Shown here piece after piece: positions 1 through 43,307 of a DNA stretch of 43,307 bases. The translations under genes and the position numbers were made by a program. How positions within the stretch are numbered: the stretch's first letter is position 1; every line of letters starts with the position of its first letter. Origin of the DNA: a virus; IMG/VR virus record IMGVR_UViG_3300044645_001327, positions 1 to 43,307 of that record; one strand, written 5' to 3'. Below the pieces are notes generated by a model that saw only the letters and a list, made by a program, of their open reading frames with translations, was not told the origin of the DNA and searched no databases.

Positions 1-127
1 CACTTAATGCCGCAGTTTTTGGCTTAGGTGCTTCCTTGGTTTTGGGCGGTATCGCTCAATTGCTTACCCCTACACCCAAAACTGACGAAGACGAAGGCGA
101 CCCCAAAAAAAGTTTCAGCTTTAGCGG
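1..127. repeat. Left copy of the 127-bp identical contig ends
   Basis: Bases 1-127 are identical to bases 43181-43307. The reading frame of tail gene I continues without interruption from the right end into this copy, so the repeat marks circular closure of the contig. Its length of exactly 127 equals a common assembler k-mer, which argues for an assembly overlap of a circular or circularly permuted genome rather than a true terminal repeat. Confidence 0.95.
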
Positions 128-242
128 GATTCAAAATACGACACGGGCGGGTGTGCCGGTCCCCGTTGTCTATGGCGAGATGCTGGTCGGCGGCATTGTC
201 GTTAGCGCTGGCGCCGACATTGTGCAGGTGTCAGGCGTATGA
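1..242 (+). CDS. Tail assembly protein I, C-terminal part (continues from 42844)
   Basis: This is the end of the lambda gpI-like tail-tip assembly gene whose start lies at 42844. Position 3 is the first complete codon here, and the frame matches that of 42844-43307 across the circle junction. The visible part holds the end of a hydrophobic Gly/Ala-rich stretch, then a hydrophilic linker, then a short domain with the VPVVYGEMLVGG motif typical of gpI-family C-termini. The stop at 240-242 overlaps the ATG of gene J (ATGA), as in many lambda-type tail operons. On the circle the protein is about 193 residues. In the family, gpI acts with gpJ, gpL and gpK in building the tail tip. It is cut only because of where the contig was opened, not by mutation. 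Confidence 0.85.
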   Translation, partial: LNAAVFGLGASLVLGGIAQLLTPTPKTDEDEGDPKKSFSFSGIQNTTRAGVPVPVVYGEMLVGGIVVSAGADIVQVSGV

Positions 243-3200
243 GCATCTACGGTGCTGGTGGTGGTGGTAAGGGTAAAGGCGGCGGCGCCTTTCGTAAATC
301 CACGGAAGCCAAGGACAACCTTGATTCAACGGCTTACGCCAAGATTGTCGAAATCCTTAGCGAAGGTGAGATCGAAGGATTTGCCACGCCATCACGCTTG
401 GGGCTAACGCAAGGCACGACGCAATACATGAATGCGTCGATGAAGGATATTTATTTCAACAAGACGCGGCTACTTAATGCCACTGCCGACAACACACTGC
501 CGCAGGAATCTGACTTTAACTTTCAAAACGTCACCGTCGTGACCAAGTTTGGCACGCAAAGCCAGGCCTATGTGCCAGGGTTTGATGCCGTTGAAGAAGA
601 GATCTCGGTTGGTCAGGACGTTGTGCTTGCAACGCCAGTCGTCAAAACTATTATTGACACCAACGTTAATGCTGTACGGCTGACCATTAGCGTTCCGTTG
701 CTGCAAAAGGTACTCGATAACGGCGACATCGTTGGCACGTCATTGTCGCTAGCGATTGCAGTTCGTTACTTCGGCGGGAGTTACACCACAGTCATTAACG
801 ACACCATTTCAGGCCGCACGTCTGACCTGTATCAGCGCGATTACATCGTTGACCTTGCTGGTGCGTTTCCAGTTGACATCCGCGTTAGCCGCACATCAGC
901 AGAACCGGTCAGCATCAAGGAAACCAATACCTTCTCGTGGTCTAGCTACACCGAGCTGATCTACAAAAAGCTTAAGTACCCAAACACTGCCTACGTCGCT
1001 ACACGGATTGATGCTGAGCAGTTCAGCAACATCCCACAACGCGCCTACAAAATTCGTGGCATCAAGGTTGCTATCCCGAGCAATGCAACCGTTGACTTGG
1101 AAACTGGCAGGTTGACCTATTCCGGCATTTGGAATGGCACCTTCGGCGCTGCTGCATGGACCAGCGACCCCGCTTGGATTCTGTGGGATTTGCTCACCAG
1201 CAGGCGCTACGGATTGGGTGATCACATCCAAGCCAACACACTGGACAAGTGGGCATTTTTCCAAGCTAGCAAGTATTGCGCTGAACTGGTATCGACTGGC
1301 CTAAATGATCCAATCAGCGAGCCACGGTTTAGCTGCAATGTCAACATCCAAACGCAAGAAGAGGCCTATAAGCTCATCAACGATATGTGTTCAGTGTTCC
1401 GCGCCATGCCGTACTGGGCGGCTGGATCACTGAGCATGATGCAAGACCGGGCAGCGGATCCGGTTGCATTATTTACCCTTGCCAATGTCAGTGAAGATGG
1501 CTTCACCTACGAATCCAGCAGCCTGAAGACCCGCTCAACTGTTGTCGTTGTTGGTTGGCTCAACCTAGAGCTGGGCGACATTGATCGGGAAGTAGTCGAA
1601 GATCCTGAAGGCATCGCCCGTTATGGCGTAGTGACTAAAGAGGTGACGGCATTTGCCACCACCAGCCGGTCACAAGCCCATCGCGTGGGCGAGTGGATTC
1701 TCTACTCCGAACGCTACGAGACAGAAGTATGCAGCTTCACCACCAGCTTGGAGAACGGCATCATCGTTCGTCCCGGTGCTGTCATCAACATTGCCGATCC
1801 TGTTAAGTCTGGCGCTCGCCGCGCTGGCCGCATCAGTAGCGGAACCGCATCCACCGTCACGGTTGACAATGCAACCGATCTACCCAGCACCGGCACCCTG
1901 AGCGTGGTGCTAGACGATGGCATCGTCGAATCGCGCACCATCACAGACCTGACTGCTGGTGTGTACACAGTCACGCCGCCGTTCAGCATGGCGCCACAAA
2001 ATGGTGGCGTGTGGATGGTTGAAACCAGCGACATTCAGCCAACGCAATGGAAAGTGCTGGGCATCCAAGAAGAAGAGGGCATCAACTATTCGATCACAGC
2101 CGTCAGCTACAACAGCAGCAAATACGATTATGTGGAGCGTGGCGCACCACTTGAAGCCCGCGACATTACCAACTTGAACGTGCCACCTGCAACACCGCAG
2201 GACTTGACCGGCACCGAGATTCTGTATCCGCTCAATGGTCGGGTCACAACAAAGCTGGCACTTACATGGAAAGGTGTCCGTGGCGTCAATGAATACAAAA
2301 TTCGGTGGCGGGCAGAATTTGGCAACTGGACAGAGGTGCGCCAATACGGCCCGCTGTACGAAATCGAGGATGTCACTACCGGCAACTACCAAGTGGAGGT
2401 GTATGCAATCAGCTCCACGCAGGTGATTAGCAGCGCACCGGCTGAGATGATGTTCTCGGTGACGGGCGTTGGCGCACCACCTGCTAACCCGACCGGCGTC
2501 AGCTTGGTGCCCATCAACGAAAGCACCGCCATCATCCAGTGGGATCTAGCGACCGACCTCGATGTGCTGATTGGCGGTGAAGTGCTGATTCGCCATGACC
2601 CGCGTGACATGCCAGCAGCGGAGTGGTCAACCAGTAACGCCATCGTGCAGGCAGCGGCTGGCAACCAAACCCAAAAGCAGGTGCCGCTGTTAGCTGGCAC
2701 TTATTTTGTTGCATTCCGTGATCAATCCGGCGTGCGGTCGCTGGTGCCGGTTGGCATCCATGCAGCATTGCCCACGCCGCAGCCACGCCTGAGCGTAAAG
2801 GTCTGGGAAGAGCAAAATCTGGTGCCCAAGTTTGATGGCACCAAAACTAACTTCATCTATGACGCCGGCAAGGTTGCGCTGTATTTGAACCCAGCGACTG
2901 CGCTGACTGGTACCTACGTCTACAAGGACACGCTGGACCTGACGCAGGTTTATGACATCAACCTGCGCCGCCGAATCATTAGCTATCCGGTCAGCACGTC
3001 AATCAACTTTGATAGCGTCGGGGTGGCATTGTCCGTGACTGGAATTGTCGCAGGCAAAAGGTATAAAATTGTTTCCATCGGTACAACAGATTTTCTTGCC
3101 ATTGGCGCAGACAGCAATACCGTGGGCCTTATTTTCACGGCAACAGGCCCTGGCACAGGTACTGGCACGGTGGATAGCTTTTTTGACGACCAGCCCGGCA

Positions 3201-3655
3201 ACTTCGACGGTAGTGACCTTGACCAAACCAACTGCATTACCTACGTCCGCACAACTAACGACAACCCAGCCGGCACGCCAACGTGGGGACCGTGGAACGA
3301 GTTCGTTAATGCCGTGGTGCGAGCACGCGCCATCCAGGTGCGGGTGATTGGCATTACCCAAAGCAACCTAATCGGCTTGGCGATCTCAGACCTTGGTGCA
3401 ACGGCTGAACTGCAGCAGCGGGTTGAATCTGGCAACCGCACTGGCGCCAACACCTACACGGTCACGTTTGCCCAGGCGTTTTATCAGACGCCGAACATCG
3501 TGATCAGCCCGTCGAATATGGCAACCGGCGACTACTACACCGTCACCTCTACCAGCCGCACCGGCTTCACTGTAAACTTCTACAACAGTGCCAATGCAGG
3601 CGTGACTCGCAGTTGCGATTACACTGCTACTGGCTACGGCAGAGAGATCGTCTAA
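239..3655 (+). CDS. Central tail-tip / host-specificity protein J (gpJ-like)
   Basis: This 1138-residue protein is the lambda gpJ-type central tail tip, the baseplate hub that contacts the host. The N-terminus is a Gly/Lys-rich segment followed by the KIVEILSEGEIEGF block that marks gpJ-family proteins. The body is the conserved hub (about 50-640). It is followed by two fibronectin type III-like domains (about 650-740 and 745-840), a segment with the pattern YKIVSIGTTDF...GTGTGTV, and a C-terminal beta domain (about 1070-1138, with GFTVNF and YTATGYG) resembling H-type lectin folds. The C-terminal domains are the likely receptor-binding part. The ATG overlaps the stop of gene I and the stop overlaps the next ATG, so the gene is translationally coupled on both sides. 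The family assignment is strong. The receptor cannot be inferred. Confidence 0.92.
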   Translation: MSIYGAGGGGKGKGGGAFRKSTEAKDNLDSTAYAKIVEILSEGEIEGFATPSRLGLTQGTTQYMNASMKDIYFNKTRLLNATADNTLPQESDFNFQNVTVVTKFGTQSQAYVPGFDAVEEEISVGQDVVLATPVVKTIIDTNVNAVRLTISVPLLQKVLDNGDIVGTSLSLAIAVRYFGGSYTTVINDTISGRTSDLYQRDYIVDLAGAFPVDIRVSRTSAEPVSIKETNTFSWSSYTELIYKKLKYPNTAYVATRIDAEQFSNIPQRAYKIRGIKVAIPSNATVDLETGRLTYSGIWNGTFGAAAWTSDPAWILWDLLTSRRYGLGDHIQANTLDKWAFFQASKYCAELVSTGLNDPISEPRFSCNVNIQTQEEAYKLINDMCSVFRAMPYWAAGSLSMMQDRAADPVALFTLANVSEDGFTYESSSLKTRSTVVVVGWLNLELGDIDREVVEDPEGIARYGVVTKEVTAFATTSRSQAHRVGEWILYSERYETEVCSFTTSLENGIIVRPGAVINIADPVKSGARRAGRISSGTASTVTVDNATDLPSTGTLSVVLDDGIVESRTITDLTAGVYTVTPPFSMAPQNGGVWMVETSDIQPTQWKVLGIQEEEGINYSITAVSYNSSKYDYVERGAPLEARDITNLNVPPATPQDLTGTEILYPLNGRVTTKLALTWKGVRGVNEYKIRWRAEFGNWTEVRQYGPLYEIEDVTTGNYQVEVYAISSTQVISSAPAEMMFSVTGVGAPPANPTGVSLVPINESTAIIQWDLATDLDVLIGGEVLIRHDPRDMPAAEWSTSNAIVQAAAGNQTQKQVPLLAGTYFVAFRDQSGVRSLVPVGIHAALPTPQPRLSVKVWEEQNLVPKFDGTKTNFIYDAGKVALYLNPATALTGTYVYKDTLDLTQVYDINLRRRIISYPVSTSINFDSVGVALSVTGIVAGKRYKIVSIGTTDFLAIGADSNTVGLIFTATGPGTGTGTVDSFFDDQPGNFDGSDLDQTNCITYVRTTNDNPAGTPTWGPWNEFVNAVVRARAIQVRVIGITQSNLIGLAISDLGATAELQQRVESGNRTGANTYTVTFAQAFYQTPNIVISPSNMATGDYYTVTSTSRTGFTVNFYNSANAGVTRSCDYTATGYGREIV

Positions 3656-4701
3656 TGGCGCAAGCTGACCAGACCGTTCAGAACGACACATTCCCGACGG
3701 TCCGCGCTGACATCAACAACAACCTGGCCGCACTGTTTTCAAACAGCAGCGGCGTTCCTCAGCCATCAAGCACGGTGGCGTTTCAGGATTGGATCGACCT
3801 TGGAACGACAATCGATCCAACATCCACCTCCCCAGTCTGGAGAAAGCGCAATTCCAACAACAACGCCTGGATCAAGGTCGCCACGATTGTTGGTAATACA
3901 ATCACCTTTGAAGGCACGCTGCCGTCGCAGACCAGCCAAAGCGGCAAGTATCTAACCACCAACGGCACTGTCGCTAGCTGGGGCGCAATCCCGCCCGGCT
4001 CTAGCAAGGAAGTTTTTACTGCTAACGGCACATGGGTGAAGCCCACCGCTGGCACCATTGCACTGATCACGCTATGGGGTGGCGGTGGCAGTGGTGCGCG
4101 ATTTGGGAGTTCAGCCGCTGGCGGTGGCGGCGGTGGTGCTTGCGTGCAGCGGTTATTTCAGTTGTCGGATTTGCCTGGTTCTGCTGCGGTCACAATCGGC
4201 GCAGGTGGTGCAGCGATTGGATCCACGACTGATGCCAACGGCAACGTCGGCGGCACCAGCAGCTTTGGCAGCTTGATGAGTGCTTATGGTGGCGCTGGTG
4301 GTAGCCGGACCTCTGCGGGGGGCACTCCTCTTGCTAATGGTGGCGGCGGTGGTGGCAGCCTGGCTGCTGGATCTAGCAGTACAGGTGGCGCTGGCCACGG
4401 CTCTACATTGACCGGTGGCAATGCAGGGGATAAAGGTGATTATGGCGGTGCCGGAGGCGGCACTGGCACCCTCTCGCCTGTTGGCGCGACTGCTTTCTGG
4501 GGCGGTGGCGGTGGCGGCGGTGCTAATAATGGTTCTGCTACCCAACGCGCAGGTGGCGACAGCCTGAACGGCGGTGATGGCGCAACATCCAACACCGGCA
4601 CGACTGCATCAGTGCCCGGTGGCGGTGGCGGTAGCTCCAATCAAACAGCAGTCGCTAGTGGTGCTGGCGGTGCTGGTCTCTGCATCGTCTACATCTGGTG
4701 A
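3655..4701 (+). CDS. Glycine-rich tail fibre / adhesin
   Basis: This is a 348-residue tail-fibre-type protein. I start it at the ATG overlapping the stop of J (TAATG); an upstream in-frame ATG at 3613 would lie deep inside J. The N-terminal 110 residues (MAQADQTVQNDTFPTVRAD...) look like a virion-attachment domain. From about residue 120 there is the motif FTANGTWVKPTAGT...WGGGG, followed by more than 150 residues with repeated runs of 4-7 glycines separated by Ser/Thr/Ala loops. Such poly-glycine segments form compact bundles in T4-like fibre-tip adhesins and carry variable receptor-binding loops. The role as a receptor-binding adhesin is inferred from this composition and from its place between J and the S74 fibre. 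It ends in a hydrophobic LCIVYIW tail. Confidence 0.75.
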   Translation: MAQADQTVQNDTFPTVRADINNNLAALFSNSSGVPQPSSTVAFQDWIDLGTTIDPTSTSPVWRKRNSNNNAWIKVATIVGNTITFEGTLPSQTSQSGKYLTTNGTVASWGAIPPGSSKEVFTANGTWVKPTAGTIALITLWGGGGSGARFGSSAAGGGGGGACVQRLFQLSDLPGSAAVTIGAGGAAIGSTTDANGNVGGTSSFGSLMSAYGGAGGSRTSAGGTPLANGGGGGGSLAAGSSSTGGAGHGSTLTGGNAGDKGDYGGAGGGTGTLSPVGATAFWGGGGGGGANNGSATQRAGGDSLNGGDGATSNTGTTASVPGGGGGSSNQTAVASGAGGAGLCIVYIW

Positions 4702-4886
4702 TGACTATGAATTACGCAATCGTCGAAAATGGCATCGTCATCAATGTCACCGTCTGGGATGGCGAGGCGTCATGGCAACCACCTGAAGGTTGCGATCTGG
4801 TGCCATTGCAGGATGGCGCAGGTATTGGCTGGGGATATGTAGACGGCAGCTTTGTGGCACCTGAAATGCCAGAAGCAGTAGAGTAG
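4701..4886 (+). CDS. Small tail-fibre-associated protein
   Basis: This is a 61-residue protein (MTMNYAIVENGIVINVTVWD...) whose ATG overlaps the stop of the upstream fibre gene (TGATG). A GTG at 4698 and an ATG at 4707 are alternative starts. The pattern [YAIVENGxVxNVxxWDG]...[GWGYVDGxFVAP] is a small conserved module found next to tail-fibre genes in many phages, often also fused to fibre C-termini. It has no membrane segment and no cysteine pair. The function is not established; a fibre-tip or assembly role is inferred from location only. Confidence 0.65.
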   Translation: MTMNYAIVENGIVINVTVWDGEASWQPPEGCDLVPLQDGAGIGWGYVDGSFVAPEMPEAVE

Positions 4887-4908
4887 GCCATAAAGGACTG
4901 CTCCAGCA

Positions 4909-6900
4909 ATGGCTGACCGTAAGATTTCGGACCTGACAGCACTGACTGCACCAGCGGCGGGTGACTACCTGCCCATCGTTGACATCAGCGAGGTTGCTGC
5001 TGCCAGTAAGAACAAGCGGATCACCATCGAGGAGCTGTTCCGTGGCGTGCCTGACGGTACTGCCGCTGCACCTGCCATTGCACCTGAGAGCGATCCCAAC
5101 ACTGGCATTTATAGCTCTGGTGCCGACCAGCTAAGTATTGCCACCAATGGCACCGAACGCCTGCGTATTGATAGTGCTGGTCAAATCGAAGCCGTATCTC
5201 TTGGCACTGCCGCCGCGCCTACTTTTAGCTTTACCGGCGACCCCAACACCGGCATCTACAGCCCCGGTGCAGATCAACTCGCCATCAGCACAGGTGGCAC
5301 GGGGCGGTTGTTTGTTGATGCGAATGGAAATGTTGGGATCAGTACGGCGTCAATCACTCCAGTCACTGGTTACAGATTCCTTGTAATTAATGGCGTGGAC
5401 GGCGCAGTACTTAGTTTTCAAACTTCCTCAATCGGAGAAGGGGCTATTGTCTCATACAATCAAGGGGCAAATTTTAGCGTAGGAAGCGTTACAAGTATCC
5501 CACTAATCTTTTATACCAACAACACCGAGCGGATGCGCCTAACCTCCGCTGGCCTTTTAGGTCTGGGGACTAGTAGCCCCGGGACGTTACTTGATATTTC
5601 AGTAGCGGGGGGAATGGCAAGAATTGGAAGTGGCAGTGGTAATAATTTGATTCAGGCGTACACCGGAGCTAGCGGCCTTGGAATGTGGGCAGGTGGCTCA
5701 ACACGTTTCTACTCGTCTGCAAATATTACATTTTCGACTAACGCAACAATTGGTACAGGCACACCCACTGGATACGTCGATGCGATGACCATCGATAGCT
5801 CCGGGCGAGTAGGGATTGGCACTACGAGCCCTCTATTCCCCTTGGATGTCAACGGTGTTATTTACACAAGGGGTAGGGGCAGCACATTTGGCGTTCTATT
5901 TGATGACTGGAGAATTTATAACTCAACAGCCCCTGGAGCCCTTGTTTTTGACAATGGTTCCGAACGCGCCCGCATCGACAGCTCCGGCAGGTTGCTGGTG
6001 GGCACGTCTAGTGCGCGTGCAAACTTCACAAGCGGCGCAAGAACCAGCCCCTTCCAAATAGAAGGCACCTCTCTTAACAACTCAGCATTGTCAATTCTTA
6101 GGAACTCAAACGATACCGGGCAAAGCGGAATTTACCTCGCTAAATCACGCTCCACAACAGTAGGCGATGCAACTCCTGACATCGTTGCTGATGGTGATTC
6201 GCTGGGCTCGATCTTTTTCCAAGGTGCCGATAATACAAACTTTGTCAGTAGCGCATCAATTACAGCACAAGTAGACGGCACCCCCGGCGCTGATGACATG
6301 CCGGGCAGGTTAGTGTTCTCCACTACGGCAGATGGCGCGGCAAGTCCTACGGAGCGGATGCGGATCAATAGTGCTGGCAGAGTTTTCATTGGAAAAACAG
6401 CAGATGACGATAGCGTTGGCATTACCGCCGCCACACTTGGAAATATTTATATCGTACGGGATGGCGGTGTAGTACTAGGCCTTAATCGACTTAATAGTGA
6501 CGGAACAATTGCAACTTTTGGAAGAAGCAATACAACCGTTGGCACTATTAGCGTAACCACTACCGCTACTGCTTACAACACTTCTTCTGACTACCGCCTC
6601 AAAGAAAACGTCGTTGAAGTCACTGACGGCATAACCCGTCTGCAGCAACTAAAGCCCAGCCGCTTTAACTTCATCGCTGCTCCTGGTCACACTGTCGACG
6701 GCTTCATTGCCCACGAGGTGCAGGAAGTAGTTTCTGAAGCCATCACTGGCGAAAAGGATGCAGTCGATGATGACGGCAACCCCGTTTACCAAGGCATCGA
6801 CCAATCCAAGCTGGTGCCCCTGCTGACGGCTGCCCTTCAAGAAGCCATTGGTGAAATCGAATCACTGAAGGCTCGTGTCGCAGCCCTTGAGGGCGCGTAG
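4909..6900 (+). CDS. Tail fibre with C-terminal S74 intramolecular chaperone domain
   Basis: This is a 663-residue fibre. The N-terminus (MADRKISDLTALTAPAAGDYLPIVD) is a common virion-attachment motif. Two imperfect repeats follow at about residues 50-95 and 99-144, each carrying DPNTGIYS.GADQL. and an [RI/LF]-D-[SA/AN]-G cap, with shorter GTERM.I.SAG-type caps recurring to about residue 500. The last 106 residues (from about 558, TSSDYRLKENV) are an endosialidase-type (peptidase S74) chaperone domain. In this family the domain trimerises the fibre and then cuts itself off near the S-D-x-R-L-K motif. It ends in a coiled coil (IGEIESLKARVAALEGA). The central part (about 5370-6560) is more AT-rich than its flanks, which suggests a swapped receptor-binding region. 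Confidence 0.88.
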   Translation: MADRKISDLTALTAPAAGDYLPIVDISEVAAASKNKRITIEELFRGVPDGTAAAPAIAPESDPNTGIYSSGADQLSIATNGTERLRIDSAGQIEAVSLGTAAAPTFSFTGDPNTGIYSPGADQLAISTGGTGRLFVDANGNVGISTASITPVTGYRFLVINGVDGAVLSFQTSSIGEGAIVSYNQGANFSVGSVTSIPLIFYTNNTERMRLTSAGLLGLGTSSPGTLLDISVAGGMARIGSGSGNNLIQAYTGASGLGMWAGGSTRFYSSANITFSTNATIGTGTPTGYVDAMTIDSSGRVGIGTTSPLFPLDVNGVIYTRGRGSTFGVLFDDWRIYNSTAPGALVFDNGSERARIDSSGRLLVGTSSARANFTSGARTSPFQIEGTSLNNSALSILRNSNDTGQSGIYLAKSRSTTVGDATPDIVADGDSLGSIFFQGADNTNFVSSASITAQVDGTPGADDMPGRLVFSTTADGAASPTERMRINSAGRVFIGKTADDDSVGITAATLGNIYIVRDGGVVLGLNRLNSDGTIATFGRSNTTVGTISVTTTATAYNTSSDYRLKENVVEVTDGITRLQQLKPSRFNFIAAPGHTVDGFIAHEVQEVVSEAITGEKDAVDDDGNPVYQGIDQSKLVPLLTAALQEAIGEIESLKARVAALEGA

Positions 6901-6921
6901 TCACCTTCAATACTGAGCGTG

Positions 6922-6949
6922 AGCCCGCTGTAACCGGCGGGCTTTTCTT
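6922..6949 (+). terminator. Rho-independent terminator after the tail-fibre gene
   Basis: A 7-bp GC-rich stem (AGCCCGC at 6922-6928 paired with GCGGGCT at 6937-6943) is followed by TTTTCTT. It lies 21 bp after the S74 fibre stop and before the integrase, so it should end the late tail transcript. Confidence 0.85.
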
Positions 6950-6962
6950 GTAGGGTTGGTAC

Positions 6963-7811
6963 ATGACACTTGTAGAACTCTGGGACGCCTTCCTCGCTGA
7001 GCGTTCTATTGCCTTGTGCCCAACAAGCCTTACCTCTGACTACCGGCAGGTTCGCAAGTGGTTGATTCGATGTCCTGTGCAGGACCTCAGCCACGCAAGA
7101 CAGGTGATGATCTGGGTCCTAGGCGAAAAGCCTGTGCTGTCGTCACGGCGCGTGGCGATGTACACCAAAAGCATGTACAAGTGGGCGGCGCAAGAGGATG
7201 TTGGCTACCTAGAACGCAACCCGCTGGCCAGCTTCAAAATGCCGAAGGCGCCGCAAAAAGACGAGGAGATTGTCGTAATACCACGCAATGAAGTCGGCAT
7301 AGTGCTTGCTGCACTTGCTGCAAAATGCAGCTATCAAGATGTCAACTGGTCGTGGTACACCGAGTTCATGCTGCAAACTGCAATGCGCACTGGTGAGGTG
7401 CGAGCTTTGAGATGGTCAGACATCAGGGAAAATAAGATCCTTGTACATAGCAACTGGACACTGACACACGGTTATAAAGACAGCACTAAAACCAACAAGA
7501 AGCGATGGGTGCCGTTGAACAGTAAATGCCAAGCCATCCTTGAGCAACTGCCACAGGAAAACGAGTGCATCTTCCCGTGGAATCGAGTGGCGTTTCAGAG
7601 TTACTTCCGTAAAAAGCTGCAGCCGTTGCATGGCGCTGGGTTGATCTCCCACCTGTACCGTCCGTACGACTGCAGGCATACGGCAATCAGCCGCTGGATT
7701 GAAGCCGGAATCCCAGTGCCACAGGTGGCTGCATGGGCCGGCAACACCAGCGAGGTGATTTTCAAGCACTACTGCAATACCACCCAAGAGTACGAGATGC
7801 CTGTACTATGA
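6963..7811 (+). CDS. int: Tyrosine recombinase / phage integrase
   Basis: This 282-residue site-specific recombinase would insert the phage circle into the host chromosome and is the main evidence for a temperate life cycle. Residues 1-90 form a SAM-like core-binding domain. Residues about 110-280 form the catalytic domain. The first catalytic Arg is R142 (MRTGEVRALRW). A Lys lies at about 178-180 (TKTNKKRWVPL). The second Arg box reads P-Y-D-C-R-H-T (R238), with Tyr235 where many family members have His. The usual LGH box is AWAGN, and the nucleophile is Tyr270 (IFKHY). Length is at the short end for phage integrases. There is no N-terminal arm-binding AP2-like domain that I can recognise. 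Repeated TGCCTA elements just downstream are a candidate attP. Confidence 0.93.
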   Translation: MTLVELWDAFLAERSIALCPTSLTSDYRQVRKWLIRCPVQDLSHARQVMIWVLGEKPVLSSRRVAMYTKSMYKWAAQEDVGYLERNPLASFKMPKAPQKDEEIVVIPRNEVGIVLAALAAKCSYQDVNWSWYTEFMLQTAMRTGEVRALRWSDIRENKILVHSNWTLTHGYKDSTKTNKKRWVPLNSKCQAILEQLPQENECIFPWNRVAFQSYFRKKLQPLHGAGLISHLYRPYDCRHTAISRWIEAGIPVPQVAAWAGNTSEVIFKHYCNTTQEYEMPVL

Positions 7812-7834
7812 GCCATTGAAGGCCTCTATACTCA

Positions 7835-7903
7835 TGCCTACCGCAATCCCCACCACCGTCATCACCTGGGCGTAGGCAACTGCTTTGTGCTACTATTGCC
7901 TAA
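7835..7903. other. Candidate attP / integrase arm sites
   Basis: Three copies of a heptamer occur within 69 bp directly behind the integrase: TGCCTAC (7835-7841), its reverse complement GTAGGCA (7872-7878) and TGCCTAA (7897-7903). The last two also form a perfect 7-bp inverted repeat (TAGGCAA at 7873-7879, TTGCCTA at 7896-7902). Multiple inverted and direct short sites next to int are what attP arm or core sites look like, but they could equally be operators for the promoter at 7888. No tRNA 3' end is recognisable here. Confidence 0.35.
7888..7896 (+). promoter_or_regulatory. Extended -10 promoter before the homing-endonuclease-like gene
   Basis: TGCTACTAT matches the extended -10 pattern TGnTAnnnT and ends 28 bp before the ATG at 7925. 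No good -35 is visible. It overlaps the third TGCCTA repeat, so a protein bound there could block it. Confidence 0.5.
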
Positions 7904-7924
7904 GTAGAGCGCACACCTAGCGGT

Positions 7925-8599
7925 ATGAATCTTTCGGGGCAGTCCTACGGGCTTCTGACTGTTGTCGCAGAAGCAGGAAAAACCACAGGGGCCAGGCCAG
8001 AAAAGTTATGGCTGTGTATGTGCCTTTGCGGCACAAATAAAACAGTACGGCAAAATAACCTACGAAGTGGTCATACCAAAAGTTGCGGGTGCCAAGCAAA
8101 AGAGATAAATAGAAAAATTCATACCACTCATGGAATGAAACATACAAGTACATATATTACGTGGTGTCAAATGAAAGCACGTTGCAACTCTCCCACCAGT
8201 ACCTCTTACGGTAACTACGGAGCAAAAGGAATAACTGTTTGCGATAGATGGGGCACTTCTTTTCAAAACTTTTTGGCAGATATGGGCGAAAAACCAGACT
8301 CTACCTACTCTATTGAAAGAATTGACAATGCAAAAGGATACTTTCCCGAAAATTGCCGTTGGGCTACCTCTTCCGAGCAAAATAGAAATTACGGACGGAA
8401 TGTTTTTATTGCCTATGCCGGGCGTGAGCAATGCTTGACCGACTGGGCAAGTGAGCTTGGCATAGGCAGGGCCACACTGCGCTACCGCTTAAAGGCTGGT
8501 TGGACGGTAGATGACGCTTTTAATTTGCCTGCTAGCATGGCCAATAGCCCTGCTACCCGAAATGGCGACAACGATTCAATGGCGTATCGCGCAGCTTGA
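7925..8599 (+). CDS. HNH/AP2-type homing-endonuclease-like protein
   Basis: This 224-residue protein belongs to a phage family of free-standing homing-endonuclease-like proteins. An N-terminal zinc-binding Cys cluster (C31, C33, C35, then C54 and C56 in SCGC) is followed by a block with YGNYGAKGITVCDRW...F..DMG..P (about 95-125). Next comes the family hallmark ERIDNAKGYFPENCRWAT (131-148) and then N-rich residues. A helix-turn-helix segment sits near the C-terminus (about 160-192: WASELGIGRATLRYRLKAGW). The reading frame is visibly more AT-rich than its neighbours and has its own promoter, both signs of a separately acquired gene. Its 3' end overlaps the next gene by 38 bp. DNA cleavage is inferred from family resemblance only. 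A similar gene sits at 29908. Confidence 0.7.
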   Translation: MNLSGQSYGLLTVVAEAGKTTGARPEKLWLCMCLCGTNKTVRQNNLRSGHTKSCGCQAKEINRKIHTTHGMKHTSTYITWCQMKARCNSPTSTSYGNYGAKGITVCDRWGTSFQNFLADMGEKPDSTYSIERIDNAKGYFPENCRWATSSEQNRNYGRNVFIAYAGREQCLTDWASELGIGRATLRYRLKAGWTVDDAFNLPASMANSPATRNGDNDSMAYRAA

Positions 8600-8873
8600 G
8601 CGCGAAACCAGCGACGGCTTCGTTTTCGTGGCCCACTACACCGTGGACGCCAATGACGGCACCTACAGTGCAGGTGCGTATGGCTCGATTGGTTTCGAGC
8701 GTCCTGCAGAGGATGCCCTGATCCCCTTTGCCGACCTGACCGAAGAGATCGTGGTCGGCTGGGTGCAAAATGCCCTCGGCGATGAAAAGGTTGCCGAAGT
8801 TGAAGCAGCCCTCCAAGGTCAGCTCGATGAGCAGCGCAACCCAACCAAAGCGGCAGGCGTGCCCTGGGCTTGA
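8562..8873 (+). CDS. Conserved phage protein of unknown function (fibre/accessory region)
   Basis: The protein has 103 residues and I start it at ATG 8562 (MATTIQWRIAQLERE...); an earlier in-frame ATG at 8511 would add 17 hydrophobic residues coded inside the upstream gene. The pattern ATxxWxIxxLER...G.V..AHY.V.A.DG.Y....YGS.....P.....IPF..LTEE.V..WV...LG is shared by small proteins found next to tail-fibre genes in many phages. It is acidic and soluble, with a C-terminal helix (KVAEVEAALQGQLDEQ). I do not know its function. The 38-bp overlap with the endonuclease-like gene is consistent with that gene having been inserted just upstream. Confidence 0.65.
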   Translation: MATTIQWRIAQLERETSDGFVFVAHYTVDANDGTYSAGAYGSIGFERPAEDALIPFADLTEEIVVGWVQNALGDEKVAEVEAALQGQLDEQRNPTKAAGVPWA

Positions 8874-8902
8874 CGCTAGAATCGGTCTAACGCGCCAAGG
8901 CA

Positions 8903-9241
8903 ATGTCAGTTCAGCCCGGCATTTACAACATCCCGTTGCAACGCCGGGCGGACTACACCGTCACGCTTCAATTCAAAGATGCCTCGGCAACACCGATCAA
9001 CCTCACCAGTTGGACGGTTGCTGCACAGGTCTGGAACAAAGCCCGCAGCACCAAGTACGCTGACTTCACTGTCACCTACACCAACCGCAGCACCGGCACG
9101 GTTGCGATTGCGCTGACAGACGAGCAGACCGCTACGTTCCCGGATGAGGCATACTACGACGTGCTCCTGACCAATCCATCCGGCCTAAAGGAGTATTACC
9201 TTGAGGGCCTGGTATTTGTCAGTGAGGGCTACACAGCATGA
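8903..9241 (+). CDS. Small structural protein, Ig-like / BppU-N-like
   Basis: This 112-residue protein (MSVQPGIYNIPLQRRADYTVTLQ...) shows a beta-sandwich pattern: RRADYTVTLQFKD, then P(I)NLTSWTV.AQVW, then S.GTV.IALT..QTATF.....YDVLLTN and a final GLVFVSEGYT. This resembles N-terminal domains of baseplate upper proteins and is common next to tail fibres in cyanophages and prophages. A virion-associated role is inferred from that resemblance and from context. The stop overlaps the next ATG (ATGA). Confidence 0.6.
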   Translation: MSVQPGIYNIPLQRRADYTVTLQFKDASATPINLTSWTVAAQVWNKARSTKYADFTVTYTNRSTGTVAIALTDEQTATFPDEAYYDVLLTNPSGLKEYYLEGLVFVSEGYTA

Positions 9242-9402
9242 CCTCCGTCAATGTCACCACTGATGTCAACACCGTCACCGTATTGGATGATGGCGCAACG
9301 ATCATTGTGACAACTGGCAGCGTCAGCAAAGACACGTTCGACGCACTTGAGGCGCGAGTGGCAGCACTCGAAGCCCTTGACATCATGTTGCTAGAAGGCT
9401 GA
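9238..9402 (+). CDS. Very small protein with a C-terminal coiled coil
   Basis: This 54-residue protein (MTSVNVTTDVNTVTVLDD...) overlaps its upstream neighbour by ATGA and its downstream neighbour by TGATG, which supports it as a real coupled gene. The first 30 residues are Thr/Val-rich and beta-prone. The end (TFDALEARVAALEALDIMLLEG) is a heptad leucine/alanine repeat of the kind that trimerises fibres. A small virion-associated or fibre-attachment peptide is plausible; function unknown. Confidence 0.6.
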   Translation: MTSVNVTTDVNTVTVLDDGATIIVTTGSVSKDTFDALEARVAALEALDIMLLEG

Positions 9403-9539
9403 TGGCTGTCAAATCCAAGACTGGCGCGGCTCGCATTGAGCACCAACCCGGACCTCCCAAAACCACTAGCCAGGGCTACGGCCAACACAGCCGCCCACGC
9501 CGTCGTGGTAAGAAACCACTGCGCGGTCAAGGCCGGTAG
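9402..9539 (+). CDS. Very small basic protein
   Basis: This 45-residue, Arg/Lys-rich peptide (MAVKSKTGAARIEHQPGPPK...) ends in RPRRRGKKPLRGQGR. Its ATG overlaps the stop of the upstream gene. Short basic proteins ending in a similar R-GKK-P-RGQGR tail are common in cyanophages. Nucleic-acid binding is possible from charge alone. There is no catalytic motif and I do not know its role. Confidence 0.55.
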   Translation: MAVKSKTGAARIEHQPGPPKTTSQGYGQHSRPRRRGKKPLRGQGR

Positions 9540-9567
9540 CTACAATGCAAAAGTAGCCACTGCTGCC

Positions 9568-9837
9568 ATGATCGAAGTCATCGCCGCAGTAGCTGGCGCA
9601 AGTATCTCAGTTGCTGCCATGGGCGCAATGGGATTCAGCCGAAAAAATGACGAGGCGAGAGATGCCGTGGTGCGTTTGACTTCGGCCGTCGAACACATAG
9701 CCACGCAGTTGGAAGTGCTCCACACGGACATCAAGGATGATCGCCGCGAAACATTCCAACGCCTTGGTGCCGTCGAACAGCGGGTAGTCAAACTAGAAGC
9801 CAAGGACAACTGGGTAGGCGACGAACGACGTAGGTAA
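9568..9837 (+). CDS. Small membrane-anchored coiled-coil protein (possible lysis accessory)
   Basis: The protein has 89 residues from ATG 9568; the frame is open further upstream but without a better ATG. An N-terminal membrane segment (about residues 2-22, IEVIAAVAGASISVAAMGAMG) precedes a charged region with heptad character (VVRLTSAVEHIATQLEVLHTDI and the following helix to about residue 78). A single transmembrane segment with a long coiled coil, a short distance upstream of the endolysin, would fit a holin-associated or spanin-like role, but similar proteins occur in many phages with no known function. Confidence 0.55.
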   Translation: MIEVIAAVAGASISVAAMGAMGFSRKNDEARDAVVRLTSAVEHIATQLEVLHTDIKDDRRETFQRLGAVEQRVVKLEAKDNWVGDERRR

Positions 9838-10028
9838 TGGAATCCACCGTTGTCAACATCCGCGATCTAGGCCAAGGCTTCACGATCGAACAGCTGGAAA
9901 ACGAAGCCGGCCACATCTTTTACCGCATGTGCCATGGCAGTATCTGCCGGTATTGCGAAGACGAGTACATGGCCTACATGTACGCCGAAGGTGCCGGCTG
10001 GGACCGCCTGCTACTGGCTGATCCATAG
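9837..10028 (+). CDS. Small hypothetical protein
   Basis: The protein has 63 residues, starting at an ATG that overlaps the stop of the upstream gene (TAATG). It contains three cysteines in MCHGSICRYCEDE (around residues 33-44), which could bind a metal together with the preceding His. I do not recognise the family. Its stop region overlaps the end of the convergent HNH gene by 18 bp. Confidence 0.5.
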   Translation: MESTVVNIRDLGQGFTIEQLENEAGHIFYRMCHGSICRYCEDEYMAYMYAEGAGWDRLLLADP

Positions 10029-10322
10029 CTTGATCGCGTCTTCAAGGTGCGGCTCCCAGAAATGCTGCGCCCGAAACCACTCGAGCCAATCAGTACACGA
10101 CCCTTTACTCATGTTGCAGGCGTAACAGCAACCAACCAAGTTGCTGCGTCGCGTCTCACCACCTTTGGACTTGGGGCGTACGTGATCCAACGTCCCGGAC
10201 CTACCCAAAGGTTCCCGGCAGTAGGCACACTTATTCCCCCAAAAGTTAAGGATATGTTGTCTAAATCGTGCCTTCGCCTCACGTTTACTAAAGAATTCCG
10301 TGCCCTCGATGTGATGTTCCAT
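10011..10322 (-). CDS. HNH endonuclease
   Basis: This is a 103-residue single-domain HNH nuclease on the strand opposite to its neighbours. It carries the first zinc pair CAYC (C32, C35), the catalytic LDHV (D46-H47), N61 and the second zinc pair within GCCYACN (C66, C69), giving the full C2-C2 HNH layout. In phages such proteins act either as free-standing homing endonucleases or as partners in DNA packaging. Here the gene is far from the terminase (27434) and sits alone, convergent with the small genes before the lysis cassette, which favours a mobile endonuclease. A plausible -10 (TAAATT, 10348 down to 10343) lies 20 bp upstream of the start. Confidence 0.85.
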   Translation of the reverse strand: MEHHIEGTEFFSKREAKARFRQHILNFWGNKCAYCREPLGRSGTLDHVRPKSKGGETRRSNLVGCCYACNMSKGSCTDWLEWFRAQHFWEPHLEDAIKLWISQ

Positions 10323-10421
10323 GTGGGCACGGCTCTGTAGTGAATTTAGCTACAAACCCAGGTCGCTACTTGCTTTTTACCCTTCAGGCTATAGACTTAC
10401 ACACAGCACTAATTTGCTGCC

Positions 10422-10562
10422 ATGGAATTTTTGTCCCATCCCGCCTTCTGGATCGTGGTCGCTGCTGCCAGCGAACTGATCGCCGTGTCACCCCTCAAAA
10501 GCAACAGCATCATCCAGCTGGTGCTGCAAATCCTGACGCTGATCAAGGCAAAAAAGGTCTGA
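10422..10562 (+). CDS. Small membrane protein before the endolysin, holin-like (zero-frame product)
   Basis: The 46-residue protein (MEFLSHPAFWIVVAAASEL...) has one hydrophobic segment (about residues 7-24) and a second amphipathic/hydrophobic helix (about 28-43, NSIIQLVLQILTLIKAKK). It lies immediately upstream of the endolysin, the usual place for a holin or a holin regulator. Proteins with the pattern NPAFWxxVAAASEIIAxxPLKSNSIxQL are common in cyanophages. The last codons are GCA AAA AAG GTC TGA, so a canonical -1 slippery heptamer (A_AAA_AAG, 10550-10556) precedes the stop and could extend the protein to 126 residues. Holin function is inferred from position and hydrophobicity only. Confidence 0.6.
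   Translation: MEFLSHPAFWIVVAAASELIAVSPLKSNSIIQLVLQILTLIKAKKV
10550..10556 (+). promoter_or_regulatory. Candidate -1 ribosomal frameshift site A_AAA_AAG
   Basis: The heptamer is in the correct phase of the 10422 gene (gcA AAA AAG), two codons before its TGA. A possible stimulatory stem starts 12 nt downstream (TCGGC 10569-10573 with GCCGA 10590-10594). A homopolymer sequencing indel is the main alternative. Confidence 0.5.
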
Positions 10563-10801
10563 TCGGTTTCGGCAAAGCAGGCTGGCAGCGCCGACTGGAA
10601 CGTGCCATCAATGACTGGTGGTTTCACAAAACGCTGCCCGCCAAGCTGGACAAGGCCGAAGCCGACTGGCACGCAACTCAACCACCGGCCACCCCACCGC
10701 CCGTTGTCGTGGAGCATCCCATCGACGAAACACGGCAGACTGGTGAAAGCCGCTTGTTGGGCGGCCCCATGAGTATCCACGCACCCTGGCGCCGTGACTA
10801 A
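10556..10801 (+). CDS. C-terminal extension reached by -1 frameshift from the 10422 gene
   Basis: This frame is open to a stop at 10799-10801. It has no ATG until its last ten codons, and the only GTG lies about 50 codons in, so it has no start of its own. Slippage at 10550-10556 would add 81 residues to the first 45 of the upstream protein. The added part is rich in Trp, Lys and Pro: an amphipathic basic stretch (KAGWQRRLERAINDWWFHK), a charged helix, a Pro-rich linker (QPPATPPPVVVEHP) and a short tail. Codon use looks like real coding sequence and its end overlaps the endolysin GTG by 8 bp, as expected for a coupled gene. If the A-run is a sequencing error, 10422-10801 would simply be one 126-residue gene. 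Confidence 0.55.
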   Translation, partial: GLIGFGKAGWQRRLERAINDWWFHKTLPAKLDKAEADWHATQPPATPPPVVVEHPIDETRQTGESRLLGGPMSIHAPWRRD

Positions 10802-11975
10802 CAAGATCCGCCTAGTCGATCTATTCCGTTACTACAAGTCACTGCCCCATCAGATGGCAGCCGTAACCGAATTAGAGGAACTTATCAATAAAGCCAACCC
10901 ACACATCTTCGGGCGCGAGCAGTCCTGGTTCAAGACCTGGAGCCAATCCGGTAAGCAGCAGGACTACACGCCGGCATTAAAACTTATCAAAGAATTCGAA
11001 GGTTCCCATTTGAGCGCCTACCCAGATCCACTGCACGGCTGGGACGTTGCAACCATCGGCTTTGGCACCACCCGCTACCAGGACGGTCGCAAGGTAAAGC
11101 AAGGTGACAAGGTAACCGTGATCGAAGCGGACCAGTTACTACTGCAGGAAGTCGAACGCATCGCCAAGCATTTGTACGGCAAAATCCCGCACTGGGACGA
11201 AATGCGCGTGACGCAGCAGTCCGCGTTAATCAGTTTCGCCTACAACCTCGGTGCCGATTTTTACGGTGCCAAGAACTTCGAGACAATCAGCAACCGTCTA
11301 CGCGACAAGCAATGGGACAAAGTAGCTGCGGCGATGCTGCTTTACCGCAACCCGGGTACATCGGTAGAAGCCGGCCTGTTGCGTAGACGCGAGGCAGAAG
11401 GTCGCCTATGGGCACAGAACACAACAGCAATGCCAGCGCAGACCAGCAACTCTGCGGTCAATTTGAAAGTCCCGTACGAGTACCAACTCGACAATGGGGC
11501 CACCGGTTACCGGGAATGTTTCAGTTCCAGTTGCGCGATGGTCGCCCGCTACTGGGGCAAGATCGCCGGGGACCACGAGTACAACCGTATCCGCTGCCAG
11601 TTTGGAGACACAACTGACGCCAAGGCCCACATCCTGGCGTTAAAAACCCTCGGTTTACGGGCAACGTTCGAGATGGAAGGCACTGCCAGCATCCTCGAAG
11701 GTGAAATTCGCTCGGGCTACCCCACACCAGTCGGCTGGCTACACAAAGGTCCCGCCACAGATCCAAAAGGTTCCGGCCACTGGAGCGTTGTGACCGGCTT
11801 CACCAGCACCCACTTCATCCACAACGACCCCAACGGTGAAGCGGACATGACAAACGGTGGCTACGTTAACCACAAGGGTGGTGCAGGAATTGCATACTCC
11901 AGGCGTAACTGGCTGCGACGCTGGCTCGTCGATGGTCCGGAATCCGGATGGTTTATGAGAGTTCGCCCCACCTAA
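10794..11975 (+). CDS. Two-domain endolysin: GH24-type lysozyme plus C39-like peptidase domain
   Basis: This 393-residue lysis enzyme starts at a GTG that overlaps the preceding frame. Residues 60-207 form a phage lysozyme domain, with E69 in KEFEG, D78 in YPDP and the TIGFGT block (T87) in the spacing of the T4-type E-D-T triad. The RNPGT and RRREAE motifs close the domain, which cuts the glycan strand. Residues 222-393 form a C39-type papain-like domain with C247 (FSSSCAM), H329 (GSGHWSVV) and D345 (HNDPNG) as the apparent Cys-His-Asp triad. It may cut a peptide bond in the wall or serve for binding. No signal peptide is visible, so export needs a holin, in line with the small membrane proteins just upstream. 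Confidence 0.9.
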   Translation: MTNKIRLVDLFRYYKSLPHQMAAVTELEELINKANPHIFGREQSWFKTWSQSGKQQDYTPALKLIKEFEGSHLSAYPDPLHGWDVATIGFGTTRYQDGRKVKQGDKVTVIEADQLLLQEVERIAKHLYGKIPHWDEMRVTQQSALISFAYNLGADFYGAKNFETISNRLRDKQWDKVAAAMLLYRNPGTSVEAGLLRRREAEGRLWAQNTTAMPAQTSNSAVNLKVPYEYQLDNGATGYRECFSSSCAMVARYWGKIAGDHEYNRIRCQFGDTTDAKAHILALKTLGLRATFEMEGTASILEGEIRSGYPTPVGWLHKGPATDPKGSGHWSVVTGFTSTHFIHNDPNGEADMTNGGYVNHKGGAGIAYSRRNWLRRWLVDGPESGWFMRVRPT

Positions 11976-11977
11976 AT

Positions 11978-12199
11978 ATGAACAACTTCGAGCAACCAGT
12001 CGAACAACAGCTAAGCCAAAACGCCCGCGACAGGTGGCTGCGCGAGCGTTACGACGCAAAGGACTGGAACGGCCTATTCGAGGCAGCCATCCTACTTAAC
12101 ACGCTGTATCACATGGAACGCACCAAGTCGTCTTGGGCAATCCGCGAGGCAGCGTCAAACCTCTCCGGTATCTGCGGGCTGGACCGCGATTCCTGCTAG
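11978..12199 (+). CDS. Small hypothetical protein after the endolysin
   Basis: The protein has 73 residues from ATG 11978, two bases after the endolysin stop; an in-frame ATG at 11948 inside the endolysin is less likely. It is helical and charged (QQLSQNARDRWLRERYDAKDW), with no membrane segment. It resembles small unknown proteins of cyanophages. Its last 45 bp overlap the end of a convergent gene on the other strand. Confidence 0.55.
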   Translation: MNNFEQPVEQQLSQNARDRWLRERYDAKDWNGLFEAAILLNTLYHMERTKSSWAIREAASNLSGICGLDRDSC

Positions 12200-12325
12200 A
12201 TACGCCTGGTACAGCCCGGTGTACAGGGAGTACATGGGATGGTCCCGGTTGTCCCGGCCATCTTTCACATAAAGGGCCTCAAGTTCGTCATACCTTTTTT
12301 GATCGAACAGAACGGATGTGGTCAT
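12155..12325 (-). CDS. Small conserved cyanophage protein (YDELEALYVKDGRD family)
   Basis: This 56-residue protein reads MTTSVLFDQKRYDELEAL, then YVKDGRDNRDHPMYSLYTGL and a short tail. The block YD.LEALYv.DGRd...HPM..LytGL recurs in cyanophage and cyanobacterial small proteins, which is why I call it despite its size. It is the last gene of the leftward operon. Its start lies inside the 3' end of the preceding gene (38-bp overlap, +1 frame), so it is probably translated by coupling. Function is unknown. Confidence 0.65.
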   Translation of the reverse strand: MTTSVLFDQKRYDELEALYVKDGRDNRDHPMYSLYTGLYQAYLAGIAVQPADTGEV

Positions 12326-12548
12326 TACGCAGACGTTTCAGTACAGATGGACTTGTGCTGGAGCGTGCCAGGCGAGGTTTGGCCGCCGCAGCAGGCGGCA
12401 CTTCAACCAGGCACCCACCATAGGTAAGTTCAGCCAGTTCGATGGCTTCCTGCAGTGTTGGGGCCGCGAACAATTTCCGCAGGGGACCTTGTCCAGGCAA
12501 CCACACCACCAACTCAAAGTATTCAGTGTTGGCCACAGTGTCGATCAA
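12288..12548 (-). CDS. Small hypothetical protein, early operon
   Basis: The protein has 86 residues. The first 50 (MIDTVANTEYFELVVWLPGQ...) look like a compact alpha/beta domain with a helix LQEAIELAELTYGG. The tail is basic (RSSTSPSVLKRLRNDHIRSVRSKK). Its ATG overlaps the stop of the upstream gene (ATGA). I do not recognise the family. Confidence 0.6.
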   Translation of the reverse strand: MIDTVANTEYFELVVWLPGQGPLRKLFAAPTLQEAIELAELTYGGCLVEVPPAAAAKPRLARSSTSPSVLKRLRNDHIRSVRSKKV

Positions 12549-12772
12549 CTGGCTTTAGCCCAGCTGCTGGGGTAGTCGGGTTCATCGACGCCATGAACAG
12601 TAACAAAACCACCAAGGCATTGAGCAACAACCCGCGCCGCTTCGACGGCACGTTCGTAGGTAACCCAGGTCCCGGCGTCATCTTTCTCAACAGTCAAACC
12701 AATCCCTGAACCCTTGGGACCGTACAGGGCAGTGACGTACTGCCCATCGGCCACAACCAGATAGCGAGTCAT
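12545..12772 (-). CDS. Small hypothetical protein, early operon
   Basis: The protein has 75 residues from ATG 12772 (MTRYLVVADGQYVTALYGPK...); an in-frame start at 12796 lies within the upstream inverted repeat and is unlikely. It shows two beta strands followed by a helix (TYERAVEAARVVAQCLGG), similar in layout to its downstream neighbour, so the two may be distant duplicates. A -10-like hexamer (TACTGT, 12801 down to 12796) sits 23 bp upstream inside a perfect inverted repeat. Function unknown. Confidence 0.6.
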   Translation of the reverse strand: MTRYLVVADGQYVTALYGPKGSGIGLTVEKDDAGTWVTYERAVEAARVVAQCLGGFVTVHGVDEPDYPSSWAKAS

Positions 12773-12785
12773 CGGAAATACCGAA

Positions 12786-12802
12786 CTACTGTGCAACAGT
12801 AG
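12786..12802. promoter_or_regulatory. Perfect inverted repeat CTACTGT-GCA-ACAGTAG, operator or leader hairpin
   Basis: The arms are 7 bp with a 3-nt centre and contain a TACTGT -10-like hexamer on each strand. It lies 14 bp upstream of the gene starting at 12772. Next to it GCCCCCTAGGGGC (12803-12815) is a second near-palindrome that could be a weak terminator. Confidence 0.45.
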
Positions 12803-12829
12803 CCCCCTAGGGGCCTTTAGGTCAGACTT

Positions 12830-12847
12830 GTTACTGATTACAACTAA
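12830..12847. repeat. GTTACtGATTACAAC motif, copy 1
   Basis: GTTACTGATTACAACTAA resembles GTAACGGATTACAACAAT at 26740 and GTTACGGATTGTGACAAT at 26990. All three are in short gaps near starts of small genes. A shared protein-binding site is inferred. Confidence 0.35.
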
Positions 12848-12850
12848 GTC

Positions 12851-13126
12851 TTATGAGTCTGTTTCTGCCACTGGGGCATCTTCTTTGGATCGTTGGCGTC
12901 CTTGCACCCGTCGTTTTACCGAGTCCGCCCACGCAGCGTGATCTGCCGCTTCTGCAGCCCTGTATTCCGACGACGGAAGTGCCTTTTCCAACGCCGAGTA
13001 CACCATCTCCCGCAACAAGGCCGTGGTCCGTTTGCCTTGCTGCTTAGCCATCTCGTCCACCAGCATGTAGCGGTGACGATCCAGCAAGAGTTGGCAGTAG
13101 AACTTTTGCCCGTGACGTAGTGGCAT
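12851..13126 (-). CDS. RHH-type small DNA-binding protein
   Basis: The protein has 91 residues. MPLRHGQKFYCQLLLDRHRYMLVDEMAKQQGKRTTALLREMVYSALEKALPSSEY can be read as one beta strand and two helices of an Arc/MetJ ribbon-helix-helix fold, followed by a charged helix and a basic tail (VKRRVQGRQRSKED). Cyanophages and picocyanobacterial prophages carry close look-alikes. A role as repressor or DNA-organising protein is inferred. It has its own extended -10 (TGCTAGTGT, 13159 down to 13151) 24 bp upstream of the ATG, which makes it the first gene of a small sub-operon. Confidence 0.6.
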   Translation of the reverse strand: MPLRHGQKFYCQLLLDRHRYMLVDEMAKQQGKRTTALLREMVYSALEKALPSSEYRAAEAADHAAWADSVKRRVQGRQRSKEDAPVAETDS

Positions 13127-13150
13127 CGCCGCGTGAGTCTCTTTTGCTAC

Positions 13151-13159
13151 ACACTAGCA
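13151..13159 (-). promoter_or_regulatory. Extended -10 promoter for the RHH protein
   Basis: Read leftward the sequence is TGCTAGTGT (13159 to 13151), ending 24 bp before the ATG at 13126. It fits the TGnTAnnnT family seen upstream of many genes in this genome. Confidence 0.45.
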
Positions 13160-13162
13160 TGG

Positions 13163-13366
13163 TCACCAACGAACATCAGGGTCCACCTTCTTTTTCCAGG
13201 CCTGATTTTGTGCCGTCCTTGAGGCAGACCGCTGCCTGGAACACCCACGACGGACATCCCAGGCCCATTCCAAGAACATGGCTGCTCGTTGCAGGTCAGC
13301 CGTAGTCGCCTTCCGCATCGCCGCATGAAGTCGCTCCAACACAATGTCCCTGCCGGTGCGACTCAT
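13163..13366 (-). CDS. Small hypothetical basic protein
   Basis: The protein has 67 residues from ATG 13366 (MSRTGRDIVLERLHAAMRKATTADLQRAAMFLEWAWD...), chosen because it follows the upstream stop by 13 bp; the frame is open to 13411. The first half is two helices and the second half a basic, probably disordered tail. It resembles small helical cyanophage proteins with the DLxRAAxFLEWAWD pattern. Function unknown. Confidence 0.5.
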   Translation of the reverse strand: MSRTGRDIVLERLHAAMRKATTADLQRAAMFLEWAWDVRRGCSRQRSASRTAQNQAWKKKVDPDVRW

Positions 13367-13379
13367 GAGACTCACTTTG

Positions 13380-13547
13380 CTACCAGTCTTCCTCCTTGGT
13401 GATTCTGACAAGTCGCAGCGCCGGCCATAGTTCCCGGATGGTGTAGTGCGCCTGGGTCATCGAGTCGGCGTAGAACGTAGCCTTCTGCACCAGGCCGCCA
13501 GGCGTTCTCAATAAGGCCACGTAATTGACTGGAGCTTTCCTGTTCAT
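13380..13547 (-). CDS. Small hypothetical protein coupled to DNA polymerase
   Basis: The protein has 55 residues from ATG 13547, which overlaps the polymerase stop (ATGA). The sequence MNRKAPVNYVALLRTPGGLV with the later helix AHYTIRELWPALRLVRI suggests a beta-beta-alpha unit. It has no known motif. Because it is tightly coupled to the polymerase, an accessory role in replication is possible but not shown. Confidence 0.5.
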   Translation of the reverse strand: MNRKAPVNYVALLRTPGGLVQKATFYADSMTQAHYTIRELWPALRLVRITKEEDW

Positions 13548-15379
13548 TTGGCGTCTACCCACGAGTCAGCAGCTTTAGCTTCTGCCAGGGGTGGGACATC
13601 CCCAAGCCATTCGGCTTCGGCGTCTTGCATGATGGCTGCGAGTTGCTCGCACCAAATATCCGCATGTTCTTCGCGCACAAAAAGAATAACTTCGTCATGA
13701 ACGACACCCGCGATGCGGACGACTTCTTCACCATCAGCTTTGAGCAATGGCCACAATTTACCGAGTGTCCGCTTAAGTACAGCAGCACCAGCCCCCTGAA
13801 TTGGCGTGTTCGATCGAACTGTTAGTGAGTTGTAATCGCCCGGTAGAAACCGCCGCAACCCGGAGTTACGAATCCTGATCGCGGCATTCGCACGATTGAG
13901 ATTAGCTTGTGCAGCATTTTCGCGTTGCCACCGGCTGATTCCTCTATACGCAGCGTGGAACTTGGAGCGGATTTCACCAGCTTCAAGGAGATCCATTTGT
14001 ATCCCCATGCCTGCTGCATAGTTGCGTAATCCTCGGGCTCCCGATCCATACAACAGACCAAAGTTCGCAGATTTGCTAACTTGCCGCATGTCCTTGGTAA
14101 CTTCATCTTCAGGGACGCCATAAATTTGCATCGCGGTGACAGTGTGCAGATCCAACCCTTGCTGGAACGCCTGGATCATCAGCTCGTCTTGAGCTTCCCA
14201 AGCGGCCAGCCGTAGTTCCATCTGGGCGTAGTCCGCCACTACCAGTTTCCACCCGTCCGGTGCCTTAACGCAGGCCCTAAACCTTGAGTCTCTTGGAATT
14301 TGCTGCAGGTTTGGACCAATACAGGACATCCGCCCAGTGTCCGCCCCAAGCTGCATGTAACTTGCCTTAATAAACCCGTTGCTACCGAGGTGTTTAAGCA
14401 ACGCTTCTACCATCTGGCGCCGCTTTTCCACTCGTTTCCAAGCCAGGTATTCGGCCACAACCTTGTGATCCCCGGCATATTCCCTTAGTGCAGCACGACT
14501 AGCACTGGGCTTGCCGTTGTTGTCCACCGGCTGCCTATCCAACAGGGTTGTGAATATATCTAACAACTGCTTGGGGCTATTGAGATTGAAGCCGGCTTCC
14601 TTCTTCGTACCAGCCCGGACACTACCTTCCGGCTTGGAACGCAGATTGAAGGTGCCATCTGGATCACGCGGCAATTTCTTGCGGGCCGGCAAAGCCGCAT
14701 CGAGTGTTTCGATGAAGGCATCGCCCAACCTGACGTGATCCTTGGCGAGATCCTCGTGCAGTTCTTCCAGTGCCTGCTTGTCGAACGGCAAACCTGTCCG
14801 CCACAACTGCGCCATCGCAGGCAACGCGGCACACTCCAGAAACCAGGCCCTATGCAAGTTACCTTCAGCCATCCGCTGGTTGATGTGCCCATCCAACTGG
14901 GTCAACAGGTACACGTCATAGGCCGCATATTCCAGCTGACTTGGTGTCAGGTCGCCACTCCAGTCGCTTTTCTGTTCTTCCTTGGAAATGTCCAACTTCA
15001 AGTAACGTTTTACAACATGCTGCAAACCGTGTTTGAGGTTGGGCAGTCCGTTGGTCAGGATCCGACTAGCCAGCATGGTGCAGAGCACCTGCCCTTCAGG
15101 ATGAAGCTCGTGTTCCTGTAGCCACCCCAAATCGAACACAGCGTTATGGGCAATCCAGTAACGCTTGACCGAGAAAAACTCTTCCAGGTCAACCCAGTCC
15201 TCGTCACTAAGGTCCCAGCAGTCAATGACCACAGGTGTCCGGTCTAGGGCCGCCAACTGGAGCAACCGCAACCCACCAAACACGGGCTGCAATCCGGTGG
15301 TTTCACAGTCGAACGCGACGGTGGTGGCATTGAACATCGTGTGCAGATGCTCGATGCCGTAGAGGTACTTGTTTGTCAT
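13544..15379 (-). CDS. polA: DNA polymerase, family A (with 3'-5' exonuclease)
   Basis: This 611-residue replicative polymerase copies the phage genome. Residues 1-170 are a DnaQ-like proofreading domain: exo I with D24 and E26 (FDCETTGL), exo II at N79-D83 (HNAVFD), exo III at Y151-D155. Residues 180-611 are the polymerase domain. Motif A is VADYAQMELR with D383, motif B (O-helix) is RQVSKSANFGLLYG with R432, K436, F440 and Y444, and motif C is HDE at 561-563. There is no N-terminal 5' nuclease, as usual for phage Pol A. F440 lines up with Phe762 of E. coli Pol I. Downstream genes are coupled by ATGA overlap. Its promoter is the extended -10 at 15417-15409. Confidence 0.96.
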   Translation of the reverse strand: MTNKYLYGIEHLHTMFNATTVAFDCETTGLQPVFGGLRLLQLAALDRTPVVIDCWDLSDEDWVDLEEFFSVKRYWIAHNAVFDLGWLQEHELHPEGQVLCTMLASRILTNGLPNLKHGLQHVVKRYLKLDISKEEQKSDWSGDLTPSQLEYAAYDVYLLTQLDGHINQRMAEGNLHRAWFLECAALPAMAQLWRTGLPFDKQALEELHEDLAKDHVRLGDAFIETLDAALPARKKLPRDPDGTFNLRSKPEGSVRAGTKKEAGFNLNSPKQLLDIFTTLLDRQPVDNNGKPSASRAALREYAGDHKVVAEYLAWKRVEKRRQMVEALLKHLGSNGFIKASYMQLGADTGRMSCIGPNLQQIPRDSRFRACVKAPDGWKLVVADYAQMELRLAAWEAQDELMIQAFQQGLDLHTVTAMQIYGVPEDEVTKDMRQVSKSANFGLLYGSGARGLRNYAAGMGIQMDLLEAGEIRSKFHAAYRGISRWQRENAAQANLNRANAAIRIRNSGLRRFLPGDYNSLTVRSNTPIQGAGAAVLKRTLGKLWPLLKADGEEVVRIAGVVHDEVILFVREEHADIWCEQLAAIMQDAEAEWLGDVPPLAEAKAADSWVDAK

Positions 15380-15408
15380 GGCGTGAGCCTGGTCGGGCGA
15401 ACTTATGT

Positions 15409-15417
15409 AGTGTAGCA
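15409..15417 (-). promoter_or_regulatory. Extended -10 promoter for DNA polymerase
   Basis: Read leftward this is TGCTACACT (15417 to 15409), 29 bp before the ATG at 15379, in the 48-bp gap after the zinc-ribbon gene. No -35 is evident. Confidence 0.45.
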
Positions 15418-15427
15418 GCCTAGTAAC

Positions 15428-15886
15428 CTAGGCCGCCTCGTAAAGGACACAATCTGTCGCAAAGTCCCCGCCGGCATCCGGAAACTCAAAACCACAGCTG
15501 CTACCACTCCAATGCACGCACTGGTCACAAAGGATGCCGCCTTGCCCAGCCAGAGCACAACCATCTTCCTGGAGCTGCCGGTAGATGTAGGCGTAGGACT
15601 GCCCCAGTCGAATCTGTGAGATTGCCTGGTGCGAAACACCAAACTCTGCCGCCAACGCCAACGTACTTTTGTCGGACAGCATGATCTGCTTAGCCTGCTC
15701 TAACGTCAACCGCCGGTTAGCAATCGGCGGAAACCGCACAATCGGCTCTGCGTCCTTGCCGGTCGAGAAAGTGGACCAACGCTCGTTGCAATCTTTGCAG
15801 ACGTACCTACGTCGCCGCGTCCCATCCTTGCGAACACGACTATCAATCGCCTTGTAGTTCTCGGACTTACAACTGGGACAGTTCAT
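15428..15886 (-). CDS. NrdR-type zinc ribbon fused to a helix-turn-helix
   Basis: The protein has 152 residues from ATG 15886 (a GTG one codon upstream is also possible). The N-terminus (C3, C6, then IDSRVRKDGTRRRRYVCKDC with C30, C33) closely matches the zinc ribbon of the nucleotide-reductase repressor NrdR. The NrdR ATP-cone is absent. Instead, residues about 60-95 hold a helix-turn-helix (LTLEQAKQIM...ALAAEFGVSHQAISQIRLGQSY). A second cysteine group (C120, C123, C131, C146) ends the protein. It is most likely a DNA-binding regulator. Link to nucleotide metabolism is suggested by the nearby dCTP deaminase and by the NrdR resemblance, but no ribonucleotide reductase is present. Its start overlaps the upstream gene by 20 bp. 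Confidence 0.7.
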   Translation of the reverse strand: MNCPSCKSENYKAIDSRVRKDGTRRRRYVCKDCNERWSTFSTGKDAEPIVRFPPIANRRLTLEQAKQIMLSDKSTLALAAEFGVSHQAISQIRLGQSYAYIYRQLQEDGCALAGQGGILCDQCVHWSGSSCGFEFPDAGGDFATDCVLYEAA

Positions 15887-16067
15887 CACTCATTTGGCTG
15901 TACACATCTAAAATCGTGTTGCGGTGAAAGCCACAGGCCTGCAAAAAGTCTGTGAATGTTTCGATCACCTCAGAAGCCAACACACCCGTAACTTTCACGT
16001 TGTAGGCAGTGGTGATCTGGGCGGCATCGTCCGAGCGAATCATCTCGAACTTGTAGTGATTAGCCAT
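15867..16067 (-). CDS. Small hypothetical protein, early operon
   Basis: The protein has 66 residues from ATG 16067 (MANHYKFEMIRSDDAAQITT...), preceded by a good GAGGAG ribosome-binding site; a start at 16088 lacks one. The layout is beta strands, then a helix (SEVIETFTDFLQACGFHRNTI), then an acidic tail. It overlaps the DUF3310 gene by 8 bp upstream and the zinc-ribbon gene by 20 bp downstream. Function unknown. Confidence 0.6.
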   Translation of the reverse strand: MANHYKFEMIRSDDAAQITTAYNVKVTGVLASEVIETFTDFLQACGFHRNTILDVYSQMSDELSQL

Positions 16068-16305
16068 TGCGGTACTCCTCGGAATCAAGTTTGTCGATCA
16101 ACCTATTCAGATACCAGCGAGCTTTGCTGGCGTCAATGTGGGGACTGTCTTTAAGCCACAACCGGCTCATGTACTTAAGGACTTGCCACTGGAGCCCACC
16201 CACAACAGCGTCAGGGGCTTGCTTTACGCAATCCTCAATGAAGTCAATGACCTCAATTTTCCCCGCCGTGTAGTGACTGGGGTGGTTTACAACATCCTGT
16301 TTCAT
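16060..16305 (-). CDS. DUF3310 family protein
   Basis: The 81-residue protein contains VNHPSHYTAGKIEVIDFIED (from residue 6) and QVLKYMSRLWLKD...DASKARWYLNRLID, the two hallmark blocks of DUF3310, a small family very common in phages and often called a nucleotide-kinase-like or SaV protein. The biochemical role is not settled. It sits between the dCTP deaminase (ATGA overlap) and the zinc-ribbon protein, consistent with a role in nucleotide supply, which is inference from context. Confidence 0.85.
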   Translation of the reverse strand: MKQDVVNHPSHYTAGKIEVIDFIEDCVKQAPDAVVGGLQWQVLKYMSRLWLKDSPHIDASKARWYLNRLIDKLDSEEYRNG

Positions 16306-16814
16306 AGTTTGGCGGCAGTAACTTTCTGGTCAAAGTTGTAGTGCCCGACAACGGAATAATCCTCAGCCGGACGAGCAGACATCACGTGGAACACCAGCTG
16401 CCCAATCCGCATCCCGGGCCACAGTGCGACGGGATGAATAGCCCGTGCATTCTGTAGTTCCAGTGTGAGCTTGGAACCCTGCCAGCCCGGGTCACAGTAG
16501 CCAGCCATCAAGTGCTCAATACCAGAGCGAGCCCTGGAACTTTTAAGTGCAAACTGCCCGGCCAAAAACGACGGAAGGAAAAAAGTTTCGACTGTTTCCG
16601 CCAGAATGAATTCCTTCGGCGGCAACAAAAACGGGTGTTCTTCGGTGTAACCCCTAATGGAAAAGGGTTGCATCTGTGAAGTCAGTGGGACTTCAACGAG
16701 AAGATTCTCACCGAGTCTCACATCGAGACTGGCCGGGTTGACCAGTGCTGGGTCGTAAGGATCCACAAGGCCCTCTTCGCAGAGAGCCCGGATCTCTGTA
16801 TCACAGAGGATCAT
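16302..16814 (-). CDS. dcd: dCTP deaminase (Dcd/dUTPase superfamily)
   Basis: The 170-residue protein starts at ATG 16814 (MILCDTEIRAL), which overlaps the upstream stop by ATGA; the frame is open 20 codons further. It has the family signatures: VNPASLDVRLG (26-34), the KSSRARSGI block (91-99, with S93, R96) and AGYCDPGWQG...TLEL.N (104-122, with E119 as the likely catalytic Glu). dCTP deaminases make dUTP from dCTP, and some also hydrolyse it to dUMP, the precursor of dTMP. In the phage this would help raise the thymidine supply in a GC-rich host. The presence of the deaminase-type KSSRxR motif favours deaminase over plain dUTPase. Near-usual length (about 170-190). Confidence 0.88.
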   Translation of the reverse strand: MILCDTEIRALCEEGLVDPYDPALVNPASLDVRLGENLLVEVPLTSQMQPFSIRGYTEEHPFLLPPKEFILAETVETFFLPSFLAGQFALKSSRARSGIEHLMAGYCDPGWQGSKLTLELQNARAIHPVALWPGMRIGQLVFHVMSARPAEDYSVVGHYNFDQKVTAAKL

Positions 16815-17194
16815 GCGTGGACAATCACAGGTGCGGCCTGTTGCAGGGTGACGTGCTTCCAGGTCTTGCCCCACTTGATGCAGTTGATCGTGGTGAGGTG
16901 GACCTTGAAGTCACGGCTGATCGAGGTGGCACCCTCGCCCTTAGCCAGTCGCCGCTTGATTTCCAGCACCTGCTTGGTGTTAAGTGCCCGGTACCCACGG
17001 CGAGACTTACGAGTCTTAGTTTGAGACTCCGCCTTGGCAGGTGCTGTGGGTGTTTTCACTGCCGGCGTGGTGCCATCGAAGTTGACGGTCTGGGACGTTT
17101 CCAGCAGCGTGTGGATCGTGGCCAGTTGTTCGTCGATGGTCTTGATACTGTCCGACAGTGTGCGGACTTGTGTGTCAGAGAGGATGGTGAGCAT
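16811..17194 (-). CDS. HTH DNA-binding protein
   Basis: The protein has 127 residues from ATG 17194; the longer open frame to 17488 lies over another gene and has unnatural composition. Residues 1-40 form a helix with coiled-coil character (RTLSDSIKTIDEQLATIHTLLE). An Ala/Thr/Lys linker follows to residue 70. The second half holds a basic helix-turn-helix (ALNTKQVLEIKRRLAKGEG, then TSISRDFKVHLTTINCIKWG), of the type seen in resolvase-like or small phage regulators. A regulatory role is inferred. A -10-like TACACT (17221 down to 17216) lies 21 bp before the start. Confidence 0.65.
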   Translation of the reverse strand: MLTILSDTQVRTLSDSIKTIDEQLATIHTLLETSQTVNFDGTTPAVKTPTAPAKAESQTKTRKSRRGYRALNTKQVLEIKRRLAKGEGATSISRDFKVHLTTINCIKWGKTWKHVTLQQAAPVIVHA

Positions 17195-17225
17195 TGTGCT
17201 AGGTAAAGCGTTGATAGTGTAGTAC

Positions 17226-17552
17226 CTAATGGATGTTGGACAGGTACTGCGATCGAAGTTGCAACAAGGTTGCCTCGGGCAAATTGAGCATCTCGTACAT
17301 CGCAATCCGGGCCAGCAGTTCGTGGTTGATGCTTTCGCTACTGACGAAGGCGTCCACAAGGTGGATGAAGAGCTGGTTGGGCGTGTGGGGCTTGACCCAG
17401 CTCGTATCGCATGGAATGGGCTCGGTCCCGTAGGACCAGTCGTCGTAAGACTCTTCGTTGCGAAGGGCCTTAGCAGTCGTCTGCCCAATCCGACTGATCC
17501 ACCACTTCCCAGTTGTCGATTCGTTCGCTGACAAGGCGCCTAACTCCTGCAT
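17226..17552 (-). CDS. Hypothetical protein, early operon
   Basis: The protein has up to 108 residues. The C-terminal part (NQLFIHLVDAFVSSESINHELLARIAMYEMLNLPEATLLQLRSQY, split by family-like helices) looks like a genuine helical domain. The ATG at 17552 gives an 83-bp overlap with the upstream gene; a TTG at 17534 with CAGGAG in front of it is an alternative. No known motif. Confidence 0.5.
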   Translation of the reverse strand: MQELGALSANESTTGKWWISRIGQTTAKALRNEESYDDWSYGTEPIPCDTSWVKPHTPNQLFIHLVDAFVSSESINHELLARIAMYEMLNLPEATLLQLRSQYLSNIH

Positions 17553-17739
17553 CTGTGGCTGGGATTACGTCGTCTTCACAAAGGTAGAAGGTGCCTCGGC
17601 ACAAAGCAGGTGCCCATTCGGCGGGGTCTTCGTAGGTTTCGTTGCGTACCACAACAGCATCTTCCACGAAAGCTTCCACATCGCAGCGCCCATCAGGACC
17701 AAAAGTAAGATTGTAAATTTCGAGCACATCAGGATTCAC
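17470..17739 (-). CDS. Hypothetical acidic protein, early operon
   Basis: The protein has 89 residues from GTG 17739, chosen because GGAGG stands 6 bp before it and it overlaps the previous gene by only 11 bp; an ATG at 17778 would overlap by 50. The protein is strongly acidic (VNPDVLEIYNLTFGPDG..., later EDPAEW and DNWEVVDQSDWADD) and has two Cys (residues about 60 and 66). Acidic small early proteins of phages often bind host DNA-binding proteins, but nothing here identifies a target. Confidence 0.5.
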   Translation of the reverse strand: MNPDVLEIYNLTFGPDGRCDVEAFVEDAVVVRNETYEDPAEWAPALCRGTFYLCEDDVIPATDAGVRRLVSERIDNWEVVDQSDWADDC

Positions 17740-17980
17740 TGGACACCTCCAGGCCACTATGGGCACAATTTTCTTCAAGGTCGTCCATCCAGACGTCCCA
17801 TGTCATCTTGAGGAACTGTTCCATGTCGTCGAGCTGCGCCAGATGGCGCTCGTCGTAGGCGGTTGATAGGCCGAGGGCCTGTGCGCGTTTGATTTCCTGG
17901 ATCACGGTCTGTCGGGCCCAGCCGATAGCGAAGTACCAAGGGCTGAGTTTTTCGTTGGGTATGTCGGTGCGGATGGCCAT
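17729..17980 (-). CDS. Hypothetical helical protein, early operon
   Basis: The protein has 83 residues from ATG 17980, preceded by GGAGG; an upstream in-frame start at 18025 lacks this. The sequence (MAIRTDIPNEKLSPWYFAIG, then a long helix around WARQTVIQEIKRAQALG and a second helix ending WDVWMDDLEEN) is all-helical with an acidic tail. I do not recognise a family. A -10-like TAACAC lies about 40 bp upstream. Confidence 0.5.
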   Translation of the reverse strand: MAIRTDIPNEKLSPWYFAIGWARQTVIQEIKRAQALGLSTAYDERHLAQLDDMEQFLKMTWDVWMDDLEENCAHSGLEVSSES

Positions 17981-18077
17981 TGCCCTCCAGTAAAAGGAAC
18001 GGTGCGGAAGCTTTCGCCCCCACACCTGTAGTGTTACACACCTCCTAGCTTTGGTCTAGTAGGCCAGTTGTAAAAGT

Positions 18078-18332
18078 TCACACCCGCCTGGTGGCTTCCA
18101 GTTCGGCGGCCAGGACGGCGGCAGATCGCAGCAGGGTGGTCAGGGTGACAGGCCGCATGTGGCGGTCGTGCGCGAATCGGACAGCCCATCGGACACCCAT
18201 CGACACGTTGCCGTTACCGAGGGTGCGGGCCACGTCAATTTCTTCCTGGCTCATCCGAAGGTTGACGGTCTTGTTACGCCCCCGATTCTTGGGCCGCCTA
18301 CCAGGATTCAAGTCGTCCAGCTTGTCAGCCAT
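18078..18332 (-). CDS. RHH-type DNA-binding protein
   Basis: The protein has 84 residues from ATG 18332 (a TTG one codon earlier is possible). After a basic N-terminus (RRPKNRGRNK) comes KTVNLRMSQEEIDVARTLG and VSMGVRWAVRFA, which fit the strand-helix-helix of ribbon-helix-helix repressors. The rest is a short helix (LTTLLRSAAVLAAELEATRR). Likely an autoregulatory repressor or DNA-binding accessory of the early operon; this is inferred from fold pattern only. It overlaps the upstream gene by 8 bp. Confidence 0.6.
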   Translation of the reverse strand: MADKLDDLNPGRRPKNRGRNKTVNLRMSQEEIDVARTLGNGNVSMGVRWAVRFAHDRHMRPVTLTTLLRSAAVLAAELEATRRV

Positions 18333-18645
18333 CAAGGGCCTCCAGGGCGCGGCGGATGATGCCGTCAGGGTCGATGTAGTCGTTGCAGCGTTCCAGTGCC
18401 TGTTCCTTCAAGCTCGGCGGCTTGGGGCGGCGGGCGGCGCGGATCGTTTGGGGGTTTAGGCGGTATGCCCACCCTAAATGTTCACGTTCCTTTTCAAGCC
18501 ACTCACAGCACGCCTCCAGTTCCTGGTCGGCGCCCCATTGGGCGGCAATACTGAACACAGCGTGGTCTGAGCGTGAAGACAGCATGTCTGCCCACTGATG
18601 TACCAGTTCAAGCGGTGGGGTGATGGAGTTTTGTTGGTCAGTCAT
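18325..18645 (-). CDS. Conserved cyanophage hypothetical protein (WGADQELEACCEWL family)
   Basis: This 106-residue protein begins MTDQQNSITPPLELVHQWAD and contains AAQWGADQELEACCEWLEKE, a block I recognise from many small proteins of cyanophages and picocyanobacterial prophages. The C-terminus is Arg/Lys-Pro rich (IRAARRPKPPSLKEQALE). Function is not known. It overlaps the AP2 gene stop by ATGA. Confidence 0.7.
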   Translation of the reverse strand: MTDQQNSITPPLELVHQWADMLSSRSDHAVFSIAAQWGADQELEACCEWLEKEREHLGWAYRLNPQTIRAARRPKPPSLKEQALERCNDYIDPDGIIRRALEALDG

Positions 18646-18896
18646 AGGTCGTTCAGTACGGCATGGGGTCCGATGACGGCCAGCGCGGCACGGTTGTACG
18701 CCTTAGCGGCGTCTAGCTCGTTGGTGTAGTTGCCGAGGTAGTACCGCTTGCCCTGGTACGAGAACTGGGCCCGGTACGGGTTTTTGTCGTTGCCTCGGGT
18801 CACACCTCGGTACTGACTGACAGTACCACGTGTCTGGGGCCGGTTGGCGAGGGCGAGATAGTAGTCCTTGTCTGGGATCTTGACGTAATAGGTCAT
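18642..18896 (-). CDS. Stand-alone AP2/ERF-type DNA-binding domain protein
   Basis: The protein has 84 residues. Residues 1-28 are an N-terminal arm (MTYYVKIPDKDYYLALA...). Residues 29-84 are an AP2 domain: YRGVTRG (29-35), YRAQFSYQGKRYYLGNY (41-57) as the DNA-contacting sheet, and DAAKAYNRAALAVIGPHAVLN (62-82) as the packing helix with the terminal Asn. AP2 domains bind DNA in plant regulators and in HNH homing endonucleases of cyanobacteria and phages. Here no nuclease part is attached, so it is either a DNA-binding regulator or the leftover of a homing endonuclease. Its position inside the replication operon, coupled on both sides (TAATG and ATGA), favours a maintained function. Confidence 0.8.
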   Translation of the reverse strand: MTYYVKIPDKDYYLALANRPQTRGTVSQYRGVTRGNDKNPYRAQFSYQGKRYYLGNYTNELDAAKAYNRAALAVIGPHAVLNDL

Positions 18897-19117
18897 TACT
18901 TAAAATTTTTTAGTAGGTTGATACCCTTGTACAGGTAACCATAATTGCGGGTGGCTGTCACGATGCCCTCCGCTGTGCAGACGTCGCAGGTGTCGTGCCA
19001 GCAGGTACTGGTCTCAACCCCCCGGTAGGTCCCGTATTTGTCGCCGCAGTCGGCACAGCACTGGAACGCGTCGATCAGGCGGTCGAGCAGTTCAGCGGGC
19101 TTCAGTTGGGATTCCAA
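18896..19117 (-). CDS. Small four-Cys protein conserved in cyanophages
   Basis: The 73-residue version uses TTG 19117 (overlap of 26 bp with the upstream gene); ATG 19189 or 19237 would give 24 or 40 more residues of unnatural, Pro/Ser-rich composition. The conserved part is AELLDRLIDAFQCCADCGDKYG, then TCWHDTCDVC and a final VTATRNYGYLYKGI. The CxxC and WHDTCDVC groups form a likely zinc-binding module. This family is familiar from cyanophages and picocyanobacteria, without a known function. Confidence 0.6.
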   Translation of the reverse strand: MESQLKPAELLDRLIDAFQCCADCGDKYGTYRGVETSTCWHDTCDVCTAEGIVTATRNYGYLYKGINLLKNFK

Positions 19118-19436
19118 GGGCTTCGGCGGAATAGGTGGTGATGACGGACACGTCGGCCTTTTGGCGTAGGGCCTGGCCGACTGTGCCATGGAAGATGGCG
19201 TAGGCGTCGTCGCACTCGAAGATTTGAAATTCTTCAACTTCGACGGGGCGGCCCTGCTTGAACCAGCTCATGCGGATGAGTGCGAACACGTCATCAGGCA
19301 CCGACGCATTGATGACGGCCAGCGTGGGGCGTCTCGGCGGTTTCGGTTTGGACTTGGCGGTAGACACCGAATGACTCCGAAAAAGCCGTGAGGCTGCCAA
19401 AAGCAGCCCCAACAGCAGGTTAAAGACAAAGGTCAT
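19092..19436 (-). CDS. Membrane-anchored hypothetical protein
   Basis: The protein has 114 residues from ATG 19436, 2 bp after the PrimPol-helicase stop. The N-terminus is a membrane segment or uncleaved signal (MTFVFNLLLGLLLAASRLF), followed by a basic Pro/Lys stretch. A small alpha/beta domain ends the protein (about residues 40-114: LAVINASVPDDVFALIRMSW...). Positive charge after the hydrophobic segment suggests that the C-terminal domain stays in the cytoplasm. Function unknown; the downstream location right after the primase-helicase could mean membrane anchoring of replication, which is speculation. Confidence 0.55.
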   Translation of the reverse strand: MTFVFNLLLGLLLAASRLFRSHSVSTAKSKPKPPRRPTLAVINASVPDDVFALIRMSWFKQGRPVEVEEFQIFECDDAYAIFHGTVGQALRQKADVSVITTYSAEALGIPTEAR

Positions 19437-19438
19437 GG

Positions 19439-21850
19439 TCAGTCCCACGCCTCGGCTGCGGCCTGCTTGATCTGGTCAAGTTCACCGACAGTGCGTTCCT
19501 CGCGCACGGGGGGATATGCCCCAGAGGTGTCCATTTGCCCAGATCCCTTGGCCTGCAAAGGATCTGCACTGGGACAGGCTTCCGATTCAACGGAAAGTGT
19601 CCCAGTACCGAACACGCTGGGACACCCGACGGCAGAATCACCCCCCTGTCCCACTGTTAATCCGTTGCTGTCACTAGGGATTTGGTCACTGGGACCCCCT
19701 GTACCTACCTCTCCCCGCGAGAGAGAAATAACAGCCTGGTACACCTTGATCGGTGAACCCCCCTTAGAAGTCCGTTTGGTCTCGGTCACGCGGATGAGCC
19801 CACGCTTCTCAAGACGCTGGAGCGACTTCCGAATTGCGGCAACGCTTCCACCGCAGAGGGCGTCGGCGTTCAACTCTTCACGGGTCTTGCTGGAGGGGTA
19901 GATCACGCGAAGACGCTGGAGCACCCTGTCAGTGATGCCAGAAGGCGCCGTTTCGTTGGGATCGACCTCCGGGGTCCAATCAGCCAACGTGAAGCTCAAA
20001 TCGGCTTCCTGACGCAGCAGAAGGCTGGTGCCTCCACGACCGGACCTGGACTTTTCGATGGTGATGATCCGGGCATTGTGTCCGGTCTGTTCCAGCTGCT
20101 TGTCAGAAGGTCGCTTAAGGCTCCAGGTTTCGTCCACCGCGTCACGGATAGCACTGGTGCCCCGGAAGCCGCCGTTTTTGTTGGCGTGGTGAATGATGAG
20201 GATGGTGCAGGCAGGGAAGGCCACACCGTTGTTCCGGGTCAGCCAGTACAGGGGTGTGGCGAAGTCGGACTTGTTCTCGTCAAAGGCCCGACCACCCGAG
20301 CAACCGATCAGCGAGTCAATCACGATCAGCTTGGGCTTGATCTTCTGGACCAGCTTCTGAAAGCGGGCATAGGCCTGCAATGACCAGTCAGTACGCACGA
20401 TGACTGGAGCATCGGCAGGCATTTCAACCTCTTCCATCTGTTCCTGCATCTGGACCAGTGGCTGGTCACCGTTCAGCAGAAGGACAGGACCCTGTTCAAC
20501 TGGAACGTGTTTGCCGCGAATCACGAAGGGTTGGCCGGTAGCAACGTGCTTGGCCAGCGTCCAGGCGGTCATGGACTTGCCGTCACCACCAGCGCCGTAA
20601 ATCAGGACAACGGAGGGATTCGGCAGCAGGTCAGGAATCAAGTAGCTGCGCTCAAAGTTCTGCTGGAGCAGTTCACCAACCGTCATGGTCTCACTTTGAG
20701 ACTCATGTTGGATTTGATCGACGTACATTTTTTCCAGCTCAAGAGCGTCGCGCATCCGAGCCTTGTGGGCGATCTTGTGAAGCTCGTACTTCTGTTCAGC
20801 AGGATTTTCCAGCTGGAGCGCTTCCCGAACGTCGCGCATGACGTCCACAAAGCGAGGCAGCACTTCAACGGCTGCGCCCGATTCAAGTTCTGCAACAACT
20901 TTGCGAAGGTCTTCGCCAAGCCACAGGCGCCCCGGCAGTTGCTGATCGGCCAGCCAAAACAGGGTACCCAGGGTGACGGAGCCCTTCTTGAAGCTTTTCC
21001 AGACCTCTTCGCAAGGGTTGCCATCAGCCCAATCGTCACAAAACTCAGGATCTTCAGCCGACCAAGCCGACCAAAGAGTCATCCCAAGGTCGGTCGGCAG
21101 TTCCGAGTGGATCGCCATGCCCACTTTGATCCAGTGGTCCCGGCTGCCAGCGCCTTGACCAGGAATCACCCGCAGTGCGGACTGAATAATTTCAGCCACT
21201 TCTTCGGGCGTCCGATCCGAAAAGTCAAGTGCCTTGCGGTTTTTGATGAAGCCAGCGTCGGTCGGGTCCTTACCAGCCGCTTCACGCATTTCAGCCAGCA
21301 ACCACGCTGGAGCTTCTGGGATGGCTTCCAGGTCGCCTTCAAAGCCATAGAAGCCTTCCGCACCCTTCCCATCACTGGAGCCCGGATAAGCCCCGTATAG
21401 AAGCCCCTGACGGCCCCAGAGCACTTCGTAGCCCGCCCCGGTATCCGACAACCCAAAACCCTTCACCTCGCCCCACAGGGCCTCTGGGACGCGGTACAGG
21501 TACTTGGCCGCATTGGCCTTGGTACTGGTGACCTTGGGTGCCCCATCCAGGGTGCTGCCCCACTTCTTGGCCAGCTTGGCGAGGTTGCGGTCCACGTCCA
21601 GGATCACCAAGCCTTGGCTACGGGGCCCGGTAAAGACACCAACGGCCCGGAAAACAAACGGTTTGCGCTGGATCTGGAGCGCGACGTCAGCCGGTTCCAT
21701 CACCACATGGTGGGATTTTTCCAGCGGGGTCTTGCCCTTGCTGATTTTCCCGGACTGGAGCTGTGAATCCTTGACGTAGATGGGCGCGTAGGCAAAGCCG
21801 CTGGGCAGTTGCGCTACGAAATCAAGCAGGTCTTGCGACTCATGCGACAC
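19439..21850 (-). CDS. PrimPol-type primase fused to RepA-like AAA helicase
   Basis: The protein has 803 residues from GTG 21850, with TAGGAG upstream. Residues 1-180 resemble the bifunctional primase/polymerase domain (VILDVDRN, D85 and D87 as metal ligands). Residues about 208-302 look like a primase-associated linker domain (PriCT-like). Residues 395-630 form a RecA/RepA-type AAA_25 ATPase: Walker A YGAGGDGKS (418-426), Walker B LIVIDSL (508-514), sensor IIHHANKNGGFRG (552-564). Residues about 638-710 form a winged helix, followed by a disordered tail. The protein should prime and unwind the phage origin and is the first gene of the leftward replication operon. Confidence 0.88.
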   Translation of the reverse strand: MSHESQDLLDFVAQLPSGFAYAPIYVKDSQLQSGKISKGKTPLEKSHHVVMEPADVALQIQRKPFVFRAVGVFTGPRSQGLVILDVDRNLAKLAKKWGSTLDGAPKVTSTKANAAKYLYRVPEALWGEVKGFGLSDTGAGYEVLWGRQGLLYGAYPGSSDGKGAEGFYGFEGDLEAIPEAPAWLLAEMREAAGKDPTDAGFIKNRKALDFSDRTPEEVAEIIQSALRVIPGQGAGSRDHWIKVGMAIHSELPTDLGMTLWSAWSAEDPEFCDDWADGNPCEEVWKSFKKGSVTLGTLFWLADQQLPGRLWLGEDLRKVVAELESGAAVEVLPRFVDVMRDVREALQLENPAEQKYELHKIAHKARMRDALELEKMYVDQIQHESQSETMTVGELLQQNFERSYLIPDLLPNPSVVLIYGAGGDGKSMTAWTLAKHVATGQPFVIRGKHVPVEQGPVLLLNGDQPLVQMQEQMEEVEMPADAPVIVRTDWSLQAYARFQKLVQKIKPKLIVIDSLIGCSGGRAFDENKSDFATPLYWLTRNNGVAFPACTILIIHHANKNGGFRGTSAIRDAVDETWSLKRPSDKQLEQTGHNARIITIEKSRSGRGGTSLLLRQEADLSFTLADWTPEVDPNETAPSGITDRVLQRLRVIYPSSKTREELNADALCGGSVAAIRKSLQRLEKRGLIRVTETKRTSKGGSPIKVYQAVISLSRGEVGTGGPSDQIPSDSNGLTVGQGGDSAVGCPSVFGTGTLSVESEACPSADPLQAKGSGQMDTSGAYPPVREERTVGELDQIKQAAAEAWD

Positions 21851-21873
21851 GATGATAGACTCCTACAAGAAAG

Positions 21874-21882
21874 GACATAACA
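21874..21882 (-). promoter_or_regulatory. Extended -10 candidate for the leftward replication operon
   Basis: Read leftward the sequence is TGTTATGTC (21882 to 21874), 23 bp before GTG 21850. The last base deviates from the usual T. Confidence 0.35.
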
Positions 21883-21884
21883 AC

Positions 21885-21920
21885 ACACCTCAGGGCTTGC
21901 CGGCCCTGGGGTGTTTCTTT
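21885..21920 (+). terminator. Rho-independent terminator (rightward) in the divergent intergenic region
   Basis: ACACCTCAGGGC (21885-21896) pairs with GCCCTGGGGTGT (21903-21914) over 12 bp with one G-T pair, followed by a T-rich tail (TTTCTTT). The tail is on the + strand although the gene to the left is on the - strand. It would stop rightward antisense readthrough coming from the lysis region, or act as a leader attenuator. Confidence 0.65.
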
Positions 21921-21944
21921 ATGGTAGACGCCCGGTCAACCACG

Positions 21945-21953
21945 TGTTACTGT
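21945..21953 (+). promoter_or_regulatory. Extended -10 promoter for the rightward SSB/exonuclease genes
   Basis: TGTTACTGT fits TGnTAnnnT and stands 45 bp before ATG 21999, just after the terminator hairpin. A -35-like element is not obvious. Confidence 0.45.
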
Positions 21954-21998
21954 GACACTCGTTGCCCCCGGGCGACCTTCAAACACCCCTACTGAATC

Positions 21999-22583
21999 AT
22001 GGGATTTCTCTCCAAAAAAGCGTCTGCATCAGTCAACAGCGGTTCCAGCGGCGGCGGCTACCTGCAGGTCAGCAAGCTGACTGACGGTGGCTCGGTCCGT
22101 TTCGCGTTGCTGTCCGACCAACCCCTCGAAGGTTACGAGGTGTGGGGCGCCAACACCGAAGGCCAGTCCAAGCCCTTCCGTTTTGATTACGAGCCCACCC
22201 CCGAGGATGTGGTCGCTGAAATGGGCGACTTCGAGCCCCGCGAAGGCCGTGGCGGCCCCGGCACCTACGACGTTAAGTTTTTTGTAGCCACGCCGGTTTA
22301 CAACTTCGACGCCGGTGCCGTCCAAGTGATGAGCCTGACCCAAAAGTCGATCATCAAAGAGCTGGATCAGATCAGCCAGATGGACGACTACGAGGACCTG
22401 CTTGCCTGGGACTTCAACCTCAGCAAGAAAGGCTCGGGCCTTCTGACCGAGTACACCTTGCGCCCCGTACCCCGTAAGAAGGGCGCCCAGGAGCACATTG
22501 ATGCTGCCTGGATCGAGGCCAAGTCCAACGGCTTCGATCTGACGCGTCTTCTCACCGGAGGTAATCCTTTCAAGGCCGCATAG
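21999..22583 (+). CDS. Candidate single-stranded DNA-binding protein
   Basis: The 194-residue protein starts MGFLSKKASASVNSGSSGGG and has the layout of phage ssDNA-binding proteins: a Ser/Gly-rich N-terminus, a central beta-rich region (LLSDQPLEGYEVWG, TYDVKFFVATPVYNF), the segment VQVMSLTQKSIIKELDQIS resembling gp32-type QVF...K.I...L, then DFNLSKKGSGLLTEYTLRPVPRK. It lies divergently opposite the primase-helicase and directly before the exonuclease, as expected for a replication or recombination SSB. The usual acidic C-terminal tip is missing (it ends LTGGNPFKAA). The call rests on weak sequence resemblance and context. Confidence 0.5.
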   Translation: MGFLSKKASASVNSGSSGGGYLQVSKLTDGGSVRFALLSDQPLEGYEVWGANTEGQSKPFRFDYEPTPEDVVAEMGDFEPREGRGGPGTYDVKFFVATPVYNFDAGAVQVMSLTQKSIIKELDQISQMDDYEDLLAWDFNLSKKGSGLLTEYTLRPVPRKKGAQEHIDAAWIEAKSNGFDLTRLLTGGNPFKAA

Positions 22584-22652
22584 CAACTGGGGCAGAGGTG
22601 TCCCCACACCTTGTAAGCCCCCATTTGTTTACTTTTATGTACACCAGCAGTT

Positions 22653-23198
22653 ATGACAGCAGTCCCCGCAGGCACTACTTGGCTTGAGTTCACAGAGTTC
22701 CACAAAATCCCAACCTCTTCAGGCGGATTTTATTTAATGTTCAGAAACAGACCATCCATTTGCGTCTGTAAAACCGACCAGCGCTTCGTTTACCTCATTC
22801 AGGACGAGCTTGATGCCCTGGAACGAGGCGACACAGTTAGGCTGGCCTGCATAAAAGATCCAGATCCCCAGCGTGTCGATCACTGGCGCATAAGCCTTCT
22901 GTATTACGAAGCTCGTTACGCCGACACGCTACAAGAACAACAGGCAGAACAAGAAAGGCAACTAGAACCAACCTACGAGAACGTTCTAGAACAAACAACT
23001 ACCAGCACTAAACCGAGTAAGCACATCACCTGCAAAGTATCACTAGAAGATCATGCACTTCTGAACGAACTTTACAAAAAAGCAAAGATCGTTCACGGAG
23101 AGTGCATACATTTTGGTGATTTTGTAGCTGCTTTACTTACTCGCCAACTAGAGGTGGTGAAGCTTTTGCATACAGCTGAACCACAGTTGCCTTTCTGA
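22653..23198 (+). CDS. Hypothetical protein
   Basis: The protein has 181 residues. The N-terminal half (MTAVPAGTTWLEFTEFHKIP..., then DRVDHW-like basic and aromatic residues) is alpha/beta. A Gln/Glu-rich coiled coil follows (about 88-115, LQEQQAEQERQLEPTYENVLEQ). The last 60 residues (KVSLEDHALLNELYKKAKI...FGDFVAALLTRQLEVVKLL) look like a helical DNA- or protein-binding domain, somewhat RHH-like. The codon use is more AT-rich than the SSB candidate. Function is not recognised. A terminator follows 12 bp after the stop. Confidence 0.55.
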   Translation: MTAVPAGTTWLEFTEFHKIPTSSGGFYLMFRNRPSICVCKTDQRFVYLIQDELDALERGDTVRLACIKDPDPQRVDHWRISLLYYEARYADTLQEQQAEQERQLEPTYENVLEQTTTSTKPSKHITCKVSLEDHALLNELYKKAKIVHGECIHFGDFVAALLTRQLEVVKLLHTAEPQLPF

Positions 23199-23210
23199 CC
23201 AAAGACAGCG

Positions 23211-23236
23211 GCCCCGTAGTTGCACGGGGCTTTTTT
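23211..23236 (+). terminator. Rho-independent terminator
   Basis: GCCCCGT (23211-23217) pairs with ACGGGGC (23224-23230), followed by six T (23231-23236). It ends the SSB-candidate transcript. Confidence 0.9.
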
Positions 23237-23238
23237 AC

Positions 23239-23247
23239 TGGTATAGT
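23239..23247 (+). promoter_or_regulatory. Extended -10 promoter for the exonuclease
   Basis: TGGTATAGT starts 2 bp after the terminator and ends 22 bp before the GTG start at 23270. It rules out the GTG at 23246 as start because that codon lies within the -10. Confidence 0.6.
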
Positions 23248-23269
23248 GAAATTGGGAAAGAGTATCTCC

Positions 23270-24094
23270 GTGCCCTCCAACACACAAGACACCCTAGCCA
23301 ATCTCCGTAAATGGAAGCTGGTACAAGATAATTCAGGCCCATTCAGGGTCTACCGCGACCAAAAGGGCAATGTATATTCTAGTGTTACACACATCCTTGG
23401 GCAGACGAGTGACCGCACAGGACTGGAGCGCTGGATCGCCCGCCTCGGCGTCACAGAAGCCAATCAACAACGCGATGTAGCAGCCAAACGAGGCAACCTC
23501 GCCCACAACCAAGCCGAGTATCTCCTCAAAACAGCCCAACGACTGGCGCGTAACACTGCAAACAAACGCAACGCCATTAAGTGGGATGACAACGGCTTGG
23601 CACGCATCCCAGCCCCCATTACCCAGTGGGCCTTAAAGAAAGTTCACGAAAACCTCCCCCAAGTTGGCTGGAGCGCCGCCGGTTATGCCCGAGGCCTATC
23701 CGACTGGATCGTGACTAACGTCACCGAAATTTTTGCCAGCGAATTCAGCATCCACCACCCAGCCGGCTTCGCCGGCACTTGTGATGCACTGGTATCTCTC
23801 AAAGGCCACCCGGGCATTACGATTTGTGACTGGAAAACCAGCACCAGCAACAAAATGCCCTACATGAACGGCAGCCATTCATACGTCCACCAACTAGGCG
23901 CCTATTCACTGGGACTGCAGCACCTCACCGGCCTACGCCCATCAGGTGGTACGGTTGTACTAGCCCGCAGGTGTGGCGAGCCAGACGTGTACGGCATCGA
24001 CCAAGACGCACTGGCACTAGCCGAGGACGCCTACCTGGAACGCGTTAAGACATACCACGAAAACCTAGAAACCCAGTCACAGCAAGGCGTTTAA
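23270..24094 (+). CDS. PD-(D/E)XK exonuclease, MGME1/RecB/Cas4-like
   Basis: The protein has 274 residues from GTG 23270. It shows YSSVTHILG (36-44), ERWIARLG (53-60), the motif KRGNLAHNQAEYLL (H79, E83), the first catalytic Asp in AGTCDAL (D172), and ICDWKTS with D187 and K189 as the D-x-K pair. The layout matches the single-strand exonucleases called mitochondrial genome maintenance exonuclease 1-like in cyanophages, within the RecB nuclease superfamily. Likely roles are end-trimming in recombination-dependent replication or removal of displaced strands, together with the neighbouring SSB candidate. The early rightward unit starts at the promoter just upstream. Confidence 0.85.
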   Translation: MPSNTQDTLANLRKWKLVQDNSGPFRVYRDQKGNVYSSVTHILGQTSDRTGLERWIARLGVTEANQQRDVAAKRGNLAHNQAEYLLKTAQRLARNTANKRNAIKWDDNGLARIPAPITQWALKKVHENLPQVGWSAAGYARGLSDWIVTNVTEIFASEFSIHHPAGFAGTCDALVSLKGHPGITICDWKTSTSNKMPYMNGSHSYVHQLGAYSLGLQHLTGLRPSGGTVVLARRCGEPDVYGIDQDALALAEDAYLERVKTYHENLETQSQQGV

Positions 24095-24139
24095 CCCCTA
24101 ACTTGCGACAAAACCTCTACATCCGCATTCAAACGCACC

Positions 24140-24346
24140 ATGTTTGCACTGGTACTTTCTACTGTAGTAGGCCTCCAGAGTCCGGTAGTCAAGGTAGGTA
24201 CCTGTCCTCTTGGCTGGTACACATCGGGCAGCTATTGCGTGCCGTCTCGGGCTACGCCCTCGACAACAAGCCCGGACGTCATTCAACGCACTGGAACATG
24301 CCCACTGGGGTGGTACAGGTCCAACAATTACTGCGTCTCGCGCTAA
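24140..24346 (+). CDS. Secreted Cys-repeat micro-protein (two CPLGWY...YCV repeats)
   Basis: The 68-residue protein has an N-terminal hydrophobic signal-like segment (MFALVLSTVVGLQSP). Two near-identical repeats follow: GTCPLGWYTSGSYCVPS (20-36) and GTCPLGWYRSNNYCVSR (52-68). Each repeat has two Cys 11 apart, so each probably forms one disulphide outside the cytoplasm. Small proteins with CPxGWxxxGxYC repeats are found in picocyanobacteria and their phages without assigned function. Export to the periplasm during infection or from the prophage is inferred. The Ser/Thr/Pro linker between repeats looks flexible. Confidence 0.65.
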   Translation: MFALVLSTVVGLQSPVVKVGTCPLGWYTSGSYCVPSRATPSTTSPDVIQRTGTCPLGWYRSNNYCVSR

Positions 24347-24391
24347 CGCCCATTCAGGACTGGAATAGCCCTACACTGCATTCAGCAGTTT

Positions 24392-24907
24392 GTGACTGTC
24401 ACACCCGTGATTGACGACATCAACCAGAACGACGACGACATCGAACCGATTGACGGTGGCGTCCAGCCGGAGAAGCCGAGCAAGTTTGTGTCGCCATTCA
24501 CTCGGGCAGAAAACCGCTATTCAAAGGGCCGCCCAACCAATGACGCTCAAATGCAAGAGCGTATCAATGCTGCCTACATGTTGATGTTGCAGGGTGGATC
24601 TCGCCGGGAAAATGCTTGCCAACTGTCCACCCGCTACGGTGTTAGCTTCCGTCAAGCAGAAAACTACATTCATGAAGCCCAGAAGTTGATGAAGCTGGAT
24701 TTCGCTGGAGAGCGTGCCGAGTTTCTCAATCAAGTCAACAACATGCGGATGCACACCGTCAAAAAGGCACTCAAACGCGGCAACTATCAAGTAGTGGCTC
24801 AACTACTCGATAGCCTGGGACGTGCAATGGGCGAGGGAAGTGTGGAGGAAGCCGCCAATCAAGCCCCCAACCTCAACATCACCATCGAAGACAAACGGCA
24901 GGGCTAG
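24392..24907 (+). CDS. Probable terminase small subunit
   Basis: The protein has 171 residues from GTG 24392. It has an acidic, disordered N-terminus (to about 30), a basic linker (RAENRYSKGRPTNDAQ), and a helix-turn-helix (about 58-85: GSRRENACQLSTRYGVSFRQAENYIHEA, split between two helices). Further helices follow (FLNQVNNMRMHTVKKALKRG) and then an acidic tail. The order HTH, helical oligomerisation region, C-terminal tail is that of small terminases, which bind the pac or cos site. TerL is 2.5 kb downstream with an accessory block between. The HTH is clear; the terminase role is inferred from layout and position. Repeated CATTCA sites lie in and around the gene. Confidence 0.5.
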   Translation: MTVTPVIDDINQNDDDIEPIDGGVQPEKPSKFVSPFTRAENRYSKGRPTNDAQMQERINAAYMLMLQGGSRRENACQLSTRYGVSFRQAENYIHEAQKLMKLDFAGERAEFLNQVNNMRMHTVKKALKRGNYQVVAQLLDSLGRAMGEGSVEEAANQAPNLNITIEDKRQG

Positions 24908-24912
24908 ATTCG

Positions 24913-24958
24913 CATTCAAGGCGTGTAAGTTGCATTCAAGGGCGTCAGAAGCCATTCA
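24913..24958. repeat. CATTCA iterons, 20-bp period, behind the small-terminase gene
   Basis: Copies start at 24913, 24933 and 24953, exactly 20 bp apart; the first two extend to GCATTCAAGG. Further CATTCA copies occur at 24126, 24280, 24351, 24379, 24495 and 24667. Spacing of two helical turns suggests binding of a protein on one face of the DNA. Confidence 0.55.
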
Positions 24959-24999
24959 TGACTGGCGCCCCTAGGGGCACCTCGCCTTGGCTTGATAAT

Positions 25000-25018
25000 G
25001 GGAATGAGAATCATTCTC
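25000..25018. promoter_or_regulatory. Fur-like palindrome, copy 1
   Basis: The core TGAGAAT-C-ATTCTCA (25005-25019) is a perfect 7-1-7 inverted repeat and matches the Fur-family 7-1-7 consensus TGATAATnATTATCA at 12 of its 14 defined positions. The 19-mer at 25000-25018 matches the classical 19-bp iron box at 15 positions. It lies between the ends of two convergent genes, so a target promoter is not obvious. Confidence 0.5.
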
Positions 25019-25033
25019 AATAGATAGGCACAG

Positions 25034-25064
25034 AAAAACGCCCCAACCCCGAAGGACTGGAGCG
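25034..25064 (-). terminator. Rho-independent terminator with TTCG loop (leftward)
   Basis: Read leftward, CGCTCCAGTCC-TTCG-GGGTTGGGGCG is followed by five T. It lies 8 bp after the stop of the 25072-25233 gene and ends the short leftward accessory operon. Confidence 0.75.
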
Positions 25065-25071
25065 TAGGGGG

Positions 25072-25233
25072 TCACCCCCTGACCCACCGCCAGCGATCGC
25101 GGGGACTGTAGCGCTCCCACGCTGCCAGTTTTTCCCATGCCTGGGATTCTGTGGCGACCGGTTGGGAGTGGTGCTCCTCCCATTGCGTGGTGCCGTGTGG
25201 TTTGACTTGGAGCCTATAGGTTGCGGTCGTCAT
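25072..25233 (-). CDS. Very small Trp-rich hypothetical protein
   Basis: This 53-residue protein begins MTTATYRLQVKPHGTTQWEE and continues SQAWEKLAAWERYSPRDRWRW. It starts 2 bp after the upstream stop and is followed by a good terminator, which supports it as a real coupled gene despite its size. Beta strand then a Trp-rich helix; no known motif. The HIP1 octamer GCGATCGC (25093-25100) lies inside it. Confidence 0.55.
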   Translation of the reverse strand: MTTATYRLQVKPHGTTQWEEHHSQPVATESQAWEKLAAWERYSPRDRWRWVRG

Positions 25234-25235
25234 GG

Positions 25236-25652
25236 TTAGGGCGTGCGGGTTTTGTAGGGTTTGCGGGTTTGGCCTTTGTCGTTGCGGGGTTTGCGTGGTG
25301 CCCCTGGTGCTTTGCGTGTGGTGGGACGGTTGCGCGTTTTTTCTGCACTTAATTCTGCGAGCCAGTCCGGTTTAAGGTCTGCCGGACATGGTGCCCCACC
25401 ATTGAGCAGCTGACACTGTGACCAGTAGGGGATCAGTTCTAGGTGGAGTTGATTGAGCCCTTCTTTCCCCCATTGCTGGTGCAGGGTCAACATATCGCGC
25501 CAATCTGACGCGGTGAGCCTGGATCGTTCGGCCGACCACCTAAGGTCTCGGAGCATCCTTTTTTCGAGTCGGATTCGTTCGCGTTCTTGTTCGCGTTGAT
25601 CTGCTGCCAGCTGCTTGCGTTCGCGGTTGGTGTTCCACTCACCACCAGTCAT
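25236..25652 (-). CDS. Basic coiled-coil hypothetical protein
   Basis: This 138-residue protein is preceded by a GCAGGA ribosome-binding site. Residues 5-45 are a highly charged helix (NRERKQLAADQREQERERIR), followed by a compact helical part (LTASDWRDMLTLHQQWGKEG). The last 40 residues are a strongly basic, Pro/Thr/Lys-rich tail. Nucleic-acid binding is plausible from charge. It opens a two-gene leftward unit inside the otherwise rightward accessory block. Confidence 0.55.
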   Translation of the reverse strand: MTGGEWNTNRERKQLAADQREQERERIRLEKRMLRDLRWSAERSRLTASDWRDMLTLHQQWGKEGLNQLHLELIPYWSQCQLLNGGAPCPADLKPDWLAELSAEKTRNRPTTRKAPGAPRKPRNDKGQTRKPYKTRTP

Positions 25653-25746
25653 GGTGCCATCCTGCCGGGGTTCGGCTTAAGGTTGCAAGCAGTAGCCTTG
25701 CACAACAGAAGCCAAACCGCAAGCCCCGGGGCCGATAAGTTTTGCT

Positions 25747-25752
25747 GATACT
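25747..25752 (+). promoter_or_regulatory. -10 candidate GATACT
   Basis: GATACTGTG resembles the -10 regions before TerL (27405) and 29908. It is 63 bp before the ATG at 25816. Confidence 0.3.
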
Positions 25753-25815
25753 GTGCAAGGTTGACAGGGTGGCCGACTGGGGTTCACACTGTGAGAGCAC
25801 TCCGGCAAACCAGCC

Positions 25816-26193
25816 ATGCGCAAAATCGAGGAACAAATGCTGCACGCCATCCGCCAGGGGAAAAACTGGCGCAGCGGTAATACATCCGTTGACTGGTGCG
25901 AGCACTCGCCCACCTTCGGCGGATCGAAGGCCATCATCAGACTGCACGGAAACCGGATCGGGATTTATCAGCCGTCAACTGGTGCGCTCAACATCAGCGA
26001 CGGCGAAGGCTGGCGCACAGTCACCACCAAGTCACGGCTCAACGCTCTCCTAACACTGATCCCAGGCCTGCGGTTGTGGGTTTTTCAGTGGAAAGGCGAG
26101 TGGAAGTTTCAGCGACACGATGGCACCGCCGAACCCTGGCAAGGTTGGCGCGTCATCGAGTTTGACCAGTACGAGGCCCGGTGGAACGCTTGA
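25816..26193 (+). CDS. Conserved phage hypothetical protein
   Basis: This 125-residue protein starts MRKIEEQMLHAIRQGKNWRS and continues with GNTSV..., AIIRLHGNRIGIYQPS and TVTTKSRLNALL. The order KNW..GNT.V, LHGN.I and T..TKSRLNAL is shared by small proteins of many phages, so it looks like a real conserved family. It is an all-beta domain with an N-terminal helix, ending in an aromatic-rich stretch (LRLWVFQWKGEWKF). Biochemical function is unknown to me. Confidence 0.6.
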   Translation: MRKIEEQMLHAIRQGKNWRSGNTSVDWCEHSPTFGGSKAIIRLHGNRIGIYQPSTGALNISDGEGWRTVTTKSRLNALLTLIPGLRLWVFQWKGEWKFQRHDGTAEPWQGWRVIEFDQYEARWNA

Positions 26194-26209
26194 CGGATCC
26201 GAGCCCAGC

Positions 26210-26218
26210 TGCTAACCT
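26210..26218 (+). promoter_or_regulatory. Extended -10 promoter TGCTAACCT
   Basis: It fits TGnTAnnnT and ends 30 bp before ATG 26249. It is followed by CTTACACAGTAAG (26217-26229), a short inverted repeat around the expected start site. Confidence 0.4.
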
Positions 26219-26248
26219 TACACAGTAAGCCAAACCCAGGCAAACATC

Positions 26249-26449
26249 ATGAAAAATTTCGAAGTTTTCCACCGTACCTGGTGGCAAGTAAATCCCAGTT
26301 GGCCTGATGGTCGGGAACCGGGAGTCGGTGAGCGTCACTTCATCGCATGGGCAGAAGATGAAACAGAAGCCCGGGCCATTGCCAAGCAGTGGAACGCAAC
26401 CCACGACCCGGGCCCACTGTCCGATAAAGCAGAATTCGATGAGGCCTGA
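26249..26449 (+). CDS. Small hypothetical protein
   Basis: The protein has 66 residues (MKNFEVFHRTWWQVNPSW...). Beta strands are followed by a helix DETEARAIAKQWNATH and an acidic tail. The HFIAWAEDETEARAIA part resembles small phage proteins that pair a strand with an amphipathic helix. It is probably co-transcribed with the next gene, 3 bp downstream. Function unknown. Confidence 0.55.
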   Translation: MKNFEVFHRTWWQVNPSWPDGREPGVGERHFIAWAEDETEARAIAKQWNATHDPGPLSDKAEFDEA

Positions 26450-26452
26450 GCC

Positions 26453-26629
26453 ATGCGATACAACGTCTGGCTCCTGCGGGGAGATGGCACGCCATCCCCT
26501 GCGGGTCCTTCCAGTATCACAGCAACGGGCATCGTTGACGCCCAACGCGTGGCGCAGCAAACCCTAGAGGAGCTGCAAGCGGTCGGCGCTTTGGTCGGGT
26601 GGAGCGTTTCCACTGTGACCGAAACATAG
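26453..26629 (+). CDS. Very small hypothetical protein
   Basis: This 58-residue protein starts MRYNVWLLRGDGTPSPAG and continues with a helix VDAQRVAQQTLEELQAVGAL and a final strand. It follows the previous gene by 3 bp. Beta-alpha-beta layout, no known motif. A hairpin without a T-tract follows. Confidence 0.5.
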   Translation: MRYNVWLLRGDGTPSPAGPSSITATGIVDAQRVAQQTLEELQAVGALVGWSVSTVTET

Positions 26630-26643
26630 CCTTTCGCTTCATC

Positions 26644-26672
26644 GGGTCTCACCAGTCGCAAGCGTGAGACCC
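26644..26672. repeat. Perfect 9-bp inverted repeat (GGGTCTCAC ... GTGAGACCC)
   Basis: Arms at 26644-26652 and 26664-26672 with an 11-nt loop. No T-run follows, so it is not a classical terminator; a second palindrome (Fur-like, 26706) lies 34 bp further. Confidence 0.6.
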
Positions 26673-26705
26673 CAGCGGCCAAGGCTGGCAGGTCCGCCCT
26701 GGCCT

Positions 26706-26724
26706 AGGAATGAGAATCGTTCTC
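26706..26724. promoter_or_regulatory. Fur-like palindrome, copy 2
   Basis: GGAATGAGAATCGTTCTCA (26707-26725) differs from copy 1 by one base in 19. It lies 69 bp upstream of the extended -10 for the 26830 gene, so that gene is the closest possible target. Confidence 0.5.
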
Positions 26725-26739
26725 ACACCGAAGCTACAG

Positions 26740-26757
26740 GTAACGGATTACAACAAT
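26740..26757. repeat. GTTACtGATTACAAC motif, copy 2
   Basis: GTAACGGATTACAACAAT; with the following CCCCCAC it forms the start of a leader module that is repeated at 26990 upstream of the next small gene. Confidence 0.45.
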
Positions 26758-26792
26758 TTGGGCCCCCACGGCTCGCAGTTCGGCCGATCCGC

Positions 26793-26801
26793 TGCTAGGA
26801 T
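26793..26801 (+). promoter_or_regulatory. Extended -10 promoter TGCTAGGAT
   Basis: It fits TGnTAnnnT and ends 28 bp before ATG 26830. Confidence 0.45.
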
Positions 26802-26829
26802 GACACAGTAAGGAACACCCATCCCCACC

Positions 26830-26985
26830 ATGAAGACCCGTACACCGCTTGTTTGTTCGATCGTCGGCCTCGTGATCGTTGGCGCTTCGCTGCTGGTACA
26901 AGCCCAAACCAACGAGGCCCTGGCACGCTGCGAGAATCGCGGCAACTCTGTCGCCTATTGTCGCCTAGTCGTGCTTGGCCGCTAG
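26830..26985 (+). CDS. Small membrane or exported peptide with two Cys (CRLVVLGR family)
   Basis: The 51-residue peptide starts MKTRTPLVCSIVGLVIVGAS with a hydrophobic segment to about residue 26 (LLVQAQ), which could be a signal peptide with AQA-like cleavage or a membrane anchor. The rest is ALARCENRGNSVAYCRLVVLGR, with C35 and C46 able to form one disulphide. The C-terminal CE.R.S.AYCRLVVLGR motif is familiar from cyanophages. Function unknown. Confidence 0.6.
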   Translation: MKTRTPLVCSIVGLVIVGASLLVQAQTNEALARCENRGNSVAYCRLVVLGR

Positions 26986-26989
26986 GACT

Positions 26990-27007
26990 GTTACGGATTG
27001 TGACAAT
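26990..27007. repeat. GTTACtGATTACAAC motif, copy 3
   Basis: GTTACGGATTGTGACAAT contains the perfect inverted repeat GATTGT-G-ACAATC (26996-27008). It is followed by CCCCCAC as in copy 2. Confidence 0.45.
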
Positions 27008-27034
27008 CTGCCCCCACCACTGCGGCAGATGTAG

Positions 27035-27040
27035 TAGACT
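27035..27040 (+). promoter_or_regulatory. -10 candidate TAGACT
   Basis: TAGACTGAC lies 31 bp before ATG 27072; the same TAGACTGAC occurs 27 bp before the tape-measure gene (37800). Confidence 0.35.
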
Positions 27041-27071
27041 GACAGCGTCAACCAAGGGACACCAACCCACC

Positions 27072-27263
27072 ATGACTACCGTTTCCACCGCCGCCGCTTC
27101 GCTTGCTGCTCATGGCATCCACTGCCGCCGCGACTGGGGCAACCCAGGCCGCTGGCTCGCAGAGGTCGGCATGGTCCAGTACTGCGTAGGGGGCCTCGCC
27201 CTGGTCGCTGCTGCTGCCAGTGCCGACCCCATCGCATCACTGGACGCAGCCTGCGAGGGCTAG
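27072..27263 (+). CDS. Small hypothetical protein with a hydrophobic segment
   Basis: The protein has 63 residues (MTTVSTAAASLAAHGIHCRR...). It has a hydrophilic middle (DWGNPGRWLAEVG) and a hydrophobic C-terminal half (MVQYCVGGLALVAAAASA) that could cross the membrane. It is preceded by the same leader module as the 26830 gene, so the two small genes may be regulated together. The 27264-27433 gap after it holds a GC-rich hairpin (CCCCACC/GGTGGGG near 27289) and the TerL promoter. Confidence 0.5.
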   Translation: MTTVSTAAASLAAHGIHCRRDWGNPGRWLAEVGMVQYCVGGLALVAAAASADPIASLDAACEG

Positions 27264-27401
27264 TACAACCGAACTACCGGCCCTGCCCCCCACCGGGGGT
27301 GGGGTTCGGTGCTGCCCAGGCCTAGGTGGCAGTCAGGGAACCTACTGATACAATCCAATTTCTCTCTTCTGTTACACAGCCCCGGGTAGGGGGTCAATTC
27401 C

Positions 27402-27410
27402 TGTGATACT
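27402..27410 (+). promoter_or_regulatory. Extended -10 promoter for large terminase
   Basis: TGTGATACT followed by GTA; ends 23 bp before ATG 27434. It starts the main late (morphogenesis) transcript. Confidence 0.45.
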
Positions 27411-27433
27411 GTAAACAGGTACCCCCCTAAAAA

Positions 27434-28681
27434 ATGGCCGACGCACCATCACTGCAGCTGCGATGGGCCCAGGGTGAAGTGTTTTCGAGCCGCAAACGCT
27501 TCCGTGTCCTAGTCGCAGGCCGCCGATTCGGCAAGAGCTACCTGTCTTGCATCGAATTGCTGCGTGGAGCAATCGAAAAGCCCGGCGAAACTTTTTTCTA
27601 CTGTGCCCCGACTTACCGAATGGCGAAAGACATCGCCTGGAAAGTCCTCAAACGCCTGGTCCCCAAGGTCTGGATCAAGTCAAAAAACGAAACCGACCTA
27701 AAGATCGAACTGGTCAACGGCAGCACGATCGAACTCAAGGGCACGGAAAACGCAATGGCCCTACGGGGCCGCAGCCTTTCGGGCGTGGTGCTCGACGAAG
27801 CCGCGTTCATGGACCGCGAAGTCTGGTTCGAAGTCATCCGCCCCGCCTTGGCCGACAAACAAGGCTGGGCCCTGTTCATTTCCACCCCAGATGGAACCGC
27901 GAGCTGGTTCTACGACATGTGGTGCTATTGCGACGAGGACGACCCGGACTGGTCCCGGTGGCAATTCACCACCATCCAAGGCGATAACGTCCCACCGGAA
28001 GAAATCGAAGCGGCCCGTGGCCAACTCGACCCTCGCACCTTCCGGCAAGAATTCGAGGCGAGCTTCGAAAACCTCTCGGGCCTGGTCGCGGTCAGCTTCT
28101 CGGACGACAACATCGACAAAACCGTCCAAGACCTACCAGTTCTCCCGCTTTTGCTGGGGGTGGACTTCAACATCGACCCAATGTCCGGCATCTGCGCGGT
28201 GAAAAAGGGCGACGTCCTCTGGGTATTCGACGAAATCATCATGACGGGCGGCGCGACCACCTGGGACCTGTGCGAAGAAATCCAGTCCCGCTACGGCGTG
28301 GAGCGCCGCATCATCGCGTGCCCGGACCCAACCGGCGGCGCCCGCAAAACCAGCGGCGTTGGCGCCACCGACCACAACATCCTGCGAAAATCCGGCTTCA
28401 CAGTCTCAAGCCCGCGATCCCCCTGGAAAATCCGCGACAAAATCACGTGCGTCAACACCGCGCTACTCGACGCCTCTGGAACCCGCCGCCTATTCATCCA
28501 CCCGAGATGTAAAGAATTAATAAAATCCCTCCGCACCTTGACCTACGCGCCCGGCACAGGCCTCCCAAACAAGAACCTAGGCGTGGATCACGCCTTCGAC
28601 GCCTTGGGCTACATGTGCCTACAGGTCTTCAACCTGGCAAAACCCGAAAACATGGGCAAGACCAACTACCGTGTGTGGTAA
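27434..28681 (+). CDS. terL: Terminase large subunit
   Basis: This 415-residue packaging motor and nuclease has Walker A AGRRFGKS (28-35), Walker B GVVLDEA (117-123, with the catalytic Glu at 122), and the coupling motif STPDG (150-154). The RNase H-like nuclease domain shows GVDFN (D244), a second acidic site around D266/E267 (VFDE) and VDHAFDALGY (D385, D389). It docks on the portal, pumps DNA into the procapsid by ATP hydrolysis and cuts the concatemer. Length is near the lower end for the family but both domains are complete. The residues do not tell cos from headful packaging. Confidence 0.95.
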   Translation: MADAPSLQLRWAQGEVFSSRKRFRVLVAGRRFGKSYLSCIELLRGAIEKPGETFFYCAPTYRMAKDIAWKVLKRLVPKVWIKSKNETDLKIELVNGSTIELKGTENAMALRGRSLSGVVLDEAAFMDREVWFEVIRPALADKQGWALFISTPDGTASWFYDMWCYCDEDDPDWSRWQFTTIQGDNVPPEEIEAARGQLDPRTFRQEFEASFENLSGLVAVSFSDDNIDKTVQDLPVLPLLLGVDFNIDPMSGICAVKKGDVLWVFDEIIMTGGATTWDLCEEIQSRYGVERRIIACPDPTGGARKTSGVGATDHNILRKSGFTVSSPRSPWKIRDKITCVNTALLDASGTRRLFIHPRCKELIKSLRTLTYAPGTGLPNKNLGVDHAFDALGYMCLQVFNLAKPENMGKTNYRVW

Positions 28682-28695
28682 GCGCAGGACTTACC

Positions 28696-28887
28696 ATGCC
28701 CGGTCACTACGGCGACAAGAAAGAACCCAAGAAAGGCGAGAAAAAAGTAGGAAAAGTCATGTCCGAGTACAAAGCTGGCACCTTGAAATCCAGCTCGGGC
28801 ACGAAAGTAAAAAGCCGCAAGCAGGCAATCGCCATCGCCATGAGCGAGGCCGGCATGAAAAAACCCACCAAAAAAGGTAAGAAGTAA
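28696..28887 (+). CDS. DUF6496-type small basic protein
   Basis: The protein has 63 residues from ATG 28696 (MPGHYGDKKEPKKGEKKVGK...), with the family core MSEYKAGTLKSSSGTKVKSR and KQAIAIAMSEAGM. It ends in a Lys-rich tail. This small family is widespread in phages and plasmids, and often lies near terminase or capsid genes. Function is not known; DNA binding is plausible from charge. The stop overlaps the next ATG (TAATG). Confidence 0.7.
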   Translation: MPGHYGDKKEPKKGEKKVGKVMSEYKAGTLKSSSGTKVKSRKQAIAIAMSEAGMKKPTKKGKK

Positions 28888-29051
28888 TGGCCAAGCCCGG
28901 TTTGTACAGCAACATTGCGGCCAAACGTAAGCGCATCGCAGCTGGCAGCGGCGAAAAGATGCGTAAGCCTGGCGCGAAGGGCGCCCCCACCGCCGCCGCC
29001 TTCAAGGCATCGGCCAAAACCGCCAAAAAGCCCACCAAAAAAGGTAAGTAG
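28887..29051 (+). CDS. Very small basic protein (GLYxNIxAKRKRIAAGSGEKMRKPG family)
   Basis: This 54-residue peptide (MAKPGLYSNIAAKRKRIAAG, then SGEKMRKPGAKGAPTAAAFK) is a well conserved small phage protein usually found near capsid or terminase genes. It ends in the same KKPTKKGK tail as the preceding gene, and the DNA there is nearly identical, which suggests exchange or duplication of gene ends. Function unknown. Confidence 0.65.
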   Translation: MAKPGLYSNIAAKRKRIAAGSGEKMRKPGAKGAPTAAAFKASAKTAKKPTKKGK

Positions 29052-29053
29052 CC

Positions 29054-29404
29054 ATGGCCCGTATCCCTAATACCGCAAAGGACAACTACTCCCACCTAAT
29101 CGAGTACACAGGCGGTGCCCTCACCGCCGTGAACGACTGGATGGAAGTAGACGCCCATAGCGACGGCTACACATTCGCAGCAACCGTAACCGGCGGCGCC
29201 AACTTCACACTCGCCCTTGAGTGCAGCTTCAACGGCAACGGCAACTGGTTCACTCTCGACACCAGCAAAAACATCAACTCAAACGGCGAATACGCTTATT
29301 TCTACGACGGCAAACCTGCCGCAAAAGTGCGTATGCGTATCGCTTCCATCAGCTCTGGTACACCTAACGTGGTGCCTCACATCGCTGTGGTTTACGAGGG
29401 CTGA
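29054..29404 (+). CDS. Putative virion structural protein
   Basis: This 116-residue protein starts MARIPNTAKDNYSHLIEYTG and shows an all-beta layout (GYTFAATVTGGANFTLALE, GNWFTLDTSKNIN, AKVRMRIASIS, VVPHIAVVYEG). Proteins with this layout occur near portal and capsid genes and may be decoration or head-associated proteins. The assignment is inference. It overlaps the next gene by 1 bp. Confidence 0.5.
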   Translation: MARIPNTAKDNYSHLIEYTGGALTAVNDWMEVDAHSDGYTFAATVTGGANFTLALECSFNGNGNWFTLDTSKNINSNGEYAYFYDGKPAAKVRMRIASISSGTPNVVPHIAVVYEG

Positions 29405-29601
29405 TGACCATCCACACGATCCACGGTCACCCCACCTTCATCGAAGTCGATGCCGAGACGGGTCGCACTGAAGTCACCTTTAATTTCCGCACGCCATCGG
29501 ACGCCGCCCTCTTTGCCGGCTTTATGGGCAACATTTTCACCGGCATCGAAGTCCTGGTTGACGTCGATGACGAAGTAGAAGAGGAAGAAGACGATGATTG
29601 A
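29404..29601 (+). CDS. Small acidic hypothetical protein
   Basis: The protein has 65 residues. Two beta strands (TIHTIHGHPTFIEVDAETG, RTEVTFNFR) and a helix (SDAALFAGFMGNIFTG) are followed by an extremely acidic tail (VDVDDEVEEEEDDD). It is coupled on both sides by 1- and 8-bp overlaps. Function unknown. Confidence 0.5.
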   Translation: MTIHTIHGHPTFIEVDAETGRTEVTFNFRTPSDAALFAGFMGNIFTGIEVLVDVDDEVEEEEDDD

Positions 29602-29866
29602 GTATCGCGGCGAACAATTCTCCGGCTACAACAAACCCAAGCGCACCCCCAACCACCCGAAAAAGTCCCACGTGGTGCTCGCCAAGGAAGGCGGCACGGT
29701 AAAACTCATCCGTTTCGGTCAGCAGGGCGTATCTGGCTCACCAGCACAAAAAGGAGAATCAGCGTCAGACAAAGCCAGAAGGGCATCATTCCAAGCGCGA
29801 CACGCTAAAAATATCGCCAAGGGCAAAATGAGCGCGGCTTGGTGGAGCGCAAAAGTTAAGTGGTAA
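29594..29866 (+). CDS. Conserved basic phage protein (RFGQQGVSGSP...ARHAKNIAKGKMSAAWWSAKVKW)
   Basis: This 90-residue protein (MIEYRGEQFSGYNKPKRTPN, then HVVLAKEGGTVKLIRFGQQG) ends in the conserved ARHAKNIAKGKMSAAWWS block. It is a familiar family in podo- and siphoviruses between terminase and portal genes, and its basic nature points to DNA or RNA binding or a head-interior role. No function is established that I know of. Confidence 0.65.
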   Translation: MIEYRGEQFSGYNKPKRTPNHPKKSHVVLAKEGGTVKLIRFGQQGVSGSPAQKGESASDKARRASFQARHAKNIAKGKMSAAWWSAKVKW

Positions 29867-29876
29867 TCGTCCTAAG

Positions 29877-29885
29877 TGGTATACT
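29877..29885 (+). promoter_or_regulatory. Extended -10 promoter TGGTATACT
   Basis: Near-perfect extended -10, ending 22 bp before GTG 29908. It serves a single endonuclease-like gene inside the late region. Confidence 0.55.
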
Positions 29886-29907
29886 GTGAGTACCTGCACT
29901 CGCGGAA

Positions 29908-30360
29908 GTGGCAACTTGGACCTACGTAAGCGTGGAATGCGCCTGCGGTAAGCAGTCTTCTATACGGATAGACCAGTTCAACAGAAAGAACGGCGTGTGG
30001 TCCTGCCGTTCTTGTACGTACAAAGGACGTACAAGCCCTAGGAAAGGTACAGGGGTAAAAAACGATCCCAGTATGGAGCAATGCCGGCGCAGTTATTACA
30101 AAGCCCGCCAGCGCGTAAAGACAAACCACAAAAACGCGTACGGACATGTCGAGTTCCGCTTCACGTCCTTTGAAGAGTGGTTTGAAGAGTTGGGTCCACG
30201 GCCTGTGGGTACGTCTGTAGACCGTATAGATCCGATGGGCCACTACGAGCCCGGAAATGTACGGTGGGCAACAGTCGAACAGCAAGCCAAGAATCGAAAC
30301 CCTCGTTTCACTTGGACACCGAGGTCCCAGAAACTTCCTGCTGCTGAATCCAAGTTTTGA
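29908..30360 (+). CDS. HNH/AP2-type homing-endonuclease-like protein (second copy of family)
   Basis: The protein has 150 residues from GTG 29908. An N-terminal four-Cys zinc site (C11, C13, C32, C35; VECACGK ... WSCRSC) is followed by the family block FTSFEEWFEELGPRPVGTSV and DRIDPMGHYEPGNVRWAT, related to ERID...GY.PENCRWAT in the 7925 gene. It ends in EQQAKNRNPRF. There is no C-terminal HTH as in the other copy. It interrupts the usual terminase-portal gene order and has its own promoter, as expected for an intron-less mobile endonuclease. Catalytic activity is inferred from family resemblance only. Confidence 0.65.
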   Translation: MATWTYVSVECACGKQSSIRIDQFNRKNGVWSCRSCTYKGRTSPRKGTGVKNDPSMEQCRRSYYKARQRVKTNHKNAYGHVEFRFTSFEEWFEELGPRPVGTSVDRIDPMGHYEPGNVRWATVEQQAKNRNPRFTWTPRSQKLPAAESKF

Positions 30361-30514
30361 GTTCCGCGACGTATTCGCGTAGCTCTTGCGCTTTAGCGGC
30401 GTGCCACCCGTTTCCAGTACGTCTGTACAACTCGCCGTGCCGGTCAATGGCCATCAGCATCTGGTGGATTAGCACGTTCCACGGTGCCCGGACAGGTGTA
30501 TTCCACTCGCGCAT
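30308..30514 (-). CDS. Small hypothetical protein on the opposite strand
   Basis: The 68-residue protein (MREWNTPVRAPWNVLIHQML, then helix AAKAQELREYVAELKTWIQQ) is helical. Its LREYVAELKTWI end is familiar from small cyanophage and cyanobacterial proteins. It is convergent with the endonuclease-like gene (53-bp overlap) and lies within the late operon, so it would be expressed antisense to late transcripts. Function unknown. Confidence 0.55.
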   Translation of the reverse strand: MREWNTPVRAPWNVLIHQMLMAIDRHGELYRRTGNGWHAAKAQELREYVAELKTWIQQQEVSGTSVSK

Positions 30515-30566
30515 CGTAAAGACGCCGGGTTTACTGCCAAAATAGGAAAGAAGTAGGAGTTAAACC

Positions 30567-32006
30567 GTGGTGTACAGCGCCAACATCCCCCCAACTGGCG
30601 CTGTCGTCAGCGAGTCCCCATTTGTCCGCAACCTGGACGTCATCGCCATGATGCCGGACTGGGGCGTAATGGCAGCCGTCACCCGTGGCACCAACTACAT
30701 CCGCGACCTCGCCGAAACGTACCTCCCCCAAGAACCCCGCGAAGACCAGGACGCCTACACCACCCGCGTCGATCGGTCCGTACTTTCGCCGTACACCAGC
30801 CGCCTAATTGAAACCGCTGCCGGCGCAATCCTCCGCAAGCCCATCCATATCGAGGGCGACCAGTATTGGCTGGATCTCGCCCAGAACATCGACGGCCTTG
30901 GCTCCAGCATCAACGAGTACGCCCGCCGCGCACTGGTCAGCAGCCTGACCTATGGCCACAGCGCCATTTTGATCGACTATCCACCGGCAACCGGCGCCCT
31001 TAATTTGGCGGAAGAACGGGCAATGGGCCGCCGCCCGTACTTCGTCCACGTCGATGCCCCGCAAATCTGGGGTTGGCGTAAAGAAGACGGCACCAACCGG
31101 CTACTGCAAGTCCGCATCCACGATTACGACGTCCGCCCCCTGAACGAATTCGGCGAAGAACAGATCGAGCAAATGCGCGTGATCTACCCGGGCCGCTACG
31201 ACCTCTACACGTTGGGCCAGGAACTCGTCGAATTCACCGCAACCGGCGACTACAGCCTGAACGAAATCCCCCTAGTCCCGATCTACAGCAATCGCCGGGG
31301 CCTGCTGATTTCCCAGCCACCGCTGCTGGACATCGCCAACCTGAACATCACGCATTACCAAAGGCAGGCTGACTTAATTCACGCCCTCCACATCGCCGCC
31401 ATGCCCACGCTGGTCCTAGAGGGCTGGGACGACACAACGGGCAACGCAACGATGGGCGTGAACTACGCCATCGCCATGCAACCGGGCAACAAGGCGTACT
31501 ACGTCCAAGCCGATGCAACCAGTTTCGACGCCCAAATGGCCGAACTCCAGTCACTGGAATCCCAGATGTCCACGTTGGGCGTCACCAAGTTGTTCGGCCA
31601 GAAGTTTGTGGCCGAATCTGCCGAGGCAAAGCGCATCGACCAGGCCCAGTCCAACAGCGTCCTGTCGATCATCAGCCAAGAACTGGAATCCGCGCTCAAC
31701 CAAGCCTTCGCCTTCGCGGCCCAGTACGTGGGCATGGAACCGCCAGAAATCACAATCGACCGCGACTTCGACTACTACCGCCTGATCGGCCAGGACGTCG
31801 CTGTACTGACCCAACTCAACGAGATGGGCAAGATCAGCGATGCCATGCTGCTGGAGATCCTACGCCGTGGCGAAGTCCTCCCCGACAACATCAGCATCGA
31901 AGACGAACTGGAAGCCAGCACCGAAAACGCCCTGGAACTAGCCGAACCAGCCGAAAGCAGCGACGACGAAGACATGGACGAGGGCACAGAAGACCTCAAT
32001 TCTTAA
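30567..32006 (+). CDS. Portal protein (DUF4055-type)
   Basis: The protein has 479 residues from GTG 30567 (or GTG 30570), with AGTAGGAG in front. It shows the DUF4055 portal features: VTRGTNYIRDLAETYLPQE near 38, SPYTSRLIETAAGAILRKP (about 72-90), the helix-rich clip/wing region with NLNITHYQRQADLIHALHIA (about 257-276), and the C-terminal crown region with TSFDAQMAELQSLESQMSTL (about 318-337). The acidic C-terminus (EDELEASTENALELAEPAE, ending DEDMDEGTEDLNS) is typical. The dodecameric portal forms the DNA channel and docks terminase and connector proteins. The scaffold follows after a short promoter. Confidence 0.9.
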   Translation: MVYSANIPPTGAVVSESPFVRNLDVIAMMPDWGVMAAVTRGTNYIRDLAETYLPQEPREDQDAYTTRVDRSVLSPYTSRLIETAAGAILRKPIHIEGDQYWLDLAQNIDGLGSSINEYARRALVSSLTYGHSAILIDYPPATGALNLAEERAMGRRPYFVHVDAPQIWGWRKEDGTNRLLQVRIHDYDVRPLNEFGEEQIEQMRVIYPGRYDLYTLGQELVEFTATGDYSLNEIPLVPIYSNRRGLLISQPPLLDIANLNITHYQRQADLIHALHIAAMPTLVLEGWDDTTGNATMGVNYAIAMQPGNKAYYVQADATSFDAQMAELQSLESQMSTLGVTKLFGQKFVAESAEAKRIDQAQSNSVLSIISQELESALNQAFAFAAQYVGMEPPEITIDRDFDYYRLIGQDVAVLTQLNEMGKISDAMLLEILRRGEVLPDNISIEDELEASTENALELAEPAESSDDEDMDEGTEDLNS

Positions 32007-32007
32007 G

Positions 32008-32016
32008 TGCTAAAAT
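32008..32016 (+). promoter_or_regulatory. Extended -10 promoter before scaffold and capsid
   Basis: TGCTAAAAT starts 2 bp after the portal stop and ends 25 bp before GTG 32042; probably gives extra capsid mRNA. Confidence 0.5.
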
Positions 32017-32041
32017 AGAAGCGTCGAAGTAACACACAACC

Positions 32042-32749
32042 GTGCCTGAAGACCAGAACGCACCAGTAGTTCCCGTGGAACCTGTTGCCCCCCAGCCTGT
32101 GGCTGATAGCTCCGATTTGGCCAACCAACTCGAAGCCCTTCGTGCAAAAAACCAAGAGTTAATTGCAGAGCGCCGTAAGGACCGCGAAAACCGCGAGAAC
32201 CTGCAGAAACAACTCGACACCATCCAGCAAGCACAAGAACAGGCCAAAACCACCAAGCTGGCCGAATCCGGCGAATACAAAATTTTGTGGGAAGAGGCCC
32301 AGCAAACTGTCGCTGAACTCAAGCAACAACTGTCCGCCAAAGAAAGCGAAGTCGATCAAATCAAGCAAGGTTTCACCCAAGAGCAACTCAAGTCCTCGGC
32401 CATCGCTCAACTGTCACAGGCCGGTGCACTGGCACCCGATCAGCTGTATCGTTTATTGCAGGAGCAACTTCGCGCTAAAGATGGGCAGCCTGTGGCTGTT
32501 GTCGGCGGCGTCGAAGTTCCGGTTAACGAGTACATCGCTAACCTGAAAAATCCTGGCAGCGGCTACGAACATCACTTCGCAGCAACTAACAGGTCTGGTA
32601 TGGGTGTAACGGGTAGTGCCCGCGCCACTTCATTCCCAGGACAGTCCAACCCCTGGCAAAAAGACAGCTGGAACATTACCCAGCAAATGATGCTTTTGGC
32701 CCAGGACCCCGATAAGGCCCGTCTACTCAAAGCAGAAGCCGGCGCCTAG
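32042..32749 (+). CDS. Capsid scaffolding protein
   Basis: The protein has 235 residues from GTG 32042. An acidic, Pro/Val-rich N-terminus leads to a long coiled coil (about residues 25-118, LANQLEALRAKNQELIAERR to ESEVDQIKQGFTQEQL). A region typical of phage scaffolds follows, with LSQAGALAPDQLYRLLQEQL and VEVPVNEYIANLKN. The C-terminal 60 residues (FPGQSNPWQKDSWNITQQMM) form the capsid-binding end. It lies directly before the major capsid gene as usual. It guides coat assembly and leaves the procapsid before packaging. No protease domain is visible. Confidence 0.8.
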   Translation: MPEDQNAPVVPVEPVAPQPVADSSDLANQLEALRAKNQELIAERRKDRENRENLQKQLDTIQQAQEQAKTTKLAESGEYKILWEEAQQTVAELKQQLSAKESEVDQIKQGFTQEQLKSSAIAQLSQAGALAPDQLYRLLQEQLRAKDGQPVAVVGGVEVPVNEYIANLKNPGSGYEHHFAATNRSGMGVTGSARATSFPGQSNPWQKDSWNITQQMMLLAQDPDKARLLKAEAGA

Positions 32750-32790
32750 CCCCTGTGGGGCACACCCATAAACCTCACTGGAGCTGATCC

Positions 32791-33903
32791 ATGTCCGCCT
32801 TTAACGGCAACTATTCGGGAGGAACGTTCCTTTCGAACCTTGTTACCCGCCCCGAGTTCCTTCAGTACACCGCTGAAGGCATTTTCGAGCAATCCAAGTG
32901 GGTCCAGTCCGGCATTGTGCAGCGCAACGCTGCTCTTGATGCCCGTGCTGGCGGTACCCGCGTGCGCGTGCCTTTCTTCGATCCGATTGCCCCCACCGAG
33001 ACTCAAATTCTGAGCACCTCGACCTGGGGTGGCGGCGGCGGCTATCTCGTTCCCGCGAACGTGACTGCCGACGAGCAGATCATGACCCTTCTGCACCGTG
33101 GTTTCGCCTACGCCGCAGACGACCTGAGCAAGCTCGGTTCTGGCGCTGACCCCCTGGCCCACGTCCGCAACCAGCTGACCGCTGCCATCAACAAGCTGAA
33201 GACTGCCACCATGGCAGCTCAACTGCTTGGTCTGTTCGGCGGCATCTCCGGCGCTGGTGTGCTGGGTGGCAACCAAACGAACAAGACGTTTGCTGGCGTC
33301 CCCGGTTCGATGACCGAGGCAAACTTCCTCAACGTGGCCAACGTTGTGGCTGCCAAGGCCAAGCTCGGCGAGCGCGGTGACAACCTCGATTCGATTGCAA
33401 TGCACTCGAACGTGGCTTACTACCTGCAACAGATCGGGATGCTGACCTTCAGCACCTCGGCCCTGTCCACCGGTGGTGCCATCACCTGGGGCGGCGGCGG
33501 TGTGGGTATCACCCAGACCGAGAGCGCCTACTTTGCCGGCCTGCGTGTCGTCATCGACGACCAACTGACCTTCCTGACCGGCGGCACCTCCACCCACGCG
33601 GTGAAGTATCCCGTCTACCTGTTTGCCTCGGGCGTCATTTCCGAAGGCATCCAGCAGGACCTGCGTCTCGCTGCCGACCGCAACATCCTGTCCATGCAGG
33701 ACGTTCTGGCTGTGGATTACCACTACGGTTACCACGTCACCGGCACCAAGTGGAACGTGGCCGGCGACAACCCGACCAACGCTGCCACCACCGGCAACCT
33801 CGCCGACACGGCCAGCTGGAGCCTCGTCTACAGCGCCGCCAAGCAAGTGCCCATCTGCCGCCTGCTGGTCAACACCCCGTTCGATACCACCGCTTACGCC
33901 TGA
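32791..33903 (+). CDS. Major capsid protein
   Basis: This 370-residue protein probably has the HK97 fold: an N-terminal arm (FNGNYSGGTFLSNLVTRPEF), an E-loop region (RVRVPFFDPIAPTE...STSTWGGGGG), spine-helix region (ADDLSKLGSGADPLAHVRNQ), and an A-domain end with FASGVISEGIQQDLRLAADR and SMQDVLAVDYHYGYHVTG. It resembles coat proteins of siphoviruses in the major-capsid/coat family rather than HK97 gp5 itself (no propeptide protease). It ends with a double stop (TGA TAA) and a strong terminator. The highly GC-biased, regular codon use fits a highly expressed gene. Confidence 0.9.
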   Translation: MSAFNGNYSGGTFLSNLVTRPEFLQYTAEGIFEQSKWVQSGIVQRNAALDARAGGTRVRVPFFDPIAPTETQILSTSTWGGGGGYLVPANVTADEQIMTLLHRGFAYAADDLSKLGSGADPLAHVRNQLTAAINKLKTATMAAQLLGLFGGISGAGVLGGNQTNKTFAGVPGSMTEANFLNVANVVAAKAKLGERGDNLDSIAMHSNVAYYLQQIGMLTFSTSALSTGGAITWGGGGVGITQTESAYFAGLRVVIDDQLTFLTGGTSTHAVKYPVYLFASGVISEGIQQDLRLAADRNILSMQDVLAVDYHYGYHVTGTKWNVAGDNPTNAATTGNLADTASWSLVYSAAKQVPICRLLVNTPFDTTAYA

Positions 33904-33924
33904 TAAGCGACACTCGAACAAATC

Positions 33925-33947
33925 GGGGCCCTACGGGGCCCCTTTTT
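33925..33947 (+). terminator. Strong rho-independent terminator after the capsid gene
   Basis: GGGGCCC (33925-33931), loop TACG, GGGCCCC (33936-33942) and five T. It should separate capsid mRNA from connector genes. Confidence 0.92.
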
Positions 33948-33956
33948 CATGGTCGT

Positions 33957-34238
33957 TCAGTCAAGACCAAGACGAATTTTCTCCTGCGTTTCAAAAACGA
34001 CAGGAGTGTTCATCACACTCTTGTACGACTGCAGGATCAACTGGTTGATGACGTCGTAGCTGACCTGCAACTTCTCACCAATTTCGGTGATGTTGAGGCC
34101 ATCTTCCTCCCGAAGTCGGCGAATTTCGAGGGCGACATCCTCCAGTTTGCGAGGCGAGTTACCCGGCATAGCAGGGTTTACCGCAGGGCTTTTAGTCCCT
34201 ACGCTGGTGTCACCGTCCATTTGTTTGCGAGCAGGCAT
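33957..34238 (-). CDS. HTH DNA-binding protein inside the late region
   Basis: The protein has 93 residues from ATG 34238 (MPARKQMDGDTSVGTKSPAV...; ATG 34244 adds two). After a disordered N-terminus comes LEDVALEIRRLREEDGLNITE and IGEKLQVSYDVINQLI, a helix-turn-helix of the sigma-70 region 4 / Trp-repressor-like class. It is the only regulator-like gene placed in the structural region, on the opposite strand between capsid and connector genes. A -10-like TAATAC (34263 down to 34258) lies about 19 bp upstream, overlapping the start of the divergent gene. Confidence 0.6.
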   Translation of the reverse strand: MPARKQMDGDTSVGTKSPAVNPAMPGNSPRKLEDVALEIRRLREEDGLNITEIGEKLQVSYDVINQLILQSYKSVMNTPVVFETQEKIRLGLD

Positions 34239-34242
34239 GAGC

Positions 34243-34431
34243 ATGGTGCGTCTCTTCGTATTACAGGATAGCTGCCGCAGCTTCGTAGACGTACCCTACG
34301 GCCAGCACCTAGAAGCCCAGGCCGACCTGGAAATGGCTGGTGCCAACGTTTACCACGCGGCACTGCTTAGCGCACCCCCAAAGACAAGAAACTACCGAAC
34401 GGCAGTTAGACTGCAACAAAGGCTGTATTAA
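34243..34431 (+). CDS. Small hypothetical protein, divergent from the HTH gene
   Basis: The protein has 62 residues (MVRLFVLQDSCRSFVDVPYG, then AQADLEMAGANVYHAALLSA and a basic tail). The pattern RLFVLQD.C.SF.DVPYG...L...GANVYHAAL is familiar from small cyanophage proteins. Its start is 4 bp from that of the divergent HTH gene and its stop is 2 bp before the connector gene. Function unknown. Confidence 0.6.
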   Translation: MVRLFVLQDSCRSFVDVPYGQHLEAQADLEMAGANVYHAALLSAPPKTRNYRTAVRLQQRLY

Positions 34432-34433
34432 CC

Positions 34434-34964
34434 GTGCCAGCAGCAATCGACGCGACTCTCGGGGGCACCTCTGCGAACTCGTACGTCACGCTGGCTGCTG
34501 CCAACACGTATTTCGAAACAGTCCCCGATTCCAGCACCTGGACCAACAAAACCGACGACCAGAAAAACCGCTCACTGATTTCCGCCACCCGCTGGATCGA
34601 CGCGCTGACTTTTTACGGCGACCGCTGCACCGAAACCCAAGCACTGAAGTGGCCCCGCGACGAGTACAAAGTTGACGGCATCGACCTCGTCTGCACCCTG
34701 ATCCCAGAAGGTATCAAGGTTGCTACCTATGAACTGGCGCGGGCCTTCGCCAACGACACCGACGCCATCACCGGCACCAGCGGCACCACCGGTATCTACG
34801 ACGAAGTGGAACTGGGCGAACTCCGCGTCAAGTACAACAAAACTTCACAAACCAGCGGCGTTATCAACAACGTCTTCGACGTCTACCCGTGGCTTCAGAC
34901 CTACCTAGGCCCCTACTGCCTAGGCGGCGCGTCTAACCACGCTGTACGCCTCTACAGGGGCTAG
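34434..34964 (+). CDS. Head-tail connector (DnaT-like/adaptor family)
   Basis: The protein has 176 residues from GTG 34434. MPAAIDATLGGTSANSYVTL, then AANTYFETVP...WTNKTDDQKNRSLISATRWID and LKWPRD match the phage family annotated as putative DnaT-like ssDNA-binding protein, which in siphoviruses is the head-completion or adaptor (gp6/gp15-like) protein. Position directly after the capsid block supports the connector role, while DNA replication is unlikely. The domain is alpha-helical with a beta hairpin at the end (VELGELRVKYNKTS). Confidence 0.75.
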   Translation: MPAAIDATLGGTSANSYVTLAAANTYFETVPDSSTWTNKTDDQKNRSLISATRWIDALTFYGDRCTETQALKWPRDEYKVDGIDLVCTLIPEGIKVATYELARAFANDTDAITGTSGTTGIYDEVELGELRVKYNKTSQTSGVINNVFDVYPWLQTYLGPYCLGGASNHAVRLYRG

Positions 34965-34966
34965 TC

Positions 34967-35344
34967 ATGAGCCAAATCGACGACGTATTCCAAGCAATCC
35001 CCGCCCCCCTTCTAAATGACTGGGGCCAGACCATCACGTACCTCAAAACTTCTACGCCCCGCATCTACGACCCCACCACCGGCAGCGTGAACGGTGCCGA
35101 CGTCTCTGTAACGATCAAAGGCATCATCACCCGTGTAACCCCCCGCGAATCCGAGGGCCTGTACCAAACCACCGACCTAAAAGTCATCATCGGCACCGCC
35201 GAGCTTGGAACTTACTACCCCACCGAAGCCGACCGCATCCAATACACCCAAGACGGCGTAACCCGCGAGGCCAAGATCATCGCCATCACCAGCTACCGAG
35301 GCGATAACCCAGTGCTCCACACCCTAATTGCGAGGCCCCAGTAA
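34967..35344 (+). CDS. Head closure / head-tail adaptor protein
   Basis: This 125-residue, beta-rich protein begins MSQIDDVFQAIPAPLLNDWG and continues QTITYLKTSTPRIYDPTTGS, VSVTIKGIITRVTPRES, LKVIIGTAELG and ILHTLIARP-type strands. It has the pattern of gp16/FII-type stopper proteins (a barrel with D-[PD]-TTG turn). The position between adaptor and gp10-like protein agrees. The next gene overlaps by 1 bp (TAATG). Function by synteny, no catalytic motif. Confidence 0.65.
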   Translation: MSQIDDVFQAIPAPLLNDWGQTITYLKTSTPRIYDPTTGSVNGADVSVTIKGIITRVTPRESEGLYQTTDLKVIIGTAELGTYYPTEADRIQYTQDGVTREAKIIAITSYRGDNPVLHTLIARPQ

Positions 35345-35886
35345 TGGCCCGCCGTATTGGTACAGCCCGCAACGACATCCGCAATCTGGGTTCCGATGCA
35401 CTGAACGCAATTAACCAGGCGTGCCGACAGGCTGCGGTCGAAATAATGAATGACCTGGGCCGCTTGGGTCCGGCCTACACAGGCAATTTCCGCGACAGTT
35501 GGGTCGCCATTCCAGTCGGTCAGGGTGCCTCCGGAACGGCAGGCGGCGACTACCCATACCAAATTTCAGATGTACCCAATCTGTCTTTGACCCGCCGCGA
35601 AGTCGGACGTGTCACAAAATTCACCATAGAAAACACACAACCGTACGCAGAGTACGCACTGGACTTAAAAGAAGGACGTTTCTATCCACCCGACGAGTTC
35701 GGTCCTATCAAAAAACCGGTAAACGAAGGCAGTCGTGCAGATGGACTAACAAAACGCGGCGACGTTAACCCAGGCATTGGCGACGCAAAAAGTACCGCCG
35801 AACTGGACTGGTATGTAAATTACATCAAGGGCGGTGGTCTGCAAAAAGCATTGACAGCCGGCGTAAAACTGGGCTTCAAAGCATGA
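35344..35886 (+). CDS. HK97 gp10-like neck / tail-completion protein
   Basis: The 180-residue protein (MARRIGTARNDIRNLGSDAL...) has the features of the gp10-like family: an N-terminal helix, RLGPAYTGNFRDSWVAIPVG, then NTQPYAEYALDLKEGRF. The conserved P.(Y)TG.(L/F)R.S...P and N..PYA.Y(L)..G patterns are present. It ends in a helix WYVNYIKGGGLQKALTAGVK. Neck proteins of this family connect the connector to the tail terminator. Overlaps the next gene by ATGA. Confidence 0.7.
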   Translation: MARRIGTARNDIRNLGSDALNAINQACRQAAVEIMNDLGRLGPAYTGNFRDSWVAIPVGQGASGTAGGDYPYQISDVPNLSLTRREVGRVTKFTIENTQPYAEYALDLKEGRFYPPDEFGPIKKPVNEGSRADGLTKRGDVNPGIGDAKSTAELDWYVNYIKGGGLQKALTAGVKLGFKA

Positions 35887-36314
35887 ACTACCAAGCAATT
35901 CGCGCATCAATCGAGAATCCGCTGCTTTCGGCGTTTGGCGCACTGGTGCCTGCTGTACCGATTTACTTTGACAACATCACAGCCGTTCCACCCAATACCA
36001 CCACCGAGTACGTCCGGGTCAACATCACCTTTGGCATTACAAATGAACCAACGCTGACCAGCAGCGTGGACAATGCCCGTGGTGCCCTGATTATCCGCAT
36101 CTTCACTGAAAAAGGCCGTGGTCCCGCCCGCAATCAAGTGCTGTTAACCACCGCTGTGAATGTGCTGGAGACACTTAACAACACCGCTAAGACAAACAGC
36201 GGCACCTTCATGCGCTTGGGTGAAATCAACGGACCCACGTTTTCTTCTACTGAAGAAAGCCCCCATTTCATGGGTCGAATTGACACCAGTTGGGTGGCGA
36301 CAGTCCTTAGTTGA
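35883..36314 (+). CDS. Tail terminator protein (DUF4128-like)
   Basis: This 143-residue protein starts MNYQAIRASIENPLLSAFGA and continues VPIYFDNITAVPPNTTTEYV, then RVNITFG, RGALIIRIFTEKGRGPARNQ and the ending FMGRIDTSWVATV. This is the layout of lambda gpU / DUF4128 tail terminators: helix, strand with PP, then two strands with R-G/F-E-K-G. It caps the tail tube and joins it to the head. The gene ends the connector set; the tail-tube gene follows after a promoter. Confidence 0.78.
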   Translation: MNYQAIRASIENPLLSAFGALVPAVPIYFDNITAVPPNTTTEYVRVNITFGITNEPTLTSSVDNARGALIIRIFTEKGRGPARNQVLLTTAVNVLETLNNTAKTNSGTFMRLGEINGPTFSSTEESPHFMGRIDTSWVATVLS

Positions 36315-36321
36315 AGACTGT

Positions 36322-36330
36322 TGCTATTCT
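36322..36330 (+). promoter_or_regulatory. Extended -10 promoter before the major tail protein
   Basis: TGCTATTCT starts 7 bp after the tail-terminator stop and ends 52 bp before ATG 36383. Confidence 0.4.
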
Positions 36331-36382
36331 GTTATAAGCCGGGCAGTGCCCGCCCCACTGTCCATCCCTTTGGTAAGTCCCT

Positions 36383-37153
36383 ATGGCCACCACTGTTCTG
36401 TCCGGCACGTCCGGCGCTCTGTATTACAAGCCCGCCGGCACCACCGGCACCTTCGGTGAAGCTGGCGTCAACGCCACGACCGATGTCATCACCGTCGAGC
36501 CGTTCCTGAACTTCAAGGTTGGCGATCCTGTTGTCTTCAGCATCTTCAACCCCCTGACCAATAGCACCGGCACCGGCACGTTGCCTGCTGGTATCACTGG
36601 CGGCACCACCTACTACGTGCTGAGCTACACCGCAGCTACTGGCGCCCTTACGGTGTCCGCTACTGCCGGCGGTGTGATTCTGCCGATCACCGATGACGGC
36701 ACTGTCGCCGCCCCCAACGAGTTCAAAGTTGCCTATGCAGCTTTTGCCGCTGTGGGCCAAGTCCGCGACTGGAGCTTCGAGATCACCCGCGCCGAGATCG
36801 ACGTCACCACGATCGGTCAAACCCCCGGCCAGTACGTGCCTTTCCGTAGCTTCATCGCCGGTTTCGCCGACGGCTCTGGCACCGCAACGGTCTACATGAC
36901 CAATGAGGATGCCGCGCTGTCCAACCGGATGATTGAGGACGTGCTTCAGCGCCAGCAAACCGGCGCCGCCTTCAAGCTGTACACCGATCAGGTCTTCAGC
37001 GGTGGCACCCTGAGCGAATCGCTTAGCCGTTCGATCGCCTTCGATGCAGTGCTGACCTCGGCCAGCCTGAACATCAACCCGGACGACGCCCAGTCTGTGA
37101 CTGTCAACTTCCGTCCGTCGGCCACCCCCACCTTCGACTTCGCCAAGTCCTGA
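36383..37153 (+). CDS. Major tail tube protein
   Basis: This 256-residue protein (MATTVLSGTSGALYYKPAGT...) has a beta-sandwich pattern of tail-tube proteins. An inserted domain (about residues 40-115: FKVGDPVVFSIFNPLTNSTG, TYYVLSYTAATGALTVSATA) is probably on the outer tube surface. The core includes GQVRDWSFEITRAEIDVTTI, SFIAGFADGSGTATVYM, and a C-terminal strand NPDDAQSVTVNFRPS. Length and place directly before the G/GT chaperones match lambda gpV. Double stop (TGA TAA) and terminator follow, as at the capsid gene, fitting high expression. Confidence 0.85.
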   Translation: MATTVLSGTSGALYYKPAGTTGTFGEAGVNATTDVITVEPFLNFKVGDPVVFSIFNPLTNSTGTGTLPAGITGGTTYYVLSYTAATGALTVSATAGGVILPITDDGTVAAPNEFKVAYAAFAAVGQVRDWSFEITRAEIDVTTIGQTPGQYVPFRSFIAGFADGSGTATVYMTNEDAALSNRMIEDVLQRQQTGAAFKLYTDQVFSGGTLSESLSRSIAFDAVLTSASLNINPDDAQSVTVNFRPSATPTFDFAKS

Positions 37154-37169
37154 TAACTTCAAAGTTATC
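37152..37169. repeat. Perfect 8-bp inverted repeat GATAACTT-CA-AAGTTATC
   Basis: It overlaps the double stop of the major tail gene and lies 8 bp before the terminator stem. AT-rich with a 2-nt centre, so it is better as an operator-like palindrome or mRNA 3' structure than as a terminator. Confidence 0.55.
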
Positions 37170-37176
37170 GTCACCG

Positions 37177-37202
37177 GCCCCACCACAACGGTGGGGCTTT
37201 TT
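37177..37202 (+). terminator. Rho-independent terminator after the major tail gene
   Basis: GCCCCACC (37177-37184) pairs with GGTGGGGC (37190-37197), followed by five T. Confidence 0.9.
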
Positions 37203-37216
37203 AATGCTTATTGCGT

Positions 37217-37222
37217 TACACT
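37217..37222 (+). promoter_or_regulatory. -10 candidate TACACT before tail chaperone
   Basis: Ends 23 bp before ATG 37246, just after the terminator. No TGn extension. Confidence 0.35.
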
Positions 37223-37245
37223 AGAACGTAAATCAACAAGGTTTT

Positions 37246-37593
37246 ATGCCTTCCTCGATTCCTGTCAGGGCGATTGACCGTCTTCGCAAGGCGGCAAACC
37301 TGGAACCCAGCAAAAAGTCCGTGGAACTGTCTGACGGCACCACCTTTGAGATGTGGGTCAGCCCGCTGACCATGGCCGAGCGTGAACGCGCCCAAAAACA
37401 GGCCAAGTCGGACGACGCCAATGCCTTCGCCCTCCAACTGCTGATTACCAAGGCACTGGACGAAAACGGCGCCAAGCTGTTCGCCCCCGGCGAGATCGAC
37501 GTCCTGAAGAACGAAGTCAAGGACAAGGACCTCCAGACCTTGATGCTGGCAATCCTCACCGACGACGCCGAGCCTATCGACCCAAAGCCCTAG
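37246..37593 (+). CDS. Tail assembly chaperone G (zero-frame product)
   Basis: This 115-residue protein (MPSSIPVRAIDRLRKAANLE...) is soluble and helical, with ELSDGTTFEMWVSPLTMAER (25-44) and a helix-rich end (IDVLKNEVKDKDLQTLMLAI). Position between the tail tube and the tape measure, and the length, match lambda gpG-type chaperones, which coat the tape measure during tail assembly. The stop TAG is preceded by GAC CCA AAG CCC, so a canonical slippery heptamer C_CCA_AAG (37581-37587) is placed two codons before it. Some ribosomes should shift to the -1 frame and make a longer G-T fusion. Confidence 0.82.
   Translation: MPSSIPVRAIDRLRKAANLEPSKKSVELSDGTTFEMWVSPLTMAERERAQKQAKSDDANAFALQLLITKALDENGAKLFAPGEIDVLKNEVKDKDLQTLMLAILTDDAEPIDPKP
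37581..37587 (+). promoter_or_regulatory. Programmed -1 frameshift site C_CCA_AAG
   Basis: The heptamer has the form X_XXY_YYZ in the phase of gene G. The same relation is known for lambda G/GT (GGGAAAG) and conserved in long-tailed phages. Confidence 0.8.
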
Positions 37594-37778
37594 CCGCCGA
37601 ACTGCGTAAGGACAACTGGCTCATGCTGGAATTTGGCGTTGCCAAAGAGCTGGGCCTAAGTCTGACCACCGTTCGCACCACGTTCACTGCCGAAGAACTG
37701 CTTGGCTGGAGCGCCTATTTCAGCATCCTGAACGAGGACCAGCAAAAGGAAATCGACAAAGCCAAACGCCGCCGCTAA
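37587..37778 (+). CDS. T extension of the tail assembly chaperone GT (-1 frame)
   Basis: After slippage the ribosome reads from 37587 (GCC CTA GCC GCC GAA CTG) to the TAA at 37776-37778. This adds 63 residues (ALAAELRKDNWLMLEFGVAK..., TFTAEELLGWSAYFSILNED, end KAKRRR) to the first 114 of G, for a 177-residue GT protein. In lambda the T part binds the tail tube protein while G coats the tape measure; the same split is expected here. The frame has an internal ATG (37623), but no ribosome-binding site and no upstream start, so it is not a separate gene. Confidence 0.78.
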   Translation, partial: ALAAELRKDNWLMLEFGVAKELGLSLTTVRTTFTAEELLGWSAYFSILNEDQQKEIDKAKRRR

Positions 37779-37793
37779 CCCCGGCGGCTTTTC
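37768..37793 (+). terminator. Rho-independent terminator overlapping the GT stop
   Basis: GCCGCCG (37768-37774) pairs with CGGCGGC (37782-37788), followed by TTTTC. The stem includes the last Arg codons of the T frame. Confidence 0.8.
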
Positions 37794-37799
37794 ATTATG

Positions 37800-37805
37800 T
37801 AGACT
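37800..37805 (+). promoter_or_regulatory. -10 candidate TAGACT before tape measure
   Basis: TG stands directly in front of TAGACTGACC, 27 bp before GTG 37833. The same TAGACTGAC occurs at 27035. Confidence 0.35.
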
Positions 37806-37832
37806 GACCTTACGAAAGACTAGGCAAACGTA

Positions 37833-40800
37833 GTGGCCTCTTACGACGCAAAAATTAACGTACTTCTTTCTGGCCTGCGAGACTTAGTCCTGCTGGAAGA
37901 CCGCCTTGAAAAAATTGGCAGTATAGTCAATACATTAAATAAAACACCTATAGCGTTAAATGTAGGCGGAAGAGGAAAAGAAAGGGATCTTTCAGGACAA
38001 TTAAGTAAAGAAGTAAACGATTATGTACGCGAATGGGTAAACGGAAATAAACAAATAGGAAAGTCTATAAACGCTGTAGAGCAGCAGGTCGCAGCGTTTA
38101 ACCAACTATTGCGGGAAACCGCAATGGTACAACAAGACCCAGCGGCAAAAGCCGCTGTAGAGAATCTTGCCGCAGCTTGGGCAGATACTACCCGTGCAGC
38201 CACGCAATATGACAAAAAATTAAATGATATCCAACGTAAAGCACTCGGTCTGCAGCCGCAAGCTGTTCGTGATCTTGAAGTAGCCAGAAGAGAAGCGTTC
38301 GTAGCAAGTGGAGGGAAAAAAGCTCGTCGTGAAAGGGCTTCTTTTTTAGCCGGAGCACCTGTAAGTCAATTTCCAGTTGGCCCTGCACAAGCCTCTACTC
38401 GCCGTCGTTTTGAGGGTGATACTTCAGTAGAAAGAGCAGAAAGTGCCTTAGTCGCCAAAGAACGTCGGGCTCAACGCGCACTAAATATACAATTTTTTGC
38501 AGAAGAAAAAGCTCAAGTGCTTGAACTGGATAGGCTTCGTACCGCCAGTGCACAAAAGCAAACCCAACAGATTCGCGCTATAGGTAAAGCCGTCAGCGGT
38601 AGCTTAAGTTCTGCTGCGATCGGGGGTGCGTTTCCTCTACTGTTTGGGCAGAGTCCGCAAGCTGCGGTTGGTGGCGCTCTGGGGGGCTTACTTGGTGGTG
38701 CCGGCGGCGGTTTTGCCGGTTCTTTGATTGGCACCGCGTTAGGTGAACTTGAAGCTGCCAAGGCCCGCACAAAGGAATTAGCCCTGGAACTTGGCTTTAC
38801 TTCTACCCAGGCAAAAACACTAGCTACCGCTTTTGAATTGGCCGGACGTAATAGCCAACAACTTGAAGCCGCAGTTACAAATATCCAGGGATTAGGTTTA
38901 TCCACACAGGAAACAGCATCTGCTGTCAAAATTGCGGTTGAGCTGTCGCAAGAATACGGAGGCAGTGTTGAAAAAATTGCACAGGCTTTTGCGGATACAC
39001 TTGAATCCGGCAAAGTAAGTATTGCGACTTTAAATAAATTTACCGCTCAAGGTATTCCTATTCAGGATGAACTGGCGAAAAAATTTGGCGTCAGCAGAAC
39101 AAAACTTCTTGAGATGGCTAAAGACGGCCAAATAAGCGTGCAGCAGGTAACGGATGTTCTTGTTGACATGGGAATTGAAGCCGAAAAAACAGCAAGTAAA
39201 GGTGAAACCGGTTTTGATAAATTTACGAAAGCGGTCAACGATATAGCCACCGCCGTAGCCGGGGCAGCTGGAGCACTGCTTAAAGTACTTATTCCCGCTT
39301 TAGATGCAGTACTAACGAAATTATCTGACATAATTAACCGTGCAACAGTAGCTATAAATTTAATTACAGACGCGCAAGTAGGCGAAGCGTCGGCAGCTTT
39401 GTTTAGGTCTGGAACAGCTCGTGGTTTTCTGGGAGGGGTGTTTACAAATAAAGGAAATATAGACGATTTAACTCAAGGATTAAAGAGTTTACAGCCGCTT
39501 TCCGCTAAAACCAAAGAACAGTTTGACCGTATTGCCGCCGTAGCACAGCGATACAGAACAGAACTACAACAGTATGGCGGAACTTTGGGTGAATACGCTG
39601 TAGGCACAGCGCAGGTAGAATTTAATCGCGTGCAAGCTGATCTTGAAAAAGCCAGAAAAACTGTAGGTGTTTCTGTTCCACCTGCTGCAATAACGGGCAT
39701 AAACGCACCAGCAAATCTTCCGCCGTCCGGCGATGGCAGCAGTAAACCAAAAAAAGACACAGCTGCTGAAGAAAAGCAACGTCTGGACGCTTTACTTAAG
39801 CAACTCCAAGAAGAGATTCGAATTCGTACTGAAACTATAGGTCTAGAAGAAAGTTTAGTTGAGGCACGTTCAGACCAGAACGACGAACTGGAAGCACAAA
39901 TACAGTCCAGTATCCGTCTACTGGATATCGGTAGCAAGCAAGCCGTCGTACAGAAAAATTTTGAAGCCGGTAAGATTGGACGTGCCGAATACACATTACG
40001 GCTGCAGCTACTGGAACTTGACAGAACTGAAGATCAAATTAAATACGAAGAAGACCTGAACCGTATTTTTAAGGAACGGTACGGCATTACCGACGCAATC
40101 GCACGACTAGCCCGTGAAGCGCGTACTACCGCGTTCGGTGGAACCGGTGCCACAGGAACATTTAGAACAGATCTAAACCTTATGCCCGGGCTAACAGGAG
40201 GGGCCTTAGGTGAAGAGTACGACCAAGTTAAAACACAGTTAGAAGAATTACTTAAAGTTGAAAATCAAGTAGCTAGTGCGGCTGACACCATCGGTCAAGC
40301 GTTCGGTACCTCTTTTAAGGGTATCCTCGATGGCACATTGTCCGCACAGGAAGCTTTAGCCGGTTTCTTTAGTTCTGTTGCCGATTCTTTTGCCGACATG
40401 GTGTCGCAAATGATCGCGCAGTGGATACGGATGCAGATAATCGGCCTGGCGCAAAGTTTGCTCCCTGGCGGTAGCACTGTTTTTCCGCAAGGCGTTGGTA
40501 ATTTTTCCGGTGCTTTCGGGCCTGCAAGTTCCGTTTCTTTTAATCCGGGCGTATCTTTCGGCGGTTTCCGGGCAGCAGGCGGACCAGTTTCCGGTGGAAC
40601 CTCCTACATGGTGGGCGAACGCGGTCCCGAGTTGTTCGTGCCGGGCCGCAGCGGCAGCATCGTCCCCAATGACAAGATGGGTGGCGGCAGCACCAACGTG
40701 GTAGTGAACGTAGACGCCAAGGGCAGCAGCGTGGCTGGTGATGAGCAAGGCGCCAACCAGCTTGGCAGGGTCATCAGTGCTGCGGTACAGTCAGAATTGA

Positions 40801-40838
40801 TTAAACAGCAGCGGCCCGGCGGTCTTCTCGCACGCTAA
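37833..40838 (+). CDS. Tape measure protein
   Basis: The protein has 1001 residues from GTG 37833. It has long helical and coiled-coil stretches (about 10-260), a Gly/Ala-rich hydrophobic core (about 255-305, AIGGAFPLLFGQ, GGALGGLLGGAGGGFAGSLI), and the conserved tape-measure domain with TGFTSTQAKTLATAFELAGR and GIPIQDELAKKFGVSRTKLL (about 325-450). A transmembrane-like helix is near 470-490. The C-terminal part (about 900-1001) has RAAGGPVSGGTSYMVGERGP, typical of siphovirus tape measures. By tail-length rules, about 1000 residues imply a tail of roughly 150 nm. From 37850 to about 40500 the gene is markedly more AT-rich than its flanks. Confidence 0.92.
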   Translation: MASYDAKINVLLSGLRDLVLLEDRLEKIGSIVNTLNKTPIALNVGGRGKERDLSGQLSKEVNDYVREWVNGNKQIGKSINAVEQQVAAFNQLLRETAMVQQDPAAKAAVENLAAAWADTTRAATQYDKKLNDIQRKALGLQPQAVRDLEVARREAFVASGGKKARRERASFLAGAPVSQFPVGPAQASTRRRFEGDTSVERAESALVAKERRAQRALNIQFFAEEKAQVLELDRLRTASAQKQTQQIRAIGKAVSGSLSSAAIGGAFPLLFGQSPQAAVGGALGGLLGGAGGGFAGSLIGTALGELEAAKARTKELALELGFTSTQAKTLATAFELAGRNSQQLEAAVTNIQGLGLSTQETASAVKIAVELSQEYGGSVEKIAQAFADTLESGKVSIATLNKFTAQGIPIQDELAKKFGVSRTKLLEMAKDGQISVQQVTDVLVDMGIEAEKTASKGETGFDKFTKAVNDIATAVAGAAGALLKVLIPALDAVLTKLSDIINRATVAINLITDAQVGEASAALFRSGTARGFLGGVFTNKGNIDDLTQGLKSLQPLSAKTKEQFDRIAAVAQRYRTELQQYGGTLGEYAVGTAQVEFNRVQADLEKARKTVGVSVPPAAITGINAPANLPPSGDGSSKPKKDTAAEEKQRLDALLKQLQEEIRIRTETIGLEESLVEARSDQNDELEAQIQSSIRLLDIGSKQAVVQKNFEAGKIGRAEYTLRLQLLELDRTEDQIKYEEDLNRIFKERYGITDAIARLAREARTTAFGGTGATGTFRTDLNLMPGLTGGALGEEYDQVKTQLEELLKVENQVASAADTIGQAFGTSFKGILDGTLSAQEALAGFFSSVADSFADMVSQMIAQWIRMQIIGLAQSLLPGGSTVFPQGVGNFSGAFGPASSVSFNPGVSFGGFRAAGGPVSGGTSYMVGERGPELFVPGRSGSIVPNDKMGGGSTNVVVNVDAKGSSVAGDEQGANQLGRVISAAVQSELIKQQRPGGLLAR

Positions 40839-41176
40839 TGGCTACGTTCCCCGACTACAAACCACGCGTTGGCGCCAGCAAGAACAGTGCACCTAAGGTG
40901 CGCTCTACGCGGTTTGGTGACGGATATGAACAACGCGTACAGTTCGGCCTCCAACAAGACCCGAAGGAGTGGACACTGGAGTGGAATGTAACCGAGGAGG
41001 TATCAGACGAAATCGAAACGTTTCTTGAAGCCCGTGGTGGTTCTGAGTCGTTTGACTGGACGCCACCTGATACCAGCACCAGCTACAAGTGGGTATGCAG
41101 TGAGTGGCAAAAGACAATCGACGAGCCATTCCGCGCTGTCATCCGCGCCACTTTTCGCCAAGTGTATGAGCCGTGA
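40838..41176 (+). CDS. Minor tail protein M (gpM-like)
   Basis: This 112-residue protein (MATFPDYKPRVGASKNSAPK...) has the phage minor tail family pattern: RFGDGYEQRVQFGLQQDPKE, W.L.W, then FLEARGGSESFDWTPPD and a closing W...(I)RA.FRQVYEP. In lambda, gpM is part of the distal tail ring. It is coupled to L by GTGA overlap and to the tape measure by TAATG. Confidence 0.9.
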   Translation: MATFPDYKPRVGASKNSAPKVRSTRFGDGYEQRVQFGLQQDPKEWTLEWNVTEEVSDEIETFLEARGGSESFDWTPPDTSTSYKWVCSEWQKTIDEPFRAVIRATFRQVYEP

Positions 41177-42150
41177 CCGCACCTGCACTGTGGCAAGCTA
41201 GTTACGCCTACAACGTCGGTGATGTTGTACAGGCCACGATCCCACCAGCGACGGGATTCTTCTTCCGTTGCACGGTTGCCGGTACGACTAGCGCGACGGA
41301 ACCGTTCTGGCCGACGGTCATCGGTAATACCACTGTCGATGGCACCGTTACATGGATGGCGGTCACCATTCTGTCAGGTGACTTCCAGACATCTAACCCC
41401 AGCGCAATCATTGAGCTATTTGAGCTGGAGCTGGTCACTGCCATCCACGGCAGCAACGAGGTTTATCGTTTCCACTCGGGCACCAACCTAGTCAATAACG
41501 GTGATGTGGTTTGGCGTGGCAATAGTTACCTAAAGTTTCCAATTGAAGCAGACGGGTTTGAGTACAGCGGCCAAGGAACATTGCCGCGGCCAAGGATTCG
41601 CGTTAGCAACATTTTTGGCACGGTTACGGCCATCATCCTTAGCTTGCCGGTTGGCTTAGAAGGCGCCAAGGTAACGCGCATCCGCACGCTGGCCAAATAT
41701 CTTGATGCGGCTAACTTCCCGGTTAGTGGTGATGTGCTGCTGCTGGAAGATGGCGACATCTTGCTACTGGAAGATGGTGGCCATTTCTTGCTGGAACCAA
41801 CCAATCCGACAGAAGATACCAGCGCCGAGTTTCCGCGAGAGATTTATTACATCGACCGCAAAAGCGCAGAAAACCGCAACCTCGTTGAATTTGAGCTGGC
41901 AGCCAGCTTTGACCTTGCTGGTGTGCGGGCGCCCAAGCGGCAGTGCATCGCCAACCTGTGCCCATGGACCTACCGCTCCGCTGAGTGCGGCTACACCGGG
42001 ACCAATTATTTCGATGCTGCAGACCAGCCGGTGCTGAGCGCATCTGGTGACGTATGCGGCAAGCGACTCAATAGCTGCCACCTGCGGTTCGGGCAGAATG
42101 CTGAACTACCGTTTGGTGGCTTCCCTGGCGTTGGTACAGTCAGCGGATGA
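41173..42150 (+). CDS. Minor tail protein L (gpL-like), with N-terminal extra domain and LLLEDG repeat
   Basis: The protein has 325 residues from GTG 41173. Residues 1-64 are an extra domain ([20 protein letters not shown]..., [10 protein letters not shown]) of the small carbohydrate-binding-like type often present on phage tail proteins. Residues 70-180 and 219-325 match gpL. The C-terminal half has C258, C263 (CIANLC), C272 (CGYTG), C295 (DVCGK) and C302. Lambda gpL-type proteins use Cys residues here to bind an iron-sulphur cluster, so a cluster is expected. Between them a short internal repeat ([20 protein letters not shown], 188-207) is inserted, apparently by triplication of a LLLEDG unit. 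Confidence 0.85.
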
Positions 42151-42854
42151 CAATGACCTGGCGCGACGCAGCATTGGATCACGCCAAAGCGGAACAACCC
42201 CGCGAGGCCTGTGGGTTGCTGGTGGTCATCAAAGGCCGCGAGCATTACATCCCATGCCGCAATCAAGCGGCAGCACCCGATCAGATGTTTGTGCTGTCAA
42301 CCGAGGACTACGCCGCAGCCGAAGATCAAGGAGAGGTGTTGGCTATTGTTCACAGCCACCCAAGCACACCACCGCATCCATCACCGGCAGACCGCGCCGC
42401 ATGTGAAGCCAGCGGCTTGCCTTGGTACATTGTCAACCCCAACCTAGAAACTTGGGGCGAATGCAAGCCATGCGGTTATAAGGCGCCATTGATTGGCCGC
42501 GAGTGGGTGTGGGCGGTGCATGACTGCTGGACACTGGCGCGTGACTGGTATGCCGAGCAGGGCATCAAGCTACGCGACTGGGAGCGCTGCGCCAACCCAG
42601 AAGACTTTCAAGCCAAGCCGTATTTTGATGATTGCTGGAAGGCGACGGGTTTCCGCGAGTTGCTGCCTGATGAAGAACTAGAAAAAGGTGACCTGTTGTT
42701 TATGAGCATCAGCAGCCCTGGCCTGAACCATTGCGCCGTGTATCTAGGCGATCAGATGGTGTTGCATCATATGCAAAGCCGTTTGAGTAGCCGTGACCTT
42801 TACGGCGGGTGGCTACTAAAATGCACAGGAAGGAGGTTGCGTCATGCTGCGTAA
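42147..42854 (+). CDS. Tail tip assembly protein K (JAMM peptidase + NlpC/P60)
   Basis: This is a 235-residue, two-domain protein as in lambda gpK. Residues 1-100 are a Mov34/JAMM metalloprotease with E20 (PREACGLL), H69 and H71 ([14 protein letters not shown]) and D82 as ligands. Residues 115-235 are NlpC/P60 with C127 (VHDCWTL) and H195 ([10 protein letters not shown]), a peptidoglycan or protein hydrolase. Such proteins help tail-tip maturation or wall penetration. Start is the ATG overlapping gene L's stop (ATGA). The end overlaps gene I by 11 bp. Confidence 0.92.
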
Positions 42855-43307
42855 GATCAAGCTGTACGGTGCCCTCGCTAAGTTTGTCGGCCATCGGGTG
42901 CTAGAGGCAGATGTCGCCACTGCTGCCGAGGCCGTGCGTTTTCTGCTGACCAATTGGCCAGAGCTGGAAGCTCACATGGCGCAGCAGCACTACCGGGTCC
43001 ACACTGCCGGCGAAGACCTGACGCTGGAAGACATCCACAACCCGATGGGCCGCGAGATCCAAATTGTGCCAGTGATGGCCGGCGCTGGTGCCATTGGGCG
43101 GATTCTGCTGGGCATTGCGTTGATTGCAGTTGCTTCTGTGGTCACCTTCGGCACGGTCGGCGGTTTATTTGCCGCTGGCGCACTTAATGCCGCAGTTTTT
43201 GGCTTAGGTGCTTCCTTGGTTTTGGGCGGTATCGCTCAATTGCTTACCCCTACACCCAAAACTGACGAAGACGAAGGCGACCCCAAAAAAAGTTTCAGCT
43301 TTAGCGG
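42844..43307 (+). CDS. Tail assembly protein I, N-terminal part (continues at 1-242)
   Basis: The gene begins at ATG 42844 ([20 protein letters not shown]...), runs off the contig and continues in frame at base 3 to the stop at 240-242. The N-terminal 80 residues are the ubiquitin-like domain typical of gpI, and residues about 78-130 form a Gly/Ala-rich hydrophobic region ([20 protein letters not shown]). Two membrane-like segments and the C-terminal domain complete it. The gpI family acts in tail-tip assembly with J, K and L. It overlaps K by 11 bp, as in lambda-type operons. Confidence 0.88.
43181..43307. repeat. Right copy of the 127-bp identical contig ends
   Basis: Identical to bases 1-127 and inside gene I; marks circular closure. 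Confidence 0.95.

What the first reader, a model, noticed from the sequence alone, without database searches (positions are those of the whole stretch)
37246..37778. G/GT tail chaperone frameshift with slippery site CCCAAAG
Seen: C_CCA_AAG in phase of gene G two codons before its TAG, and an open -1 frame of 63 codons without its own start. Known: long-tailed phages make gpG and gpGT at a fixed ratio by this mechanism. The pair would be missed by plain gene callers, which would report only G and nothing in 37594-37778.
Basis: partly seen in the sequence, partly recalled or inferred. Interest (0 to 1): 0.5.

Follow-up and report, generated by a model that had tools for sequence, protein, structure and literature searches.

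The report
Cyanophage tail chaperone with ribosomal frameshift
A virus of cyanobacteria appears to make two versions of the helper protein that builds its tail by letting some ribosomes slip back one base near the end of the gene, a well-known phage trick whose slip site and direction differ among this virus's relatives.

Summary
In a Synechococcus-type phage with an integrase, gene G (37246-37593) lies just before the tape measure gene and carries C_CCA_AAG at 37581-37587. This is the only in-phase XXXYYYZ in G and sits two codons before the TAG. A -1 shift adds a 63-codon T domain (37587-37775).

Of the 80 best viral loci kept, 79 have T in the -1 frame at the same place: CCCAAAG 28, CCCAAAA 28, AAAAAAC 3, CCCCAAG 20. 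T is under purifying selection in that frame, and its model is a confident helical domain. G's model has the HK97 tail assembly chaperone as top PDB match. No stimulatory RNA structure was found within 60 nt of the window's site.

The pair is an ordinary new member of a known kind. The wider family is more interesting. Around one lysine codon it uses XXXYYYZ heptamers, a lone A_AAG, a non-canonical C_CCC_AAG and, in 194 of 389 classified places (a share set by my queries), a +1 shift on AAA_AG. The tree needs at least four changes of direction. A published survey says direction is conserved among orthologues using ribosomal frameshifting; a review already lists tailed phages as a broad exception. 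No expression data exist.

The parts
37246..37593 (+). Gene G, tail assembly chaperone, short product (115 aa, TAG stop)
   Evidence: phrog_344 tail assembly chaperone E 2.1e-5 and phrog_20784 E 4e-33; model m47b72f784fba matches 2ob9 and 3klu
37581..37587 (+). Slippery heptamer C_CCA_AAG; tRNAs on CCA AAG re-pair with CCC AAA
   Evidence: among 67 distinct G genes of the window's own query set, 64 have Pro-Lys here, with CCA in 51 and CCC in 13, never CCG or CCT; elsewhere in these genes CCA is 22% of Pro codons. C_CCA_AAG is called highly shift-prone in E. coli (PMC5009743, passage)
37587..37778 (+). T domain in the -1 frame (63 codons 37587-37775, stop 37776-37778), made as the C-terminus of GT (177 aa)
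   Evidence: pN/pS 0.19 in this frame, 1.43 and 1.86 in the others; T model pLDDT 94.3; 34, 37 and 41 of 47 T rows match phrog_337, phrog_14766 (both tail protein) and phrog_26456 (unknown)
37383..37385 (+). Upstream TGA in the -1 frame (5' limit of the overlap)
37623..37625 (+). Internal ATG in the T frame, codon 13; possible start of a T fragment (rival reading)
   Evidence: 7 of 62 distinct T sequences have Leu there
36383..37153 (+). Upstream neighbour, probable major tail protein
   Evidence: phrog_1407 major tail protein E 0.0017, weak; 70% nt identity to a KBS-S-2A gene over its matched part
37833..40838 (+). Downstream neighbour, tape measure protein
   Evidence: Pfam TMP_3 E 1.7e-11, phrog_1538 E 5.8e-18
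40838..41176 (+). Minor tail protein (Phage_min_tail)
   Evidence: Pfam PF05939 E 3.6e-27

Best explanation
G is the tail assembly chaperone of a lambda-type tail in a cyanophage. Most ribosomes end at TAG 37591 and make G (115 aa). At C_CCA_AAG some ribosomes slip back one base: the tRNAs on CCA and AAG re-pair with CCC and AAA, and reading goes on in the -1 frame to make GT (177 aa). By analogy with lambda, many G and few GT coat the tape measure protein, and T recruits the major tail protein. Shown by sequence: the heptamer in phase, the open and selected -1 frame, conservation, gene order, and a predicted chaperone fold of G. Inferred: that the shift happens, how often, and what GT does.
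For: Heptamer, phase and 63-codon T. Of 80 loci kept, 79 have a 62-63 codon T in the -1 frame; canonical heptamer in 59, CCCCAAG in 20, one in the +1 frame. At the Pro position CCA in 51 of 64 distinct genes against 22% elsewhere in the same genes. T frame pN/pS 0.19 against 1.43 and 1.86 (1,472, 803 and 188 of 1,500 random pairs passed the pS filter), with conservation also before the internal ATG. Gene order. G model: 2ob9 HK97 tail assembly chaperone, Foldseek prob 1.00, E 1.1e-3, TM 0.46/0.49; 3klu YqbN prob 0.99, E 4.3e-2. T model pLDDT 94.3. BFVD entry D6PII1 (179 aa) matches both the G model (97 columns, 44% identity) and the T model (50 columns, 36%), which suggests G and T joined in one chain. 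C_CCA_AAG is shift-prone in E. coli (PMC5009743, passage).
Against: No downstream structure beyond chance at the window's site (100 nt z -0.03; 60 nt z +1.0 against synonymous shuffles), and none for CCCAAAR relatives over 60 nt (mean z +0.25 and +0.31). Over 90 nt those relatives do score lower (mean z -1.02 and -1.59; 29% and 54% below -1.5), so a more distant element is not excluded. Neither G nor T of the window matches Pfam; Phage_TAC_13 matched only 3 of 56 G rows, best E 0.0036. A sequence profile of G found no solved structure. No PDB match of G's model reaches E 0.001, and the model is only of moderate confidence (pLDDT 70.6). Twenty of 80 close relatives lack a canonical heptamer. 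T has only weak, unrelated solved-structure matches. No expression data.
Confidence: 0.93

Rival explanations
1. T is a separate small protein started at the internal ATG (37623) or by reinitiation after G's stop; no fusion is made.
For: ATG at T codon 13 in 55 of 62 distinct T sequences. AAGGA lies 10 nt upstream of it. S-H1's record annotates such a piece.
Against: T codons 4-12, before that ATG, are conserved in the -1 frame (variation by codon position 0.107, 0.067, 0.283). 7 of 62 have Leu codons in place of ATG. A slippery heptamer would then have no purpose, yet CCA is strongly preferred at the site (51 of 64 against 22% elsewhere).
Confidence: 0.04
2. Transcriptional slippage rather than ribosomal slippage joins the frames.
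For: Transposase families that differ in direction are ascribed to transcriptional slippage (PMC3711429, passages), and this family also differs in direction.
Against: The longest run at the window's site is three bases (CCC, AAA); the +1 relatives have runs of four or five A. Long homopolymers are usually needed (recalled).
Confidence: 0.02
3. The second frame is a sequencing error or a decayed remnant of a single GT gene.
For: None found.
Against: 79 of the 80 contigs kept show the same frame relation, with 62 distinct T sequences in the 77 places compared. T is under purifying selection.
Confidence: 0.01

Closest known systems
Phage lambda G/GT tail assembly chaperone frameshift
   Same: Gene order (major tail protein, G, T, tape measure), -1 shift on an XXXYYYZ heptamer a few codons before G's stop, T without a start at the junction.
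   Different: No Pfam family in common found. Slippery site CCCAAAG instead of lambda's GGGAAAG (lambda's site recalled). Efficiency unknown.
HK97 tail assembly chaperone (PDB 2ob9) and B. subtilis YqbN (3klu)
   Same: Predicted fold of G (ranks 1-3).
   Different: 8-16% identity; TM about 0.5.
Cyanophage KBS-S-2A (HQ634187) G and the unannotated T after it
   Same: Homologous G and T, 58% identity over 95% of GT; same place.
   Different: Uses AAAAAAC with a downstream hairpin. T is not annotated.
Listeria phage PSA and archaeal HSTV-2 (+1), phage Mu (-2)
   Same: Tailed phages using other directions than -1 in capsid, tail shaft or tail assembly genes (PMC5009743, passages).
   Different: Those are distant phages. 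Here direction changes inside one protein family at about one place.

Membership tests
Lambda-type G/GT tail assembly chaperone frameshift | Short gene between major tail protein and tape measure protein | tested here: met
   (major tail protein match weak, E 0.0017)
Lambda-type G/GT tail assembly chaperone frameshift | Slippery heptamer in phase just before the stop of G | tested here: met
   C_CCA_AAG at 37581; only in-phase XXXYYYZ in G
Lambda-type G/GT tail assembly chaperone frameshift | Overlapping T frame without a start at the junction, conserved as protein | tested here: met
Lambda-type G/GT tail assembly chaperone frameshift | Frame relation conserved in relatives | tested here: met
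   79 of the 80 loci kept have the -1 frame; farther relatives include +1
Lambda-type G/GT tail assembly chaperone frameshift | Tail assembly chaperone sequence family or fold for G | tested here: met
   phrog_344 E 2.1e-5; Foldseek 2ob9 prob 1.00, E 1.1e-3; no Pfam match for the window's G
Lambda-type G/GT tail assembly chaperone frameshift | GT made at a low fixed ratio to G | not testable with these tools
   needs expression data
Lambda-type G/GT tail assembly chaperone frameshift | G binds tape measure protein, T binds major tail protein | not testable with these tools
   needs binding or complementation tests
Programmed transcriptional slippage | Long homopolymer at the shift site | tested here: not met
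   longest run at the site is 3 bases

The most novel reading that the evidence does not exclude
This is one family of cyanophage tail chaperones in which the recoding signal has been replaced repeatedly around one lysine codon near the end of G. It uses two-tRNA -1 heptamers (CCCAAAR, AAAAAAC, GGGAAAG), a one-tRNA A_AAG with a 13-16 nt frame overlap, a non-canonical C_CCC_AAG, and a +1 shift on AAA_AG. At least four changes of direction occurred. Hairpins within 60 nt follow most AAAAAAC sites tested and not CCCAAAR sites. If real in cells, it is a natural experiment against the rule that frameshift direction is conserved among orthologues. A bolder reading not excluded: CCCCAAG phages use a short tRNA hop from AAG to the AAG 8 nt further on (perhaps 0.04).
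Probability: 0.7. Interest if true: 0.58.

Novelty: new member of a known kind. Interest (0 to 1): 0.38.

Why it matters
The window's feature fills an annotation gap: T is not annotated in four of the five annotated relatives' records that I opened (KBS-S-2A, S-2L, P-HS2, MED4-117). The family around it offers a controlled comparison of how a low-rate recoding signal evolves: related proteins, about the same place, opposite slip directions, with and without a stem-loop. It can be tested with reporters in one host. A published survey (PMC3711429, passages) uses conserved direction as a mark of ribosomal frameshifting, and this family would be an exception.

Tried and rejected
Separate T start, transcriptional slippage and sequence decay: see rivals. 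Stop readthrough was rejected because frame 0 after TAG does not encode T. A downstream stimulator within 60 nt of the window's site was sought and not found; an upstream Shine-Dalgarno-like stimulator was only looked for by eye, and no clear one was seen. Rfam found nothing in the window nor in 28000-30700.

A -2 shift for the +1-frame relatives was rejected. In the 63 places with a 5-nt overlap only TTR, AAA and AG[CT] can carry the shift, and only AAA to AAA re-pairs (my reasoning).

Relatives in bacterial genomes: alignment A3 against genome contigs gave 70 pattern matches and none confirmed; the second scan then allowed was not used. T's solved-structure look gave Z up to 3.3 with unrelated chains only.

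A first codon-choice count was circular for the CCCAAAR class, because the class is defined by the heptamer. It was replaced, which uses the window's whole query set and leaves the site out of the background.

Not in print: the listings of searches (several cut short, e.g. 20 of 62 papers, 15 of 59) showed no paper on frameshifting in this cyanophage family. Passages were searched in three: PMC11237433 (phage Mic1; its 'frameshift' hits are host mutations), PMC6157547 (S-LBS1) and PMC3751600 (KBS2A), where the word frameshift does not occur. Only open-licence PMC is held. Xu, Hendrix and Duda 2004 was not read. PRFect's motif figure lies in a supplement that could not be read.

Rows dropped before counts: 6 of 395 places whose contig ends too early. 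For the tree, 383 of 389 rows passed the length limits and were clustered to 81 representatives; L125 was then dropped for a branch of over 5 changes per column. At least three contigs were fetched twice (L122/L289, L123/L290, L091/L288), so counts are of places, not of independent phages.

Full report
What was checked. G (37246-37593) ends ...ATC GAC CCA AAG CCC TAG. CCCAAAG at 37581-37587 is in phase and is the only XXXYYYZ in phase in G. The -1 frame then runs 63 codons to TAA 37776. In 26 plus-strand genes that I picked from the ORF lists (8,361 codons) there are 14 in-phase XXXYYYZ sites with Y = A or T, and only this one lies next to a stop codon.

Where it lies. The tape measure gene follows (PF20155, E 1.7e-11), then Phage_min_tail and, further on, a JAB-NlpC/P60 protein. 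Before it is a protein with a weak major tail protein match. G matches the tail assembly chaperone family phrog_344 (E 2.1e-5). The window is a whole virus record of 43,307 bases with an integrase match (phrog_1) whose DNA is 84% identical to Synechococcus phage S-LBS1's integrase. The G/T region's nearest named relative is cyanophage KBS-S-2A. The host is therefore probably a Synechococcus-like cyanobacterium (inference).

Close relatives. The sites are CCCAAAG 28, CCCAAAA 28, AAAAAAC 3 and CCCCAAG 20. The last locus, L038, has a window-like G joined to a different T in the +1 frame. In 62 distinct T sequences the -1 frame has pN/pS 0.19; the two other frames give 1.43 and 1.86 (from 1,472, 803 and 188 of 1,500 random pairs that passed a pS filter). 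The residues before the internal ATG are conserved too, and 7 of 62 lack that ATG. In 67 distinct G genes of this set, 64 have Pro-Lys at the site: CCA in 51 and CCC in 13, never CCG or CCT. Elsewhere in the same genes CCA is 22% and CCG plus CCT 38% of 333 Pro codons.

Structure. G's model (mean pLDDT 70.6, moderate) has HK97 tail assembly chaperone 2ob9 (two chains, prob 1.00, E 1.1e-3 and 1.2e-3) and YqbN 3klu (prob 0.99, E 4.3e-2) as its first three PDB rows; the other rows listed have prob 0.21 or less, and no row reaches E 0.001. T's model is confident (pLDDT 94.3) and all helical. A viral protein of 179 aa, D6PII1, matches both models. T rows match 'tail protein' families phrog_337 (34 of 47) and phrog_14766 (37 of 47); no T row of 47 matched Pfam at E 0.01.

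The wider family. Seven viral scans and the named phages gave 395 places in all, 389 with T found: 195 with T in the -1 frame and 194 in the +1 frame. This split reflects which queries I used, not abundance. Sites: CCCAAAG 33, CCCAAAA 28, AAAAAAC 30, AAAAAAA 2, GGGAAAG 1, CCCCAAG 20, and A_AAG 81 (frame overlap only 13 or 16 nt). In the P-HS2 query set AAG stands 9 nt before the stop in 82 of 82 rows, always after an A, while AAG is 187 of 643 Lys codons elsewhere in those genes. All 194 +1 places have AAA followed by AG (AGC 184, AGT 8, AGG 2), and in 193 of 194 the T frame opens exactly at that AAA, the codon before it forming a +1-frame stop. An eighth scan gave 80 loci near phage S-H1, and 80 of 80 have AAAAAAC at one fixed place. 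T was found by profile in the -1 frame in 54 of these; the other 26 were misparsed at an upstream stop.

The place. A lysine at the shift site is at least 90% conserved in alignments A4 and A6 (K114). In CCCAAAG the lysine codon is the second slip codon; in AAAAAAC and +1 sites the same aligned lysine is the first. For the S-H1, P-HS2, S-2L and AG-345-A17 groups the alignment near the junction has gaps, so 'the same codon' is less certain there.

Direction on the tree. On 80 representatives of joined G and T pieces without the shift codons, direction needs 5 changes; well-supported branches force at least 4, and 0 of 200 bootstrap trees need only one. Holding all +1 rows as one clade is rejected (AU p 0.0013). 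Cautions: the bootstrap had not settled, long branches meet, the root is not inferred, and L038 may be a recombinant or a chimeric contig. PMC3711429 (passages) states that direction is conserved among orthologues that use ribosomal frameshifting. PMC5009743 (passages) already names tailed phages as an exception across different phages. So the broad fact is known; fine-scale switching within one family is what I have not seen described in the searches listed.

Stimulators. Against synonymous shuffles, 60 nt downstream: CCCAAAG mean z +0.25 (21 sequences), CCCAAAA +0.31 (28), AAAAAAN -2.15 (24; 75% below -1.5), CCCCAAG -1.31 (11), A_AAG -0.89 (40 of 58 folded), +1 -0.41 (40 of 139 folded), the one GGGAAAG -1.99. 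S-H1 set -2.03 (40 of 53 folded; 75% below -1.5). Over 90 nt the picture is less clean: CCCAAAG -1.02, CCCAAAA -1.59, AAAAAAN -3.07, CCCCAAG -1.04, A_AAG -0.01, +1 -0.98, S-H1 -0.91. In 16 chosen rows (15 AAAAAAN and L120) the hairpin next to the site has both-sided changes at 5 of 10 pairs, with breaks at 3. An exception is L052, an AAAAAAC site in the window's own clade without a hairpin (z +0.76). My reading (inference) is that heptamers shift-prone in bacteria need no nearby hairpin and AAAAAAC does. Being all-coding sequence, the pair counts are supportive rather than proof.

CCCCAAG. In 20 of 80 close relatives CCA is CCC, so the lysine tRNA would face CAA, not AAA. Most likely the proline tRNA alone slips on C_CCC (inference; Z_ZZN as the minimal -1 site is in PMC5009743, passage). 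A hop from AAG to the AAG in the T frame 8 nt further is possible and untested.

Verdict. The finding is a well-supported and ordinary lambda-type G/GT frameshift in a cyanophage family; the family-level turnover of the signal is the part worth a follow-up.

Noticed in passing
L038, L083, L109, L110, L112-L116, L118, L119, L122, L123, L209-L287 (not L261, L265), L289-L294, L297-L395 (not L387): T lies in the +1 frame in 194 of 389 classified places, always with AAA_AG[CTG], at about the place of the -1 sites; at least four direction changes on the tree.
   Followed up: yes
L014-L021, L025, L041, L053, L057, L059, L061, L064, L068, L071, L072, L076, L077 (end of G): Twenty close relatives have non-canonical C_CCC_AAG; those folded and shown mostly have a GGAG...CUCC hairpin downstream.
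   Followed up: partly
   Followed up: partly
L038:3614-4145: G is 92% identical to the window's up to residue 109, then a different T in the +1 frame: a possible recombination junction, or a chimeric contig, at the shift site.
   Followed up: no
window 6963-7811: Integrase, 84% identical in DNA to Synechococcus phage S-LBS1: the phage is probably temperate.
   Followed up: partly
window 7925-8599 and 29908-30360: HNH endonuclease match (phrog_374) after the integrase, and an ORF upstream of the portal gene that looks HNH-like by eye; no Rfam match around the latter.
   Followed up: partly
window 239-3655 and 42844-43305: The tail module is cut by the record's ends (open gene at the right end, central tail fibre J match at the left), as one would expect of a permuted or circular genome opened at random.
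   Followed up: no
window 16302-16874 (-): dCTP deaminase match (phrog_1663, E 7.6e-46).
   Followed up: no
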